Assembly (NCBI GenBank): GCA_021805985.1
Contig: JAJZDN010000001.1
Coordinates: forward strand, 1-64,000
DNA from: Planctomycetota bacterium
GTDB taxonomy: Bacteria; Planctomycetota; Phycisphaerae; WQYP01
Direction of reading: 5' to 3'
DNA: 64,000 bases
Shown: positions 1 through 64,000 of the stretch, piece by piece
How the letters are laid out: every line of letters starts with the position of its first letter
How positions within the stretch are numbered: position 1 is the stretch's first letter
Made by a program: the position numbers and the translations under genes
Notes under the pieces: model-generated
What the model was told of the DNA's origin: nothing
Seen by the model: the letters and a program-made list of their open reading frames with translations, nothing else
Database searches by the model: none

Positions 1-296
1 TATACAGCTTTGCTCCAGAAAACAATCCACTACCCATCAGCATCAATTTCAATGCCTTCTGGCAGCATGAATTTCTTAATTCCTCAAGAAACATCAACGC
101 CAGCTTCACTCAACTTGGCGGTGGCAACTTTATCTATAACACCGCCGGCCCATCCAGAGATTCAGCCTTACTGGGCTTAGGAGCCAGCGGATACATCAAT
201 AAGCAAATATCCCTATTTGTAAACTATGAAACCCAAGTCGGTGATCACCGCCAATTCGCGCAAACCGTCATGGCGGGCGTCGCGGTAAGCTTTTAA
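1..296 (+). CDS. Autotransporter-type outer-membrane beta-barrel protein, C-terminal end (partial)
   Basis: The reading frame enters from the left edge (first full codon at 3) and stops with TAA at 294-296, giving about 97 residues. They alternate polar and hydrophobic residues, contain a Gly-rich turn and end in a strand finishing VAVSF. A terminal aromatic residue is the usual signal of autotransporter beta-barrels inserted by the BAM complex. The passenger domain lies outside the window, so the substrate or function cannot be read. This fits a didermic cell envelope and agrees with lptF/lptG in this window. An alternative is another porin-like barrel. Confidence 0.6.
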   Translation, partial: YSFAPENNPLPISINFNAFWQHEFLNSSRNINASFTQLGGGNFIYNTAGPSRDSALLGLGASGYINKQISLFVNYETQVGDHRQFAQTVMAGVAVSF

Positions 297-306
297 TCAA
301 AACGCA

Positions 307-404
307 CAACCGGGTTATCACCACGGTGCTCTGACGCGATACGATCCGCGGGAGCACCGGATGATAATCCGGTGGTTGATCCTGTGCCGTGAACCAACCA
401 CCGG
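307..404. repeat. Interspersed palindromic repeat, copy A
   Basis: This ~98-bp segment matches the reverse complement of 47280-47381 at roughly 85% by eye. It carries the inverted repeat ACCGGAT-GATA-ATCCGGT (about 355-372) and a second motif near 313-330 related to it. Both copies lie between genes. It looks like a REP or MITE-like element. No ORF is present in it. Confidence 0.6.
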
Positions 405-524
405 AGTTGCTAGCAGATGGTGCTGGAAGATGGGGTGGCGGCTCCACGCGCGGGGCGGTATCATTTCTGAGATTCTGCCGTTGTGTCAATGAGCATTTTC
501 TGTAAATTTTTACGGAGTTGGAAT

Positions 525-2807
525 ATGCTGGCACCAGTTTCCACGGGGCGTAACCTCAAAAAGGCTGATGTCGGCGGCATTCACCGTCGGGAATTTAACA
601 AGATAATGGCTATTGCATCGGCGGTCATCGCATTCGGCGGGGGGCAACAGCGGTCCTCTGCTGCGACGCAGAAAGATCCGCTCGGTAAAGAAGCGGGCTA
701 TGGGGTTTCTGCAGCCGCCTTCAACCGCGCCCGCCGCCGCTCCGAATCGCTTATTGCAAAAATGACTATTCCGGAACGCATTGCGCAGCTTGGCGTTAAT
801 ACCCCGGCGATAAAACGCCTGGGCGTGAAACCGTATCATTTTTTCCAGCAGGCCCTGCATGGCCTGTGCAAAAAAGGGCCGGTGACGAGTTTCCCCTGTG
901 CGCTGGCGTTGGCTAATACCTGGAACACGGATTTATTTGACCGCATCTACACGGCGGTGTCGGATGAATCGCGGGCATGGTACAAGAAGCACGGCGGTGG
1001 CTTAATCATGCGGTCACCGCCGGTGGTGAATATGGCGCGTGATCCGCGCTGGGGCCGGATGGAAGAAACGCTCGGAGAAGATCCGTATCTCACGGGCACA
1101 CTGGCGGTTCACGCTATTAAGGCCATGCAGGGAAATAATAAAAATTATCTTAAAACTGCCGCCACCGCCAAGCATTTCCTCTGCTACAACACGGAAGATG
1201 ATCGGATGACAGCCGATGCCAGTGTGGACCCTCGCAGCTTCTGGGAATACCACACCCGGGCGTTCCGTGCCTGCGTGGAAGAGGGGCAGGTATTTTCCAT
1301 CATGACCACCTACAACGAGCTTAATGGCCTTCCTACCACGGCCAATCGAGCCACCCTTACGGGCATTCTGCGGGACCGCTGGGGATTCCGTGGCTTTGTA
1401 ACTTCGGATTACCATGCTGTCACCGAAATTGTAAAAGGCCATCACTTTGTTCCGAACTTGACGGAAGCGGTAGCCATCTCTATGGAAGCGGGGTGTGATC
1501 ATGGGGCGGGGCCGGAGTATCAGAAATATCTGCTTAAGGCGCTGCACCTGGAACTGGTGACGGAATCGGATATTAATCGGGCGCTGTCGCGGGTCATGAC
1601 CGTCCGGTTCCTCCTGGGCGAATTTGATTCGCCGAAAGCTGTACCCTACACAAAAATTTCGCCGGACGTGTTAAATTCTCCCGCGCATCAGGCGTTGGCC
1701 GTTGAAGCAGCGCGGCAATCTATTGTATTATTAAAAAACAAGAATCATTTTTTGCCATGGGATATAAAAAAGATCAAAAGCGTGGCGGTGATCGGTCCGA
1801 TGGCGGGGGTGTGCCACCTTGGTGGATACAGCGGGGAGTCGGATGTGCGTATTTCTCCGTTGCAGGGCATTGTCGAAGCGCTGGGCGGCGGTGCCGTCGG
1901 CGGCGGCTCAACGAATTCCAACTGGTTGTCTACGCCGAATGGTCGCATTATTACCCACGCGCCTGGTTGCTCCGTTGAGGGGCGAGTAAATCATGCGGAT
2001 ATCGCCGCTGCAGTTGATGCCGCCAGCCGAGCCGACCATGTCATTCTGGTTTGCGGCTCTGATCAGGCGGTGGACCGTGAAGGGCACGACCGCAAGGATA
2101 TTACCCTCCCCGGTGCTCAGCATGAATTGATCAAGGCGATCTATAAAGCCAATCCCCGCACGGTTCTGGTCCTTTCCACCAATACGTCGCAGGCGGTCGT
2201 TTGGGAGCAGGAAAATCTGCCGGCCATCGTCTGTGCGCAGTTTGCGGGACAGGCACAGGGAACGGCCATTGCGCAGGTGATTTTTGGTCATTACAACCCG
2301 GGTGGGAAATTAGCTTCCACCTGGTATGCGTCCGTTAAACAGTTGCCGCCGTTCCATGACTACAGCATTATTGATGGCCGGACGTATATGTATTTCAAGG
2401 GCAAGCCGCTGTATCCGTTTGGCTTTGGTTTAAGTTACACCACTTTTGGTTACAGTGATTTAAAAATCAAAGGTTCCCCTCTGGTTGCCGGTGCGGCAGT
2501 AACTGTGTCGGCCACCATTACCAATACGGGCGATGTGCTGGGTGATGAAATTGTCCAGTGCTATATTCAGGCACCGCAGTCGCCGGTCGTCCGGCCCATT
2601 AAGCAACTGGTCGGCTTTACTCGCATCAAGTTAAAAACGGGGGAAAGCAAGCGCGTGCAATTTGCTATTAAGCATGAGGACCGCGCCTTGCATTACTGGG
2701 ACGAGAAACAATGGAAATTTGTCGCCCCGCCGGGAACGGTGAAAGTGCTGATCGGCACATCTTCCGCGGATATACGTCTGCGCGGGCAGTTTGATCTCCT
2801 GCCATGA
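525..2807 (+). CDS. Glycoside hydrolase family 3 protein (beta-glucosidase/beta-xylosidase), Tat-exported
   Basis: Retaining GH3 enzyme of 760 residues that should release glucose or xylose from oligosaccharide ends. The N-terminus has a twin-arginine motif (HRREFNK) before a hydrophobic stretch, predicting folded export. The (alpha/beta)8 domain carries DPRWGRMEETLGEDPYL and the nucleophile in TSDYHAV (Asp295). The second alpha/beta domain and a fibronectin-III-like C-terminus (YPFGFGLSYTTF onward) are present, so it is full length. I chose ATG 525 because GGAG sits 7-8 bp upstream; a GTG at 483 and an ATG at 489 are in frame but lack such a site. Substrate is not determinable. It stands apart from the 17-35 kb hydrolase locus. 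Confidence 0.93.
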   Translation: MLAPVSTGRNLKKADVGGIHRREFNKIMAIASAVIAFGGGQQRSSAATQKDPLGKEAGYGVSAAAFNRARRRSESLIAKMTIPERIAQLGVNTPAIKRLGVKPYHFFQQALHGLCKKGPVTSFPCALALANTWNTDLFDRIYTAVSDESRAWYKKHGGGLIMRSPPVVNMARDPRWGRMEETLGEDPYLTGTLAVHAIKAMQGNNKNYLKTAATAKHFLCYNTEDDRMTADASVDPRSFWEYHTRAFRACVEEGQVFSIMTTYNELNGLPTTANRATLTGILRDRWGFRGFVTSDYHAVTEIVKGHHFVPNLTEAVAISMEAGCDHGAGPEYQKYLLKALHLELVTESDINRALSRVMTVRFLLGEFDSPKAVPYTKISPDVLNSPAHQALAVEAARQSIVLLKNKNHFLPWDIKKIKSVAVIGPMAGVCHLGGYSGESDVRISPLQGIVEALGGGAVGGGSTNSNWLSTPNGRIITHAPGCSVEGRVNHADIAAAVDAASRADHVILVCGSDQAVDREGHDRKDITLPGAQHELIKAIYKANPRTVLVLSTNTSQAVVWEQENLPAIVCAQFAGQAQGTAIAQVIFGHYNPGGKLASTWYASVKQLPPFHDYSIIDGRTYMYFKGKPLYPFGFGLSYTTFGYSDLKIKGSPLVAGAAVTVSATITNTGDVLGDEIVQCYIQAPQSPVVRPIKQLVGFTRIKLKTGESKRVQFAIKHEDRALHYWDEKQWKFVAPPGTVKVLIGTSSADIRLRGQFDLLP

Positions 2808-2913
2808 TCACCGCCTCTACGAAGGCTGGCCGTTGGGCCAATGTGCAGCAAAGACTAAAGGCTATAATGCAATTATAAGGACGAACCGGACCGTCCTGAT
2901 TTGGAAGCTCAAC

Positions 2914-4350
2914 ATGGGAATACCAATGCTGCACGCGTTTCATCCTTCCGTTTTTAGCGAAACACTTTCATCCCGGATATCACCCTTGGCGGACGCGATT
3001 GGACAAGTTTCCAATTCCGGCGTTCATGCGGCGGTCTTCGGTCCAATTAACCGGATCGATTTGGGCGAGATACTGGGCATCGTATTGTGCACGCTGATCG
3101 CCAGTGGCCTGGTGGCGTACCTCCTGCGACGGCAACTCCGTAACAGTGGCGGTGCGACAGCCTGGCGCAACCACTTGGTACGCGCAGTGCGCGGGCCTAT
3201 TTTACTTCTTATTGGGATGGCCGGACTTTATGTGGCCGTCGCATCCGTGGCGCTGAAATTATTTCACACTGCTGCACTGGCACCCCTACAAGTGAGTGGT
3301 AATAAGATTTTTTCCGTCGTTGTGTTTATTGCGATTGTCTGGCTTTTTTTCCGCCTTACACATGCGTTGGAAGCGGGGATGACGCCATGGAAAGCAAAGA
3401 ACAGGAATATGTTCACTGAGCTGTTGGTGCCGATGATTGGAAAACCGCTCCGGATTTTGTTGCCGGTCCTTGCCGTCATTCTTGGTATACCGCTTCTGGG
3501 CCTGCCGCCGGAATATGCCGCAATCGCCGCCAAAGTAAGCGGCATCCTCTTGATCGTCGCCATGGGTTTTATTTTTGTGCAAATTGTCATCAGCGGCGAA
3601 CAATTTGTCCTGATGAAATATAACATCCATGCTGCCGACAACCTTCGGGCGCGAAAAATCTACACGCAAGTGCAGATCCTGGGTAAAACACTTTATTTTA
3701 TCATTTCTGTTTTTGTGATCGCCTCTATTCTGATGCTCTTTCGGGAGGTAAGACAATTTGGCACAAGCATCCTGGCATCCGCGGGCGTTATTGGAATTAT
3801 CGTTGGATTTGCAGCGCAAAAAACGATTGCCAATCTTTTTGCCGGGTTCCAACTCGCCTTGGCGCAACCCATTCGTCTGGATGATGTGGTCATTGTCGAC
3901 GGAGAATGGGGAAATATCGAAGAAATCACGCTCACGTACGTGGTGGTAAAAATCTGGGACCAGCGACGATTAATCGTGCCGTTGAGTTATTTCATTGACA
4001 AGCCGTTTCAAAACTGGACGCATTCGACGTCCCAACTTATGGGAGCGGTCCTGGTGTGGGTGGATTATTCTCTGCCACTGGACGCGGCCCGCGCCGCCCT
4101 GAAGGAAATCATTGAAAACCATCCGCTTTGGGATAAGCGCTTTTGGAATCTGCAGGTGACCAAGGCCGCGGAACAAGCCATGCAGATTCGCGTGCTGGCT
4201 ACCTCCGCTGATTCTTCACAGTTATGGACTTTACGTTGTGATATCCGTGAGAAATTTATCGTCTTTATTCAGAAAAATTATCCGCAATGCATGCCGCGAT
4301 TCCGGGCCGAAATCAGCGACACGGAAACCACCGTGCCGTTGCCAACATGA
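2914..4350 (+). CDS. Mechanosensitive ion channel, MscS family
   Basis: Membrane channel that opens on hypo-osmotic shock to release solutes. There are several N-terminal hydrophobic helices, then the pore-lining segment rich in Ala/Gly (ILASAGVIGIIVGFAAQ) followed by the beta domain motif IRLDDVVIVDGEWGNIEEI and the typical strand VVVKIWDQRRLIVPLSYF. About 478 residues, longer than the 286-residue E. coli MscS, with extra N-terminal helices. ATG 2914 is preferred (GGAAG 7 bp upstream). The open frame reaches 2791, but that part overlaps the GH3 stop and looks non-coding. A TATAAT lies at about 2862. Lying just before trehalose synthesis genes, it fits an osmotic-stress cluster. Confidence 0.9.
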   Translation: MGIPMLHAFHPSVFSETLSSRISPLADAIGQVSNSGVHAAVFGPINRIDLGEILGIVLCTLIASGLVAYLLRRQLRNSGGATAWRNHLVRAVRGPILLLIGMAGLYVAVASVALKLFHTAALAPLQVSGNKIFSVVVFIAIVWLFFRLTHALEAGMTPWKAKNRNMFTELLVPMIGKPLRILLPVLAVILGIPLLGLPPEYAAIAAKVSGILLIVAMGFIFVQIVISGEQFVLMKYNIHAADNLRARKIYTQVQILGKTLYFIISVFVIASILMLFREVRQFGTSILASAGVIGIIVGFAAQKTIANLFAGFQLALAQPIRLDDVVIVDGEWGNIEEITLTYVVVKIWDQRRLIVPLSYFIDKPFQNWTHSTSQLMGAVLVWVDYSLPLDAARAALKEIIENHPLWDKRFWNLQVTKAAEQAMQIRVLATSADSSQLWTLRCDIREKFIVFIQKNYPQCMPRFRAEISDTETTVPLPT

Positions 4351-4491
4351 CCGGGAGGTGCAAGCTCTTCAGACGAAAAACAGAGGTTTGACAGATTGTC
4401 AGGTCGACGGCTGGGGCACCTCCGGGAGCGTCTGCTGGACCCTTGCGGGACTGTTGCTGGACATTTCATTATTTGCCACTAGGATGTAAAT

Positions 4492-5946
4492 ATGCGGATC
4501 GTTTTTGTGTCAAATCGCCTGCCAGTCGTAATCGAACCCAACGAAGGCCGTTGGTCGATACGCGGCGCTTCCGGAGGATTGGTGACAGCTTTGGATCCGC
4601 TGCTGCGAGGATCAGATGGTATTTGGCTCGGCTGGCCCGGCGCCGTTGGTCTGGAGCCGGAAAAGTTAGAAAGCTTGCTGGCTGACTTCAGTCGGAGTCA
4701 AGGGTATCGAATCGCCGCGGTGCCACTGAAGGAAAAAGAGTACACCCAATTCTACGAAGGATTTTGCAATCAGATTATCTGGCCGTTGTTTCATGATTTG
4801 CAGTCTCTATGCAACTTTGAGCCTGAGTTCTGGCACTACGCGCAGCAAGTACAGCAAAAGTTTGCTCGGGCCGTGGAAAGCCATGGAAAACCCGATGATT
4901 TGATCTGGGTGCATGATTATCAGCTCATGGGATTAGGACAGGTTCTGGCGGACCATGGCCTGCAAAACAAGCTGGCCTTTTTCCTGCATATTCCCTTTCC
5001 CGCGCCCGACATTTTTCGCAAACTGCCTTGGCGGCGGCAGGTTCTTAAGGCTCTGTTGCGTTACGATGTAATCGGCCTGCAAACAACGCCCGATCTGGAC
5101 AATTTTTTACAGTGTGTGCAGCGGTTGCTGCCCGACGTGGAACGACAGGACACATCGCGGCAGGTACGCCTCACGCTAAAGGGGCATAGTTCCGTGATCG
5201 GCGTGTTTCCCATCGGAATTGACTATAAGGAATTTGCCGACGGTGCGGCCCAGCCCACGGTGGCCCAGAAGGTGGAGGAATTGCGGAAGAACTTCGCGGG
5301 GCGGCAGATCATCCTGAGTGTCGATCGGCTGGACTACACAAAGGGAGTGTTATATCGTCTCCGGGCCATCGCATTAGCATTAGAGCGGTATCCTGATTTA
5401 CGCAGGCAAGTAACTTTTTTCCAGGTGATTGTGCCAAGCCGCGAAAATGTTCCGCAATATCAGACGTTAAAAAGCGAAATTGAGCAGAGCGTTGCCCATA
5501 TCAATGGTAAATTCACCGAGCCGGGCTGGATTCCAATTCACCACGTATTTCGGAATGTCGAACGTGAAGAACTTCTCGCTTGGTATCGTGCAGCGGATGT
5601 GGCCATTATCACCTCCTTGAAAGACGGAATGAATCTGGTCGCCAAGGAATACTGCGCGTGTCAGATTAACGGCAATGGCGTACTGGTGCTTAGTGAGTTC
5701 GCTGGGGCCGCGGAACAACTGGGCCGTTGGGCCGTGTTGATCAACCCGTATGATACCGACGAAGTGGCGCAGGCCATCAAGCAGGCCGTGATGACGACTC
5801 CGGCCCAAAGGCGTCCCGCAATGGAAAAACTACGAATGAATGTCCGCGCCGAGAATGTGTACTGGTGGCTCTCGGAGTGTTTGGCGGCGTGCGGAATATC
5901 TCAGGGCCAGCCGGCTAGCTCATTGGCAGCCGCTGGTGTTGTATAA
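4492..5946 (+). CDS. otsA: Alpha,alpha-trehalose-phosphate synthase, GT20
   Basis: Makes trehalose-6-phosphate from UDP-glucose and glucose-6-phosphate in the cytoplasm. Its 484 residues cover a complete GT20 fold: N-terminal loop FVSNRLPVVIEPNEGRW, HIPFP at about 165, GLQTTPDLDNF, VDRLDYTKGV and the C-terminal donor-site segment LKDGMNLVAKEY followed by LSEFAGAA. Start ATG 4492 has an AGGA about 8 bp upstream. The downstream phosphatase starts 3 bp after the stop, so the two are almost certainly co-transcribed. An inverted repeat GGAGGTGC/GCACCTCC flanks the intergenic stretch 4353-4422; its role is unknown. Confidence 0.96.
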   Translation: MRIVFVSNRLPVVIEPNEGRWSIRGASGGLVTALDPLLRGSDGIWLGWPGAVGLEPEKLESLLADFSRSQGYRIAAVPLKEKEYTQFYEGFCNQIIWPLFHDLQSLCNFEPEFWHYAQQVQQKFARAVESHGKPDDLIWVHDYQLMGLGQVLADHGLQNKLAFFLHIPFPAPDIFRKLPWRRQVLKALLRYDVIGLQTTPDLDNFLQCVQRLLPDVERQDTSRQVRLTLKGHSSVIGVFPIGIDYKEFADGAAQPTVAQKVEELRKNFAGRQIILSVDRLDYTKGVLYRLRAIALALERYPDLRRQVTFFQVIVPSRENVPQYQTLKSEIEQSVAHINGKFTEPGWIPIHHVFRNVEREELLAWYRAADVAIITSLKDGMNLVAKEYCACQINGNGVLVLSEFAGAAEQLGRWAVLINPYDTDEVAQAIKQAVMTTPAQRRPAMEKLRMNVRAENVYWWLSECLAACGISQGQPASSLAAAGVV

Positions 5947-5948
5947 CT

Positions 5949-8522
5949 ATGAACCTTCCAATTCGGGGGAAAAATAGACATATGGAGGACTTACACAGCC
6001 AGATCGACCTGATATCTCAGGCGGCGGTGCTACTGGTCGCGACGGATTACGACGGAACCTTGGCTCCTTTAGTCAATGATCCCCAAGCCGCCAGGCCGCA
6101 TCCGCAGTCCATTATTGCCCTGACGGCATTAGGGGAACTGCCGCAAACGCATGTAGCGGTCATTTCCGGTCGGGCACTGGGGGACCTGGCAAAACATCTT
6201 CCGGATCTGCATCGCGCCCACCTGGTCGGGAGCCACGGCAGTGAATTTGAAGCCGGCGCTGCCACGCCCTTGACGCCGGAAAGCCTGGAATTATTGAAAC
6301 ACGTGGAGGCCGAATCACAGCGCGTTGCTGACCAGACACCCGGGGCGATGATCGAACGAAAACCGGGCGGTGTGGCCTTTCATTATCGAAATGTGGAAGA
6401 GGGACAGGGGGAGAAGGCGGTGGCGAATCTGCTGAAATCGCTGGGCGGTGAGGCGCATATTTTTGTGCGACACGGCAAAAAGGTCCTGGAACTCATGGTC
6501 GTAAAAACAAATAAGGGACAGGCACTTGAGGCGCTACGGCAACGCGTGGGAGCAACCGCTGTGCTGTTCATCGGCGACGATCTGACGGATGAAGATGCTT
6601 TTGCGGTGTTGGCTGGCCCGGATATCGGCGTCAAGGTTGGCCCGGGTCCCACCGCGGCCAAATATCGCCTGGCTGCGACGTCGGATATAGCCCGTATGCT
6701 GGCGCAAATCGCAGAAAAGCGCGCCGCCTGGCTGGCCGGTTCCAAAGCGGTTCCCATTGAGCAACATTCTCTGCTCTCCGACAAACGTACCGGCGCTTTA
6801 GTTACCCCGCACGGCAAAATCACGTGGTTATGTCTGCCGCGCATTGATTCGCCGTCGCTATTTGCGGAAATTCTGGGCGGCCCGTCGGCGGGATACTTTG
6901 AAATAGTCCCCCTGACCAGCCATGCGCCTGCGGCACAAAGCTACATATCTTCAAGCTTCATATTGCGTACACAATGGGATTCCCTGTCTGTCATCGATTA
7001 TCTGGATTGTTCCCAAGGGCGTCCCTTTCAACGCGCGGGACGTACGGATCTGGTGCGGGTGGTGGAGGGCCATGGGCGGGTCCGAATTACCTTTGCTCCG
7101 CGTATCGACTTTGGAGGCGTGGAAACACGCCTTCGCATTTCTGAAAACGGCATAACAATTGCTGGCAGTGTTGATCCGTGCACGCTGGTGTCGCCGGGAA
7201 TTCGATGGACCTTGACGAAAGAAGGCCATCACGATTCCGCGACTGCGGAGCTGGATGTGGATGGCGGACCAGTGGTTTTGGAATTGCGCTATGGTACGGG
7301 AAGCCTGGCCCCTGCGGCTATGCCTGAACCCCAGCGGCGGGAGCAAACCGAGCGATTTTGGACCAGTTGGGCGGCCACGCTCAAATTGCCGGCGGTACAT
7401 CGGGAGTTGGCCCTGCGCAGTGCCCTGGTCTTGCGCGCTTTAAGTTATGGCCCCACCGGGGCCATTGCGGCGGCGGCAACCACCAGTTTGCCGGAATACC
7501 CGGGTGGTGTCAGAAACTGGGATTATCGCTTCTGCTGGCCGCGCGACGCTGCCATGGCCGGCGCGGCACTGGTACGACTGGGGGCACCCGGGCCCGCCAT
7601 GAAATTTCTGGACTGGGTTCTGGGGATCTGGGAAAACAGTGAGCCCGGTTCTCTTATTCGTCCGGTGTACACCGTGACCGGCGGACACTTGGCATCCGAA
7701 GGCGTTATTGCGGAATTGGCGGGCTATATGGGGAGCCGCCCGGTACGTGTCGGAAATGCCGCATCCCAGCAGGTACAACTCGATGTGCTGGGACCGATCG
7801 CAGAGCTGATCGCGCTATTGGCAAAACAGGGTGCGGCCCTGACGGCAGAGCACTGGCGGCTCGTGGAGACCATGATCTCGGCCGTCACGCAACGATGGCG
7901 CGAGGCGGACCATGGTATTTGGGAAATCCGCGGCCCACGCAGGCACCATGTTCATTCTAAAACCATGTGCTGGCAGACCGTCCATTGCGGCCTGCAAATC
8001 GCGGAATTTCTCGGTTATCAGCGGCCCGACTGGGAGGCCTTGGAAAAAGTCATTGCCAGTGATGTTCTCGCGCATGGCTGGAATGAAAAACAGCAGGCAT
8101 TTTGCGCCAGCTATGGCAGTTCAGAAATTGATGCCGCCTCATTATGGATTGGGCTTAGCGGATTGCTGGCACCCAATGACTCCCGGTTTGTCACGACGGT
8201 TCAGGCCGTTGAACGCGAACTGCGCCAGAACCAGACCGTCTACCGCTATCGCTATGAAGATGGCCTGCCCGGAGCCGAAGGAGGCTTCAATATTTGTACC
8301 GCGTGGCTTATTGAGTCTTATGCCCTGCTGGGACGATGGAAAGATGCTCATGATTTGTTAAGCGACTATGCGAAATTGGCCGGACCAACCGGACTCATGG
8401 CGGAGGAGTATGATCCCAAAAGTAAATTGGCTTTGGGAAATTTTCCCCAAGCCTATTCCCATATTGGTCTGATCAATGCCGCGCTACACCTCGCCGGCGC
8501 ACCGGAGCGGAACATTGGATAA
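5949..8522 (+). CDS. otsB: Trehalose-6-phosphatase fused to GH15 glucoamylase/trehalase-like domain
   Basis: Residues 25-255 are a HAD-type trehalose-phosphatase: nucleophile motif ATDYDGTLAP (Asp33, Asp35), VISGR, and GDDLTDEDAF (about 209-218). From about residue 272 a complete GH15 domain follows: TPHGKITWLCLPRIDSP, WDYRFCWPRDA (524-534), catalytic acid candidate Glu659 (HGIWEIRG) and base candidate Glu777 (PGAEGGFN). The frame is uninterrupted, so this is a true fusion, not two genes. Bacterial GH15 proteins of this layout include trehalases and glucoamylase-like enzymes, so the polypeptide may both finish trehalose synthesis and hydrolyse an alpha-glucoside (inference). Alternative start ATG 5982. 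Follows otsA by 2 bp. Confidence 0.93.
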   Translation: MNLPIRGKNRHMEDLHSQIDLISQAAVLLVATDYDGTLAPLVNDPQAARPHPQSIIALTALGELPQTHVAVISGRALGDLAKHLPDLHRAHLVGSHGSEFEAGAATPLTPESLELLKHVEAESQRVADQTPGAMIERKPGGVAFHYRNVEEGQGEKAVANLLKSLGGEAHIFVRHGKKVLELMVVKTNKGQALEALRQRVGATAVLFIGDDLTDEDAFAVLAGPDIGVKVGPGPTAAKYRLAATSDIARMLAQIAEKRAAWLAGSKAVPIEQHSLLSDKRTGALVTPHGKITWLCLPRIDSPSLFAEILGGPSAGYFEIVPLTSHAPAAQSYISSSFILRTQWDSLSVIDYLDCSQGRPFQRAGRTDLVRVVEGHGRVRITFAPRIDFGGVETRLRISENGITIAGSVDPCTLVSPGIRWTLTKEGHHDSATAELDVDGGPVVLELRYGTGSLAPAAMPEPQRREQTERFWTSWAATLKLPAVHRELALRSALVLRALSYGPTGAIAAAATTSLPEYPGGVRNWDYRFCWPRDAAMAGAALVRLGAPGPAMKFLDWVLGIWENSEPGSLIRPVYTVTGGHLASEGVIAELAGYMGSRPVRVGNAASQQVQLDVLGPIAELIALLAKQGAALTAEHWRLVETMISAVTQRWREADHGIWEIRGPRRHHVHSKTMCWQTVHCGLQIAEFLGYQRPDWEALEKVIASDVLAHGWNEKQQAFCASYGSSEIDAASLWIGLSGLLAPNDSRFVTTVQAVERELRQNQTVYRYRYEDGLPGAEGGFNICTAWLIESYALLGRWKDAHDLLSDYAKLAGPTGLMAEEYDPKSKLALGNFPQAYSHIGLINAALHLAGAPERNIG

Positions 8523-8602
8523 CTATTCTGTATCGGTAACAGATGCGCACTTGCCCTTGGCGGTGGTTTGCGTATCGTTGCGGGGAATTAAAGGAGTGCT
8601 TT

Positions 8603-9724
8603 GTGGCTGATCCGCAGACAACGTTGTTAAAAACCTGCTTTTATGATTTTCATATTCGCCAGGGTGCCAAAATGGTGGACTTTGGCGGATGGTCCATGCC
8701 ATTGTCCTATCGTGGCATTATCGCGGAGCATGAGCAAACGCGAAAAGCCGGCTCGGTCTTTGACGTATCGCACATGGGACGCCTGCATTTTACCGGCCCG
8801 GATGCTCTGCGCTTTTTGCAGCATATCTGCACGCGGGATTTATCCAAAGCGGTGGTGGGGCAGTCATTGTACAGCCTGATCTGCAAAACCGATGGCGGCG
8901 TGCTGGATGATGTGATTGTTTCCAGGTTTGATAAACACTGGTTGATGGTGTGCAACGCGGCCAATCGGCTTAAGCTTTTGGAATGGTTCAAAGCCAACAG
9001 CGCCGGCTTTAATTACCAGATTAAAGATGAAACCCTGCAAACTGCCATGATCGCCATTCAAGGCCCCAATGTGATAGCCTTACTGGATAATTTGCTGCCC
9101 GAGCCGGTGTCAACATTAAAGCGCTATCACTTCATGACACAAAATTATCTGATCGCAAAATTTACCGTCTTTCGCAGCGGGTACACCGGTGAAGACGGCG
9201 TGGAAATTATTTGCGGAACCACGATTGCGCAAATGGCCCTGAATATGCTTTTCAAGCAAGGGCGGGATATCAGCAGCGCTCCGTTGCAACCTGCGGGCTT
9301 AGCAGCGCGTGATACGCTGCGAATGGAGGCAGCCATGCCGCTGTATGGTCATGAACTGCAAGAGAATATCGATCCCATTTCCGCCGGGCTGCAATGGGCC
9401 GTGGCTGAGGACAAGCCGTTTATCGGCTCGGTGGCGCTGGCGGAAATCAGGCATCGCGGGCCGGAGCGGGTTCTAGTGGGTTTGGCCGTCGACGGCCCGC
9501 GCATCGCCCGGCAGGGGATGACCATTTGGGCCGGTGACAAGGAAGTTGGTACCGTCACCAGCGGCACCAGCAGCCCGACGCTGGGAAAAGTTATTGCTAT
9601 GGCGTATGTGCAATCCGTGTGTGCCGTCCCGGGCACCGCTTTAGAAATTGATCTTCGTGGAAATCGCGTCAACGCTACGGTGGTCAAATTGCCATTTTAT
9701 AAGCTGGCAAAAGCTGACAGTTGA
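8603..9724 (+). CDS. gcvT: Aminomethyltransferase (glycine cleavage system T protein)
   Basis: T protein of the glycine cleavage system; moves the aminomethyl group from lipoyl-H protein to tetrahydrofolate, releasing ammonia. Recognisable segments: GAKMVDFGGWSMPLSYRGI, FDVSHMGRLHFTGPDAL, SGYTGEDGVEI, LAARDTLRMEAAMPLYGHEL and the C-terminal barrel with SGTSSPTLGKVIAMAYV. GTG 8603 is chosen because AAGGAG lies 6-7 bp before it; the frame continues up to 8543 but that part is not conserved in look. That gives 373 residues, normal for the family. gcvH follows after 145 bp. No gcvP gene is in the window. Confidence 0.95.
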   Translation: MADPQTTLLKTCFYDFHIRQGAKMVDFGGWSMPLSYRGIIAEHEQTRKAGSVFDVSHMGRLHFTGPDALRFLQHICTRDLSKAVVGQSLYSLICKTDGGVLDDVIVSRFDKHWLMVCNAANRLKLLEWFKANSAGFNYQIKDETLQTAMIAIQGPNVIALLDNLLPEPVSTLKRYHFMTQNYLIAKFTVFRSGYTGEDGVEIICGTTIAQMALNMLFKQGRDISSAPLQPAGLAARDTLRMEAAMPLYGHELQENIDPISAGLQWAVAEDKPFIGSVALAEIRHRGPERVLVGLAVDGPRIARQGMTIWAGDKEVGTVTSGTSSPTLGKVIAMAYVQSVCAVPGTALEIDLRGNRVNATVVKLPFYKLAKADS

Positions 9725-9869
9725 ACCGCCCTTCATCGAAAGCGCTTGTTGCGATTGTTTGTTTATTGTTTGATGCTGATTGTTTGCTGATTCAGTGCCG
9801 CGGGTATTTCGGGTACACTAGCGCCCCGACAACGCCGGGATGCGGCGGTTGATTATTTCAGGAGTTACT

Positions 9870-10247
9870 ATGCCATCGCCCGCGGACTATCTCTATACGC
9901 AAACCCATGAATGGATGAAAAAAGAGGGTGATATTCTCACCATAGGCATCACCCGATTTGCCGTGGATGAACTTTCCGATGTCACCTTTGTTGACCTGCC
10001 GGAAGTGGGTAAAAAAGTAGCGGCCGGCGGGACCTTTGGCGAAATTGAATCCGTCAAAGCCATCAGTGAATTGTACGCTCCTGTGGCAGGGGAAATTGCC
10101 GCCGTCAACGACGCGCTGAAAAAAGACCCATCTTTAGTGAATCAGGACCCTTTCAGCAAGGGGTGGCTGGTGAAACTGAAAACAACAGTTGAGCCGCATG
10201 GTTTTATGACCGCCGAGCAGTATGACAAAGTTCATAACATTGCGTGA
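9870..10247 (+). CDS. gcvH: Glycine cleavage system H protein
   Basis: Lipoyl-carrier protein that shuttles the methylamine group between P, T and L proteins. The 125-residue product has the signature HEWM...ITRFAVDELSDVTFVDLPEVGKKV and the lipoylation motif ESVKA with Lys63. ATG 9870 is backed by AGGAG 5-6 bp upstream; the frame can be read back to 9840 but without such a site. It converges on lptG with only 4 bp between the stop codons. The gap to gcvT is AT-rich with repeated TGTTTG-like runs and no strong promoter. Confidence 0.96.
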   Translation: MPSPADYLYTQTHEWMKKEGDILTIGITRFAVDELSDVTFVDLPEVGKKVAAGGTFGEIESVKAISELYAPVAGEIAAVNDALKKDPSLVNQDPFSKGWLVKLKTTVEPHGFMTAEQYDKVHNIA

Positions 10248-10251
10248 GCCG

Positions 10252-11382
10252 TCAGGTCTTGACCATATCCAGCATGACAATCGCCAGCGGGCCAAACAGG
10301 ACTACCGGCAGCCATGCGCCGGCAAACGGAGATAAACCCGCTCCGGCAAGCTGGAAGAATACAAAGGTAGTAACAAAACAACCCCCACTGATGCCACTGC
10401 ACCAGAGCATGTTGGTTACCAGTTTATTAGGCTCTCTGGCCAGCAGGAACGGAATGCCGATCAGCAGCATAATCATGTTCATAATAAGCTGTGTGATGCG
10501 GGTGTACATGATTTTTTCCAGGGCCACGCGCGTCGCCGGGGTGCTGTAGAGAATAAGTTTGTCTATTTGAGCAGTGGACAGATATTCCACTGCTTTTTTC
10601 TGGAAAATCAGATTCAACTGCCCAGGTGTAACGGGCGTTTGATAGGTCATTTCCTTAACCGGCTCCGGGCGATCATTGGGGTTTGCCGCCCTGGCGGCGT
10701 TGACCTGTTCCACCTCATACATACGCCAGCCGCCGGAAACGGGGCCTTCGCCAATGTCTTTTTTCCACACGGCTTTTTTGGCCAGAATCATGGCTTTGGC
10801 TTCGCCGAGCTTATTACGCTGAATAATGCGTACATTCCGCATGGTTTTGGTTTTTGCGTTATAGCTGGACGCCAGCACCAGGGAGTTGTCACTTTCCGGA
10901 ACAAAATAAATAGGCTCATCAGGCCCGAATGATGCGGAAACCTGTCCGTGCTTCCGCAGTAATTTGCTGATATTGGCGGGCATGAGCACTTCCTGATCCA
11001 CCACCACGAGAATATTAAATCCCACCGCGCACAAAATAATGGGTGCCGCCACGCGATACAGTGATACGCCACTGGCCAGCAGCGCAATAAGCTCCCGGTT
11101 ACGGGTCATACGCACCATGGTGAACCCCGCAGCCAGCAGCGGAATAATTCCGGAGATCATGGAGAAAATGACCAGGGTTCGATACAGGTAAAAGGTTGTA
11201 ATTTCTCTAAGTAACCCCCAGAAAGCCTGGAATGCTGTGGCGTGTTGATACGCGTGGTTTCTGGTAAACATATTAAAATTGACAATCACATCCAGCAGAA
11301 TATACATGCCAATCATCACGGCCAGTGCCAGCAGGCAGTTGATCAGGTAATTGCGGACAATGTATCGGTCAAGAATCTTCAT
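10252..11382 (-). CDS. lptG: LptF/LptG family permease (probable LptG)
   Basis: Inner-membrane permease of the lipopolysaccharide export ABC transporter. 376 residues: N-terminal DRYIVRNYLINCLLALAVM, three N-terminal helices, the coupling segment MTRNRELIALLASGVSLYRV, a periplasmic beta-jellyroll region (about 130-270) and three C-terminal helices. Normal family length. It starts 12 bp after the stop of the upstream paralogue, so both permease subunits are co-transcribed. No LptB ATPase is nearby. Assignment as LptG rather than LptF follows from gene order and length only. Confidence 0.88.
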   Translation of the reverse strand: MKILDRYIVRNYLINCLLALAVMIGMYILLDVIVNFNMFTRNHAYQHATAFQAFWGLLREITTFYLYRTLVIFSMISGIIPLLAAGFTMVRMTRNRELIALLASGVSLYRVAAPIILCAVGFNILVVVDQEVLMPANISKLLRKHGQVSASFGPDEPIYFVPESDNSLVLASSYNAKTKTMRNVRIIQRNKLGEAKAMILAKKAVWKKDIGEGPVSGGWRMYEVEQVNAARAANPNDRPEPVKEMTYQTPVTPGQLNLIFQKKAVEYLSTAQIDKLILYSTPATRVALEKIMYTRITQLIMNMIMLLIGIPFLLAREPNKLVTNMLWCSGISGGCFVTTFVFFQLAGAGLSPFAGAWLPVVLFGPLAIVMLDMVKT

Positions 11383-11394
11383 GTCGGTTCCAGT

Positions 11395-13068
11395 TTATCG
11401 CTTAAGCAGTCGGGAATAAATAACGACGTTCAGGACAAGAATGACGGCGTTGCCCGCCCAGATGACCACCGTTCCCGGCATGTCCGAATGAGGCGTCCGC
11501 GCGATCATTTCACGCCCCGTATTAATCAGTAATACCAGGACCATCGCCGGAACAACTCCCACGACAAACACGGCCAACGGATTGCGGCCCTGCAGAATAA
11601 TTCCCAGGGCAGTACCCAGAATTACCAGGACAATACAGGAAAATGCGAACGATACGCGACTCTGAAATTCGGAAAGGATCCGTCGGCGCAAACGATCTTC
11701 CTGATGATGAATCTTTTGTATGAGCTGCGAAACAATGGGTGACGCTTTGCGTGTTGATGGAATGGCGGGTATGCCGGTATCGGGGACCACAGGATGGATC
11801 GAGGAAATAATGATTAAAGGTGGGCCGGCATGAAATCGGCTGTCCAAACCCATGTTTTTTTCGCGGACATCGCCTGTGAGTTTTAGCGCTGCCACATACC
11901 TTTCCGGGCCTACTGGTGCTCCGGTCGATGGTTGATCTGATTCGTGCCGTGATATCAACAATTCTCCGCGGTTAGCAAGGTATATTTGCGTAATGTGTCC
12001 ATGGCGGACTACCTGCACGTGCACCGGCACGCCCCCAGCGCCGGTCAATAGTAGATTTCCGTGCATGCCCGTTAGCGTTGCTGCCGGGCTGTGCACAATG
12101 GCCGCTCCCTGACTGCGATTAAGCTGTACTGGTTTGCCGCCCTGGAATTGATGCAGATACCACTTGGAAATGCTTTGCACCCGTAATTCATTCATCAAGG
12201 TCTTGAAGTTTTTAGCAATGCGGGGCAAAAGCAACGGGTTGCGATCAAGTGCGGCCAAGCGGAACAAATCGAGAAATTTGGGCTTGCTATCCAGCAGTGA
12301 GCCGAAGGGTTCGGGTTTGCCATTTGGCGGTAAATAGCGCACGGTGCCCCGAATCTGTTGCAGGCTGTTGGAATTAAAGGCGGTCCCATGATCCAGTTGT
12401 ACGCCGACACTAACCTGATTTTTGGCGCGATTGGTATCGATGATAACATTGGCCGCTCGGGCGATAATGATGGATGACGGCTGTCCATTGTGCAGCGGCA
12501 TGGCCGCGAGGCCGCGCAACTGAATGATATTGCGGGTAATGCCGGGAGGCGGCTGGTTATCGCTGGGAGTGGGCACGCGATAGGCGCTGTTGGCATAAAT
12601 GACGAATTTGTTTTGCAGATTGAACGGTTGCCGCTGATCCACGTTATGCAGCAGCATCGAAGCGACATCCGTCTGGATAACCTGGGAGGTTTTTTGCAGG
12701 AATCGCGGTACCACATATCCCACAAATGCCATATCCACCATGCCCACGGCCAAGCCCAGCACCACCGCGGGCATCACCAGCGCAACATAACTTACTCCGC
12801 TGGCCCGGGCACCGGTTAATTCATTGTCGGTGGCCAACCGCCAATACACGATCACCGCCGCAAATAGCGCCGCCAGTGGAATGGAATAAGCCAGCATGGC
12901 CGGCATCAGGTCCGTAAGTACCCGCAGAAGTTGCACGAGCGTCAGGCCTTCCTTGGTCAGCGGGCGAAATGTTCCACCAAATGCCAGAATCGTCGTCAGG
13001 ACAGAACTTGTGAGAACAAAAATACGCAATAGTTCGCGCAGAATATACCAGTGCAGCGTTTTACTCAT
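11395..13068 (-). CDS. lptF: LptF/LptG family permease (probable LptF) with enlarged periplasmic region
   Basis: First gene of the two-permease operon. Family features: LHWYILRELLRIFVLTS at the N-terminus, helices near 10-115, and NELTGARASGVSYVALVMP, the coupling helix that contacts the ATPase. The C-terminus has SRVSFAFSCIVLVILGTALGI and three helices. At 557 residues it is about 190 longer than typical LptF/LptG; the extra length lies in the periplasmic part between helices 3 and 4 (roughly 120-455). That enlargement may reflect a lineage-specific interaction with other Lpt parts (inference). Confidence 0.85.
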   Translation of the reverse strand: MSKTLHWYILRELLRIFVLTSSVLTTILAFGGTFRPLTKEGLTLVQLLRVLTDLMPAMLAYSIPLAALFAAVIVYWRLATDNELTGARASGVSYVALVMPAVVLGLAVGMVDMAFVGYVVPRFLQKTSQVIQTDVASMLLHNVDQRQPFNLQNKFVIYANSAYRVPTPSDNQPPPGITRNIIQLRGLAAMPLHNGQPSSIIIARAANVIIDTNRAKNQVSVGVQLDHGTAFNSNSLQQIRGTVRYLPPNGKPEPFGSLLDSKPKFLDLFRLAALDRNPLLLPRIAKNFKTLMNELRVQSISKWYLHQFQGGKPVQLNRSQGAAIVHSPAATLTGMHGNLLLTGAGGVPVHVQVVRHGHITQIYLANRGELLISRHESDQPSTGAPVGPERYVAALKLTGDVREKNMGLDSRFHAGPPLIIISSIHPVVPDTGIPAIPSTRKASPIVSQLIQKIHHQEDRLRRRILSEFQSRVSFAFSCIVLVILGTALGIILQGRNPLAVFVVGVVPAMVLVLLINTGREMIARTPHSDMPGTVVIWAGNAVILVLNVVIYSRLLKR

Positions 13069-13074
13069 GGGGTT

Positions 13075-13662
13075 TCACGCCTCCCCGCAAACAGATTCGC
13101 CCTTGCCGCTTTGGGCGGCTTTATCTATGGCATGCAGCACGTGAACGACGGCCCCGGCCTTTTCGGCTGTAATTTCCAAAGGATCATCCAGTCCTGGATG
13201 ATCGGCGATATTTTCATAATATCGGTAGCCTTGGCGGGTGCGATATTTAACACGCTGGGGCGCACTGGTAATTCCGCTCTGATGCACCGCCAATTGAAAA
13301 GACGTGTCATCCCAGTAATCAAGAATTCCGCCACGGGTACCCAAAATTCGCCAGAGCGGTCGCGGTACAGACGCAACGGTGGATATTTCAAAATCCAGCG
13401 TTGCGCCATTTTTGAAGCGGAAACAGGCCTCTATATGATCTTCATTCGCGACGCGGTGCCACAAACGCTTCTGCGCTGTGGCCGTGACCGATGCAATCGG
13501 TGCGGCCATCAGCAACAAAGCCAAGAATATAAGATGCGCGCCCCAGTCATACGGAAAATCGTGATACAGTCCGCCGGTAATAATCAAAATGCTCAATTGG
13601 GGCATTATTATTGGTACTCCGCTTTTGGCCACCGTGAATTCAGCACCACAGCGCGAAAGCAT
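13075..13662 (-). pseudogene. Gfo/Idh/MocA oxidoreductase remnant (C-terminal domain only)
   Basis: The readable 195 residues match the substrate-binding half of Gfo/Idh/MocA dehydrogenases: YDWGAHLI, then ATLDFEISTVASVPRPLWRILGTRGGILDYWDD. The N-terminal Rossmann NAD-binding domain is absent, and the first 35 residues before YDWGAHLI look unrelated. Immediately upstream a short frame (ATG near 13713) stops within 12 codons. I read it as a decayed gene. It lies 6 bp before lptF on the same strand and could be co-transcribed. A functional short protein is possible but unlikely. Confidence 0.6.
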
Positions 13663-13724
13663 TTTACTATGTTACCTCTCACCACGCACTATCAGGTTTT
13701 TCAGCCGCATCTTATCAATCCTCT

Positions 13725-14429
13725 CTACCAGTCAAAGGGCGACTCCGACTGCCGCACAGCTTCGCGCAGCAGTTCAATGAACTTATCGGTGCGAGAATCC
13801 CCGTGGTCAAAATCACGAAATCGGCAGCCGGGGTACCGTCGCGCGATTGCTTGGGCATTCGCGCTAAGGCCCAGCACAAATTCAGCGTCACGTGCAATGG
13901 CCGTAAGCCTCGCGTCGCAGGCAGAACTTCGCGGTTTAGGAGTTAATTCTGCGGAATCACTTTGGACAACCACATACGGCACGCCGGTAATCTCACGCAG
14001 GCGATATGCGACATATCCCGTAAATTGCATGTCAACTGCGATCATAATATCGCAAATCTGTGCGTGTAAAATGTTCACCAGCCGATCGGCGGCAAACGGA
14101 AATGCAAATCCCGCAGACGGCCAGATCTTATGCTTATCCGGCGAACCGCGCTGCACCCATACGGGCCACCGTATTATATGTGTCGCCATGGCAACGTGGC
14201 CGCCATGGGTCAAGTGCGCTTCCGTGGTAGGGGCGACGGCGTAAGCGTTGCCCGGCCACGGCAGCATCGGCCTCAACGCCACCACGCTGACCGCAACGTC
14301 TGGCATTGCAGCCAACCCGGGGGGCAGGCCCGCGATTTCGGCGGGTGCAACGGCATCCGATTTCGGCTGTGCCGGCCAGAGAGTAATAAAGAGCACCCGC
14401 AAATTGTATCCTTTTTTCTTATTGTCCAT
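13725..14429 (-). CDS. Glycosyltransferase-like protein, short (probably internally deleted)
   Basis: 234 residues beginning LRVLFITLWPAQPKSDAVAP, which resembles the first Rossmann half of GT4-type glycosyltransferases. It continues through a region with FVLGLSANAQAIARRYPGC, then jumps to FIELLREAV, which resembles the last helix of such enzymes. A whole GT4 enzyme is about 370-400 residues, so the sugar-nucleotide-binding half seems lost. The TTG at the LRVLF position has AAGGA about 6 bp upstream and may be the true start. It neighbours another decayed gene, suggesting a degenerating block. Function is not assignable with confidence. Confidence 0.45.
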   Translation of the reverse strand: MDNKKKGYNLRVLFITLWPAQPKSDAVAPAEIAGLPPGLAAMPDVAVSVVALRPMLPWPGNAYAVAPTTEAHLTHGGHVAMATHIIRWPVWVQRGSPDKHKIWPSAGFAFPFAADRLVNILHAQICDIMIAVDMQFTGYVAYRLREITGVPYVVVQSDSAELTPKPRSSACDARLTAIARDAEFVLGLSANAQAIARRYPGCRFRDFDHGDSRTDKFIELLREAVRQSESPFDW

Positions 14430-14449
14430 CGAGAAAGTAGTGCTATTAT
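14422..14449 (+). promoter_or_regulatory. Candidate sigma-70-type promoter for the alpha/beta hydrolase gene
   Basis: TTGTCC (14422-14427), 16-bp spacer, TATTAT (14444-14449), 65 bp before the proposed ATG 14515. Found by eye only. Confidence 0.4.
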
Positions 14450-14514
14450 TGATACAGGCTTGGATTTGTAAACCTTCAAGCGATTTAATGCACCGGATGT
14501 TCGGAATCCTGATT

Positions 14515-15507
14515 ATGACCTACCATTGGACGCAACGGCTTGGAAAAGTAAACTTCCCTTTGTCCTCAAGCACGCTTTCGCTCGTTGGCATCCTGTTATG
14601 CCTTCTGGGAGGGCTAGCCCCCGTGGCGTTGGCCACGGATGTAAGTGCGTCAAGAGTTCAATATAAACTGCTCCATCATGTTTCTTATGTTCATCCCTCG
14701 GACCATATTCGCAATGGGCAACTTTATTTGCCTGACTCCTCCGGGCCGCACCCGGCCATTCTTTTAATGCATGGCGGCGGCTGGGCCCACGGAAGTGACC
14801 ATAACGCAGGGGTGAGTTTTCTGGCACCCCGTCTGGCGGCACGCGGATGGGTTGTTTTTAATATCAATTATCGTCTGGTTCGGCAAGGCGGGGAATTTCC
14901 CAAGGATGTTGAGGATGCAAAAAACGCCTTAGCCTGGATGATACTTCATGCAAAACAGTATCAAATTAATACCCAAGCCATCATTCCTGTAGGCCTTTCC
15001 GCCGGGGCACATCTGGCCCTGATGGCCGCGTATACAATTAAAGCCCACCAGTTTCCCGCCACGCAGTATCCTCATGTGCCATTACACGTGAAAGCGGCGG
15101 TAGGCTTTTACACTCCCACGGACTCCTCATTTGTTAAATTGCTGCCACACAATTCCTGGGCTTATAAAATCTTAACCAGATATGCAGGGGCTTGGGTAAA
15201 ATTGCACCCCCGGCACGGCCTAATGAGGGCGTCGCCGGTATTTTATGCGCGTGACGGTGTGCCGACCCTGCTGATACAAGGTTTGGCGGACCGGCTGGTT
15301 CCGGCATTTCAGGCCACAGAGATGGCGGCAGCCTTGAAGAAAAACGCTGTGCCCGCGCAGGTGGTCATGATTCCCAATATTGGCCATGCCTTTATGAGTT
15401 TTCCGGACAAATCCAGAGCTGTTGGTTTTTCGGCTTTGTTAAAATTTCTCCATCAGCAATTCCCTTCCGGTCGCAAGCCGGTAGCCGCTGCGGCGGCAGT
15501 TCAATAA
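14515..15507 (+). CDS. Exported alpha/beta-hydrolase (BD-FAE/carboxylesterase-like)
   Basis: Serine hydrolase, probably an esterase acting outside the cytoplasm. Lys/Arg then a hydrophobic stretch ending LGGLAPVALA predicts a signal peptide cut near residue 42. Motifs: oxyanion HGGGWAHGSD, nucleophile GLSAGAHLALM, acid segment LIQGLADRLVP and catalytic HAFMSF. This arrangement is common in bifunctional feruloyl/acetyl esterases and lipase-like proteins. The frame opens at 14248, but that overlaps the divergent glycosyltransferase and lacks a ribosome site; ATG 14488, 14497 and 14515 are better, with the last preferred. Substrate unknown; plant-polymer deacylation is a guess from genome context. 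Confidence 0.85.
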   Translation: MTYHWTQRLGKVNFPLSSSTLSLVGILLCLLGGLAPVALATDVSASRVQYKLLHHVSYVHPSDHIRNGQLYLPDSSGPHPAILLMHGGGWAHGSDHNAGVSFLAPRLAARGWVVFNINYRLVRQGGEFPKDVEDAKNALAWMILHAKQYQINTQAIIPVGLSAGAHLALMAAYTIKAHQFPATQYPHVPLHVKAAVGFYTPTDSSFVKLLPHNSWAYKILTRYAGAWVKLHPRHGLMRASPVFYARDGVPTLLIQGLADRLVPAFQATEMAAALKKNAVPAQVVMIPNIGHAFMSFPDKSRAVGFSALLKFLHQQFPSGRKPVAAAAAVQ

Positions 15508-15541
15508 TCGGGCAACATGAGCCTGATGTGGGCCGTATGTC

Positions 15542-15569
15542 TTGGCGTACAAATAATCGGCGTTACAAT
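15542..15569 (+). promoter_or_regulatory. Candidate sigma-70-type promoter for the PIN-TRAM gene
   Basis: TTGGCG (15542-15547), 16-bp spacer, TACAAT (15564-15569), about 110 bp before ATG 15679. A visual match only. Confidence 0.4.
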
Positions 15570-15678
15570 AGCGGATAATTCATTTGCCGCTGGGAGCCTG
15601 TCCGAATAATAGCCGTCGCAACCCGGCGATTACTTAGACAGGACCTTGGAGCAAGCCGTTATAATTCTTGGAGCCGTT

Positions 15679-16755
15679 ATGATTCTTGCGGTCATTCGTA
15701 TTTTGTTTATCTCGCTGGTCGCGGCGGTGGCGCTGGCGTTTTTGTCTTCCACGGTGGCGGCTGGTAATGCTGCGTATATCATGATGGTGGTGGCCGTGGT
15801 GGTCGCCATTGCCGTGATAATGTTGGATTTTCTGATCAAGCGTAAAAATCTTGCCGCGATGTCGGGCCTGTTTTTTGGCATATTGGTTGGAATTCTTGTG
15901 GCCCTTGCGCTGGATTATCTGATCAGTGAAGTCTTGCAGATTTTTTTTGGTCCGGCCCAATTGAGTAGTGCCCAACCACTGATTACCGGCATTAAACTAC
16001 TGTTGGGGCTTATCACGTGTTATCTGTCGGTATCATTGATTCTTCAGACACGTGATGATTTTCGTTTTGTCATTCCTTATGTGGAATTTACCCGGGGCAA
16101 GCGCGGTACTCGGCCATTTATTCTTGACACCAGCGTCATTATTGACGGGCGCATTGCTGATATCGCCGCCACAGGAATCTTTGAAAGCCGCATTGTCGTG
16201 CCGCGGTTCGTGGTTAATGAATTGCAAGCCGTCGCTGATTCGCAGGATAAATTAAAGCGCGGGCGGGGTCGCCGAGGTCTGGATGTGCTTCATCGGCTGC
16301 AAGCTCTGCAGAAACTTGAGGTGCACATCTGGGATGGCACGCTGCAGGATGCCACTCTCGTGGGGGTGGACCAGAAGCTTGTGTCATTGGCCAAGCAGGA
16401 AAACGGGCGCATTGTGACCAATGATTTTAATCTTAATAAAGTTGCGGCCGTGCATGGCGTGCAGGTGCTGAACCTGCATGAATTGGCCAACGCCATCAAG
16501 CCCACCGCCTTGCCCGGTGAAACCATGCGCCTGCGGATTATAAAACCCGGTGAGGCGGCGCAACAAGGTGTGGGATATCTCGATGACGGCACCATGGTAG
16601 TTGTGGAAGGGGCTAGAGATTTTCTGGGTCAGGAAATCCCCGTGCTGATCAACAACACCGTGCAAACCTCCGCCGGCCGCATGATCTTCGGCCGAGTCGA
16701 ACCCGCCGCCACGCCCGCAAACGCCCCGCCCCCAGCCGCCGCCGTAAAGGCCTGA
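15679..16755 (+). CDS. PIN-TRAM domain membrane protein (YacL-like)
   Basis: About 358 residues. Four hydrophobic helices occupy the first ~135 residues. Then comes a PIN nuclease-like domain beginning FILDTSVIIDGRIADI, with VVPRFVVNELQAVADS and IVTNDFNLNKVA providing the acidic residues. A C-terminal TRAM-like beta domain (PGEAAQQGVGYLDDGTMVVVEGA) follows. Proteins of this build (YacL of Bacillus) are membrane-anchored putative RNases. ATG 15679 has GGAG 5 bp upstream; a TTG at 15646 is also possible. The last 15 residues are Ala/Pro-rich and probably disordered. Confidence 0.9.
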   Translation: MILAVIRILFISLVAAVALAFLSSTVAAGNAAYIMMVVAVVVAIAVIMLDFLIKRKNLAAMSGLFFGILVGILVALALDYLISEVLQIFFGPAQLSSAQPLITGIKLLLGLITCYLSVSLILQTRDDFRFVIPYVEFTRGKRGTRPFILDTSVIIDGRIADIAATGIFESRIVVPRFVVNELQAVADSQDKLKRGRGRRGLDVLHRLQALQKLEVHIWDGTLQDATLVGVDQKLVSLAKQENGRIVTNDFNLNKVAAVHGVQVLNLHELANAIKPTALPGETMRLRIIKPGEAAQQGVGYLDDGTMVVVEGARDFLGQEIPVLINNTVQTSAGRMIFGRVEPAATPANAPPPAAAVKA

Positions 16756-17008
16756 GAAATTATCACGTGGATGTACCAAAGCGAATCCGTTTAGGGCCGA
16801 TCCGCCAATCGTATATTGGAGATATCGCGCGGAAACAAAACTTGGGAACGGATCCCAAATAACTTCTCAAACCCTGTTTCGCCGTCCATCACAAAGCCGC
16901 CGGCTTTGCCAGCGGTGGCGAATGAGAGTGCAGCGCAGTTCGGGAAATTGTTTCGGTTCCGCTCGTTAGCCAACCGTCATGCGGCACCAAGACGAAAAGG
17001 GCCGGTAC

Positions 17009-17380
17009 TCAGAATTCGTACCCTTGATTGACCCAGTAATGCCAATCCTCTATCGCGTCCCTGGTAGCCTCATCGGTGCTGGATGTCGGCGTCAGCTGCG
17101 CCAGCGGGACGGCCAAATAATCCTTGGTGTCCCAGCGTGTCATGACAAAAATCTCATGTTCGCAATCATCCATGTCCGCCAAAGCTGTAATCTCAACTTC
17201 GTCCCCTTTTTTAAGGGGCGATGTCGCACGATGGGCGCGGCAAGTTGTGGTGACAGGAAACGTTATCACCTGCTCAAGATAATAATACCAGCTCATTGCC
17301 ACTTCTTCCGAGCCGTGGGCATCAACCACTATTTCCGTGTGAATACGCTCTTCGCGCTCCGGGGATTTTGTTTTAGCCAT
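17009..17380 (-). CDS. CcbP-like calcium-binding protein
   Basis: About 123 residues that closely resemble the cyanobacterial calcium-binding protein CcbP: EIVVDAHGSEEVAMSWYYYLEQ, FPVTTTC near the middle, KKGDEVEITALADMDDCEHEIFVMTRW and the C-terminus AIEDWHYWVNQGYEF. Acidic residues are abundant, as expected for calcium binding. ATG 17380 is preferred, with GGAGG 8 bp upstream; an upstream start at 17404 lacks it. CcbP in Anabaena buffers calcium during heterocyst formation; a role here is unknown. No partner gene is close; 16756-17008 is non-coding and carries small inverted repeats only. Confidence 0.75.
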   Translation of the reverse strand: MAKTKSPEREERIHTEIVVDAHGSEEVAMSWYYYLEQVITFPVTTTCRAHRATSPLKKGDEVEITALADMDDCEHEIFVMTRWDTKDYLAVPLAQLTPTSSTDEATRDAIEDWHYWVNQGYEF

Positions 17381-17559
17381 AACGATTGCCTCCGCTGCTG
17401 CCAATCATTATATCGCTTAGTACCCTGACCGAGGATACTTAACGCCGTCTGTCGCCCTATGGCTTTGATCAGCAAGGGTTCAGGGCTATTTCTGCAATGC
17501 CATGCGTCCGCGGCTGGCCGTTGATGACGCATGCTTCGGCGGCTCGGTACGCGCGGTTC

Positions 17560-20496
17560 TTACAGTGGGTGCCATGGAACTTCAATGGCATTCAAACGGA
17601 ATTTCCCGGTGGTTCCCGTATCATGTCGGATCATCACGGTATTGTTGCCTGCCGCTAATTGCAAATGCACTTGTACGCTGGCCCAAAGATGCGACTTTCG
17701 CGCTGGGGGAATTTTAAGTGTTTTGTAAAATCGCCCGTTAATATAAATGTTCGCTGATTGCGTATCTAATATGGACGGATTGCTGACTTGAAATACTGCA
17801 TGATATTTACCCATCCGTCTTCGGCGCAGATAAAATGTCGCCGCCATTGCGATCGTATCAAGTCCCGCGACCCATGAATCTCCCTTATCGTTATTGTTTA
17901 TGACCGGACGATCGTGGGGAGTTGGTCCGGAAAGCGACGCCTGATCTGCCCTGAATACCTCAGCACGCTTCGTGACATTCTTTGTCCCATTGAGGATCAC
18001 CTCTATCCGGGGTCCGCAGGGAATTTTGATCAGCGTCACAGGCCCCGCCACATCGATATCCGTGACCCAACTGACAACGGCCAGGGCGAGTTGCGTCCGT
18101 TGGTCCACTTCGTGAATTGGCGAACCATTTACGGTTACACTCGTGGCCCCGTTGCCGTGGACGCGTAGAATGAAATGTTTAACCGAAGACTGATACGTTC
18201 CCGAACTTGGGCTTACGGTTACGACGGTACGCTGCCCATCGGCTTTCGCCGTGATTTGCTGGCGGTGAAATTCGTTTTTTTCGTATCCGTAAGTTGTTCC
18301 ATCATCATCATAAAATAGCCCGGACGTGGCTGCCGATGTTGGGTGAATATCAATGTAGGCCATTTCGGGTGCGGCCGTGTGAATGGCCCGTACCGGCTCC
18401 ACGGCGGGAATAATAGCGCCTTGCTTGATAAAAAGTGGCCAGTCCATCCAGGAATCGGTGTTCAGGGTGTAATTAATCCATTGGCCGCCGGGATATCGAT
18501 CACCTCGGAAGTAATCCGTCCATTCGCCGGCGGGAAGGTAAATCCGGCGCGCGGTGGATTGATCCTTCTGATTTCCCAGCTTTTCCAGCACTGGCGCACA
18601 TAGAATCCAGTCGCCAAACATCCATTGATCCACCATGGATATGACGTTTGGGTCATGGGGATAATCGAAGGTTAATGGCCGCACGATGCCCACACCGGTT
18701 TGCACGCATGCAGCATGTTCCAGAGCGTAGGTATAGAAAAACCATGTGTAGCGTTGACGAATGGCTTGTTTGACCGTTTCACAGGCCTGATCCCCAAACA
18801 CCCACGGCTGCCGACGCTCGCCGTTCGTGCAATGGGTTCGTAGTGTGGGGCACACTGCGGTGAATTGAAACCAGCGCGTGTAGACTTCCGCCGTGGGGTG
18901 CCCGTTAAATCCGCCGGTATCCTGGGCCCATCGCATCTGCCCCATGGTGATGGTATTAATCATCGCAAGGGTCTGTTCCTGCATGACATGAAATCCCGTG
19001 GATATATCCCCCGACCATGTGGCGTATGCATAGCGCTGGGAGCCGAGATAAAAATTGCGATTAATGGACCATACTCGCTTATTGGGCCGAACCCCTCTTT
19101 GTCCGTCATACAGCGACTGCTGCATGTGCAAAAACTGAAAATTGCCGGTATTTCCCTGATCGGCTTCGTCGTTCCAGAATCCCGCAATTCCCTGCTCCAT
19201 GCATTGATGAACCCACGTGGCATGCCAGTACCATTGTCGGCATACGGGTTTGTAAAAATCCAGATCCAGGGACATTAACTCGGAAAAATAATCCGCGAAC
19301 GGTTTTTCCCCGGGCAGGAAAATACCGAGTTTTTTTGCTGATGCGCCCTGTGTGGTCATCGGCTCAAGTTTGCCTTTCACTGTACTGATGATAATCCGCG
19401 GTTTCATAATGCCGGTAATTTTGCACTCCAAATTCCGCGTCCAGTTAACCAGTGCATCCGGGTTTTCGTGGGGAAGCAAGGCCTGTGAATATTTAACCGG
19501 ATTCCATCGGAACTCGCCAAAATGGCTGGTGCCCCAGTCCTTCCAGTCAAAGTCAAGGGTGAAGTTATCAATCGGAATATCCCTGGCGCGGTAGGTTTCC
19601 AGATAGTGCCGCAGTAAATTTTGGTCCGTGCCCCATTGCGAGTTGGTAAATCCATAGGCCCACTTGGGAAACAGTGGCATTTTTCCTGAAGTCATGGCCA
19701 AACTTTGGAAGATGGTTTTCGGCGGTCCAACAAAGATGAAAACTGTCAGACTGTTGGGACGAAAATAGTTGCGGCCATAGTCTTCCGGTTTTGGATTGCC
19801 ATAATAAAAGCTGATTTCGTCATCATTAATGTGGAAATATCCACCGTCAGAGTCCACAAGAATGCCGTAGCCAGATGTGGTCCAGGCAAAGGGCGCCCCG
19901 CCGCCGCCCTCGGCCGAGGCTTCAACTTTGTAGGTTCCGTTTGGCACGCCTTGGCCATTTTTAAGCACCGGGACTTTGTGTTTGGTCCACTCGGCGGAAT
20001 TATGAATACCATAAAAATTCGCTTTTTTATCGCGGCCGAAAGCCACACCGGTGGCACCCTGATTTTGGGGATCGACCAGCATTCTTTGCTTTCCGGTTTG
20101 GCTTAACAGGATATTGCCGACGCTATCAAAAAGGGTAATTTGTGACGAGTCACGGTGGACCAGCAACTCAAATTCCGTTGTTTTTAAGCGAATTCTATGC
20201 GTGTCTGTTTCTATCGAAGCCTTTGGGTCACCTGGAAATGTTGCGCCGGGATCCAATACCGGTGTGTGCGGATCACGTAGCCCCTTGGCCAGCAGGTCCA
20301 GACGCAGAATACTGGACGACAACGCTTTAGCGTGCAATACATCCTCGCCTATGGATAGCTGGAAGGAATCTTCCCGGCGGTGAATCTTCCCCGGTTGGTT
20401 GGCCGGAGAAGCTGCCTGCAGTGATTCACTGCCGACAAGCGCAACTGTTAATGCGGCCGTTGAGGACGCCCGAAGAAAATCACGTCTGTTGTTCAT
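17560..20496 (-). CDS. GH31 alpha-glycosidase (alpha-xylosidase/alpha-glucosidase) with C-terminal carbohydrate-binding-like domain
   Basis: 978 residues. A twin-arginine signal (NNRRDFLRASS) starts it. The GH31 barrel spans about 255-640: FTLDFDWKDWG, the nucleophile in GFWNDEADQG (Asp443), the proton-donor motif ATWSGD (Asp497) and QDTGGF. Beta-sandwich domains follow (DDDGTTYGYE). The last ~140 residues form a jelly-roll module (SANIYINGRFYKTLKI, NNTVMIRHDTG) like CBM35/CBM6. GH31 includes alpha-xylosidases that strip xylose from xyloglucan; the GH74 and XylR neighbours favour that (inference). It is last in a three-gene operon, 15 bp after the GH3 gene. Confidence 0.92.
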   Translation of the reverse strand: MNNRRDFLRASSTAALTVALVGSESLQAASPANQPGKIHRREDSFQLSIGEDVLHAKALSSSILRLDLLAKGLRDPHTPVLDPGATFPGDPKASIETDTHRIRLKTTEFELLVHRDSSQITLFDSVGNILLSQTGKQRMLVDPQNQGATGVAFGRDKKANFYGIHNSAEWTKHKVPVLKNGQGVPNGTYKVEASAEGGGGAPFAWTTSGYGILVDSDGGYFHINDDEISFYYGNPKPEDYGRNYFRPNSLTVFIFVGPPKTIFQSLAMTSGKMPLFPKWAYGFTNSQWGTDQNLLRHYLETYRARDIPIDNFTLDFDWKDWGTSHFGEFRWNPVKYSQALLPHENPDALVNWTRNLECKITGIMKPRIIISTVKGKLEPMTTQGASAKKLGIFLPGEKPFADYFSELMSLDLDFYKPVCRQWYWHATWVHQCMEQGIAGFWNDEADQGNTGNFQFLHMQQSLYDGQRGVRPNKRVWSINRNFYLGSQRYAYATWSGDISTGFHVMQEQTLAMINTITMGQMRWAQDTGGFNGHPTAEVYTRWFQFTAVCPTLRTHCTNGERRQPWVFGDQACETVKQAIRQRYTWFFYTYALEHAACVQTGVGIVRPLTFDYPHDPNVISMVDQWMFGDWILCAPVLEKLGNQKDQSTARRIYLPAGEWTDYFRGDRYPGGQWINYTLNTDSWMDWPLFIKQGAIIPAVEPVRAIHTAAPEMAYIDIHPTSAATSGLFYDDDGTTYGYEKNEFHRQQITAKADGQRTVVTVSPSSGTYQSSVKHFILRVHGNGATSVTVNGSPIHEVDQRTQLALAVVSWVTDIDVAGPVTLIKIPCGPRIEVILNGTKNVTKRAEVFRADQASLSGPTPHDRPVINNNDKGDSWVAGLDTIAMAATFYLRRRRMGKYHAVFQVSNPSILDTQSANIYINGRFYKTLKIPPARKSHLWASVQVHLQLAAGNNTVMIRHDTGTTGKFRLNAIEVPWHPL

Positions 20497-20511
20497 GGGT
20501 GAGGTAAACTC

Positions 20512-22893
20512 CTAATGATGGCGCAGCGGGCCATGGTATGAAAGCGATGTTGCCACAGTGGTCACAGAACGCTTTCCGGTTCGTACAGGCGATGATGGGC
20601 GGGCCAAAGTGAAGTCCGCCGGTTGACCTGAAATGGAGTTCGAGGAAATCCAGATTTCAAAATGACTCGGCTCAACCAGCCATCTGCCTCCCGCAGTATA
20701 GTATCCAAAGTCATGGGCACCAAGGGCAAAGCTGACACTACGGCTTTGCCCCGGGGAAAGTTGCACGTGGCGGAATCCCTTCAACTCTCTGACCGGTCGG
20801 CACCCTGCGCTAAAGTACAGACCTCTGATATAGAGCTCAACGGTTGCAATGCCCGGTACATGACCGATATTTGTCACCCGGGCGCTGGCGATGACAGGCT
20901 TGGTGCCGGCTGACCGTATAACGTTCAGGTGGACCGATCCGATATGGAATTTTGTGTAAGATAAACCGTAGCCGAAGGGAAATTCCGCCTTCCGGGTTCC
21001 ATCAATATATTTTCCCAAGGTTGGGCGACCGGTGTTCAGGTGGTCGTAAAAGACCGGAATTTGCCCAATCGAACGCGGGAAGTCCATCGTCAGCCGGCCG
21101 CTGGGATCATATTTGCCCAAGAGGACCGCAGTAACAGCGGGGGCGGTCTGCGTGCCTAACTGCCAGCACTCAAGAACTGCCGCTGACGACCGTACCACGT
21201 GGGGAATTGTCAGTGGCCGTCCGTTAAATAGCAGTGTGACTACAGGTTTGCCGCTGGCCGCTACCATGTTGAACAATTTTTGCTCTTTCTTCGGCAGGCC
21301 AATCCGCTTTCGGCTGGTGTTTTCACCGGTCATGCTGGACGTTTCACCAACCGCCAACAGCACCAGATCAGCGCTCCTGGCTGCCGCTGCCGCTTGCCGA
21401 AATCCTTTTCCTGACATACCGGTTTTGACAATGGACCATGTAACGTTTCCTCCCAAGGCCTTGCGCAGGCACTGCGACAGGGAGGTCATGTGATGCACGC
21501 CGCCCAAGTCATGCCAACACCCCAAAAATTGGCTGCGCGTATTGACAAAAGGTCCAATGAGGGCAATATCCCGCGGTGGATGAAGCAGCGGCAGGATATT
21601 ATGTGAATTTTTGAGAAGCACGCATGAACGTTCCGCCGCTTGGAAAGCCAGTTGCAGCGATGCGGGTTTAAGAAATGCGTGTCTCCAGCGTGTCATGCTG
21701 AAGTACGGATGTTCAAACAGTCCGCTTGCAAATTTGACAGCCAGCACCCGACGCACCGCAGCATTGACTTCTGCAATCGATACTTTGCCTTCGCGAACCT
21801 GTCTTGCCAAGGTTGTATATGTATGACTGAACATCTCCATATCCACGCCGGCAAATAAAGCTCTTCGGGCGGCGTCCGCGGGAGTGCGTGCGTAGCCCCA
21901 GTTGACCAGTTGGCCCACGCCTCCCCAGTCGCTGACGACCAATCCCCGAAAGCCCAGTTGCGTGCGAAGAACATGATGCAGCGTGTAGCGATCCGCCGTG
22001 GCTGGAATGCCTCCGATCGAATTAAATGCACTCATGACCGTGGCGGCGCCGGCGTTAATTCCAGCGCGGAAGGCGGGGATATGATAATTCCACAATGTAA
22101 ATCGCGTAAGTTCCGCCTGATTGTAATCTCTTCCTCCCTGAACTGAACCATATCCGATATAATGCTTCAAACACGATATCACATGATCACGCGTCCCTAG
22201 TGCGGTGCCCTGAAATCCGCGCACTGCGGCAGCGGTAAATAATGAATCAAGGTAGGGGTCTTCTCCGAAGCCTTCTGCCACGCGACCCCAGCGCGGGTCG
22301 TGTGAAATATTAACCATAGGAGCAAAAACCCAGTCGATTCCCGCCGCAGTGGCCTCCCGTGCGGCTACGGTCTGGCATTGTTGTACCATACTTGGAGACC
22401 AGGAGCAGGACATCGCCAATGGGACCGGAAAAATTGTTTTGCACCCGTGAACAACATCCTCACCGAACAGCAGCGGGATTCCCAGCCGCGTATCTGATAC
22501 CGCCATGCGTTGGGCGGCGTTCTCTCGAAGCAGCCTGTACTTCCAAAATGCCGCTCCGGTCAAATGAGCCGGCGCGGGAACGCCCAGAAAAGATGATACA
22601 TCGCCGGATTTGATGGCTGGTGCGAGGGCTGGAAGATGCTGTGTTCCCCAGTACACTTGCATTAATTGTCCCACCTTCTGGCGCAGGGTCATACGCGAAA
22701 GTAACTCAGAGACTCTTTGGCCGATGGGCTTCGCGGCGTTTAACCAGGGGCGTTGGCCTAGGATGGGAAATATTTTCCCATCCGCGTGGGTCAAAGCGGG
22801 CGAGAGCATAATTGAACCAGCAGCCAGGGCCGCGGGCGCTAGTGACCGGCGGCAATTCTGTAAAAACCAGACTATCTTTTTTTTCATAATCAC
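20512..22893 (-). CDS. Glycoside hydrolase family 3 beta-glucosidase-like enzyme
   Basis: 793 residues: signal peptide with a hydrophobic core (ALAAGSIMLSPALTHA), then the GH3 barrel with NISHDPRWGRVAEGFGEDPYL and the nucleophile in VVSDWGG (Asp322). The second domain contains the acid/base loop region VGETSSMTGENTSRKRIGLP, and the end carries the fibronectin-III-like FPFGYGLSYTKF. Its GTG start at 22893 overlaps the upstream TGA by 4 bp (GTGA), with AGAGGG 5 bp before it, so translation is probably coupled; ATG 22887 is the alternative. Likely removes glucose from oligosaccharides exposed by the GH31 enzyme. Confidence 0.93.
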   Translation of the reverse strand: MIMKKKIVWFLQNCRRSLAPAALAAGSIMLSPALTHADGKIFPILGQRPWLNAAKPIGQRVSELLSRMTLRQKVGQLMQVYWGTQHLPALAPAIKSGDVSSFLGVPAPAHLTGAAFWKYRLLRENAAQRMAVSDTRLGIPLLFGEDVVHGCKTIFPVPLAMSCSWSPSMVQQCQTVAAREATAAGIDWVFAPMVNISHDPRWGRVAEGFGEDPYLDSLFTAAAVRGFQGTALGTRDHVISCLKHYIGYGSVQGGRDYNQAELTRFTLWNYHIPAFRAGINAGAATVMSAFNSIGGIPATADRYTLHHVLRTQLGFRGLVVSDWGGVGQLVNWGYARTPADAARRALFAGVDMEMFSHTYTTLARQVREGKVSIAEVNAAVRRVLAVKFASGLFEHPYFSMTRWRHAFLKPASLQLAFQAAERSCVLLKNSHNILPLLHPPRDIALIGPFVNTRSQFLGCWHDLGGVHHMTSLSQCLRKALGGNVTWSIVKTGMSGKGFRQAAAAARSADLVLLAVGETSSMTGENTSRKRIGLPKKEQKLFNMVAASGKPVVTLLFNGRPLTIPHVVRSSAAVLECWQLGTQTAPAVTAVLLGKYDPSGRLTMDFPRSIGQIPVFYDHLNTGRPTLGKYIDGTRKAEFPFGYGLSYTKFHIGSVHLNVIRSAGTKPVIASARVTNIGHVPGIATVELYIRGLYFSAGCRPVRELKGFRHVQLSPGQSRSVSFALGAHDFGYYTAGGRWLVEPSHFEIWISSNSISGQPADFTLARPSSPVRTGKRSVTTVATSLSYHGPLRHH

Positions 22894-24539
22894 TGTATCC
22901 CTCTAATTCGTCGCCGCAGTTGCCATACTCCCAGCATTCCCACACTCAACAGGGCAATCGTCGCGGGTTCTGGAGTCACGGTAACATCGACAAAGGATGC
23001 GGTGGAGATGCTGCTGGTATCGTGAGAACTCACGGCCAGCCCGGCAAGGAAGCTTGAATCTGTGAAGTTTAGTGCGGCCACCGAGCCTATTTCGATCCAG
23101 TCTAAAGCACCGCCTTGCGGTGCCGCGGTTGAATAATATCCGGTGAACGTGCTTCCCGTTTTCACCAGACGCATCCAGATTGTGCCACTTACCGCGACAC
23201 TTCCGATTTCGATAGCGTTGGCACCGGCGGTCGTACGAGCCTGCATTTGCACACCATTGCCGGGGGTTAATTCCATCGCTACAAACTGTGCGTCTGCCGC
23301 CGCCGAATCGCGGAACATGACGCCAGCCTTCGCCCAGGGATCCGTGTTCTGTTGCGAAGCAACCTGTGCCGTGATGGCACCGTTGCCCGTCAGGGGACGG
23401 GAAGCGAAATTGAATTGATCGGAAGAATTCCATATATCTGAGCCACTTCCAAAGAGCGTATAGACTCCCTTGGAATAACTGCCCGCGCCCGGAATCGTTG
23501 GAGAGCCTATAGTCGCATCTGACCATGCCCCCGGCAATGCTGCACGCCCCGTGCCCAGTGTATAGTTTAATACCTGCGACGCCCAATTGTAATTTTGGGG
23601 GGAATCATTAAGTGTGCCATCACTGTTATGTAAGGTATCGCTGTCCGCATCGCTCCAGTTCCAGGCAATGGCACCGACATTTTTTGCCGTAGTCGCCTGC
23701 AGGAATGGAGAAACGTTATAACCGCCAGCTGAGGTAGACCATCCGTATTCTCCCACGATCATTTTAACACCGGTGTTCTGAACACTGGCGAAGCTGCTCT
23801 CCATTCCCGCTGTTCCGGTTGAAAACCACGAATTGTAGGCGTGAAGATCAAACATCAGATTGTGCTGGGGATCATATTGCACCAAGGCCGAACCCTCATT
23901 GACCACAGGGGTCACACTTCCGGCTTCCTGGCCCCCGGGAATTACAATTTTTCCGGTAAAACCGGTTCCATTGCGAATGCTGTTTACCATGGTTTGCATA
24001 TCCGAAAGCCATTGGCTGCTTGCCGTTGGCGTATTCCATGCGTACGGCTCGTTCCACACCTCCAGCCAGACATTGGACTGCCCCGCGAACTGCCGGGCCA
24101 TGGCACCAAGCTGGCTGTTATAGGAATTCCAATACGACGTCTGTGACGGCGTCACGCCCAGAATCTGCGAGCCGGCCCATGTAAAAGGACAAAGAATGGT
24201 GGTATCGCCCGCGGCAGAGTTCTGATTTACAATGCTTCGCAGGCCATGCAGATAACTTCCATCAGCCTGGACGGTATTGGTTCCCATGGGAACTACGTCA
24301 AAATTTGGAATATCTTCCCGAATAATATTGATTCCCCACGCGGACATTCCTGCAGCGCTGTTGCCGCCGTAAACATCCCACGCATTGGCTCCCCGGTATC
24401 CCCCTGTGCTGGTTGATGCGCCGGGGATGCTAGCGGTCGTGGCGTGGGCTATAGCGGGCACTGTCAGCACCACGCATGAAGTAATTACAGCTGCTCTGAG
24501 TATAGACAAGGTCTCTATCTGAAGCTTACTGGATGTCAT
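22890..24539 (-). CDS. GH5-like cellulase-fold hydrolase with LamG/DUF1349-like domain and PEP-CTERM anchor
   Basis: First gene of the minus-strand operon. After a signal peptide (hydrophobic 14-32) residues ~45-330 form a clan GH-A barrel: acid/base Glu164 in EVWNEPYAW and nucleophile Glu264 in MIVGEYGWS. Residues ~345-515 look like a concanavalin-type domain (NTDPWAKAGVMFRDS, FTGYYSTAAPQG). The C-terminus TPEPATIALLSVGMLGVW plus an Arg cluster is a PEP-CTERM sorting signal, so the enzyme should be processed by an exosortase and kept at the surface. The exosortase is not in the window. GH5 is likely but a related GH-A family cannot be excluded. Codon 1 is ATG 24539. Confidence 0.8.
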   Translation of the reverse strand: MTSSKLQIETLSILRAAVITSCVVLTVPAIAHATTASIPGASTSTGGYRGANAWDVYGGNSAAGMSAWGINIIREDIPNFDVVPMGTNTVQADGSYLHGLRSIVNQNSAAGDTTILCPFTWAGSQILGVTPSQTSYWNSYNSQLGAMARQFAGQSNVWLEVWNEPYAWNTPTASSQWLSDMQTMVNSIRNGTGFTGKIVIPGGQEAGSVTPVVNEGSALVQYDPQHNLMFDLHAYNSWFSTGTAGMESSFASVQNTGVKMIVGEYGWSTSAGGYNVSPFLQATTAKNVGAIAWNWSDADSDTLHNSDGTLNDSPQNYNWASQVLNYTLGTGRAALPGAWSDATIGSPTIPGAGSYSKGVYTLFGSGSDIWNSSDQFNFASRPLTGNGAITAQVASQQNTDPWAKAGVMFRDSAAADAQFVAMELTPGNGVQMQARTTAGANAIEIGSVAVSGTIWMRLVKTGSTFTGYYSTAAPQGGALDWIEIGSVAALNFTDSSFLAGLAVSSHDTSSISTASFVDVTVTPEPATIALLSVGMLGVWQLRRRIRGIQ

Positions 24540-24785
24540 AAAAATAATTCCTCGATGCCCACGGGCATTGTGCGAATTGAGAAACTTATGGTGGTGCCAC
24601 TACGCCGACGTGTCAGGTTTTTCTGATCTTCGACCCGCGCTTTAAATTGATCGCGGAAGCCAAACATCCGGCAACATTTTTGAACCACTGCGAACCATGA
24701 AGGCAGGTGATTTTCCTTTAAACAACGGGGCGGGATCATCATAAAATCGTTCTGAAACGTCAGTTTGCAGCCCTATTCAAAAACA

Positions 24786-24814
24786 GCGGTACCGCAGACA
24801 TGCTGCGGTACCGC
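24786..24814 (-). terminator. Rho-independent terminator
   Basis: Perfect 12-bp stem (GCGGTACCGCAG / CTGCGGTACCGC) with a 5-nt loop, followed on the minus strand by TGTTTTTG. It sits 16 bp after the stop of the frameshifted PEP-CTERM gene and isolates it from the GH5 operon. Confidence 0.85.
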
Positions 24815-24830
24815 CGTCGGTTTATCCGCG

Positions 24831-25585
24831 TTAATCTGTGATACGCTTGCGGCGTTTCAACAGCAATAACCCGCTGCCTGCGACTGCCAGCATCGCCAAT
24901 GTCGCCGGCTCCGGCACGGCGGCAGAGGTGAGATTGAAGTTATCGTACACTTCCGTGTAATCGTAACTGGCCTGATGTTGTACCACGCGTACCCCCACAT
25001 AGCTTGTTCCAGTGGGAACCGTAGCGCTATCATTGAAGGTTTCAAATGGATTGCCGACCGCAGCTCCCTGGCCTGAATTCAGGTTGGGAAGGTAAAAAGC
25101 TCCCGAGGAAGAAATCGGAGTGTAATTGGCCGCCGTATTGTTGCCGTAAAAGTCCAGATAAACCTGCGACGAATCATAGACATTCCCGGACAGCGCCCAC
25201 TGGAAACTCAGATTCAGCGCTTCGCCGGGCGTTACCGCCGCACGATCTACTGCGGAAGTCTGGAAAGTCCCGGTCATAATCTCCAGAGCGTTCCCGGTAC
25301 CGCCTCCGAGCTGGGCTACGGTCTGGCCGTTGTTGTCGGTACTTCCCGTCGGTCCGATGACGCCGTAATACGCATATTGATTGGCACCCGGATTAACGCT
25401 CAGTTGCCATCCCGGAACGTTTGTGTTGTCGGACGCGCCGTTCTGGTAGCAAATGTTGACCCTGCGTTGAAGCCGCCGTTGGTGAGCATGTTCGCCTGCG
25501 CCACCGGAACGCTTAACAGTCCAACCGTCATAACGCTGGAAGCCAGCAGTCCGATTGTATAACGTGAATAAGATTTGTTTTTCAT
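24831..25585 (-). pseudogene. PEP-CTERM surface protein gene with a frameshift
   Basis: The N-terminal frame (ATG 25585) gives a signal peptide ending SVPVAQA and then NMLTNGGFNAG, a start typical of PEP-CTERM beta-sandwich proteins. In the +1-shifted frame the text continues VNICYQNGASDNTNVPGW...GNALEIMTGTFQTSAVDR and ends with VPEPATLAMLAVAGSGLLL plus KRRKR. The shift falls around 25450-25465. Rejoined, it would be about 250 residues, a normal size. Either a recent inactivating indel or a sequencing error. A good terminator follows it. No catalytic motif; likely a structural or carbohydrate-binding surface protein. Confidence 0.75.
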
Positions 25586-25795
25586 TGTGGTATCTCCAGT
25601 AAATAGTGTTTCATTGTTTCGGCCAGAGCACGCATCAACGATGACGGATGGTGGCCTGTTAATATCATTCCCGCACCTGAATCGCTTTTGCCACGTGCGC
25701 GGGGATTCAGCGTGCAGATGTGTGTTCTCCCTTCGGACACTCCTTTCTGCAGTATTTTGAAAAGTTCTGCGTAATGACCAATCTATATTGGATCA

Positions 25796-26698
25796 CTATT
25801 GGACCAGCGGAATATGCGGCCAAAAATCGCGACGCGTAATGGTTCCCATTGGCCGCGATTCAACATGCCCGTCCCCGAAGACCAAATTGCAATCCATGTT
25901 ATTGTTATGGCGATATCTGAATCCGTGGAATGTCATCGGGCCGCTGTGATAGAAAATGTGAGCATACGTGTCATCGACATTGTAGGGCGCGATCGCACTG
26001 GAACTGTAGGTCCATGGATAGGGTGAGTAGGATATAGAGTTGTTGGGGCCATCCGCGACCATGTAATCCTGCCAGGATTGTACAATGGCCCAGTTATCCA
26101 GCTGCATTTCAATTGGATCGGCCTGCCAGTTGGCATCGTATGCCAGCTGTGCATCCCAGGCGATGGCAGTCTGGTTGATGTTCTTAACCGTTGAAAACCT
26201 GACCGGCGGCGTGTATTGAGACCACCATGGATTAAACGTTTGGCCTGACCAATACCCAAAATCACCATCTTCGCCACTGAAGATGCGAGGATTTCCAGTG
26301 TATTGGTCGGTCCCTGCCGGAGCTAATGGTGCGCCGGGGTCCATAAATACGTTGCTATCAGTCACTTGGCCGATGTTGGTCCCGGTCATGGTCGGCTGCA
26401 CCCCCATTTCGATGCTCAGTTGTTGCGTCCAATCCCGAGCGACCCAGTTGATGGTATTGGCGTAGCCGAATCCAAATGGGACGAAATCCTTGTTTTCCTC
26501 CGTATAGGTGACCAGCGTCAGGCCGATTTGCCGGAGGTTGGATTCACAGGCCACGGAATTGGCCAAATCCTTCGCCCTTGCCAGCGCCGGCAATAACAGG
26601 GCGATCAGCAATGCGATAATCGAGATTACCACCAGTAATTCGATTAACGTAAAACCTCGCCCCGTCCCAATGCGTGAGATGACTTGCTTGCCAGACAT
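25796..26698 (-). CDS. Prepilin-type N-terminal methylation protein, H-X-DG (DUF1559-like) family
   Basis: 300 residues. The N-terminus [32 protein letters not shown] (first 20 residues of that run are diagnostic) is a type IV pilin/pseudopilin leader, cut before Phe by a prepilin peptidase. The C-terminal region has [20 protein letters not shown], a variant of the H-X9-DG motif of Planctomycete and Lentisphaera pseudopilin-like proteins (11 residues lie between His and Asp here). ATG 26698 has GGAGG 7 bp upstream. Its putative promoter carries candidate XylR site 1, tying a surface pseudopilin to polysaccharide use (inference). Confidence 0.9.
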
Positions 26699-26789
26699 AA
26701 TAAAGCCTCCAAAAAGGACCATCTAATACTATCTCACCGGATGCTTCTTGCGGCAGAACGTGGTTGGCCGCATGCATCTAACGATCTAA

Positions 26790-26795
26790 ACTATA
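26790..26795 (-). promoter_or_regulatory. -10 hexamer for the prepilin gene
   Basis: TATAGT on the minus strand, exactly 17 bp from the edge of operator site 1. The -35 position matches poorly, as expected for an activator-dependent promoter. Confidence 0.45.
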
Positions 26796-26812
26796 CACGG
26801 GCTGGTTTGATC

Positions 26813-26847
26813 TTTGGCGTCAAAAATGTTGTTGCTTTGCGCATAGC
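26813..26847 (-). promoter_or_regulatory. Candidate XylR operator, site 1
   Basis: This 35-bp segment is identical at 28 of 35 positions to 30958-30992. The shared core is CAAAAATG-N-TGTTG (20-nt limit respected) with flanking TNGCG half-sites 22 bp apart, a spacing typical of AraC-family proteins. It lies 17 bp upstream of a -10 hexamer. Binding by the adjacent regulator is inference. Confidence 0.6.
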
Positions 26848-27020
26848 TGCAAAGCACGTTTAAAAAGGACCGTGACGTGGAAAAGCCGCGGTATTCAGCC
26901 ATAAAGGCGTTGGTATTGACCCCTCAAAATCGGGCGATCAGTGCTGATTTTAAGTCCGGAAAGTCATGCCGCATTGTCTCTTGAGGCGATAAACACGCTG
27001 GGATTCTGTATGATTGCTGG

Positions 27021-28274
27021 ATGGAGTTGTCCCCTTTGGAGGCCATGGTGGCGCAGAATAAACGCATAGCAATCGTCGTGGAGTTGGCCGTTGGATATCG
27101 CGAAGCCGTGGTTCGCGGACTCTGGCGTTTTCTTCAGACTCGACCTCTATGGGAACACCAGGGGTGTGAATTGCATGTAGGTGAGCTTAACGCACTGCGG
27201 AACTGGAAGCCCGACGGGATCGTAGCGGGTTTACACGATATAAAACTCGGCCGCGCGCTTAAAAGACTCAATGCGCCCATTATTGATGTATATAACTGCG
27301 TGGAATTGCCCGGCGTTGTGCAGGTTGGAATCGATGATGCAGCGGTGGGGGACATGGCCGCTAAGTACCTCTTGTCGCTGGGGCTTAAAAATCTTGCGTT
27401 GGTGGGTGATTGCTCAACGCGTTATGCCCTGGAGCGCCGTGACGCATTCCTGAAAATTCTGCGAGCTGAGGATTTGGAATGCTACCAATGGGATCCCACC
27501 CAGAAACTTCGTCCGCCGGTTGAAAATCTGCGGCGCGGGGGGGCCTCGGCCGTCCCACCGGGATCGCATACCTTTTCAGCAACTGCGTGGTCATCGAGAT
27601 TTCGCAGACAATGGGGCGACGCAGTTTCACAATGGATTACGGACCTGCCCAAGCCGGCCGGGATTTTTGCTCTCAACGATGACTGGGCAACGATGATTGT
27701 CGATCAGTGTAATCACCAGAGTATTGCGGTTCCGGAGCAGGTGGCCATATTAGGAGTGGATAATGCTGAGTTGCTCTGCCAGATGGGCCGACCTCCGCTT
27801 TCAAGCATTGAAACTCCTGCCGAGAAGGTCGGCTGGGAAGCGGGCGTTGCCCTTGAGAAACTCATGGAGGGAAAGCCCGTTTCAAGCCGTCAACTTCTCC
27901 AACCGGTGCGGGTGGTTGAAAGACAGTCCACCAATATTCTGGCGATTGACGACCCGGATGTGACCTCTGCGATTCGCTTTATCCAAGCCAATGTCCATCG
28001 CGGCATCGGTGTGCGGGAAGTATTAATGACAGTTCCTTCCCGAAGGCGGACTTTGGAAATGAGCTTTCGAAAATCAGTGGGACGCAGCATTCTCGATGAG
28101 ATCCAGCGGCTGCGTGTGGAGCGGGCAAAAATGTTGCTTTCATCCACTGATTTAAAACTTTCTATAATAGCTCAGCGTAGCGGCTTCCGCAGCGCCAGCC
28201 GCCTGTGTCGAATGTTTCATCAAGTCAGCGGAGAAACTCCTGCCCATTTCAGACGGCGCGGTGAATTGGCGTAA
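27021..28274 (+). CDS. xylR: XylR-type transcription regulator (LacI-like sensor plus AraC HTH)
   Basis: 417 residues. Residues ~10-290 form a periplasmic-binding-protein-like sensor (KRIAIVVELAVGYREAVVRG; GVVQVGIDDAAVGDMAAKYL; PEQVAILGVDNAELLCQMG; PLSSIETPAEKVGWEAG) as in XylR of E. coli. The last ~105 residues hold two AraC helix-turn-helices: RGIGVREVLMTVPSRRRTLE and SIIAQRSGFRSASRLCRMFHQVSGETPAHFRRR. XylR activates xylose genes when xylose binds. ATG 27021 is the longest; ATG 27045 has GGAGG only 2 bp before it. It lies in the middle of the hydrolase genes and is the likely local activator. Ligand (xylose or another sugar) not proved. Confidence 0.9.
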   Translation: MELSPLEAMVAQNKRIAIVVELAVGYREAVVRGLWRFLQTRPLWEHQGCELHVGELNALRNWKPDGIVAGLHDIKLGRALKRLNAPIIDVYNCVELPGVVQVGIDDAAVGDMAAKYLLSLGLKNLALVGDCSTRYALERRDAFLKILRAEDLECYQWDPTQKLRPPVENLRRGGASAVPPGSHTFSATAWSSRFRRQWGDAVSQWITDLPKPAGIFALNDDWATMIVDQCNHQSIAVPEQVAILGVDNAELLCQMGRPPLSSIETPAEKVGWEAGVALEKLMEGKPVSSRQLLQPVRVVERQSTNILAIDDPDVTSAIRFIQANVHRGIGVREVLMTVPSRRRTLEMSFRKSVGRSILDEIQRLRVERAKMLLSSTDLKLSIIAQRSGFRSASRLCRMFHQVSGETPAHFRRRGELA

Positions 28275-28286
28275 TGGGATGTCGTC

Positions 28287-29219
28287 TCATCGCCGGGCTG
28301 AGGCTTTGCCAACATGCCGGTCCGGAGACTTTTGAGCCGGCGGATGCGGACTGTGTTGCCCCGACGCTTGGGCCGCTTGCCTCTGATAAACCCGGATGTA
28401 TCGAATTTCATATTTCGCAGGCAGGGCTTTATTATTAATCGGCCCGGCCCAGTTTCCTCCCATCGCCAGATTTAAAATTAAATACATCCTTTTGCGAAAC
28501 GGATTGTCTGCGCCGGTGCCGGCAGCGGAAACATTAAAAGTGAAGTATTTAGCTCCATCAATATAAAATGTGATGTGCTTTGGCGACCAGTCCATGCAAT
28601 AGGTGTGAAATTTCTTCGCTGCTGAGCTATGGAGTGTGAATAGTCGGGCCTGAGATTGGTGGGTATGGTGACCACCTTCCCAATGAACAGTGGTGTGAAT
28701 CACACGTGGTTCTCGGCCGAGCCATTCCATGACATCAATCTCGCCGCATTCCGGCCAACCCACTTTAGAAATATCCGTCCCAAGCAGCCAGAAGGCGGGC
28801 CACATTCCGGCTCCGGCGGGGAGCTTGGCACGCATTTCAAAGCGGCCATATAGCCAACTCTCCTTGCCTAAGGTCGTGAGGCTCGCGGACGTGTACTGCG
28901 CCCATTTCCGGGCGTAACGCCAATTTTTTGCTCCGCGACGATACTGCCTGTTGGCAACGCGCTGCTTGCGAGCCTCAATGACCAGCATGCCCCCACGAAC
29001 GACCGCGTTGCCTGGCTGATAATATTGCGGCTCTTTATTACGCACAAACCCCCGTTCGTCGCTCCACTTTGCGGGATCAGGATGTCCCGGCTTGGCAAAG
29101 TTATCCTGCCAAACCAGATGCCATTTGGCTGCTGTCGCTGCCCCAACATAGTTGCGGTGGGATGGTCCTGTGATAACCAGGGATGCGATAAGAAAAATGA
29201 ACTGCCATTTAATTTGCAT
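28287..29219 (-). CDS. GH16 family beta-glucanase-like enzyme
   Basis: 310 residues with a signal peptide (FIFLIASLVITGPSHR). Complete GH16 jelly roll: AKWHLVWQDNF, YGRFEMRAKLPAGAGMWPAFWLLG and the catalytic ECGEIDVMEWLG, where Glu160 is nucleophile, Asp162 assists and Glu165 is acid/base. Later DWSPKHITFYIDGAKYF and LILNLAMGGNWAG are family landmarks. GH16 members cut beta-1,3/1,4-glucans, or xyloglucan in the plant XTH-like subfamilies. It follows the DUF4038 gene by 69 bp and is probably co-transcribed. The C-terminal ~25 residues are basic and Pro-rich. Confidence 0.93.
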   Translation of the reverse strand: MQIKWQFIFLIASLVITGPSHRNYVGAATAAKWHLVWQDNFAKPGHPDPAKWSDERGFVRNKEPQYYQPGNAVVRGGMLVIEARKQRVANRQYRRGAKNWRYARKWAQYTSASLTTLGKESWLYGRFEMRAKLPAGAGMWPAFWLLGTDISKVGWPECGEIDVMEWLGREPRVIHTTVHWEGGHHTHQSQARLFTLHSSAAKKFHTYCMDWSPKHITFYIDGAKYFTFNVSAAGTGADNPFRKRMYLILNLAMGGNWAGPINNKALPAKYEIRYIRVYQRQAAQASGQHSPHPPAQKSPDRHVGKASARR

Positions 29220-29288
29220 TTTGCCGCCGTAGCTTCAGGTCTACATTATCTCAAGTTTTATTGTACAGTTAAAATACCCGCCCTGTAA

Positions 29289-30734
29289 TTAATCCTGTTT
29301 GCTATTGAGCACCAGGACCCAGTCGCGGGACCCGGCATGGTTTTTATGTGCGGGAGAAAACCGCATTTTTCCGCGATTTATCAGGGGTAAACGGGAAATC
29401 GCGGTATAGGTGCCGCTCGTCGGGTCAAACCACCGCGCGTGTGCGGGCCTAGAGAGCTTTGCCATGTTGACCTCAATAGCCCGCGGTGTGGGCAGATAGG
29501 CCACCATGAGTGTTCTTTCGGCAGTAAACGCTGCCGTGCAATAATCGGCTTGGCTGACACGTGTTTTGGCATTTCCATAAGTTCCAAGTCCCGCAGTTAC
29601 CATATCGTGTGATTGATCCGGTATCAGAGCGTACCATGGAATGGAACTAAAAAAATGTTTCCATATCTTGATCTGTGCGGCACCTGGCGTATTAAGGTGG
29701 GATTGCCAGTCGGGGGAAAAGCCCCAGACGTAATGGTTGCCGTAAATCTGTCCGCAGCCGCCGCAAAGCATTGTCCAATACGCCTGTCGCCGCAGCACCG
29801 CCGGCGTGCCATAATCCGGCGGAAGACCAACATTTTCCATCTCATAGTGCGCCTCGAGCAGGCCCGTGGGCATGGGCGGCTGGTGATTATAATTCTGTAG
29901 CATCTGCTGATACGTGGCACCGTACGTGTAGGCCCCGTTAAGCGAAATGAGATTTTTCCACGTGGGATCTTGAAGCGATGGGGTGCATAATAATTCAACG
30001 GTTTCCAGGCTGCTGGGATCGGCCGCGTGGATTGCTTCTGCGACGGTCTGAACGACCGCGTCGTTGCGGTGTTTCGCCCAGCTTCCGAAATCATTGCCGT
30101 TGAGCCATAGAATATTTTTAAATTTACTATACCGTTGGCCGAGAAACTTTCCGTACTTCAGGCACTTTTCGGGGCCGTTGTTTCGCAAGGTCTTCAGCCA
30201 CTGGCCGGTTTCAATGGGATCCAAAAAAACTAAAAAGCCCATTTTGTCTGCGATCCCAAGGATTTCATCGGCCCGGGAAAAATACTCTTCATTCGGTCTG
30301 GCAAGATCATAGTGCGCTAAATCTGTGCCGCCAGATAGATAGCCGGTAAACGGCCGTAGACCGTCGAAGGTGCTGCCGTCTTTATTACAACTCGGGAAGT
30401 AAGGCCCCGCGCACAGGAGGTTGATCCACATGGAGTTAAATCCATAGGTCAGCCGATTTGTAAAGTACTGGGATGCCTGCTGAACGTTCAGTTTTACGAC
30501 CATCGCCTGGGGCGCATCGCCGGCGATTAAAAAAGGCGCTTTGTGCTGATCCATCAGATAACGCCGGTTGCCGCTAATATGAAGCGGGAACGATGTCGGA
30601 GGTACTACGGCGTCGTCTTTTCCAATCGCCAATGCAGGCTTTCGAAGCACCCTGGGCGATGCCATTAGTGACACTGCCATGGAGCCGGCGGCTCTCATGA
30701 GATTCCTTCGGTTAAGAAAGGTGGGTTGGTTCAT
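29289..30734 (-). CDS. DUF4038/apiosidase-like (beta/alpha)8 glycosidase, Tat-exported
   Basis: 481 residues. Tat-type signal LNRRNLMRAAGSMAVSLMA. The body matches DUF4038 proteins, which include the apiosidase GH140: RYLMDQHKAPFLIAGDAPQ, YFTNRLTYGFNSMWINLL, GFLVFLDPIETGQ and KNILWLNGNDFGSW, with a later EAHYEMEN. The C-terminal ~90 residues resemble the putative collagen-binding domain often attached (RTLMVAYLPTPRAIEVNMAKL, WFDPTSGTYT). Substrate is unknown; the neighbours suggest a plant cell-wall side chain. Promoter elements with candidate operator 2 lie 200 bp upstream. Confidence 0.85.
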   Translation of the reverse strand: MNQPTFLNRRNLMRAAGSMAVSLMASPRVLRKPALAIGKDDAVVPPTSFPLHISGNRRYLMDQHKAPFLIAGDAPQAMVVKLNVQQASQYFTNRLTYGFNSMWINLLCAGPYFPSCNKDGSTFDGLRPFTGYLSGGTDLAHYDLARPNEEYFSRADEILGIADKMGFLVFLDPIETGQWLKTLRNNGPEKCLKYGKFLGQRYSKFKNILWLNGNDFGSWAKHRNDAVVQTVAEAIHAADPSSLETVELLCTPSLQDPTWKNLISLNGAYTYGATYQQMLQNYNHQPPMPTGLLEAHYEMENVGLPPDYGTPAVLRRQAYWTMLCGGCGQIYGNHYVWGFSPDWQSHLNTPGAAQIKIWKHFFSSIPWYALIPDQSHDMVTAGLGTYGNAKTRVSQADYCTAAFTAERTLMVAYLPTPRAIEVNMAKLSRPAHARWFDPTSGTYTAISRLPLINRGKMRFSPAHKNHAGSRDWVLVLNSKQD

Positions 30735-30934
30735 TAAACACTCCTATGTGTGATTCGGCCATTTTATTGAGGTCGCATAGCAACCGCTATTCCTGCCTGA
30801 TTCACCGGCGCCTTCTTTGCGACCTTCTGTAATATCTTATATCGCCTGCACCTTGCTTACCTCTGCTGCAAACAGCCGGCGAGCCATTCATGCAGCCTCA
30901 TAAAACGACGCTTTCACAGCCGATCGAAAACGCA

Positions 30935-30940
30935 ATCATA
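30935..30940 (-). promoter_or_regulatory. -10 hexamer for the DUF4038-GH16 pair
   Basis: TATGAT on the minus strand, 17 bp from the edge of operator site 2, the same geometry as at the prepilin promoter. Confidence 0.45.
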
Positions 30941-30957
30941 CTCGGCGGCTCTTGACC

Positions 30958-30992
30958 TTTTGCGACAAAAATGATGTTGTATTGCGCAACGC
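30958..30992 (-). promoter_or_regulatory. Candidate XylR operator, site 2
   Basis: Second copy of the 35-bp motif (28/35 matches to 26813-26847). Direct half-sites TTGCG occur 22 bp apart. Located 200 bp upstream of the DUF4038 start and 250 bp upstream of the CE2-like start, so it could serve both directions, though the 17-bp spacing to TATGAT favours the minus strand. Confidence 0.6.
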
Positions 30993-31242
30993 GCGATGGG
31001 TGGCCAGAGGGGAAAGAGAGATTTGCTAATGGTGCTCGGGGAATAAATCCGAGAAGTTATGAAGGCTTTGCATAAGAATCGCTTCATTGGGGGTGGCATC
31101 GATTGATGGGTTCCTCAATATATGCCACGGCATGAAGCGCGTGGCTGCGCAAAGTGACATCGCCCGCGACGCCAAATGACAATGCAGTAGCGATATAGTA
31201 ATAGCGTAAATGGTTCGATGATCGCACACTGGAGAACAGGAA

Positions 31243-32361
31243 ATGGCGAAAACTTTCGCGGCGGTTTATACCAGCGGATTAGCTCTTGCAGCGGTTATTT
31301 ACGGTTCGCTTTTCCTGGGAGGTGCTCCCGGGGCCGCTATCGCGGCCACGAAGTCCTTGCCGGTTAAAATTTCCGCATACAACAGGGATATACTTTATGT
31401 GGGGCGCTTTGATGATTCGCAGCCTGCCGGGCCTCGTTGTGCCTGGTCCGCCAGTAGTATTACATTGCGGTTCGAGGGCACAGCGGCCGAAGCGCGTATG
31501 TCAGGAGGCTCCAATGATCGCTGGCAGATTATTGTGGATGGACACGCGACAAAAAAACTGACCATGGCGGGTAAGCCGGCGTTATTCGCGCTGGCGTCGG
31601 GCTTACATCCAGGCGTTCATACTATTACACTGTTCAAATTGGGTGAGCCGATCTGGGGCACAACTCAAATCATGTCTTTTAGATTAGCTCCAGACAGCAA
31701 ACTGCTGCCAATGCGGGGAGATCCTCGACATTTCGAGGTTATCGGCGATTCCATAAGCGCCGGATACGGCGATCAGGCACCCAACCAGACCTATCACTTT
31801 GCAGCTAAAACGGAAAACGCGTATCTGACCTACGGGGCTGTGGCCGCTCGAGATCTGAAAGCCGAATATGTTTGCATCGCCTGGTCTGGAAAGTGCCTGT
31901 GGCCAAAAAACACAGTTCCCAAAATCTATGGCAGAGTGCTTCCGCAAGACCGCACGAGTCACTGGAATTACGCGTGGAAGCCCCAGGCTATCCTGATCAA
32001 CCTCGGTACCAATGATTTTGCGGGGGGCGATCCGGCAGAACGTGGCTGGGTTGCTGCCTACGTGGCGTTTATCAGGCGGCTGCGAAAACACGATCCGGGA
32101 GTCTCGATCTTTTGTGCTCTAAGTCCCATGCTTTCAAACTCCTGGTCTGCCAGTAAAAATGCCCGTTCCATGTGCCGTCAATACATTATGGCGGTAGTTG
32201 GAAGGTGCCATCGACTTGGCTATGGCAAGGTCTATTTTGTGGATTTTCCGATGCAAACGGGTAAGTACGGATTCGGAGCAGATTGGCATCCAAGTGTTGG
32301 TGAACATCGCTACATGGCCACGATCGTTGAGCGTGCACTGCGTGAAAAACTGGGATGGTAA
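31243..32361 (+). CDS. SGNH/GDSL carbohydrate esterase, CE2-like acetyl-xylan esterase
   Basis: 372 residues with a signal peptide (hydrophobic 12-36). Residues ~45-150 form an N-terminal jelly roll (YVGRFDDS, LRFEGTAAEARM). The SGNH domain then starts FEVIGDSISAGYG with Ser170, continues LINLGTNDFAGG (Gly/Asn oxyanion residues near 255-257) and ends with ADWHPS, His349. This two-domain layout is that of CE2 esterases that deacetylate xylan or glucomannan. AGGAA precedes ATG 31243. GH74 starts 10 bp downstream, so they form an operon that removes acetyl groups and then cuts the backbone (inference). Confidence 0.88.
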   Translation: MAKTFAAVYTSGLALAAVIYGSLFLGGAPGAAIAATKSLPVKISAYNRDILYVGRFDDSQPAGPRCAWSASSITLRFEGTAAEARMSGGSNDRWQIIVDGHATKKLTMAGKPALFALASGLHPGVHTITLFKLGEPIWGTTQIMSFRLAPDSKLLPMRGDPRHFEVIGDSISAGYGDQAPNQTYHFAAKTENAYLTYGAVAARDLKAEYVCIAWSGKCLWPKNTVPKIYGRVLPQDRTSHWNYAWKPQAILINLGTNDFAGGDPAERGWVAAYVAFIRRLRKHDPGVSIFCALSPMLSNSWSASKNARSMCRQYIMAVVGRCHRLGYGKVYFVDFPMQTGKYGFGADWHPSVGEHRYMATIVERALREKLGW

Positions 32362-32370
32362 TGATAGACC

Positions 32371-34641
32371 ATGAGTTGGAGTAATACCCCAATGATTCAT
32401 AACCACGATCAACAAACCGGAAAGCGCAACTCCTCCATTACCCGCAGGAGGTTCTGCACAACCGTTGCGGCCTGCGTTGCCTTGACATCCGCGCAACGTA
32501 AAATCCAAGCTGCCTCCGGTACAGGAGGCATTTCCCAGGTTCACTACCGATGGCTCAATGTGGCAATGGGCGGCGGGGGAGCGATTCCAGGCATTGTGCT
32601 GCATCCCAAGGTGCCCGGGCTGGCTTATATTCATACGGACGTAGGCGGATGCTATCGGTGGGATTCCGCGGATAAGCGATGGATACCGCTTTTAGATCGC
32701 ATTCCATTTACCCAGTGGAATCTTTACGGCGTTGACAGCATTGCCGTCGATCCCAATGATGTAACCGGAGATACTGTATATATCTCGACTGGTAAGTATG
32801 CTGATTCCTGGGCTTCCCCGGCAGGAATGCTGATGAAGTCTACCGATCGCGGCGAAACGTGGACCCGAACCACGCTGTCCCCCACCGGCGGAAGCAACCA
32901 ATCACAGGGTTGCGGTGAGCGACTTGCTGTTGATCCGGCCAATGGGCAGCATGTGGTATATGCGTCGCAACTCAATGGACTGTTCTCAAGTTTTGATGCG
33001 GCTAAGACATGGAACCCGGTGCGTGCGGCACCGTCTGGATGGTCGTCTGAGAGTGCTTCCCAAAAAAAACGCGGACACGGCCTGGCCTTTGTTGTGTTCG
33101 ATCCTTCCTCGGGTATTACCGGCACACCTGCCCGGACCCGGGTAATGTATATCGGTGCCACCGGACAGGGAGTCTATAGAAGCGGCGATGGCGGAAAAAG
33201 CTGGCATTTGCTTTTGGGGGGGCCAGATGGGCCCCGAAAGGGGGTTATTGGAGCCGATGGCGTTCTGGTGGTATCCCATCGTCGTGGAGTGGCAAAATTT
33301 GCCGCAGGCCGATGGACGAACATCACGCCGACAACGCCGACAACGCCGAAAAAGGGGACGTGCTGCGCCGTAGCGATTGATCCATCGGATTCCAATCACA
33401 TTGTAGCAACGCTGGGATTGATGAATCGCATACCGGTATTTCGCACAACCAATGGTGGAAAAAGCTGGCTGGATATTTCCGGTACGCGCCATGAGACGGT
33501 TACCTGGTGGGCGGCATGGCAATGGTTTTCCAGCCCTTTCAGCCTGGCTTTTGACCCGCATCGCAAGCATTGTGTTTGGGCCACGGATTGGTACGGAACG
33601 TATTGTGCTGACGATGTTACCCGGCCCGAACCCGTCTGGACCAATTTTGTCGCCGGCATTGAAGAGCTTTGTATCATCGGTGCACTGGCCGCACCACCCG
33701 GGGGCCGATGCCGTTTATACAGCGGTGCCGCCGATGAAGGCGGAGGCGATCACATTTCCCTGACAAAGCCTCCACGACGATCGCTCTGGGTTAAAGGACT
33801 GCCGGCCGGCCTGGACCGCACGGGAATTGCCGTTGCTCCTGATGATTCCAATTTTGTCGTATGCGTCGGCACCATCAACTGGAGTTCACCCGGTACAGGT
33901 GCATATTCTGTTAATGGTGGAAATAGTTGGAACACGTTTGCCAAGCTTCCCTACAAAGGAATCAAGGGCGGCCGGGTAGTCCTCACCGGCAATCACCGGC
34001 GGATTCTCTGGGTCCCGCAGGAAGGGCCACCGTATTACAGCGATGACTTGGGCCAAAAGTGGAATAAGGTAAAATGCCGCGAAAGCCTGGCGGGCAGTTC
34101 GCATGGTGACAATATTTTTGTTTATGATCAGCCGGTGGCTGTCGATGCCGCTGACGCAAATCGTGTCTATATTCTCAAGGGGTCCAAACTCCTTGTGAGT
34201 ACCGATGCGGGAGAACATTTTTCCGTCGCTTTCACCAAAGCACCCGCTGACTGGAATCATAAGGTGCTTACCTCCGGCCATCCCGGCGATGTCTGGGTAT
34301 CAGGCGGCACGCAGGGCTTGTTCCGTTCGCGTAACGGCGGTCGGTCTTTTGCCCGGGTCAGCGGTATTCAGGCGGCTTATATGTTCTGCTTCGGCAAAGC
34401 ACCCGCCGGAACAAATTTTCCCGCCCTGTTCGTTCAGGGTGAAGTGGAAGGCACCGCCGGATATTTTCGATCTGATGATCAGGCCCGAACCTGGGTGCGC
34501 ATTGACATGCCGTTACAAAAAGTGGGCGATGCTCCCAACACCATGACCGGCGATTGGAGAGTTTTTGGCGGTGTTTTCGTCGGTACGACGGGCCGCGGAA
34601 TATTCTACGGCTGCCCCGCAAATAGTGACCAGAACATTTGA
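32371..34641 (+). CDS. GH74 endo-xyloglucanase-like protein, Tat-exported
   Basis: 756 residues. A Tat motif (SITRRRFCTTVAACV) precedes two seven-bladed beta-propellers, about residues 55-750. Family landmarks are WLNVAMGGGGAIPGIVLHP, HTDVGGCYRWD (Asp90 matches a catalytic Asp of GH74) and repeated sialidase-like D-x-G-x-T/S-W boxes such as STDRGETWTR and TTNGGKSWLD. GH74 enzymes cut the beta-1,4-glucan backbone of xyloglucan. A (ACAACGCCG)3 tract at about 33329-33350 encodes TTPTTP in a linker. ATG 32392, with GGAG about 10 bp upstream, is an alternative start. Confidence 0.92.
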   Translation: MSWSNTPMIHNHDQQTGKRNSSITRRRFCTTVAACVALTSAQRKIQAASGTGGISQVHYRWLNVAMGGGGAIPGIVLHPKVPGLAYIHTDVGGCYRWDSADKRWIPLLDRIPFTQWNLYGVDSIAVDPNDVTGDTVYISTGKYADSWASPAGMLMKSTDRGETWTRTTLSPTGGSNQSQGCGERLAVDPANGQHVVYASQLNGLFSSFDAAKTWNPVRAAPSGWSSESASQKKRGHGLAFVVFDPSSGITGTPARTRVMYIGATGQGVYRSGDGGKSWHLLLGGPDGPRKGVIGADGVLVVSHRRGVAKFAAGRWTNITPTTPTTPKKGTCCAVAIDPSDSNHIVATLGLMNRIPVFRTTNGGKSWLDISGTRHETVTWWAAWQWFSSPFSLAFDPHRKHCVWATDWYGTYCADDVTRPEPVWTNFVAGIEELCIIGALAAPPGGRCRLYSGAADEGGGDHISLTKPPRRSLWVKGLPAGLDRTGIAVAPDDSNFVVCVGTINWSSPGTGAYSVNGGNSWNTFAKLPYKGIKGGRVVLTGNHRRILWVPQEGPPYYSDDLGQKWNKVKCRESLAGSSHGDNIFVYDQPVAVDAADANRVYILKGSKLLVSTDAGEHFSVAFTKAPADWNHKVLTSGHPGDVWVSGGTQGLFRSRNGGRSFARVSGIQAAYMFCFGKAPAGTNFPALFVQGEVEGTAGYFRSDDQARTWVRIDMPLQKVGDAPNTMTGDWRVFGGVFVGTTGRGIFYGCPANSDQNI

Positions 34642-34650
34642 AACACGGTT

Positions 34651-35673
34651 TTATGCGTCTTCGGTGTCGTCTTGGTCGACGGGTTCTGCGGGGGTAAACG
34701 TGGCGGCTTTGCTGGGGCGGACTTGTAATTTCTGGACGTGGTCCATGAAAAATTCCACCCTGGGCTTGATGGTTAAACCTGCCATGGCTTTTTCCAGTTG
34801 CTTTTGCGCCCAGCGTAAATAGGTGCGCCGGGATAAATGGGAAATCAGCACCAGTTCATTTTCCAGCTTGGGCAGTACCTCAATAAATTCATTGACATGC
34901 ATGTGCTGGCCCACGGCCGCCCGCTTGCGGTGGCCATGTTCAAAAAACGTGCATTCGGTGATCAGAATCCGGGCGTCGCGCACGCCATCCTGCAACAGGG
35001 TTTCACCCATGCTGGTGTCGCCGGTATAGGCGATCAGGGGAACGTCCAGAGTGTACGTAATTTTTTCACCACGGGCTTTCATATCACGCAACATGTGCCC
35101 GGGCAAATTCTGTTCGGCCAATTCCGGTTTAAGTTTTTCCCGGCGATCCAGCAGTAAAAAGCCTGTCGATGGCACGGTGTGCCGCGTGGCAAAAGTTCGA
35201 GCAATCAACCCCTTGCGCAATTCAAACTCTTCTCCGATATTCAGGCCAATCACCCGATGGGCGATGGCTTTACCTTCCAGTGCGGTCCAGGATTTAATGA
35301 CCCCGGAAACCGCATCGGCAATGGCGGCGTGACAGATGACGGTGCCGGGCGTCATGCCCTGAAAAAATCTTTGAGACAAGTAATAAGCCAAACCCGCGCT
35401 ATGGTCCATGTGACCGTGCGTAAGCAGGCAGAAATCACTGGTGAGAACGGGGCGCGGACATTTTCCGATATCAAATACCACATTAAGCTCAGGAGCTTGA
35501 ATCACCGATTCTTCTCCCGCCACGCTGTAGCCAAGCAAATGGCAGTAAGGCGTTTTGACTACCGCCAGAGGCGGCAGCAGCGGGGCTTCGTGCTCCTGCG
35601 CGTTACCCGTTAAGTTACGTGGGGCTGGCTCATTGGAAGGTTCGGGCGACGCTTGATCAGGTGCTTTCATCAT
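34651..35673 (-). CDS. Metallo-beta-lactamase fold hydrolase, ribonuclease Z-like
   Basis: 340 residues. The metal-binding motif LLTHGHMDHSAG lies near residue 85; VPLIAYTGDTSMGETLL and LVLISHLSRRTY supply the remaining ligands of the RNase Z/ElaC group. RNase Z removes tRNA 3' trailers, but several related MBL families (phosphodiesterases) look similar, so the exact substrate is open. The N-terminal ~35 residues are Pro/Glu-rich. It converges with the GH74 gene, whose stop is 10 bp away. Confidence 0.75.
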   Translation of the reverse strand: MMKAPDQASPEPSNEPAPRNLTGNAQEHEAPLLPPLAVVKTPYCHLLGYSVAGEESVIQAPELNVVFDIGKCPRPVLTSDFCLLTHGHMDHSAGLAYYLSQRFFQGMTPGTVICHAAIADAVSGVIKSWTALEGKAIAHRVIGLNIGEEFELRKGLIARTFATRHTVPSTGFLLLDRREKLKPELAEQNLPGHMLRDMKARGEKITYTLDVPLIAYTGDTSMGETLLQDGVRDARILITECTFFEHGHRKRAAVGQHMHVNEFIEVLPKLENELVLISHLSRRTYLRWAQKQLEKAMAGLTIKPRVEFFMDHVQKLQVRPSKAATFTPAEPVDQDDTEDA

Positions 35674-36000
35674 CTCGAGAATTTAATCGAATTTCACCTT
35701 AGCGGCAACGGCTTGCTGCCAGACAGCTTGCTACAGACAGGCTTGCTAAAGAAACGTGGCCGTTGCGTATGCAGACATCCGATAATGCGGACCCCCACAG
35801 TGAAACTGCAAAAGTTAAGGGCACACCAAGATCCATTGGCGATAACATGTCACGGCGAATGCGCCAGCCCCGAAAATTTAATTTTATTTATATACGCGAA
35901 AATATTATACGCTTTAAAGTGGATTTGTTCATCGGGGCGAATATAACTAATCGTCTCGATCTGGTTACGATTAAATTCGCGAGCTTTTATTCGCAGTAAT

Positions 36001-36040
36001 AAAAAAACCAGGCTGGCGGCCCGAAGGAACGCCAGCCTGG
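36001..36040 (-). terminator. Rho-independent terminator
   Basis: Stem CCAGGCTGGCG/CGCCAGCCTGG (36008-36040), 11-nt loop, then T7 on the minus strand (36001-36007). Confidence 0.85.
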
Positions 36041-36125
36041 GGAGGGAGAGAGAGAGCAAGATTGGTATCATAATCAGCTATTCGCTGATTAATATTCACT
36101 TCACACTCTATATATCGTAGCATCC
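36001..36125 (-). ncRNA. Candidate small RNA ending in a strong terminator
   Basis: On the minus strand about 85 nt, including a stem GCGAATAGC/GCTGATT-like segment and a CU-rich single-stranded run (TCTCTCTCTCCCTCCCC), precede a perfect 11-bp GC-rich stem and then seven Ts. The CU-rich run is complementary to Shine-Dalgarno sequences. The 5' end and promoter are not clear (TATATAG near 36112 is a possible -10). It may instead simply be the long 3' UTR of glyQS. Confidence 0.3.
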
Positions 36126-36237
36126 TCTTAGAAAACTTCAACTCTTTTTTCAATATTTTTCCAGTTTCTTTTAAATGGGCCGCGGCCAATGACCTATAAA
36201 ATATGACAGAAGGTGATAAAAACGCGATTTTCCACGA

Positions 36238-37884
36238 TTATCCGCCGATTTTGTCCGCTAAAAACCCCTTTACACTTTCTATCGGCAATCGCTGCTGTTG
36301 CAACGTATCTCGGTCACGAACAGTCACAGTTTGATCAGCAAGCGTCTGCGTATCAATGGTAAAGCAGAAAGGGGTTCCGGCTTCGTCCATCCGGGCATAG
36401 CGCTTACCAATGTTCTGTTTTACGTCAAACTGAATATTCCACGTTTTGCGCAGATCCATATAAAGTTTTTCCGCAATATCAGGCATACCTTCTTTATCCA
36501 CCAACGGAAATATTGCCGCCTTGATCGGGGCCATGCGCGGATGAAATTTCATCACCACGCCGCTGGGCCGATTCGGATCATCGTGGTACGCTTCACACAG
36601 CAGCGCCAAGGTGCCGCGGTCGGCTCCCGCTGATGGCTCAATGACGTGGGGGAAGTAGCGTTCGTTACGCTCCTGGTCAAAATATTTGAGTTTATCACCA
36701 AGGCCGGAAAATTCCGCGTGCTGCCGCAGATCAAAATCCGTGCGATGCGCCACGCCTTCAAGTTCGCCAAAGCCGGGATCAGTAAATGGAAAGCGATATT
36801 CAATATCGCTGGTGCCCGCGCCGTCCTTGGCATAATGCGCCAGCTCATCGCGATCATGTTCCCGAAGTTGCAAATTACCGCTGGTTAAACCGATACCCTG
36901 CCACCATTGGAAGCGCCAGTCTCTCCACCACGTGTACCATTGCTTGGCAGAAGAGGGATGGACAAAAAATTCAATTTCCATTTGTTCAAATTCACGCGAA
37001 CGGAACGTAAAATTTCGCGGCGTAACTTCATTGCGGAAGGCCTTGCCGATCTGCGCGATACCAAACGGGATCTTGACGCGCGAGGTATCGGTAACGTTGC
37101 GGAAGTTGGCAAAAATTCCCTGCGCGGTTTCCGGACGCAGATACGTCATTGACGCGTCATCATGCACTGCACCGGTATGGGTTTGAAGCATAAGATTAAA
37201 CTGCCGCGGTTCCGTCAGTGCCCCGGCCTTTTGTGAAAAGGGCGACGGAATGGCCGTCGGATTTTGCCGCAGCAAGGTAGGATGTAACGGAGCAATCATA
37301 CCCACGACTTCCTGCCCGCGTTGCTCCAGAAGCACCCAGTCGCTGCCGCTTTCCCGGATGCGCAGGCCGGATTCGGCATCCTTCAGTAGCTTCTTCCCCT
37401 GCTTATCGAATATTTCTGCCGCTTCGCCTGCGGATGCAGCGATCATGGTAACAACCGGAATTTGCCCCGCTGCAACGGCGGTTCCCAATTGCTGTCGGGA
37501 AAGTTCCGGCGTTTCCGCAACCGGCCCGGTAAACAGCCCGCAGAGATGATCCGCCCGGAACCGCTGTTTGGTTTCTTTGTCGTCCACCATGGGGTCATTA
37601 AATCCGGTGGCATGGCCGGAGGCTTCCCACACCCGCCGATTCATAATAATAGAGCAATCCAGACCCACCATTTCAATGAGGTGGCCGTCCGGGCCTTTCG
37701 GTGCACAGCGCACCACATCATGCCACCAGGCTTCTTTCAGATTGCGTTTGAGTTCCACGCCCAGCGGGCCGTAATCCCAAAAGCCGTTGATGCCCCCGTA
37801 AATTTCAGAAGATTGAAACACAAAGCCGCGCCGGCGGCACAGGGCGACAATTTTTTCCATTTTGCTGTTGGATATATCAGCCAT
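36238..37884 (-). CDS. glyQS: Glycine--tRNA ligase, class II alpha2 type
   Basis: Charges tRNA-Gly. 548 residues. Family signs are MEKIVALCRRRGFVFQSSEI, YGGINGFWDYGPLGVELKRN, then class II motif 2 FRNEVTPRNFTFRSREFEQME and motif 3-like GTLALLCEAY, with an anticodon-binding domain at the C-terminus (MAPIKAAIFPLV). It is longer than bacterial enzymes of about 460-500 residues because of an insertion at about 130-210 (AAGQIPVVTMIAASAGEAAE). Stand-alone transcription is suggested by the terminator 200 bp downstream. Confidence 0.96.
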   Translation of the reverse strand: MADISNSKMEKIVALCRRRGFVFQSSEIYGGINGFWDYGPLGVELKRNLKEAWWHDVVRCAPKGPDGHLIEMVGLDCSIIMNRRVWEASGHATGFNDPMVDDKETKQRFRADHLCGLFTGPVAETPELSRQQLGTAVAAGQIPVVTMIAASAGEAAEIFDKQGKKLLKDAESGLRIRESGSDWVLLEQRGQEVVGMIAPLHPTLLRQNPTAIPSPFSQKAGALTEPRQFNLMLQTHTGAVHDDASMTYLRPETAQGIFANFRNVTDTSRVKIPFGIAQIGKAFRNEVTPRNFTFRSREFEQMEIEFFVHPSSAKQWYTWWRDWRFQWWQGIGLTSGNLQLREHDRDELAHYAKDGAGTSDIEYRFPFTDPGFGELEGVAHRTDFDLRQHAEFSGLGDKLKYFDQERNERYFPHVIEPSAGADRGTLALLCEAYHDDPNRPSGVVMKFHPRMAPIKAAIFPLVDKEGMPDIAEKLYMDLRKTWNIQFDVKQNIGKRYARMDEAGTPFCFTIDTQTLADQTVTVRDRDTLQQQRLPIESVKGFLADKIGG

Positions 37885-38003
37885 AATAATTCCTCAAATA
37901 TTTGCAAAACAGCATTGCCGGCAACATCTACAAGGCGGTAGAGCCGCAGAAATGCCATCAGAATAGCTTGGTGCCTGCCCCAACCTGTCCCGCTTCATCA
38001 GGC

Positions 38004-39290
38004 TTACGATTCGATCGCTATTTCAGGTGCCGCACGTTTCGTCGGATTGTACCGGCTGTTGGGCACGGCCACGCGCCGGTTGGTGGGTTCACCCGGCAGC
38101 ACCTGACTTAAAAACGCCACAGCCACCAGCAGGAAAATATTGCCCAGCAGCAGCCACCAGCGGTTTTCAAGAACCCCGGCCCGCCGGAAATAAACAAACG
38201 CTGCGGATTCAAGAAATGTTCCCAGAGACAGCGGAATCATCCCACGCCACGCCAGGTTCATAAGCTGGTCAAAGCGGAACCGTGGCAAAGTCCAGCGTAC
38301 CCACATGTAGAAGAACAAAAACGCGATCACCTTGCCCCAGAAAACCACAAACTTCAGCAGCGCCCCCAGCCAACCCGTGGCAACGGGCTGCGCACCGTGA
38401 TACAGAATCAGATCAATATACGGCAGATGCCAGCCGCCCAGGAACAGGGCCACCGCCACGGCCGATCCGGTGATCATGGCGCTGTATTCGGCCAGGAAAA
38501 ACAAGGCGAATTTCATGGAAGAGTATTCGGTGTGATAGCCGCCAACAAGTTCCTGTTCGCACTCAGCCAAATCAAACGGCGTGCGGTTTGATTCCGCAAA
38601 GATACAGGCGACAAACATGATAAAAGCCGCCGGCTGAATAAAAATATTCCAGGCCGGGAGGAATTTGAAAACCGAAAAGTAAGAGGCCTGATCCGTGATA
38701 ATCGGATCCAGCCGCAACGTGCCCGCCACCACCGCCACAGAAATCAAAGACAAAAACAAGGGAATTTCATAACTGACCATCTGAGCCGTTGCCCGCAAAC
38801 CACCCAAAAAGCTCCATTTGCTCCCCGATGCCCAGCCGGCCAGTACCACGCCATAAACCGAAAGCGATGCCACGGCAATAACAAACAAAACGCCAATCTG
38901 CGGATTGGCCACCATGACATGGAAATTTTTGGGAAACGCCCATCCACCGATCAGCGGAATCCAACTCGGCAACGCCGTCCCTTTGGCAATGACGCCGCCC
39001 CATGGAATAACCGCAAACCCACAAATGGCCGGGGCGATAATAATCATGGGTGCCAGGATAAAGAGGAACCGATCCGCATTGGCGGGCATGAATTCCTCTT
39101 TCAGGATGAACTTCACGCCATCCGCCAGCGGTTGGAGCAATCCGTGCGGCCCTACGCGGTTGGGGCCAATTCGGTCCTGAATCCAGGAAGCGGTTTTTCG
39201 CTCCAGTAGAATCAAATACGCAATTAGACCTGTGCTGATACCGACCATGGCCAGTGTGAAAACTAGATGTGCAATAAATACGCCCAGCAT
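38004..39290 (-). CDS. nuoH: NADH-quinone oxidoreductase subunit H
   Basis: Membrane subunit of complex I that forms part of the quinone site. 428 residues, with eight or more hydrophobic helices. Conserved loops: ERKTASWIQDRIGPNRVGP, LADGVKFILKEEF, and the acidic segment FDLAECEQELVGGYHTEYSSMKFALFFLAEY (only its first part is diagnostic here). ATG 39290 has GGAG 5 bp upstream; the frame reaches 39314. The last ~30 residues are a hydrophilic tail not usual for NuoH. No other nuo gene is in the window, so complex I genes are split or lie beyond it. Confidence 0.95.
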   Translation of the reverse strand: MLGVFIAHLVFTLAMVGISTGLIAYLILLERKTASWIQDRIGPNRVGPHGLLQPLADGVKFILKEEFMPANADRFLFILAPMIIIAPAICGFAVIPWGGVIAKGTALPSWIPLIGGWAFPKNFHVMVANPQIGVLFVIAVASLSVYGVVLAGWASGSKWSFLGGLRATAQMVSYEIPLFLSLISVAVVAGTLRLDPIITDQASYFSVFKFLPAWNIFIQPAAFIMFVACIFAESNRTPFDLAECEQELVGGYHTEYSSMKFALFFLAEYSAMITGSAVAVALFLGGWHLPYIDLILYHGAQPVATGWLGALLKFVVFWGKVIAFLFFYMWVRWTLPRFRFDQLMNLAWRGMIPLSLGTFLESAAFVYFRRAGVLENRWWLLLGNIFLLVAVAFLSQVLPGEPTNRRVAVPNSRYNPTKRAAPEIAIES

Positions 39291-39397
39291 GTTGGCTCCA
39301 AGGCAACCCATCAAAACGACGTATCATAGCCAAAAAGCCGGAGTTCTCAAGCTGAAGACCATTGACGAAACTTTGTGGGGCGGGTGAGATAGGCTTT

Positions 39398-40099
39398 ATG
39401 GTGTCTGCCGGTGCGTTAATTCTGGTCATTGAAGATGAGCCGCCGATTCGGCGATTTCTGCGAATTGCTCTGGAGGGCCAGGGGTATCGCGTCTTGGAAG
39501 GGGCGACGGCGGCCGAGGGAATGCGGCAGTTCGGGCAGGATGTTCCGGAGGCCATTATTCTCGATTTGGGTCTGCCGGATCGCGATGGCGTAGCCTTAAT
39601 TAAAGATTTCAGGCAACTGTCCCAGTTGCCGATCATCATCGTGTCAGCGCGGGGACAGGAACAGGGCAAAATTGCTGCTTTGGACGCCGGTGCCGACGAT
39701 TATCTCACCAAGCCTTTCGGAGTGGGCGAACTTTTAGCGCGTTTGCGTGTGGCATTGCGGCGGGCAGCCAATAGTCTACAACCGGACCGGGGCGTGTTGG
39801 CGGTGGGGGATATAAGCATCAATCTGGATTCGCGCGAAGTAACGGTAGCTGGCAAGGTTGTGCATTTAACCCCTCATGAATATCGCCTGTTATCCGTGCT
39901 TCTGCGGAACGCCGGGAAGGTTATGACGCATAAGCAACTCCTGAAGGAAACATGGGGAACGGGGTACGCATTTGAAACGCATTACGTGCGGGTGTACATG
40001 AATCAATTGCGCAAAAAGTTGGAGCCCAACCAATCTTTGCCGAAGTATATCCATACTGAAACCGGCGTGGGATATCGCTTTTATTTGCCGCCGGAGTAG
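39398..40099 (+). CDS. kdpE: OmpR-family response regulator, KdpE-like
   Basis: 233 residues. The receiver domain carries LVIEDEPPIRRFL, phosphoacceptor Asp56 in LDLGLPDRDG and Lys105 in DDYLTKPFG. The winged-helix output domain ends LKETWGTGYAFETHYVRVYMNQLRKKLE with the first 20 residues typical of KdpE. KdpE controls the potassium transporter KdpFABC. No sensor KdpD or kdpFABC gene adjoins it here, so it is an orphan in this window. ATG 39398 is chosen over 39362, which overlaps the nuoH upstream region. Confidence 0.88.
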   Translation: MVSAGALILVIEDEPPIRRFLRIALEGQGYRVLEGATAAEGMRQFGQDVPEAIILDLGLPDRDGVALIKDFRQLSQLPIIIVSARGQEQGKIAALDAGADDYLTKPFGVGELLARLRVALRRAANSLQPDRGVLAVGDISINLDSREVTVAGKVVHLTPHEYRLLSVLLRNAGKVMTHKQLLKETWGTGYAFETHYVRVYMNQLRKKLEPNQSLPKYIHTETGVGYRFYLPPE

Positions 40100-40294
40100 C
40101 CGCTCTCACGCCGCGGCCAGTTTTAATTGGGGCGTGGCAATAAACTCGGGCAGGACTCTGGTGTGTGAGTTTCCAAGACGAACCTTCTCTTAGCGCCGGC
40201 ATTTATGCCGTCGATTTTGCCGCGTGCCCGGAAATATTGCCACGCCCTCGTAATTGACACCGCTGCAAAACCGCGATATTATTTGCCTTATTAA

Positions 40295-40337
40295 TTGAGA
40301 ATGAGTCTCAACTAGAAAATTGAGACACAATCTCAAT
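40295..40337 (+). promoter_or_regulatory. Tandem Fur-like palindromes upstream of the FTR1 permease gene
   Basis: Two perfect palindromes: TTGAGA-ATGAG-TCTCAA (40295-40311) and ATTGAGA-CACAA-TCTCAAT (40319-40337), centres 25 bp apart. They resemble the Fur boxes of many bacteria (TGAGAA..TTCTCA). The position before an iron permease supports iron-dependent repression. Which regulator binds is inferred. Confidence 0.7.
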
Positions 40338-40355
40338 AGCTATGCGGTGTTGGCG

Positions 40356-41408
40356 ATGAGTCAGTCTGAAGGTTCGGAAATCAACAAGAACTTGGTCGCA
40401 GGGCTAAAGCTTCCGCGAACCTCAGGCTTTCGCGTCATTTGGCGATCAGCGCTTATCTCCATTTTTTTGGTTCTTCTGGGCGTGCTGGCCTGGCAGGGAA
40501 TCACGGCCAGTGGAAATCCGCCGACCCCCACTGATCCGGCCTCAAAAAATATCAGCCATGTTTCCGTGATGGTCAACGCCGGTATTCTGGTATTTCGGGA
40601 AGGGCTTGAGGCAATCCTCGTGCTGGCGGCGCTTACGTCAAGTTTGGCCCGCACCGACCGCAATTACTGGAAACCCGTGGCCGTGGGCTCAAGCCTTTCT
40701 TTTCTTGCCACGATCGTAACCTATTTTGTGGTGGTCGCGATCTTGGCGGATATCAACGCCAACACCAGTGCCAGCATGCTGAATGTACAAGCCGGCACGG
40801 GGCTGCTGGCGGTCATTGTGCTGATGGTCATTATGAACTGGTTCTTCCATAAAATATATTGGACAGGCTGGATTACCCATCACAATCGGCGTAAACGTAA
40901 CATTGTTGAATCCGTCAGCAACAGCAAATCCGCGGTCTACTGGGGTTTGTTGACCATCGGTTTTACCTCGGTTTATCGGGAAGGTTTTGAAGTAGTCATC
41001 ATGCTGCAATCGTGGCGGCTGCTGGCGGGGCAAACTGTGGTTCTGGCCGGGGCCGGCATTGGATTAGCTCTGACGGTCATGGTCGCATTTCTCACATTTG
41101 CCGGGCATTATAAATTGCCGTACCGCAAAATGCTGATTCTCACCGGCGTGATGATCGGTGCGGTATTGCTGGTCATGGTGGGGGAAAGTGTGCAGGAAAT
41201 GCAGCAGGCCAAGTGGCTGCCCACGCATAATTTGCCCGTCGCATTTCCCGGCTGGATCGAAAACTGGTTTGCCACCTTCCCCACCTGCGAAGGCCTGGGC
41301 TGCCAGCTTTTTGCACTGTTATTCGTCGCCGGCACCTATTTCGGATCCCAATATTTCCGCGTCTGGCGGCCAGCACGCCTTAGCAGCCGGTCCCAGGAGC
41401 CTGTCTGA
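40356..41408 (+). CDS. FTR1-family iron permease
   Basis: 350 residues, seven hydrophobic helices. Both iron-coordinating motifs occur: REGLEA (81-86) and REGFEV (208-213), the [R/K]-E-x-x-E pattern of FTR1/EfeU ferric-ferrous permeases. A 50-residue N-terminal segment with a helix precedes the core. ATG 40356 is chosen; a TTG at 40320 lies inside the second palindrome. The C-terminus contains the Cys-bearing loop FPTCEGLGCQ. No EfeO or EfeB partner is adjacent. Import of iron across the inner membrane under iron limitation is the likely role. Confidence 0.93.
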   Translation: MSQSEGSEINKNLVAGLKLPRTSGFRVIWRSALISIFLVLLGVLAWQGITASGNPPTPTDPASKNISHVSVMVNAGILVFREGLEAILVLAALTSSLARTDRNYWKPVAVGSSLSFLATIVTYFVVVAILADINANTSASMLNVQAGTGLLAVIVLMVIMNWFFHKIYWTGWITHHNRRKRNIVESVSNSKSAVYWGLLTIGFTSVYREGFEVVIMLQSWRLLAGQTVVLAGAGIGLALTVMVAFLTFAGHYKLPYRKMLILTGVMIGAVLLVMVGESVQEMQQAKWLPTHNLPVAFPGWIENWFATFPTCEGLGCQLFALLFVAGTYFGSQYFRVWRPARLSSRSQEPV

Positions 41409-41500
41409 ATAAAGCACAAGAAAAGCGTTGGCGATTTATTTCAATTTGCCGATAGGTGATGGCCCTGATGCCGCCGCAATATTTAAAGGCGATCGCGACG

Positions 41501-42628
41501 TCATACTGAAAATCCGGACCGCCGCCGGGGACGCAGGGTCAGGGCCGCCAAGGATCCCAGTGCCAGAAGCAACAACGTTGCGGGTTCCGGCGTGACGGCG
41601 GCAATGGTGTCCGCAGCGGCCGCTTGGGCCAGGAGTTTGTCCGCCGCTGTCGTCGGGTGCAAGGAATCCCAAAATAGATATTGATTTGGATTCACACCGT
41701 TATGCCCCTGGGCCGGCGTGGTGACATTGGTAAACCCGTAATTGTTCGGGTTGGCGGCCAATTGAGTAAATAGCGCATTGGCGTTGACTGTAATAACTTT
41801 CACATCGGGATGAGCCGTAACAATTTTGCCCAGGTCCAGGCTTTGTTGCGAATTAAAAGCAACGGCCGCGGCATTCAGAGCCGAAGCGTTGGTGGCCCCT
41901 TCCGGCGTGGCCCCCAGCGGCGGCAGATTTATCCAAAGAAAGTCCTTGCCGCCCTCATTGGCCAGAGTATTAATATATCCATATATATTATTCGCAGCGT
42001 TTGTGGCAATGGTGTCCAGCGTAGTGGATGTGGACCCGGACGGCGCATTGAGAATATCGTTGGCGCCGCCCCAAAAAGCATAAAGGGAATTCGACGGAAT
42101 AACCCCGCCGGTATATTGCGAGTTAAATGCGTTCACCTGCGTGGACATACCCGCCTGAAACGTGCCACTGGCGGAATTGATGATGGTATTCCCGCTTACC
42201 GAACCGGCCACGGCGAAGTTGGTGCCGCCGCTATTAAGTGCATATCCACCGGTGAATTCGTAATTGATCAGGAAATTCGATGCCAAGGCCGGAACCAGCG
42301 CCGGTAACCCCAGTTGGGAAGCGAACTGTTCGTCCCACAGGCCCAGAACAGAAGTGGATGGCGTGGTGTTGGCCCCGTCGGTAAATTCTCCGTTCGCATA
42401 ATTATTGGCGGTATCCGGCAAGCTTCCAGCGATTTGCGGATAACTCGCTTCCAAAGGCGTCGCGATCGTCAACAGATTGCCATTATCGGAAAGGCTGTCA
42501 CCAAATACCACCATATTATTAAATGGCAGTCCTGCGGCTTGAATTCTCCCGGCGTTACATCCAATTCCGACCAGCGCCAGTGCGGCAGCCCCAGCAAGTA
42601 ACATTCCACTATGATTTCCATTTTTCAT
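41501..42628 (-). CDS. GDSL/SGNH-type esterase with PEP-CTERM anchor
   Basis: 375 residues. Signal peptide (hydrophobic 9-24), then the GDSL nucleophile block NMVVFGDSLSDNGN, block III FWGGANDIL and block V with DSLHPTTAAD. The layout is that of GDSL lipases of the plant/autotransporter-esterase type. C-terminus is TPEPATLLLLALGSLAAL plus RPRRR, a PEP-CTERM signal, so surface retention is expected. Substrate unknown; lipid, acetyl or phenolic esters are all possible. Confidence 0.9.
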   Translation of the reverse strand: MKNGNHSGMLLAGAAALALVGIGCNAGRIQAAGLPFNNMVVFGDSLSDNGNLLTIATPLEASYPQIAGSLPDTANNYANGEFTDGANTTPSTSVLGLWDEQFASQLGLPALVPALASNFLINYEFTGGYALNSGGTNFAVAGSVSGNTIINSASGTFQAGMSTQVNAFNSQYTGGVIPSNSLYAFWGGANDILNAPSGSTSTTLDTIATNAANNIYGYINTLANEGGKDFLWINLPPLGATPEGATNASALNAAAVAFNSQQSLDLGKIVTAHPDVKVITVNANALFTQLAANPNNYGFTNVTTPAQGHNGVNPNQYLFWDSLHPTTAADKLLAQAAAADTIAAVTPEPATLLLLALGSLAALTLRPRRRSGFSV

Positions 42629-42757
42629 CGCATTACCCTCGGTATGATTATGTAACCGTTCCAGGCCTTCCAGCCAGCCAAACTCTTCCGGAAACTAATC
42701 GAAATATATCCCCGGCCCCAAAAAAAGCAAGTCGAAAAAGCAAGTCAACGGATGACG

Positions 42758-42838
42758 CGGCTTCGCCGAGATCAGGTGAATATAGAGAGTTGAACAGTTG
42801 AGCAAATAGGGCTGCGTGGCAAAGGGGCGGCTGTCGCC
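42758..42838 (+). repeat. Direct repeat, left copy, flanking the RHS cassette
   Basis: Shares GCGGCTTCGCCGAGATCAGG (42758-42777) exactly with 46126-46145. The rest of ~80 bp aligns with scattered mismatches, including GAGCAAATA and GGCGGCTNTCGCCG. In this copy the truncated RHS frame starts about 28 bp beyond it. Confidence 0.6.
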
Positions 42839-42865
42839 GGGAATACGGGAATACGCCTCGGCGCA

Positions 42866-44758
42866 GTGGATGTTTCCACGACGCCGTATGTGCAGTATAC
42901 TTACACCAGTCCATCGAACGGCTCGAGGTTGGCAAGCATGGTCTATCCCAACGGCAGAACAATTGATTACAACTATTCAGGTACGAACCAGAATAGCGCC
43001 TTGGATAATGCCATCGGCCGATTGGATTCTATCAGTGACGGTACCAACTCAGGTGATCCCGGGCAAGTGCTGGAACAATATTCCTACCTCGGATCAAGCA
43101 CCATCGTCGCAAGAAATCATCCGCAAACGGGGATCAACCTGACATTGCTTGGCAGCGCCGGCAGCATTGGCTCAGGTGGCGATCAATACGTCGGCTTGGA
43201 TCGGTTTGGTCGAATCGTTGACCAAAACTGGAAATCTGTGTCATCCGGCCAATCTGTGGATAATTTCACGTATTCTTATGATGCAAATTCAAATGTGACC
43301 GCCGAAAACAATCTGCTCAACACGGCGTACTCCCAGGCGTTCACTTATGATCCGCTCAACCGCCTTGCTGCAAGTACGTTGGGCGGCGTAGCCAATCAGA
43401 GTTGGAACTTGGACAGCCAGGGGAATTGGTCATCATTTACCAGCAACGGTACCACCCAAACCCAAACTGCCAATGCACAAAATCAGATCATGTCCATCAG
43501 CGGCACGTCGGCTACGCCGACCTATGATGGAAATGGAAACACAGTTTCCATGGGGTTAACCACCCAGCCTGCTGGGAGCGTAAGCACTTTAGTCTACGAT
43601 GCCTGGAACAGACTCGTAGCAGTCAAGAACTCCAGCGGCCAGGTCATCGCGCAATATACCTACGACGCCCGTGGCTATCGTGTCAGCGAAACCTATCCGC
43701 AAGGTGGCACCGGCATTCCTGCCGGTGAGATTAACTACATCTATTACGATTCGCAGTGGCAGGCGATTGAAACCCGCACCAACGGAACAGCCAACAGCAA
43801 CGTAACATCGCAGATGGTCTGGTCCGCCGTCTATACCAACGCGGCAGTTTTACAGGACACGTACAGCGGCGGTGTAATCCAACCCAATTCGCGCATTTAC
43901 TTCCTGCAGGACGCAAACTGGGATACCACCGCCGTTGTTGGTTACAACAGTCCCACTGGCACATGGGGTGTAATGCAACGGTACGTTTATTCGCCCTACG
44001 GCACAATCACCGTCCTGAATGCAGACTGGTCCACGCCGCCTGCGGGTACGCAACCCACGGTAAGCAATCTCTACCAAGGCATGACGCTGGATTCGGTGAC
44101 TGGCTTGTATTATGCAAGAAATCGCAACTATTCGCCATCCCTCGGCCGTTGGATCAACCAGGACCCCGCGGGCTACATCAATGGTGCCAATACGTATCAG
44201 TTTGTGATGAGTAATCCGGCAGTGAACACCGATGCAAGCGGTCTTGGCGGCGGCTTTTATAACTTTGGCCCACCGCCCCCGTTCAGCGCTCCGGTACCAC
44301 CAGCGGCCCCCAAAAAGTGCTGCCCGTCGTTCCCGGCACTCGTGAACGCCTGGAAAGCGTGGCTGGCTGGCTATCAAAAAGCCAAGATGGCCTACTCGAC
44401 TTTAGTGCTCGATTATAACGTCATGAGATCTGACGAGATTGCCTTTTCCACTGTTGGGGACACGGCGGATAATGCCCAAGGCAATCTGCAACTGGCTGAT
44501 CTCGATTTGTTGGCGCTTAGGCTGGCAAACTTAGCAGCGGATATACCCGGGGTAGAAGAGGCGATACAGACGGCTGAAATTCACATCAAGTTTATTGAAC
44601 CCCAGGTCAGTACCATAACGAATGATGCAAACTCTTTGTATGACACATACATAAAAGCAGGGGCGCAATTGTACCAGGCAGGGGTGGCCTACAATACTTT
44701 ACTTGGGAATACATGGACTGATTTCTCCAATTATGAAGAATATTTACTATTTTGCTAG
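42866..44758 (+). CDS. RHS repeat-associated core protein, 5' truncated, with variable C-terminal domain
   Basis: 630 residues of an RHS/YD-repeat protein lacking the usual long N-terminus; full-length relatives are over 1500 residues. YD-type repeats: YSYDANSNVTAENNLL, FTYDPLNRLAASTL, YTYDARGYRVSETY. The core ends at LYYARNRNYSPSLGRWINQDPAG (first 20 residues diagnostic), about residue 440. The last ~165 residues are unrelated and helical (DNAQGNLQLADLDLLALRLA), and may be an effector domain. GTG 42866 is the first start after the left direct repeat; whether it is expressed is unclear. Confidence 0.75.
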   Translation: MDVSTTPYVQYTYTSPSNGSRLASMVYPNGRTIDYNYSGTNQNSALDNAIGRLDSISDGTNSGDPGQVLEQYSYLGSSTIVARNHPQTGINLTLLGSAGSIGSGGDQYVGLDRFGRIVDQNWKSVSSGQSVDNFTYSYDANSNVTAENNLLNTAYSQAFTYDPLNRLAASTLGGVANQSWNLDSQGNWSSFTSNGTTQTQTANAQNQIMSISGTSATPTYDGNGNTVSMGLTTQPAGSVSTLVYDAWNRLVAVKNSSGQVIAQYTYDARGYRVSETYPQGGTGIPAGEINYIYYDSQWQAIETRTNGTANSNVTSQMVWSAVYTNAAVLQDTYSGGVIQPNSRIYFLQDANWDTTAVVGYNSPTGTWGVMQRYVYSPYGTITVLNADWSTPPAGTQPTVSNLYQGMTLDSVTGLYYARNRNYSPSLGRWINQDPAGYINGANTYQFVMSNPAVNTDASGLGGGFYNFGPPPPFSAPVPPAAPKKCCPSFPALVNAWKAWLAGYQKAKMAYSTLVLDYNVMRSDEIAFSTVGDTADNAQGNLQLADLDLLALRLANLAADIPGVEEAIQTAEIHIKFIEPQVSTITNDANSLYDTYIKAGAQLYQAGVAYNTLLGNTWTDFSNYEEYLLFC

Positions 44759-44778
44759 GACCAGTATAAGGAATGGGA

Positions 44779-45966
44779 ATGCTAGACTTCCGAACGCTAT
44801 TGGAAGGCAACGCCGATACGCGGTTGCTCATTATACAGCCAAGGGCGTTGCTGGCGCGATCTATCAGCATGCGAGCGATGCGCCGGTCAGGCTGGGGCTT
44901 ACGCCTTGGGCGGGCATATGGGCTGGGTGCCTGGCTGATTTTGGGCGCGATCTTGCTGGTTGCAATGTCCGGGTGCTCGCGACGTCCCGGATCGCGCGCT
45001 TCCGCAGCCTCATCCCCAGCGGTAAAGATTATCGCGAAGGCATCGGTGCGAGGGCCATCAACCCGGCCAAATACTCGCGTCGCCATTTTTGGAATTGTAA
45101 CCATAGCGGACACTACGGTTCCGGCATCCGGCTGCCATGTGGAGGTGTTCTCGCTGGGCGAGCCTCATTTAGCCCTCGGGCAGTCGGCATTGACCAACGC
45201 CCTTGGCGTGTTCGCCTTGGACTTCGAACTTGGCTCTGGAAAATACGTCTTTGTGGTTTCCAAGGGCAAGGTCACGGCGCGTGTGCCGGTGACAATAGCC
45301 TCATCTGCGGGCTGGTACAAGCTATTAACCATTGCATTACCACAAACTGCCTCCGGAGCGGGCGCGACGTCGATGACGGAAGAGAAAAGCGGCGTAACAG
45401 TTTTTGGGCAGGTTACGAAACCTGATGGGGTAACGCCGTTCGTCGGGGCCTTGGTGGCCGTTGGGGTCTCAAGGCGCGGGTTCGGCCCATTGCGGTTCAT
45501 TACCAAATCCGGTAGGACCAACAAGCTAGGACTTTTTTCCGTAAGGAGTAAGCTCAATCCGGGAAAATATTGGCTTATGGCGTTGTCTATAGGACACCGT
45601 AATATTGATGATGTCGACGTATCTTCCCCTTTGACCGTTGCGGTGTTACCCCTGACCGTCACCACTTTCTCGCGACCAAATATCGTACTCCGGCTCAAGG
45701 CGAGCCCAAGTGTAATTGAGGGGCGCGTGATAGATTCCAAGGGTCGCATTATGGCTGGGGCGAGAGTCTCACTGAGTGGGGCAACTCAATCGAACCAGTT
45801 CCTTTTTCCTTCGACCTATACCAATGCAAAAGGTTATTATGCGATGCGGTATGTTCCGTTTGGTAAATACTTAGGGCATGCGGACTGGAAAAAGTACTTC
45901 TCACAACCGTGTATCATCGTGGTCGGTAAGCGGCCTGTACGCAGGGATTTCCGAATTGGCAGATGA
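44779..45966 (+). CDS. Predicted lipoprotein with two carboxypeptidase-regulatory-like domains
   Basis: About 395 residues. A hydrophobic segment LILGAILLVAMSGC (about 51-66) ends in a lipobox-like Cys followed by SRRPGSR. The mature part has Ig-like repeats of the CarboxypepD_reg type: VAIFGIVTIADTTVPASGCHV, VTVFGQVTKPDGVTPFVGALV, VIEGRVIDSKGRIMAGARVS. ATG 44779 has AAGGA 6 bp upstream; ATG 44869 would give a shorter leader. It starts 20 bp after the RHS stop, so they are probably one transcript. Its role, possibly shielding against or presenting the RHS product, is a guess. Confidence 0.6.
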   Translation: MLDFRTLLEGNADTRLLIIQPRALLARSISMRAMRRSGWGLRLGRAYGLGAWLILGAILLVAMSGCSRRPGSRASAASSPAVKIIAKASVRGPSTRPNTRVAIFGIVTIADTTVPASGCHVEVFSLGEPHLALGQSALTNALGVFALDFELGSGKYVFVVSKGKVTARVPVTIASSAGWYKLLTIALPQTASGAGATSMTEEKSGVTVFGQVTKPDGVTPFVGALVAVGVSRRGFGPLRFITKSGRTNKLGLFSVRSKLNPGKYWLMALSIGHRNIDDVDVSSPLTVAVLPLTVTTFSRPNIVLRLKASPSVIEGRVIDSKGRIMAGARVSLSGATQSNQFLFPSTYTNAKGYYAMRYVPFGKYLGHADWKKYFSQPCIIVVGKRPVRRDFRIGR

Positions 45967-46335
45967 TGGCAAATATTCTGACAGAATCTCCAGTCATCGT
46001 TGCGCTGATTCCATTGGGACTATCCGGCTGTCTGTACCGGCCCAGCTAATTGTGAAGGGGCTAATATTTATGATAAGGGGTGATTTGGTGGTTGTCCAAC
46101 TGTCGTGTGATATGGAATTATGGCAGCGGCTTCGCCGAGATCAGGGGGCATTAGAGAGGTGAACAGTGGAGCAAATAAGGCTGGAACAGAGATGGCGGCT
46201 ATCGCCGAAAGAGGAAACTTCTGCTGCGGCCAGTTGACCATTTATTAGTCCGAGGTTCGCATAATTTTCATTTATGGCGAAAGAGGCGCGGATGGGGGAT
46301 TTCCATCTTTTCGCCCTGCATTTTGCCGCCGCTGC
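45967..46335. other. Intergenic remnant region right of the RHS cassette
   Basis: Holds the right direct repeat (46126-46208) and scattered short frames without conserved content. The repeat reads as fragments of a longer lost gene or element. Confidence 0.4.
46126..46208 (+). repeat. Direct repeat, right copy, flanking the RHS cassette
   Basis: Right copy of the repeat at 42758-42838; the two bracket about 3.3 kb containing the RHS and lipoprotein genes. Confidence 0.6.
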
Positions 46336-46569
46336 TCAAGCCGCTTTGCGAACATGGATTTCAACGATCGGCAGTCGGGGGTCACCGCGATAATGTCGTC
46401 GTGCGATCTCGATTTGAATGTCGGGCCCGTCACGGGTTCGGTAGGCCACCGGTTTGGGAAGAGCTTTCCCGCAGTGAGCTTCTTCGGGCGTTCTGAATCC
46501 CAGGGCGCTATGCGGGCGGGTAGTGTTATACCAGCTCGCAAAAACATCAAGCCGACGCTGAATCGGCAT
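46336..46569 (-). pseudogene. IS3-type transposase, C-terminal remnant
   Basis: 77 residues carrying WYNTTRPHSALGFRTPEEA, the end of the DDE integrase core in IS3-family and similar transposases. The catalytic DDE residues and the N-terminal part are missing, and stop codons lie just upstream, so the element is dead. Inverted ends were not found. It marks this stretch as insertion-prone. Confidence 0.75.
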
Positions 46570-46625
46570 TTACGTTCACCGCCGGCCGTTGGCGGGTACT
46601 ACTCCCCTCGGCTAGAATTCTTGGA

Positions 46626-46802
46626 ATGACGCAGAAGGAAAAGCAAAGAATTTATGTCGATACGTCCGTCATTGGCGGCTGCCTTGATCGGATCAATGCG
46701 TATAATGCCGTTAATGAGAGCCGGGGTTTCCGGCGATTAACCATTGTGACTCCATTGGAGGTGACTCGTGCCATCTACGAGGAAGACCCGCAAGACATTT
46801 AG
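46626..46802 (+). pseudogene. PIN-domain (VapC-like) toxin gene, internally deleted
   Basis: 58 residues: start RIYVDTSVIGGCLD is the first acidic strand of PIN nucleases, and the end RLTIVTPLEV matches the family C-terminus, joined directly at residue 21-23. About 80-90 residues with the other catalytic acids are lost in frame. The stop overlaps the following frame by 35 bp. Too short to be a nuclease. Confidence 0.6.
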
Positions 46803-46980
46803 CGCTGTGGCCTTCAAGCACAAGGTGCAGGAAGACATCTACGCGGAGATTAAGACTTTAAGCCCAAGCGAAGAAATCGCGTACTTCGATCGCCAGGCGC
46901 GGAAAGGTCCTTTTGCATCGCTTTGGCGGCGATTGGAGCGGAGCCGAAGGCAGTCGCCAATCAGAGGCAAGCTCATGTAA
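46768..46980 (+). CDS. Small antitoxin-like protein downstream of the PIN remnant
   Basis: 70 residues starting at GTG 46768 inside the end of the PIN frame. The text KTFSAVAFKHKVQEDIYAEIKTLSPSEEIAYFDRQ resembles the small partner proteins found next to PIN genes (kind of MKTFDAV...EEEIAYF). Overlap with the PIN gene mimics translational coupling in intact modules. With the toxin deleted it would be an orphan. Basic C-terminus (WRRLERSRRQ) may derive from frame drift. Confidence 0.45.
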   Translation: MPSTRKTRKTFSAVAFKHKVQEDIYAEIKTLSPSEEIAYFDRQARKGPFASLWRRLERSRRQSPIRGKLM

Positions 46981-47279
46981 AATCCCGGCCCGGTGGATCG
47001 CGGGCGCACTCATTTTGTGAGAAGAAGCGGCGTTGCCCAGCTTGCGGAAATGTGAAAGTTGTAAGCAAGAAATGAATGGTGATCGTTTATGGTAACGCTT
47101 ACCGAAACAACTTCCTCTTGGTGCCAGCGGCGGCACCGGACCGCGGACACCCTGTCAGCCGCTGCAGGGGCATTCACTGATCAAAGACCAGGAGTCACGG
47201 ATCAGCAATTCGGAAGTTCCGATGATCAATAACCCCCTGTCCCCTGTAACCCGTAACCTGTAACCTCGCCCAACCCGCA

Positions 47280-47381
47280 GGTTGGTTCGCGGCACTGGAT
47301 CAACCACCGGATTACCATCCGGTGCTCCCGGGGAGCATCGCGTAATGGAGCACCGTGGTGATAATCCGGTGGTTGGTTCGG
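47280..47381. repeat. Interspersed palindromic repeat, copy B
   Basis: Reverse-complement counterpart of 307-404, with the same ACCGGAT/ATCCGGT inverted repeats and the GGTTGGTTCG end. The two copies are 47 kb apart and in opposite orientation. Confidence 0.6.
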
Positions 47382-47387
47382 GTTAAC

Positions 47388-47431
47388 CGCGGATTACGCG
47401 GATAACGCGGATAACGCGGATAACGCGGATG
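47388..47431. repeat. 9-bp tandem repeat
   Basis: Nearly five units of CGCGGATAA (first CGCGGATTA, last partial CGCGGATG). No spacers, so not CRISPR. Confidence 0.85.
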
Positions 47432-47513
47432 CGGCCGGGAGGAGTTGGTTAGGAGCAGTAATTGCAGTACATTCAGAACCCGGAATCTGGAATGTACTGT
47501 AATTACTGACAGG

Positions 47514-47906
47514 TTACTTTAACCGCAGCAGATATCCGGCAATTCCCAGGCCGATCAAGGCCATGATAATGGCTACGCTGCCGGCGAGTTCCCAGCGCAT
47601 GGGTTTGGCTTTTTCGCCGGAGTGCAGGCGGCGAATCAGGCCGGCGAAGCGGGTTGCGGCCGCGATATTTACGGCCACGCCCAGAAGCACCAGCGCAATA
47701 CCAATCCATACGGATGCGGATTGATTGGCCTGCACTTTCATGTGAATATTTTTTATCTCCGCAAGTTTCTGCAAAAATAGTCCGAACTTGGACACCACAA
47801 AGCCAAAGCCCATCAGGGCCAGACCCGTGCGGATCCACGCCAGCATGGTACGTTCAGCGGCCATTTCTGTGGCAGGATCGACTTTGATATCGCCAGATGT
47901 CGTCAT
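47514..47906 (-). CDS. DUF202 (YidH-like) inner-membrane protein
   Basis: 130 residues, three membrane helices. The family opening is AAERTMLAWIRTGLALMGFGFVVSKF, of which the first 20 residues are diagnostic. No function is established for DUF202. Its ATG overlaps the stop of the amidase gene by 4 bp, so it is the last gene of a three-gene operon with SYLF and amidase. Confidence 0.88.
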   Translation of the reverse strand: MTTSGDIKVDPATEMAAERTMLAWIRTGLALMGFGFVVSKFGLFLQKLAEIKNIHMKVQANQSASVWIGIALVLLGVAVNIAAATRFAGLIRRLHSGEKAKPMRWELAGSVAIIMALIGLGIAGYLLRLK

Positions 47907-48508
47907 GCGAATTCCTTATTTGAGGTGCGAAAATTCTGATCCATAAACATTTGCAGATATTTGCCCGGGCATGAGGTTGGCGTATCGGCTAATTCCTGGT
48001 GCGTGGCAACATTTATGCCGTGGAATGCATCGCTCATAAAGTTCAGCAGAGCGGTTAACGCGGTGGTTTGTTGTGTCGTCGGCGTTTGCAAATCAAAATT
48101 TCCCAATACAACAATACCGGCATTATGGGCATTATGATTTTTTACATGCGCGCCTTGAAATAGCAGATCGCGGAGCTGCCAGATACGGCCCGTCCGATCC
48201 ACGGCATAATGATAACCGATGTCCGCCCAATTTCGGCCGGCCGGATCGCAATGCAAGGTTTGTATCTCCAAGAGATGCGTTGCGGTCGCGGCAAATTCAT
48301 CCGTCAGGAACGGCTCGGGAAAACCCGTATGATGCACGGTCGCATTGCGCAACGTGCCCATGGGTAAAAGGTTTTCTACGCGGGGGACGGTTGTGGTAAA
48401 GGCACAGCGTTCAACCAGCGCCAGCGAACTCAAAATCGCTATGCCATTTTGCGACGGGTTGGCCCCGGGAAAAAACTCCGGCTTGCCTGGAATTTCACCT
48501 GATGCCAT
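47903..48508 (-). CDS. N-acetylmuramoyl-L-alanine amidase / PGRP-like protein
   Basis: 201 residues of the Amidase_2/PGRP fold: ATVHHTGFPEP (first zinc His), NWADIGYHYAVDRTGRIWQLRD, and a C-terminal TSCPGKYL providing the last ligand Cys. It should cleave or bind the amide between muramic acid and peptide in peptidoglycan. There is no clear signal peptide, which leaves export unexplained. Starts 12 bp after the SYLF gene and overlaps the DUF202 start by 4 bp. Confidence 0.85.
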   Translation of the reverse strand: MASGEIPGKPEFFPGANPSQNGIAILSSLALVERCAFTTTVPRVENLLPMGTLRNATVHHTGFPEPFLTDEFAATATHLLEIQTLHCDPAGRNWADIGYHYAVDRTGRIWQLRDLLFQGAHVKNHNAHNAGIVVLGNFDLQTPTTQQTTALTALLNFMSDAFHGINVATHQELADTPTSCPGKYLQMFMDQNFRTSNKEFA

Positions 48509-48520
48509 GCCTTCATCGCC

Positions 48521-49081
48521 TCATTGTCCTGCCGGCGCAAAGGTAAAGTGCTGGCCGCCGATGGCTGCCTGTACCATTAATCCATCCAGCGGAAGGGTAA
48601 AGACCATCACGCCGTATTGATAATTTGCTGCCGTTCCGGCCCCGCTGGCCGCCGCGACGGCAGTTGCCCGTGCGTCAAACGTGGTTTGTCCGGTTTCAAA
48701 TCGGGTTAATGCGTATTGATTGCGGAAAAGAATTAACTCGGCAAAACTCTGTCCACCGATTTGTGCACCAATGTTCACCTGTGTCATTTTGCAATAGCCC
48801 AGCAAGTTGCCATGGCGGATTACTTCTCCGCGCCCGGACGCGCCGCCGATTCCAATAGCTCCGGCACCCACGGACGGCAGAATAGTGCAAGCATAAGCCG
48901 AGTGAATCCACCGGCTCATACCGGGCCGGGTTTCCTTGAATTGTGCTAAGGCATCACTGCAGCGCTGTGAAAGGGATTGTCTGCCCGCCTGGGTTACCGG
49001 TGTGGTAGGCCCATAGGAGCAACCTGTTAATAATCCCGCCACCGCCAGCAAGGGTAGCAACTTTACTTTTGCGATTCGCAT
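48521..49081 (-). CDS. SYLF-domain (Ysc84-like) lipoprotein
   Basis: 186 residues. The lipobox LLTGC follows a hydrophobic stretch at 8-20, so it is probably membrane-anchored after the Cys. The SYLF domain runs 60-185: AYACTILPSVGAGAIGIGGASGRG, AELILFRNQYALTRFE and a final MVFTLPLDGLM. SYLF domains bind lipids in eukaryotes; the bacterial role is unknown. First gene of the SYLF-amidase-DUF202 operon, suggesting an envelope job. Confidence 0.85.
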   Translation of the reverse strand: MRIAKVKLLPLLAVAGLLTGCSYGPTTPVTQAGRQSLSQRCSDALAQFKETRPGMSRWIHSAYACTILPSVGAGAIGIGGASGRGEVIRHGNLLGYCKMTQVNIGAQIGGQSFAELILFRNQYALTRFETGQTTFDARATAVAAASGAGTAANYQYGVMVFTLPLDGLMVQAAIGGQHFTFAPAGQ

Positions 49082-49399
49082 AATAGAAACTCCTGTGATA
49101 ACAAAACGCTCAATTTCCCAGCACTACTATTGTATGCTATCCGACCGCTTTGCACACTTTTTTTGGTTCCCTGGGAATTGGACGGTTTTTTCGGCAGTTT
49201 TTCTATATTTTCCGCTTTGCATTGTCCGCCGTGTTCGGCACCAATTCACCGCCTATTAGATGGCCTATTAGATGGCCTATTGAGAATCATGACGTTTCGC
49301 TTATATTGCATGGTTTGGGTGGCGTTGAACCGGTCCTTGTGGCAGGTATCGGGGTTGGCCACCGGTTGGAAGTGTGTTGTTTAGTTCTGGAGTTATGAT
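49082..49399. other. Intergenic region with a tandem repeat
   Basis: A 12-bp unit GCCTATTAGATG occurs 2.7 times at 49251-49282, followed by TTGAGAATCATGACG. Promoters for the SYLF operon (leftward) and the aminotransferase must lie here but none is distinct. Short frames over this stretch are not convincing. Confidence 0.5.
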
Positions 49400-50539
49400 A
49401 TGAATCGTATGCGTTTATTTACCCCCGGTCCCACGAGCGTTCCGGAAGAGGTCCTGTTAGAAATGGCTCGGCCGGTATTTCATCACCGCACGCAGGAATA
49501 CAAAACGCTGTTTGCGGCGGTCAATAAACTGCTGGGGCAGGTATTTCAGACAACCAATCCGGTTGTGACGATTTCCGGCAGTGGTACAGCGGCCTATGAA
49601 TGTGCCATGATCAATATGATTCCGCAGGGCGGAAAAGTGTTGTGCCTTTCCAACGGAAAATTTGCTGAACGATGGGTGACTATCGCCAAGCGCAACAAAT
49701 GCCAGATTACTGAGCTTAAAGCGGAATATGGCCATGCCATTCCGCCTCAACAGGTGGCCGAGGCGCTCTCCAAGGATACGTTTGACGCTGTGACACTCTG
49801 CCACAGTGAAACCAGTGCCTGCACGGTCAATGACCTTCAGGCCATAGCGGGGCACGTTCGGAAGACCGATGCGATTTTAATTGCCGATGGAATTACCAGC
49901 GTAGGCGCTATTCCAGTGAAGCCCGACGAATGGGGCGTGGATATTCTGGTAACCGGATCGCAGAAAGCGATGATGCTGCCGCCGGGGTTGGCGTTTTTGA
50001 GCGTCTCGGAAAAAGCGCGTAAGAAAATGGAATCCGTTACGCAGCCGAATTTATACTTGAGTTTACCGCACTATCTCAAGAGCCTGGCGGAAAATGATGT
50101 GCCCTGGACGCCAGCGGTGACGCTGATACGGGGGTTGCATAAATCCTTGGAGATGATCACTGGGGAAGGCATGGAAAATGTCTGGAAGCGCACAGCCGGG
50201 CTGGCACGTGCCACACGCAGCGCGGCCACGGCCCTGGGCCTGAAAGTGTTTTCGAGCGATCCCTCGGATTCAGTTACGGGGATTCATTATCCCGCAGGCT
50301 TTGAGGACAAAACGTTCCGTAGTGCGCTGCGTAAGCAATTTAACATGAATATTGCCGCCGGGCAGGGCTCGATGGAAGGGAAAATTTTCCGCATAAGCCA
50401 CATGGGATATGTGGATGCGTTTGACACCCTGGGGGTTATCAGCGCCCTGGAGGTGGTGCTCAAGCAGCAGGGATATTCCTTCACCTTTGGAGCCGGCGTG
50501 GCGGCGGCGCATCAGGAACTTGCCAAACTGGTGCTGTAA
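49400..50539 (+). CDS. Class V aminotransferase (serine-glyoxylate / alanine-glyoxylate type)
   Basis: 379 residues with the PLP enzyme layout: RLFTPGPTSVPEEVL at the N-terminus, VTISGSGTAAYECAM, HSETSACTVNDLQAI, LIADGITSVGAIPV and the PLP lysine K189 in TGSQKAMMLPPG. This is the alanine-glyoxylate/serine-pyruvate aminotransferase group, also annotated as the small subunit of soluble hydrogenase. It moves an amino group between alanine or serine and glyoxylate. RBS GGAG lies 8-9 bp before ATG 49400. It may connect with glycine metabolism (gcvT/H), but the genes are far apart. Confidence 0.92.
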   Translation: MNRMRLFTPGPTSVPEEVLLEMARPVFHHRTQEYKTLFAAVNKLLGQVFQTTNPVVTISGSGTAAYECAMINMIPQGGKVLCLSNGKFAERWVTIAKRNKCQITELKAEYGHAIPPQQVAEALSKDTFDAVTLCHSETSACTVNDLQAIAGHVRKTDAILIADGITSVGAIPVKPDEWGVDILVTGSQKAMMLPPGLAFLSVSEKARKKMESVTQPNLYLSLPHYLKSLAENDVPWTPAVTLIRGLHKSLEMITGEGMENVWKRTAGLARATRSAATALGLKVFSSDPSDSVTGIHYPAGFEDKTFRSALRKQFNMNIAAGQGSMEGKIFRISHMGYVDAFDTLGVISALEVVLKQQGYSFTFGAGVAAAHQELAKLVL

Positions 50540-50731
50540 ACTGGAGCAGCACCAGATACTATGAACTTCATGCGGCAGGCGCAGTGCGATGGTACTGCGC
50601 TTGCCGCGTTTTTGATGAATAGCCTATTGGATCGGCCAAGCTCCATGTATTTGTGGGGCCTATCGCCCGGCGCCGGTAGCTCGGGGCATTGGTGCCATAC
50701 AACAAAACATGTTTCTGTGCGTTGTACCGTT

Positions 50732-52606
50732 ATGAATCAGCCCCAGCTTGCAAAACCAGATGCGGCGGCCAGTGTGCCTGCCGCACCACTTCCTAAGCCT
50801 GCGCCTCCGTTGCAGGAGGGTAAGCCACGCGGCCGCTGGGCGCTTACGCCTGGGCGGAAGCGAATTATTTTCTGGTTAGGATTTGCCGCGATTTTTGCGT
50901 TGGGAGCATTTTTACGGTTTTGGCATCTTGGATTGCAATCTCTCTGGTGTGATGAAACCGCTACGTATTCGCGCGTTTCAGGTAATTTTACCTATCTTCT
51001 CAATACACTCTGGGGACAGGGATTTCCACCCGGTTGGTACGCGGCGCTATGGGCTTGGCTTCAATTTTTGAAAAATGTACTCCATATTTCTCCGGGTATG
51101 GTCACGGGTTCCACATACCTGCGAGCCTTGGGGGCGATGCTTGGTACGCTCAATGTGGCGGCCGCCTATTTTCTGGCCCGCCAATTTATGTCGCGCCGCA
51201 CCGCCTTGTTTGTCATGCTGCTGGTTGCGGTAAATCCTTTCCTGATTTACTACAGCCGCGATTTGAAAATGTATTCCGCATTTTATCTGATGGTCACGTT
51301 GAATATGGCTCTGTTTTTCCGATGGCAGAATGGTCGCCATTGGATATGGGGGCCTCTGTATATTCTAAGTGGTATCGGATTGATCGCGTTTGATCTTCTA
51401 GGCTGGTTTTTAATTCCGGTGCAGTTGATTTGTTTGATTTTCAAACGGCGGCACCGCGCGTTGGATACGCCCATCTGGGTCGTCTCGGTTGCCGTCATGG
51501 CTGCGTGTACGGCCGGTTGGTATAAATTTCACAGCGCATGGCTGAACCGTGCTGTGGTACATCACGGCCGCATGGGAATCAGTTGGCTGTCGCGCTACAA
51601 CGTCATTAACTGGCATACGTTGCTGGGGGCACCAACCGTTAATATTCTGGGCATCCTTTGGCCGATTTTTCCTCCCTCCCAACGGATCATTGACTGGTAC
51701 GACCTGGGGGGGGATTACCGGCATCATTTACCGACGCGCACGCTGCCCTGGCTGGCCGAATTAGAGCTGTACCTGGCGGTATTTACGATAGTCATTCTGA
51801 TTATCGGCCTGGTCCCGTGGCGAAGGTGGCTGGACAAAAAGCAAGACACACAGCAGCATCCCGGGCGCTGGTGGCAGGTGGGTATATGGATTTTTTTGCC
51901 GACGGTTTATTTTGCCCTGGCGTCGTTGCCGGCGAGTAATCATTGGTCCCTGTATCCGCACCGTGTGATATGGCTGCAACGTTATATGGGGTTTGTCGCA
52001 GTGGCGTGGCTGCTTTGGTTGGGAGCTGCCATCGCGCGGCTGCCAAGCTGGCCAGTGCGGGTGGTGATCGGCGGGGTGATGGTGGTGGCGATGCTGGCTT
52101 CAGCACTGACCAATAATTTAATCTGCCGCGGCGAGCCTTGGGCCTTTATTGATCGGCCCATCATAAAATATTACAATCCGAAGAATCATCTAGGCATGTA
52201 TATTGCTTATTCGATGGAGTCGAATCATCCCAAAGATGATCCAGCGGTATCGCTGCTGCAGTTAGAGCATGTCCCGCTTAACACCCTTCCGGTGTGGAAC
52301 ATACCGGGCGGTTTATGGTACAAAATGCCACGGTTGGCCCTGCTGGGGGATAATCCGCGGCGCTGGATATCCACGATTCGCTGGGCCCACGTCAATAAGG
52401 GATTGCACACGCTGGTTCTGGCCGACCGCATGGGAGATATTCATTCCGGTCCGTTAAGCACGCCTGCGGTGGAAAAACTTCTGGGCAAGCAGTGGAAGCT
52501 TGTTAAAGTGGTGCGATTCAATTGGTATTTTGAGTGGCAATATTACTTTTATAGCCCGATCCGGGTACGCGTATTTCAACGGGTTGTTGCCAAAGCGCCC
52601 GCATAA
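50732..52606 (+). CDS. Polytopic membrane glycosyltransferase, GT39/ArnT-like
   Basis: About 624 residues. A Pro/Ala-rich cytoplasmic N-terminus is followed by at least ten hydrophobic helices. The first lumenal loop LGLQSLWCDETATYSRV carries the acidic residues of PMT/ArnT-like transferases, and FPPGWYAALWAWLQ plus YYSRDLKMYSAFYLMV match family segments. It should transfer a sugar from a polyprenyl-phosphate donor in the membrane. ATG 50732 is preferred because the 57 residues ahead of it (from 50561) look non-coding. Acceptor unknown. Confidence 0.8.
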   Translation: MNQPQLAKPDAAASVPAAPLPKPAPPLQEGKPRGRWALTPGRKRIIFWLGFAAIFALGAFLRFWHLGLQSLWCDETATYSRVSGNFTYLLNTLWGQGFPPGWYAALWAWLQFLKNVLHISPGMVTGSTYLRALGAMLGTLNVAAAYFLARQFMSRRTALFVMLLVAVNPFLIYYSRDLKMYSAFYLMVTLNMALFFRWQNGRHWIWGPLYILSGIGLIAFDLLGWFLIPVQLICLIFKRRHRALDTPIWVVSVAVMAACTAGWYKFHSAWLNRAVVHHGRMGISWLSRYNVINWHTLLGAPTVNILGILWPIFPPSQRIIDWYDLGGDYRHHLPTRTLPWLAELELYLAVFTIVILIIGLVPWRRWLDKKQDTQQHPGRWWQVGIWIFLPTVYFALASLPASNHWSLYPHRVIWLQRYMGFVAVAWLLWLGAAIARLPSWPVRVVIGGVMVVAMLASALTNNLICRGEPWAFIDRPIIKYYNPKNHLGMYIAYSMESNHPKDDPAVSLLQLEHVPLNTLPVWNIPGGLWYKMPRLALLGDNPRRWISTIRWAHVNKGLHTLVLADRMGDIHSGPLSTPAVEKLLGKQWKLVKVVRFNWYFEWQYYFYSPIRVRVFQRVVAKAPA

Positions 52607-52630
52607 CCTGCCGCCCGGATATCGCCGGCG

Positions 52631-53035
52631 CTACTGCCGCTGATTCACCAACGTGCGCATGGCTTCCACGCGCGCCAAGGCCTGCCGGCGTACTTCAGAC
52701 TGGGCCATATCGCCGTCGGGCATGGCTTCGGCCGCGGCTTGTTCCGCTTGAACAAATTCCGGAGTGATAGTGGCTTCAGGTATAGCTTCCTCGGTAATAA
52801 CCGTCAGAGCATTATCTTTCATCTGGGCATAGCCGCCATGGACGATAAACTGATGCACGCCATCGGGCGTTTCGAGTTTCAGCGTGCCGGTGGATAATTT
52901 GGTAGTAATCGACGCATGATGCGTGAGAATTCCCAACAGGCCGTCATCCGCGGGTACAACGGCAAAGGTAGTGGGCGTTTCCAGAACGATGCGTTGGGGA
53001 GTTACCACTGAGGTGTGAAAAGTTTTATCCGACAT
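52631..53035 (-). CDS. atpC: ATP synthase F1 subunit epsilon
   Basis: 134 residues: beta-sandwich domain (VVTPQRIVLETPTTFAVVPADDGLLGILTHHA, first 20 residues diagnostic) and a short helical C-terminus (AAAEAMPDGDMAQSEVRRQALARVEAMRT). The epsilon subunit is part of the central stalk. Elsewhere atpC follows atpD, but here the gene upstream on this strand is absent: 53035 borders a plus-strand gene. So it is isolated from the rest of the atp operon. Confidence 0.93.
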   Translation of the reverse strand: MSDKTFHTSVVTPQRIVLETPTTFAVVPADDGLLGILTHHASITTKLSTGTLKLETPDGVHQFIVHGGYAQMKDNALTVITEEAIPEATITPEFVQAEQAAAEAMPDGDMAQSEVRRQALARVEAMRTLVNQRQ

Positions 53036-53172
53036 TCATTTCTCCGCGTATTAAGGGGTCGATGAGGCTCATGGAAAAAAGCTCTCGCCAAGTCCTCCGA
53101 CAAGCTCTAAGATACCAAATATTGGTGAAGTTCGCCAAGGTTACCGTTGGTTTCACATTTAGGAATTGTTCC

Positions 53173-53490
53173 ATGCAGCGTACCGAACAAGATGGCATTG
53201 TCGTATCCTGTGATTTCTGCCAAACCGATTGGGACGGCCAATCCGCCATGATTGAGGGGCATCACGGTTCAGTGATATGCCTGGAATGCCTGAAAAAGGC
53301 GCTGGAAGAATCGGGCGCGGGGGAAGGGAAATATCAATGCACCCTCTGCTTGCGAATCAATATCCCGCCCTCACTGCCCCGCTGGCACTTTCCCAACCGC
53401 CCGGAAAAGCTGGTCTGTCAAGAATGTTTGCATCAGGCCGCAAAGGCCATGAGCAAAGCCGAACATGTGGATTGGACATGGAAACGCTAA
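53173..53490 (+). CDS. Small zinc-ribbon protein, ClpX C4-like
   Basis: 105 residues with four CxxC-type pairs: CDFC, CLEC, CTLC and CQEC. That suggests two zinc ribbons in tandem, similar in feel to ClpX N-terminal zinc domains. No catalytic domain is attached. ATG 53173 has AGGA 8 bp upstream; the frame extends to 53062 without such a site. Divergent from atpC across 137 bp. Function unknown; a small adaptor is possible. Confidence 0.6.
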   Translation: MQRTEQDGIVVSCDFCQTDWDGQSAMIEGHHGSVICLECLKKALEESGAGEGKYQCTLCLRINIPPSLPRWHFPNRPEKLVCQECLHQAAKAMSKAEHVDWTWKR

Positions 53491-53573
53491 GGCCAAAAGC
53501 GGATGTATGCGAAAAAGTACCTGACGCTTTTTCAATATTTCCCGCACGTGGCACCGTATCGTGCTGGCTGGCA

Positions 53574-54458
53574 CTATGATGTTTTATTTTTTTTGGATCG
53601 CTTGAACAGGCGAGTGATATAGCCAAACACGGCGGCGCCGCCCGCCACAATAAGCTTCCAACCTGCGGCGAGCTTGGCGATGATGATCGCCAGCAGACCG
53701 GTTTTGAAAGCTACAGCCGCGGCACCGCCCGTAATAAGAGCGGCCAACCCATACTCCGCAACTTTATCGCCTGGCCTGTAGGCTGAATAACGCTCATCAG
53801 GATTGTATTTAAAGCCATCCAAAATCATATTGAGTTTTGCGACGCTGGTGTTGAGATGTTGCGGATTATCCACCAGTAAGGCGCTGGTGACGCCCAAGCG
53901 ACCAAGGATGCGCGTGTTGTAGTTCACAATCTGTTGATTGCCGGCGGTGGCGAGAATGGCCCATTCGAGCCGTCGCGTTTCCGCATCATAGCGCGGAGGA
54001 AATTGCCAGCCGACAATGTTCAAGTCCGCCCAGCCATGCGCAGTCCGTTGCTGATTTGCCGCGACCGTTCCCTCCCGCACCGTTTGGAGCACGGATTTGG
54101 CGTTAATCTTGTGGGTGTCTTTGATGTAGCCCACCGGATCGAAGGAAAAATCAACAAACCAGTTAAGCGAATCCGGAGCCAGGATGTAATGGTGGGTCGA
54201 ACCAACCGGATTCTGATTCAGCTCAAGGAATGTTTTCGCATCCGCCGGTGCCAGGAAGGCATATCCCTTGGGCACTTGCAGCGTGGCGTGTTCACCAATG
54301 GCAGCCGATGTCGGTCCCCGCTGCCAATGCAGAGCCAGTAAAGGGTTATGCTCTGTGGCAGGGGCTGGCGCAGCGCCGTGGCATGGAGTGCCGAGTGCAA
54401 AGAAGGCCAGCAGGAAAAATAACGCCGCACGATGGAATAGCTGCTTGACGCCGGGCAT
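53574..54458 (-). CDS. DUF2167 membrane protein
   Basis: About 294 residues. A signal peptide (FHRAALFFLLAFFALGTPCHG) precedes the DUF2167 domain: ATLQVPKGYAFLAPADAKTF, LNWFVDFSFDPVGYIKD and LNIVGWQFPPRYDAETRRLEW. The C-terminus has one or two hydrophobic helices near 240-285 (AALITGGAAAVAFKTGLLAI) and ends in a Lys-rich tail. ATG 54458 has AGGAGG 6 bp upstream; the frame continues to 54527. The family has no assigned role; E. coli-type members are membrane proteins linked to stress. Confidence 0.9.
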   Translation of the reverse strand: MPGVKQLFHRAALFFLLAFFALGTPCHGAAPAPATEHNPLLALHWQRGPTSAAIGEHATLQVPKGYAFLAPADAKTFLELNQNPVGSTHHYILAPDSLNWFVDFSFDPVGYIKDTHKINAKSVLQTVREGTVAANQQRTAHGWADLNIVGWQFPPRYDAETRRLEWAILATAGNQQIVNYNTRILGRLGVTSALLVDNPQHLNTSVAKLNMILDGFKYNPDERYSAYRPGDKVAEYGLAALITGGAAAVAFKTGLLAIIIAKLAAGWKLIVAGGAAVFGYITRLFKRSKKNKTS

Positions 54459-55105
54459 GGGCAACCTCCTGACGCTCGATTTTTCGAGCACGGGATAAAC
54501 ATCTATGAATACAACGAATTGTGCCAATAGTATATCCGGATGATCGGTCCGTCAACACCGCAACACTCAGCAACAAACAGCGATTGAACCAAGCCGAATT
54601 GTGACCCATTGGCCTGACGCGGCAGTGTCACGGCTCGATGCGAAATACGGTCTGGCACAAAGTTCCCCTCCCCTGCGTGAAGCGCGATTCCAAGCCCCAC
54701 ACCCCGGCCCTCCCGCGACACCTGCCCCGTTGCATCCGGAAAAGACGTATCCGACATCTTTGATTTGCGTCAGCTTGGGTTGCCGACCGATGAAGGACCA
54801 GGCATGAGCTTATTTTTTTGTAAGCTTTATAGATCGTTGCATAGGACCTCGCATCGCTTAATAATTGCTGAGCAAGCATCGTAAAATTCCCGCGACGCGG
54901 TTTCCAGACTTCGCCGCGTGCTGGCCTCACCCAAATTGTACCATTGGTTTTGCAATTTTTCGCTCGGAAGGAACGCCACATTGTTCCACCAGAGCCGTCC
55001 GACCTTTGCCGTTTGGAGAATAGTTTGACGTTATCCGCTCCGAGGTTTAGCCTTAAGCCCAAAGTTAATGAGTAGATCAGATTTGGTTCATTTTATTGAG
55101 GATCT
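54459..55105. other. Repeat-bearing intergenic region
   Basis: Contains the dispersed element 54612-54655. The stretch 54800-55105 has no recognisable gene or structure apart from a few short inverted runs. Confidence 0.5.
54612..54655. repeat. Dispersed repeat, copy 1 (family 2)
   Basis: The first 41 bp match 63684-63724 at 36 of 41 positions. The pattern includes GCCTGACGCGGCAG and GTCACGG, then GATGCG. Seen in two intergenic places. Confidence 0.6.
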
Positions 55106-55924
55106 ATGATGCCGCTTATCGTTATCGCAATTATTGCCCTGATCCTGCTTACGGGGGTCCGAATTGCGCAGGAATACCAGCGCGGCGTTGTGTTTCGTCT
55201 GGGCCGGTACATTGGCTTGCGTGGTCCAGGGTTGTATTGGATTCTGCCGCTGGGCATTGAACGATCAATCATCATTGACACACGTACACGCACGGTTTCC
55301 GCTGAACAGCAGCAGACCATTACGCGCGATAGCGTAACGATCCGTGTCAACGCGGTGCTTTGGTATCGGATTACCGAAGCGTCCAAGGCGGTTATTGAGG
55401 TCACCGACGCGTCGTCCGCCGTCTACCAATTAGCATTGACGAGCCTGCGCAACATCATCGGTCGCCACGACCTTGATGAAGTGTTGCAGGAGCGGGACAA
55501 GATCAACGGGCTGTTGCGTGAAAATATGGTCAGTTCCACGGTCCCCTGGGGAATAACCGTTGAACGCTTCGAGATGAAGGACGTTGAGTTGCCTGAAGCT
55601 ATGCAACAGGTCATGGCCATGCAGGCCGAGGCGATACGTGAAAAACGGGCCCGTATCATCAAGGCGGAAGCGGAGCTGGAGGCCTCGAAAAAGCTAAGCG
55701 ACGCTGCGCAGCAGATGGCCAATAATCCGGTTGCCATCGAGTTGCGACGTATGCAGATGGTAACGGAAGTGGGTGCGGAGAATAACAGCACGACAGTTCT
55801 GATGATCCCCTCGGATTTCGTGACGCTTTCTCAAAGCTTCAGCAACTACCTGCGGCAGCAAACCTCCGGAACCGCCGCTAATGCTCCCGATGATGCTCCC
55901 GCCGCCAAGAGTCAAATGTCCTAG
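55106..55924 (+). CDS. Stomatin/slipin family SPFH protein
   Basis: 272 residues. One N-terminal helix (PLIVIAIIALILLTGV) and then an SPFH/band-7 domain: EYQRGVVFRLGRYIGLRGPG, DSVTIRVNAVLWYRITEA and the slipin signature RHDLDEVLQERDKIN. Coiled-coil stretch AEAIREKRARIIKAEAELEAS (about 170-195). Slipins scaffold membrane microdomains. The usual NfeD partner is missing here. GAGG precedes ATG 55106; the C-terminus is Ala-rich. Confidence 0.93.
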   Translation: MMPLIVIAIIALILLTGVRIAQEYQRGVVFRLGRYIGLRGPGLYWILPLGIERSIIIDTRTRTVSAEQQQTITRDSVTIRVNAVLWYRITEASKAVIEVTDASSAVYQLALTSLRNIIGRHDLDEVLQERDKINGLLRENMVSSTVPWGITVERFEMKDVELPEAMQQVMAMQAEAIREKRARIIKAEAELEASKKLSDAAQQMANNPVAIELRRMQMVTEVGAENNSTTVLMIPSDFVTLSQSFSNYLRQQTSGTAANAPDDAPAAKSQMS

Positions 55925-56000
55925 ACTCCCACGCGACGCATCACTTGACTTTGCGGTGCCGGGCCACGTATCATTTTGTATAGCTAAGGGAGTTTTTCTG

Positions 56001-56237
56001 ATGCCCATGGTGGTAAAAGTTCGGCGATGGGGCAACAGCCTGGGGCTGCGGCTGCCCAAATCATTTACCGTAGCCCACACGATTGTGGACGGTACTACGG
56101 TGCGCATTGACGGTCTTCAGGTCGTGGATGCTCAACCGCGCCGCCGTAGCCGCCACAAGCTCAAAGATGTGCTCCAAAACTACACCAAGCCACCAAAACA
56201 ACTGGATTTTCCAGCCGTGGGCAGGGAAATCCTGTGA
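56001..56237 (+). CDS. mazE: Antitoxin MazE-like (AbrB fold)
   Basis: 78 residues. The opening VVKVRRWGNSLGLRLPKSF is the MazE/AbrB swapped-hairpin DNA-binding motif. ATG 56001 has AGGGAG 8-9 bp upstream; the frame runs back into the slipin gene. It should bind MazF through its C-terminal half and repress its own promoter. Its TGA overlaps the MazF GTG by 4 bp. The sequence TCATTTTGTATAGCT just ahead could be its promoter. Confidence 0.88.
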   Translation: MPMVVKVRRWGNSLGLRLPKSFTVAHTIVDGTTVRIDGLQVVDAQPRRRSRHKLKDVLQNYTKPPKQLDFPAVGREIL

Positions 56238-56626
56238 GTCATAACACCTATTTTCCAAATCGTGGCGACTTCATCCACTTCCAGGCTTCGCCGTCGGCCG
56301 GACATGAGACCGCCGGCCCGCATTTTGCATTGGTTCTAAGCCCCTTGGCCTACCAGAAGAAAACCGGAATGGCGATTGTGTTAATCGGCACAGGCAAATT
56401 CAAACCCGAATCGCATCCGCGCTCTGGAAATACTAAAGCGATCCCGTGCGGCTTAATTCCTCCGACCCGCACCAACCCCGGCGGTGAAGGAACTCTGTTT
56501 TGTGATGCGGTTCGCCAGATCGACTGGCGGGCACGATCCGCCGCCTATGCCGGAAAAGCACCCGCCGAGTTTGTTGAGGATGCGTTGGATCGGTTGCTGG
56601 CGATGATGGAAGATGATGGTGACTAA
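56234..56626 (+). CDS. mazF: MazF/PemK-family endoribonuclease toxin
   Basis: 130 residues. Family signs: NRGDFIHFQASPSAGHETAGPH (first 20 residues), FALVLSPLAYQKKTGMAIVL and the C-terminal DAVRQIDWRAR, as in ChpB/MazF. MazF toxins cut mRNA at short motifs when the antitoxin is depleted. GTG start, 4-bp GTGA overlap with mazE. Its stop TAA shares a base with the ATG of mfd (TAATG), so toxin and repair factor are translated in a chain. The two are one transcript by geometry. Confidence 0.9.
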   Translation: MSHNTYFPNRGDFIHFQASPSAGHETAGPHFALVLSPLAYQKKTGMAIVLIGTGKFKPESHPRSGNTKAIPCGLIPPTRTNPGGEGTLFCDAVRQIDWRARSAAYAGKAPAEFVEDALDRLLAMMEDDGD

Positions 56627-59600
56627 TGGCTAAATCTGTCCTATCCGACATCCTGCGTGGTATGGCGGAATCGCCGGTTGTTGCGCGGATGGTTGATGAA
56701 CTAACCCGCAACCGCTATGTCGGTGCTACGGGACAGTGGGGATCCTGCGCTTTAGCAGTCGCGGCGGCGGTACAGGCCCACATGCAGCGACCGGTGTTGA
56801 TTGTCACCGCCCATCTGGATGATGCGGATGATGCGATAGATCAACTGGAGTTTTTCCGCCCGGGTTCCACGGCCCGTCTGTTTCCCGCATTTGAAGTCCT
56901 GCCCGGTGAATCCAGCATCTCCCATGAACTCATTGCTGAGCGTCTGGCCCTGCTGGCAGATCTTGCGGCGGGAAAAATCGCAAATTTTTACGTTGCGCCA
57001 ATTCAGGCGTTAATGCAGCCCTGCCCCAATCCCGAGTTGCTGGCCAAGCAGCTGATTTCTCTGGTGCCGGGCGAAAAAATGGATCGGGATGGGCTGGTTC
57101 ACTGGCTATCGGGAAATGGCTATTCCCGCTTGGAAGCTGTTGAAAATCCAGGTGATTTTTCCGTGCGCGGCGATATTCTCGATGTCTGGGCCGCGGGACG
57201 CCAGCAACCGGCCCGCCTTGATTTTTTCGGCGATCAAATTGAACGCATCCACAGTTTTGACCCGGAAACGCTTGGGCCGGCGGATCCGATAGAGCTTCTG
57301 CGTATAAGCGCTTTGGAGAAGCAGGCCACCTGGCCCAAGGAGCAGACAGTTAATTTTATTTCTGCGTTGCCGGAGGAAACGATTATCTGGCTTATTGAGC
57401 CTCAGGAAATCCAGGAGCAGGGCCGCAGTTACATGGATCGGCTCCCGGATGGCCGGGGCATTTATCCGGCGGAGGCGATTTTCCGTCTGGCGCAGAACTT
57501 TGCATGGGCGCAAATAAGGCAATTTGGTCGCGATGATCGCACCACCATTGATCTGCCATGCCGCTCGGTGGAGCAATTTGATACGGAACCAGATGCGGCC
57601 CTGGCGGAATTGGCAGCCCTGGCGGCGGATAATCAGGTGTTTGTAGTGTGCCAAAATCCATCCGAGCGCACCCGATTAACCGATCTGATCCATGTCAAAC
57701 ACCCGGAAGTACTGGATAAAATTTCCATTCCTGTGGGTGATTTGGCGGTGGGCTTTCGCTGGCAGCTTACTGGTGTAACGGAAAAAAAGACGGGGGCGGA
57801 TCATACGCCCACGGATCAGCAACACTGGCTGATTATGGTGGCGCACCATGAATTGTTCCATCGCTATCATCAGCGGCGACGCCTGCGGGCCATTCAAGGT
57901 GCCCGACCGATTGATCATTTTCTTGATTTGCAGGCAGGTGATTATGTTGTGCATGTGAATCACGGCATTGCGCAGTTTACTGCCATGACCACGCTGAATC
58001 GCGATGGCCGCCAGGCGGAATACATGACGCTGGTATTTGCCCGCGAAGCCGTGCTGCATGTGCCGATCACGCAGATTCATCTGGTGCAAAAATATGTCGG
58101 CGGAGCACAGGGCCGGCCGCCATTGTCAGTGCTAGGCGGCACGAGTTGGAGTAAGCAGAAGGAAAAGGCTTCGGAAGCAGTTGAAAAAATGGCGGCTGAA
58201 ATGCTGGAAGTACAGGCCGCCCGGGAAGAATTTCCCGGTTTTGCATACAGCGCCGACACCACCGATATGAAGGAATTTGAAAATTCCTTCGCATTTCAAG
58301 CCACGGAAGATCAGTTGCGGTGCATCGCGGAAATCAAGGAAGATTTGCAAAAAAAGCGCCCCATGGATCGCCTCCTGTGCGGTGACGTGGGCTATGGCAA
58401 AACAGAGCTGGCTATCCGCAGCGCATTTAAGGTCTGTGAAGGCGGCAAACAGGTTGCCGTGCTGGCTCCCACCACGGTGCTGGTGGAACAGCATGAAGAA
58501 ACCTTTCGTCAGCGTATGGCGGGGTATCCCTTTATTGTTGAAAGCGTATCGCGTTTTAAAACCACCAGCCAGATTCATGACATTCTGGATCGCACACGCA
58601 AGGGCAAAGTGGATGTTCTTATCGGCACGCATCGGTTGATCAGCAAAGATGTGCAGTTCGCCGATCTGGGGCTGGTGGTTATTGATGAAGAGCAGCGCTT
58701 CGGCGTGGAAAATAAAGAACGCTTGAAAAAATTGCGACTGACCGTGGACGTGCTGACCATGACCGCGACACCCATTCCCCGCACCTTGCACATGAGCTTG
58801 CTGGGCATCAGGGATATTTCCAATTTGTCCACGCCGCCGCGTGATCGTCGCAGCGTGGTGACGGAAGTAATGGGGTGGGAAAGCGCCAGAATCAAACAGG
58901 CCCTGGAGCGCGAACTGGCCCGCGACGGGCAGATTTATTTTGTGCATAACCGCGTATGGAACATTGAATCTGTCGCGGACAAAATACGGCGGCTGGTGCC
59001 CAATGCCCGGATCGTCATTGGCCATGGCCAAATGCCGGACCATGAACTTGAACAGGTCATGCACACGTTTGTAAAGCGGGAAGCGGATATTCTGGTTTCC
59101 ACAACCATTATTGAAAGCGGACTGGATATTCCTACCGCCAATACGATTTTTATTCATGAGGCTGAAAATTTTGGGTTAAGCGATCTGCACCAGTTGCGGG
59201 GCCGCGTGGGCCGCTCGCGGCACCGGGCGTATTGCTATCTGGTAATCAGCGAAAATAAAGCGTTAAGCGAATCGGCAGCGAAGCGGCTCAAAGCGATGGA
59301 GGAATACGCCTCACTGGGTGCGGGATTTAAAATCGCCTTGCGCGATCTGGAAATTCGCGGCGCAGGAAATCTGCTGGGTGATGAGCAGTCTGGGCATATT
59401 GCGGCCGTAGGGTATGAACTCTATTGCCAGTTGCTGGAAGAAGCCGTCAAACGGGTGAAAAATCAACCCATTGACCGCCCGCCGGAGGTAAATATTGACA
59501 TCGGTATTTCCGGAAGTTTTCCGCGCACGTATATCATGGCGGAAAAGCAGCGCATGGAACTATACCGTCGCTTGTCGCGGTGTCATTCAATGGAGATTAT

Positions 59601-59910
59601 CGAAGCATTGCGAAAAGATATTATCGATGCGTTCGGCCCGTTGCCCAAAGCAGCGGAAACACTTTTCCAGCTCACCGAATTGCGCGTGCTGGCCGCCGCC
59701 TGGACAATCACCAACCTCATGAGCCAACCGCCGGACCTGGTGTTTGCCATGCAGGATCTTTCCAAGCTGGGACCGCTGTTAAGCAAGTCGCCGGGATCGG
59801 TAAGGCCGGTGGACCAGAAAGCCATTCACCTGCGGCTGCCCCCCAATTATTTTGAAGGCCAAACGCTGTTAAACGTCTTACGAAACCTATTGGCCAACCC
59901 GCCGGTATAA
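56626..59910 (+). CDS. mfd: Transcription-repair coupling factor
   Basis: 1094 residues. Mfd displaces stalled RNA polymerase at DNA damage and recruits UvrABC. The N-terminal UvrB-like region begins about residue 25 (RYVGATGQWGSCALAVA; FPAFEVLPGESSISHELIAERL), the RNA polymerase-interacting domain near 440-510 (VHVNHGIAQF), then the translocase: Walker A GDVGYGKTE (586-594), DEEQRFG (687-693), MTATPIPRTLHMS, and motif VI LRGRVGRSRH. A complete C-terminal TRCF domain ends it. ATG 56626 is fixed by the mazF overlap. Length is slightly below E. coli (1148). Confidence 0.97.
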   Translation: MAKSVLSDILRGMAESPVVARMVDELTRNRYVGATGQWGSCALAVAAAVQAHMQRPVLIVTAHLDDADDAIDQLEFFRPGSTARLFPAFEVLPGESSISHELIAERLALLADLAAGKIANFYVAPIQALMQPCPNPELLAKQLISLVPGEKMDRDGLVHWLSGNGYSRLEAVENPGDFSVRGDILDVWAAGRQQPARLDFFGDQIERIHSFDPETLGPADPIELLRISALEKQATWPKEQTVNFISALPEETIIWLIEPQEIQEQGRSYMDRLPDGRGIYPAEAIFRLAQNFAWAQIRQFGRDDRTTIDLPCRSVEQFDTEPDAALAELAALAADNQVFVVCQNPSERTRLTDLIHVKHPEVLDKISIPVGDLAVGFRWQLTGVTEKKTGADHTPTDQQHWLIMVAHHELFHRYHQRRRLRAIQGARPIDHFLDLQAGDYVVHVNHGIAQFTAMTTLNRDGRQAEYMTLVFAREAVLHVPITQIHLVQKYVGGAQGRPPLSVLGGTSWSKQKEKASEAVEKMAAEMLEVQAAREEFPGFAYSADTTDMKEFENSFAFQATEDQLRCIAEIKEDLQKKRPMDRLLCGDVGYGKTELAIRSAFKVCEGGKQVAVLAPTTVLVEQHEETFRQRMAGYPFIVESVSRFKTTSQIHDILDRTRKGKVDVLIGTHRLISKDVQFADLGLVVIDEEQRFGVENKERLKKLRLTVDVLTMTATPIPRTLHMSLLGIRDISNLSTPPRDRRSVVTEVMGWESARIKQALERELARDGQIYFVHNRVWNIESVADKIRRLVPNARIVIGHGQMPDHELEQVMHTFVKREADILVSTTIIESGLDIPTANTIFIHEAENFGLSDLHQLRGRVGRSRHRAYCYLVISENKALSESAAKRLKAMEEYASLGAGFKIALRDLEIRGAGNLLGDEQSGHIAAVGYELYCQLLEEAVKRVKNQPIDRPPEVNIDIGISGSFPRTYIMAEKQRMELYRRLSRCHSMEIIEALRKDIIDAFGPLPKAAETLFQLTELRVLAAAWTITNLMSQPPDLVFAMQDLSKLGPLLSKSPGSVRPVDQKAIHLRLPPNYFEGQTLLNVLRNLLANPPV

Positions 59911-59928
59911 TGAATTTAAGGAGGCCAC

Positions 59929-60945
59929 ATGGTTGTCACAGTTCAAATTGAGGCCCAGCAGCGGCTGGGGTTATATGGTGCGGCGGATCGGCATCTGAAA
60001 ACGTTGCGCGAGCTGCTGGGCGTTACGCTGATAGCGCGCGATGATCAACTTAAAATCAGCGGTGACCCGGCGGCGGTGGAACATTGCGTGGCCACCTTGC
60101 ATCAGATGCGGCGGTTGCTTAAAGAGCACCGGTCTTTGAATCAGGAACATATTGCGGCAGCTATTCGTCTGGCAGCGCCCGAATCGCCGGTGCAGCATCA
60201 GGCGCTTTTGGATGTCACGGTCAGCGGTCGGGCCATTGATCCGCGCACGGCTGGTCAACGGCATTATGTCAACGCCATGCTCGCACATGATTTGGTCTTC
60301 TGTGCCGGGCCGGCGGGTACAGGAAAAACTTTTCTGGCGGTGGCGCTGGCGGTGAGCCTGTTGCGGCAAAATAAAGTGCGGCGGCTGGTGCTGGTGCGGC
60401 CCGCGGTGGAGGCCGGTGAAAAGCTTGGCTTTTTACCCGGGGATATTCAGGCCAAGGTCAATCCCTATTTGCGGCCCCTCCTGGATGCTCTGAATGATAT
60501 GATGCCTTATGAACAGATTCGGCGGTTCATGGCCAATGACATGATTGAACTGGCTCCCCTGGCCTACATGCGAGGGCGCACGCTTAACGAAAGCATCGTA
60601 CTGTTGGATGAAGCGCAAAACACCACGCCCGCCCAAATGCTCATGTTCCTGACCCGCCTTGGTGAAGGCAGCAAAATGGTGGTAACGGGCGATCCTACAC
60701 AGGTGGATTTGGAGCCGGGGCAGGTCAGCGGTTTAGTCGATGCGCACCGCAAACTTTCCGGGGTAAAGGGCGTGGCGTTTATTGAGCTGGGCCGAGCCGA
60801 TATTGTGCGCCATCGACTGGTACAGAATATTGTTCAGGCCTACAACCGTGATGCCGATATTCCGGCCAAGCGTAGCGCTGCCGGTGCGGCCAAACCAGAT
60901 GCCGCACAGGACGCCCGCGTTCCGCCGCCGCCGGAGCCAGCATAA
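59929..60945 (+). CDS. PhoH-family ATPase (YbeZ-like)
   Basis: 338 residues. An N-terminal KH-like region (residues 1-90) precedes the PhoH ATPase: Walker A GPAGTGKT (127-134), Walker B VLLDEAQNTTPAQM (DEAQ at 227-230), sensor MVVTGDPTQVDL. PhoH proteins are linked to RNA processing together with YbeY. It starts 18 bp after mfd, with GGAGG 5-6 bp before ATG 59929, and belongs to the same transcript. No ybeY gene is adjacent. The last ~40 residues are Ala/Pro-rich. Confidence 0.93.
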   Translation: MVVTVQIEAQQRLGLYGAADRHLKTLRELLGVTLIARDDQLKISGDPAAVEHCVATLHQMRRLLKEHRSLNQEHIAAAIRLAAPESPVQHQALLDVTVSGRAIDPRTAGQRHYVNAMLAHDLVFCAGPAGTGKTFLAVALAVSLLRQNKVRRLVLVRPAVEAGEKLGFLPGDIQAKVNPYLRPLLDALNDMMPYEQIRRFMANDMIELAPLAYMRGRTLNESIVLLDEAQNTTPAQMLMFLTRLGEGSKMVVTGDPTQVDLEPGQVSGLVDAHRKLSGVKGVAFIELGRADIVRHRLVQNIVQAYNRDADIPAKRSAAGAAKPDAAQDARVPPPPEPA

Positions 60946-60970
60946 GCTCGCCAAACTGTGCATTCCCACG

Positions 60971-62677
60971 CTACGCGCTAACGCGTGATTGAATTTCCGT
61001 AATAAGCCTTTGCAGGGATGCACGTGGGTGCAGTGCGATAAAATATTCGCGCCACGAAGCCACCGACAGATTGTTCTGTGTTACTTCCGCCTGGCGCATG
61101 TGTAAGTCCATCGCATCAACTTGCGGCTGAAACATGGCCAGTAACTGCGCATTGATTTCATGGAGATCTCGGAACTTGGCGCGGCGCAGCAACCAATGTG
61201 GACCCCGCCGACGGTGTTGCCGCTGATCTTCCGCCAGCGACCGGGCAATGTCGGAAATAAGATCATGCCGCCGTTTAGCCCTGTCCGCTGCTTCGTCCGT
61301 CAGGGAGGATGGTGCCAGAAGTTCCGGATTTGATTTCAGATGATGTTGCCGCCATTTCAATTGGGAAATATTGGTTCCGCTCTGATTAATCTGTCCAGCC
61401 ACGGGTAGCAGCCAGCCGGCCGAGGCACAAGCATACGCCGGGTGAACGCCAAAAAGTTGATCCATGACCCGATCCGTCATCTGGTCATACATGGCTCCGC
61501 CTATGCCATGAATAAACAGATCCGAAAGCAATAGTCGCACAAACATCGTCAGGGTCAGGGCGCGGGGTCGCACGTGCAGGCCTGCTACCGCCAATCGCCG
61601 GCGCAGGGTCTCGGCCGCAGTCAGGAGTTCCCCGGTCATCAAATCTGTAACATCAATACGTTGGGTTCCAAGCTGCAAATACAGGCCATTGTCCTGGTAT
61701 AGCGCAAGCCGATGGCGGGGTTGATCTTTGGCATAAATCCAGAAGGGAAGTTCAAGTTCTTGCGGGGTAATGGCGAGATTGGGCATGGGGCGACCGGGGT
61801 TGACGATCCGCTGTTCAACGCGATATTGCTCCAGGGCGGAATTGTATATGGCACACCAACTACGGGCATGGCGCAGCCACAGCAGCACAAAACTATGCCA
61901 CGCCAGACCGGAACAAATATAGCTGCATGGCACATGCTGCACGTTGATCCCGAAAGAGTGTTCAAAGTTTCTCCGTGCCCGGCTCATCCATCGCACATAA
62001 TCCGCATCCGGATCTTGCCGCAGGCCCTGCGTAAAATCCCGCAAGGCATCCGTCTGGACCAGGGGAAATTGCTGAAGTTCACGCAGCCACTGCGTCTTTT
62101 GTTCGCCTTGCGGTGATGACAGGAATTCCGCCGGTAAGGCTGAAGCGTCACCCCACGTTACCATCTTTTTTTCCAGTCGGGAGCCGTTCCATTGGGGCAA
62201 CGCATATCCCAGATGATCTACCGTGTCGTGATCCACCAGTAAATCAACGGCCATGGCCCGGCTGTGGTTAGCCAGAGCGTGCGTTAAAATAACCTTGCTC
62301 CATACACCGGTATGATAAAACTCCACCTGATGGCCCGTGATAACCCAGGGCCGGGTGAAAGAAACCGCCGGCGGGGGGGGAAAGCCGGTTTCTTGGGCAA
62401 AGCGGTTGATCGCGTCCATAAGTTCCTGCCGCGCCACGTTCGCAAGAGAATCTATCGAGGTATCCCAGACCGCATCGCAAGGCGCGGGGGAAGGGCGGGT
62501 CGTGGTAGGAAACGCAGCAAGATACGCGGCAAGAAACTGGGCAAGTTCCGCAGCGGGCGGCTCAATAAGAACTTCATGATGGCGGCGCGGTACGATGATG
62601 GCGGCCGGATTAGGAATAAGGGTTTCGGGAGTTGGGGATATCGGGCGTAATTCAGCGGGCGTTTCCATGTGATACAC
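60971..62677 (-). CDS. Conserved protein of unknown function, weak BshC-like features
   Basis: 568 residues. It has VITGHQVEFYHTGVWSKVIL near residue 110, which recalls the VTGQQ loop of BshC, the last enzyme of bacillithiol synthesis, and RALTLTMFVRLLLSDLFIHGIGG near 380-405. The rest is not similar enough to be certain. No signal peptide or membrane helix. GTG 62677 has AGAGGA 4 bp upstream; ATG 62668 is another choice. A C-terminal Arg-rich, helical region (AEDQRQHRRRGPHWLLRRAKF) and Met-rich tail follow. No bshA or bshB gene lies nearby. Confidence 0.4.
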   Translation of the reverse strand: MYHMETPAELRPISPTPETLIPNPAAIIVPRRHHEVLIEPPAAELAQFLAAYLAAFPTTTRPSPAPCDAVWDTSIDSLANVARQELMDAINRFAQETGFPPPPAVSFTRPWVITGHQVEFYHTGVWSKVILTHALANHSRAMAVDLLVDHDTVDHLGYALPQWNGSRLEKKMVTWGDASALPAEFLSSPQGEQKTQWLRELQQFPLVQTDALRDFTQGLRQDPDADYVRWMSRARRNFEHSFGINVQHVPCSYICSGLAWHSFVLLWLRHARSWCAIYNSALEQYRVEQRIVNPGRPMPNLAITPQELELPFWIYAKDQPRHRLALYQDNGLYLQLGTQRIDVTDLMTGELLTAAETLRRRLAVAGLHVRPRALTLTMFVRLLLSDLFIHGIGGAMYDQMTDRVMDQLFGVHPAYACASAGWLLPVAGQINQSGTNISQLKWRQHHLKSNPELLAPSSLTDEAADRAKRRHDLISDIARSLAEDQRQHRRRGPHWLLRRAKFRDLHEINAQLLAMFQPQVDAMDLHMRQAEVTQNNLSVASWREYFIALHPRASLQRLITEIQSRVSA

Positions 62678-62749
62678 TGATTCCTCTTATGGAAACATAC
62701 GCGGGAGCATTGGATATTTCAAATCTCATCCATTAATTGAACATCCGAT

Positions 62750-63484
62750 TTATCCCGCCGCCAAAGTTTGGCAGCATTCGTTGGAATGCAAGGTGCGGAA
62801 GAAGACGTTGAGATAATGTCGCAGGCGATGATTCGGATTATCCAGTCGGCCGCCGAAGTGCCGATTGGGGTCGTTGTAAATCAGGCGAATGGGCAACTCG
62901 GAAATACGCAGCGATGCCTGCGCCGCACGTACCCAGAATTCCAGCGGGAAGGCATAACCGGTTTCACACAGCTCCAATTTTTCCATCGCCGCCACACGGT
63001 GGGCCTTAAAGCCGCAAAAGCTGTCCGTGAGGTCCAGATTCAGATTGCGATTAATGACTTCTGTAATCAGATGATTGATCAAGCGACGATCCATGGGCGG
63101 TTCATCTTTCCGCGACTTGGTAAGCAGGTAACGCGAGCCGCTGATAATATCGGCATCATCTGCTTCCGCAGCGGCAATAAATTCCGGCAGCGCCGCCGGC
63201 TCATGCTGTTCATCGCAATCCATGGTAATAACCCAGTCGTAACCATGGCGGGATGAATAATCGAAGGCATCAATCAGGCTTTGGCCATAACCCATATTCC
63301 GGGAATGGCGCAAGATGGAAATATCGGACATTGAACGGAGAATTTGCGGCGTGGCATCGGTAGAGCCATCATCAATAACCAGCACGTCGGCATTTGTGTG
63401 CAGACGGATTTCGCCCAGCACCTTGCGCAGGTAGCGTTGTTCGTTGAAGACCGGAATAGCAATAAGCGTTTTCATCGTGCGCAT
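62750..63484 (-). CDS. Family 2 glycosyltransferase, dolichol-phosphate mannosyltransferase-like
   Basis: 244 residues: GT-A fold with MKTLIAIPVFNEQRYL, VLVIDDGSTDATPQIL, RNMGYGQSLIDAFDY and the DxD-type WVITMDCDEQHEP. The ending resembles DPM1/Ppm1 domains that load a polyprenyl phosphate with a sugar. It is not membrane-bound. ATG 63484; ATG 63475 is in frame. It might supply the donor used by a GT39-type transferase such as the one at 50732-52606 (inference, distant genes). Confidence 0.88.
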   Translation of the reverse strand: MRTMKTLIAIPVFNEQRYLRKVLGEIRLHTNADVLVIDDGSTDATPQILRSMSDISILRHSRNMGYGQSLIDAFDYSSRHGYDWVITMDCDEQHEPAALPEFIAAAEADDADIISGSRYLLTKSRKDEPPMDRRLINHLITEVINRNLNLDLTDSFCGFKAHRVAAMEKLELCETGYAFPLEFWVRAAQASLRISELPIRLIYNDPNRHFGGRLDNPNHRLRHYLNVFFRTLHSNECCQTLAAG

Positions 63485-63585
63485 TTTCTCAATGCAAATA
63501 GTAGGCTACTAAACCAAGATGTCAAGGACGGCCGAAAAAAAGCCTCAAATTCCGCCGCAAACACCGCGACGGGGAGGACTGCGCC

Positions 63586-63637
63586 ATTCAATCAAAACGC
63601 ATTCCGCATCCAACTCAACGCTTCCGCATTGAGCTAA
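63586..63637. repeat. Tandem-type repeat unit, first copy
   Basis: Ends with CTTCCGCATTGAGCTAA. A 25-bp core matches 63816-63840 with one mismatch. Confidence 0.7.
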
Positions 63638-63683
63638 TACGCGCGTCATGATTGGATGCGAAACGCAAGAAAAACAAATGTTA

Positions 63684-63727
63684 GCCTGACGCGGCAGCGT
63701 CACGGTTGGATGCGGAACACGGTCGTG
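63684..63727. repeat. Dispersed repeat, copy 2 (family 2)
   Basis: Counterpart of 54612-54655, same orientation. Confidence 0.6.
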
Positions 63728-63789
63728 GACAATAGCTGCACTCCCACGCGGCGCGTGCCGGACCAATCCCGCCGGGGCGAAGCGCATTG

Positions 63790-63840
63790 CGCCATAAAAC
63801 CGCATTCCACGGCAAACTCAACGATTCCGCATTGAGCTAA
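63790..63840. repeat. Tandem-type repeat unit, second copy
   Basis: Second copy of the unit at 63586-63637, about 200 bp away. Confidence 0.7.
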
Positions 63841-63908
63841 CGCCGATCTTGCGGTTGAGTGCCCGGCGTTGTCAGGAAAAGTTATTGCGGCTCGAAAAAC
63901 GAGGTGCG

Positions 63909-64000
63909 TTATTGGCTGGGAATCGGATTTTCCAACAGCCACTGGGCCAGCCGCCGAACGGCTTTCCCCCGGTGACTGACTTGGGATTTCTCCTCCATGG
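63909..64000 (-). CDS. rdgB: RdgB/HAM1-type non-canonical purine NTP pyrophosphatase, C-terminal end (partial)
   Basis: The minus-strand frame enters from the right edge and ends with TAA at 63909-63911. The last residues EEKSQVSHRGKAVRRLAQWL match the C-terminus of RdgB/HAM1 proteins (typically PEEKNRISHRGRAL). RdgB hydrolyses ITP, dITP and XTP to keep them out of nucleic acids. The active site lies beyond the window. Only about 30 residues are visible. Confidence 0.7.
   Translation of the reverse strand, partial: MEEKSQVSHRGKAVRRLAQWLLENPIPSQ

Follow-up and report, generated by a model that had tools for sequence, protein, structure and literature searches.

Class II activator promoters of the AraC family have two half-sites in tandem, separated by about two turns of the helix, with the proximal half-site over the -35 position and a fixed distance to the -10 box. 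E. coli XylR (PDB 4fe4, 4fe7) unites a sensor of the LacI type with an AraC-type HTH in a single chain. Both E. coli XylR and the Vibrio protein XylRA are activators; XylRA, for which binding was demonstrated by EMSA and xylose is the effector, belongs to a beta-1,3-xylan utilisation locus, and its sites, which have two direct repeats, are described as similar to those of XylR (PMC12125979).

The window analyzed here is a stretch of 64,000 nucleotides from a member of the Planctomycetota. Three operators located in it (operators 1 to 3, Table 1) very probably make up a local, pathway-specific regulon in which a XylR-type activator drives three transcription units in this uncultured Phycisphaerales bacterium. 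The regulator shares with E. coli XylR the fusion of sensor and HTH, but the operators are CGC-centred (TGCGCAA, CGCMAAA) rather than AT-rich (operator details partly from PMC12125979), and the targets are secreted polysaccharide hydrolases instead of xylose isomerase and transport. As at the Vibrio XylRA locus, a single XylR-type activator is accompanied by several operators inside one polysaccharide locus, with binding established by EMSA there and predicted from sequence here; phylum, operator sequence and substrate all differ. Literature searches revealed no XylR-type operator in Planctomycetota. As far as this analysis shows, the operator is previously unreported, while a regulon of the XylR-type kind is already known.

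Table 1. Operators, -10 hexamers and genes of the locus (positions in the window)
Feature	Position	Strand	Details
Operator 1 (35 bp)	26813..26847	-	TGCGCAA ... CGCCAAA on minus strand, half-sites 22 bp apart; zero-mismatch genome match; direct sequence reading TTTGGCGTCAAAAATGTTGTTGCTTTGCGCATAGC
-10 hexamer TATAGT	26790..26795	-	17 bp from operator 1
Operator 2 (35 bp)	30958..30992	-	TGCGCAA ... CGCAAAA on minus strand; direct sequence reading TTTTGCGACAAAAATGATGTTGTATTGCGCAACGC
-10 hexamer TATGAT	30935..30940	-	17 bp from operator 2
Operator 3	31142..31176	+	TGCGCAAAG ... GACGCCAAA, facing CE2 gene; zero-mismatch genome match 31146-31199
-10 hexamer TATAGT	31194..31199	+	exactly 17 bp from operator 3
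XylR-type regulator, proposed binder of operators 1-3	27021..28274	+	LacI/GalR-type sensor and C-terminal AraC HTH
GH31	17560..20496	-	Pfam 1.8e-55; PDB 5x7o 5.8e-173
GH3	20512..22893	-	Pfam 2.2e-65
GH5 (cellulase family) with PEP-CTERM	22890..24539	-	Pfam 2.1e-19
PEP-CTERM protein	24831..25585	-	reading frame shifts near 25449 compared with G026
Prepilin-like, first gene of unit 1	25796..26722	-	N_methyl 1.1e-5
GH16, laminarinase-type	28287..29219	-	Pfam 5.8e-31; PDB GH16 and laminarinase entries from 1.4e-50
Apiosidase-like (DUF4038) with collagen_bind_2, first gene of unit 2	29289..30734	-	Pfam 1.1e-48
CE2-type esterase, first gene of unit 3	31243..32361	+	CE2_N 1.5e-22; Lipase_GDSL_2 5.1e-16
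GH74, xyloglucanase-like	32371..34641	+	PDB 2cn2 5.7e-90

The XylR-type regulator

The regulator gene lies between operators 1 and 2, as the sequence-only reading had proposed. Its product has the architecture that defines the XylR type, in which a ligand-binding domain of the LacI/GalR type is joined to an AraC-type HTH at the C-terminus: Pfam placed Peripla_BP_3 at residues 115-304 (9.4e-27) and HTH_18 at residues 342-413 (7.5e-16), and a PBP1_XylR match at residues 15-90 was weak and under the cut-off. The nearest solved relative in the PDB was E. coli XylR (4fe7, 7.1e-43). This protein and its orthologue in G026, another MAG of the genus, share some 23 inserted residues (around 160-190) that are absent from the other aligned homologues.

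Operators and promoters

Re-reading of the window sequence confirmed that operators 1 and 2 are identical at 28/35 positions, that their TNGCG half-sites are 22 bp apart and that each is followed on the minus strand, 17 bp away, by the hexamer listed in Table 1. The best ungapped match over 35 bp was 28-29 for the real pair and 20-23 for pairs of simulated intergenic regions matched to the real ones in length and dinucleotide content (12 trials). A degenerate consensus of the two operators matched those two places only in the window, with zero matches expected at up to three mismatches (100 shuffles).

Operator 3 came to light as a conserved block when the locus was aligned with contig C335 of G026. 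It repeats the architecture a third time, now on the plus strand, beyond the coordinates considered in the first reading and ahead of the CE2-GH74 pair. The plus strand from 31142 to 31199 reads TGGCTGCGCAAAGTGACATCGCCCGCGACGCCAAA-N17-TATAGT. Both half-sites, their 22-bp distance and the 17-bp spacing to the -10 box are kept, while the core CAAAAATG, which operators 1 and 2 have in common beyond the half-sites, is absent; the core is thus not the determinant. The core CAAAAATGNTGTTG was itself tried as a determinant and rejected: among its 20 genome matches, none besides operators 1 and 2 extended to the full motif.

The tandem half-sites are 22 bp, or about two helical turns, apart in all three operators and in their orthologues. 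The promoter-proximal half-site overlaps the -35 position and is separated by the 17-bp spacer from TATAGT, TATGAT and TATAGT, respectively. The -10 boxes are good ones. The hexamer found at the -35 position, GCCAAA or GCAAAA, is far from TTGACA, and a scan with the sigma-70 consensus called no promoter at the three -10 boxes. The class II-like layout suggested in the sequence-only reading was borne out in its tandem repeat of 22 bp, its proximal half-site over the -35 position and its fixed -10 distance, a likeness to AraC-family promoters at the level of sequence. A LacI/GalR-type sensor domain, together with an operator that extends over the -35 position, would also fit a reading of the same regulator as a repressor which covers the -35 region and is released by a sugar. 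We regard this as unlikely, because a hexamer matching TTGACA so poorly at 17 bp suits an activator-dependent promoter and because activation is the mode of action of the relatives that have been characterised, E. coli XylR and Vibrio XylRA (PMC12125979).

Activation, the preferred reading, would proceed as follows. We infer that the XylR-type protein binds each operator as head-to-tail TGCGCAA and CGCMAAA half-sites, 22 bp apart. Once bound, it would recruit RNA polymerase in the class II manner of the AraC family, standing in for the poor -35 element. The presumptive inducer is a breakdown sugar, whose presence would be detected via the LacI-fold sensor domain. The regulator would then turn on three units, namely prepilin-PEP-CTERM-GH5-GH3-GH31, apiosidase-like-GH16 and CE2-GH74.

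Genes of the three units

Based on Pfam, seven of the nine genes served belong to CAZyme families. The extent of unit 1 as an operon is predicted from gene order and strand; the unit behind operator 1 probably takes in the PEP-CTERM, GH5, GH3 and GH31 genes as well, and the link from prepilin to GH31 has to bridge intergenic stretches of roughly 210 and 290 nt. The prepilin-like gene probably has its true start at the ATG of position 26698, since in G026 the frame upstream of it is interrupted by a 2-nt difference in length. Compared with the intact 252-aa version in G026, the PEP-CTERM gene is split between two frames, through an assembly error or because the gene is disrupted.

The GH74 protein is xyloglucanase-like, the GH31 protein is nearest to a GH31 enzyme of the alpha-glucosidase type and the GH16 protein is nearest to laminarinases. 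From these affinities the target is likely to be a mixed glucan/xyloglucan, and the three units together would likely form a glucan/xyloglucan-type depolymerisation set.

Distribution of the operator in the genome and family

The pattern TGCGCAA-N17-CGCMAAA-N17-TANNNT had exactly three perfect matches in the bacterium's own 4.68-Mb assembly (G000, 95.5% complete). All three are operators of the window locus, within a 4.4-kb stretch that includes the regulator gene, each at a promoter position and at the same distance to the -10 box. The next-best genome matches carried two mismatches. When up to three mismatches were allowed over the whole assembly, the gapped pattern gave 41 matches and its reversed control 34, which is near the control level. 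Many unrelated genome matches, the outcome that the sequence-only reading had named as counting against its proposal, did not arise, as every perfect match in the genome belongs to this locus.

A slightly stricter pattern, with at most one mismatch, was used to search 28 family genomes. Eight matches were identified, three each in G000 and G026 and two in G022, all of them at orthologous promoters in these three species; there were no matches outside these genomes at that threshold, and the reversed control gave zero. In G022 the apiosidase-like, CE2 and GH74 genes surround the two sites on the contig. The sequence that is invariant over the eight sites of the three species is TGCGCAA.....CA........G.CGC.AAA...CAA...........TAT..T.

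Conservation between species

Over 17 kb the locus is 87% identical at the nucleotide level between G000 and G026. Operators 1, 2 and 3 (35-bp sites) are 94, 91 and 91% identical, respectively, and their -10 hexamers 100%, whereas the rest of the noncoding DNA ranges over 60-86% and, within it, the 17-bp spacers over 71-82% (71% for that between operator 1 and its -10 box). The contrast is visible between adjacent stretches: operator 1 is 94% identical and the xylR leader beside it 60%, and operator 2 is 91% identical and its leader 70.5%. In operator 3 the half-sites are 100% and the middle 85% identical. The three operators are the best-conserved 35-bp noncoding stretches of the locus. Operators 2 and 3 recur in G022, with TATCAT and TATAGT as the respective -10 hexamers. 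No conserved autoregulatory site facing the regulator gene was found in its leader, the least conserved stretch (60%) between G000 and G026.

The core common to operators 1 and 2 could suggest that the operators arose by chance or through copying of a short mobile repeat. This is extremely improbable, given an identity between operators 1 and 2 well above the chance range, a genome-wide total of three copies, each the same distance from a -10 box, the retention of the sites in other species while their flanks drift, and an operator 3 that has half-sites and spacing alone in common with the others.

Paralogous regulators

The bacterium's own 4.7-Mb genome contains about 18 matches to XylR-type homologues, and two relatives contain 22-23. 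These numbers amount to a large expansion of LacI/AraC fusion regulators, represented in the own genome on, e.g., G000:C71, C33, C13, C190 and C75. The closest paralogs of the regulator, designated group B, have a DNA-binding domain about 68% identical to its own. They are present in G000, G026, G023 (two copies) and G024, and in G022, where the upstream part is lacking.

A matrix trained only on operators 1-3 of the window was run on the group B loci and on twelve control stretches, the latter being loci chosen as partial pattern matches and hence a strict control. In all five complete group B loci (four species) the best match fell within the regulator's divergent promoter, with scores of 23.3-26.1. 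The maxima in 11/12 control stretches were 12.3-17.5; the twelfth, at 20.7, contains the match C71:3322-3375, itself beside another XylR paralog. The group B site reads TTGCGC[GA]AAAnGCACAT..TTTGCCGCGTTA..(TATAGT), with a spacing of 22 bp. Genes for a prepilin-like and a PEP-CTERM protein are again among those adjoining it, and the group B regulator of G026 also has GH31, GH74-like and GH28 genes beside it.

These results bear on the question of whether some other regulator, encoded elsewhere in the genome, binds operators 1-3, the XylR-type gene being a mere neighbour. Binding by the XylR-type protein is a prediction, and the numerous XylR-type proteins of the genome could cross-talk. Such an arrangement is nevertheless very unlikely, as the pattern is confined to the window locus in the genome, the family matches occur only in species with the orthologous locus genes, and a related operator stands beside the genes of those paralogs whose DNA-binding domains are closest. 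The sequence-only reading had proposed one regulator for the prepilin gene and the DUF4038-GH16 pair. The regulon is supported by the uniqueness and conservation of the sites and by the paralog operator; the proposal was incomplete in that it missed the CE2-GH74 pair with operator 3 and, probably, the further genes of unit 1 (PEP-CTERM, GH5, GH3 and GH31).

The GH31, GH74 and GH28 genes lie beside the group B regulator in G026 (L038) and G023 and not beside it in the own genome (L037). Before the GH31-GH74-GH28 genes of the G026 group B locus there is a 21-bp direct repeat, AGCGCAAAAG twice (L038, about 9165-9210). The repeat is also found in G022 (L042, about 3092-3150) and faces away from the GH31-GH74-GH28 genes. 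It may represent a second operator of group B.

Matches to the general grammar near other XylR paralogs showed no overall enrichment (4.7 vs 4.5 per 10 kb). The link of XylR paralogs to operators therefore rests on groups A and B, and an operator code for the whole family is only a possibility. Two operator-like tandem repeats (L127:1751 and 6450) lie in a locus that combines sulfatase and transporter genes with a XylR-type gene of its own; one of the repeats is 137 bp before the start of the transporter gene, which adjoins the sulfatase gene. The operator candidates near this locus, L047 and L043/L044 are leads only.

Implications

Published work on the control of polysaccharide degradation in Planctomycetota appears to be scarce. 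The locus described here offers a compact regulon, with one regulator, three operators and three transcription units in three species, together with a paralog that has a related operator. It would place secreted prepilin-like and PEP-CTERM proteins under one switch with the hydrolases, and would allow targets to be predicted in uncultured genomes. It is conceivable, if on balance doubtful, that the many XylR paralogs of the genus are private switches, each with its own CGC-centred tandem operators in a shared grammar (21-22 bp, fixed -10 distance), and that these operators diverge together with the DNA-binding domain. If that were true, a recognition code would be readable from the XylR paralogs.
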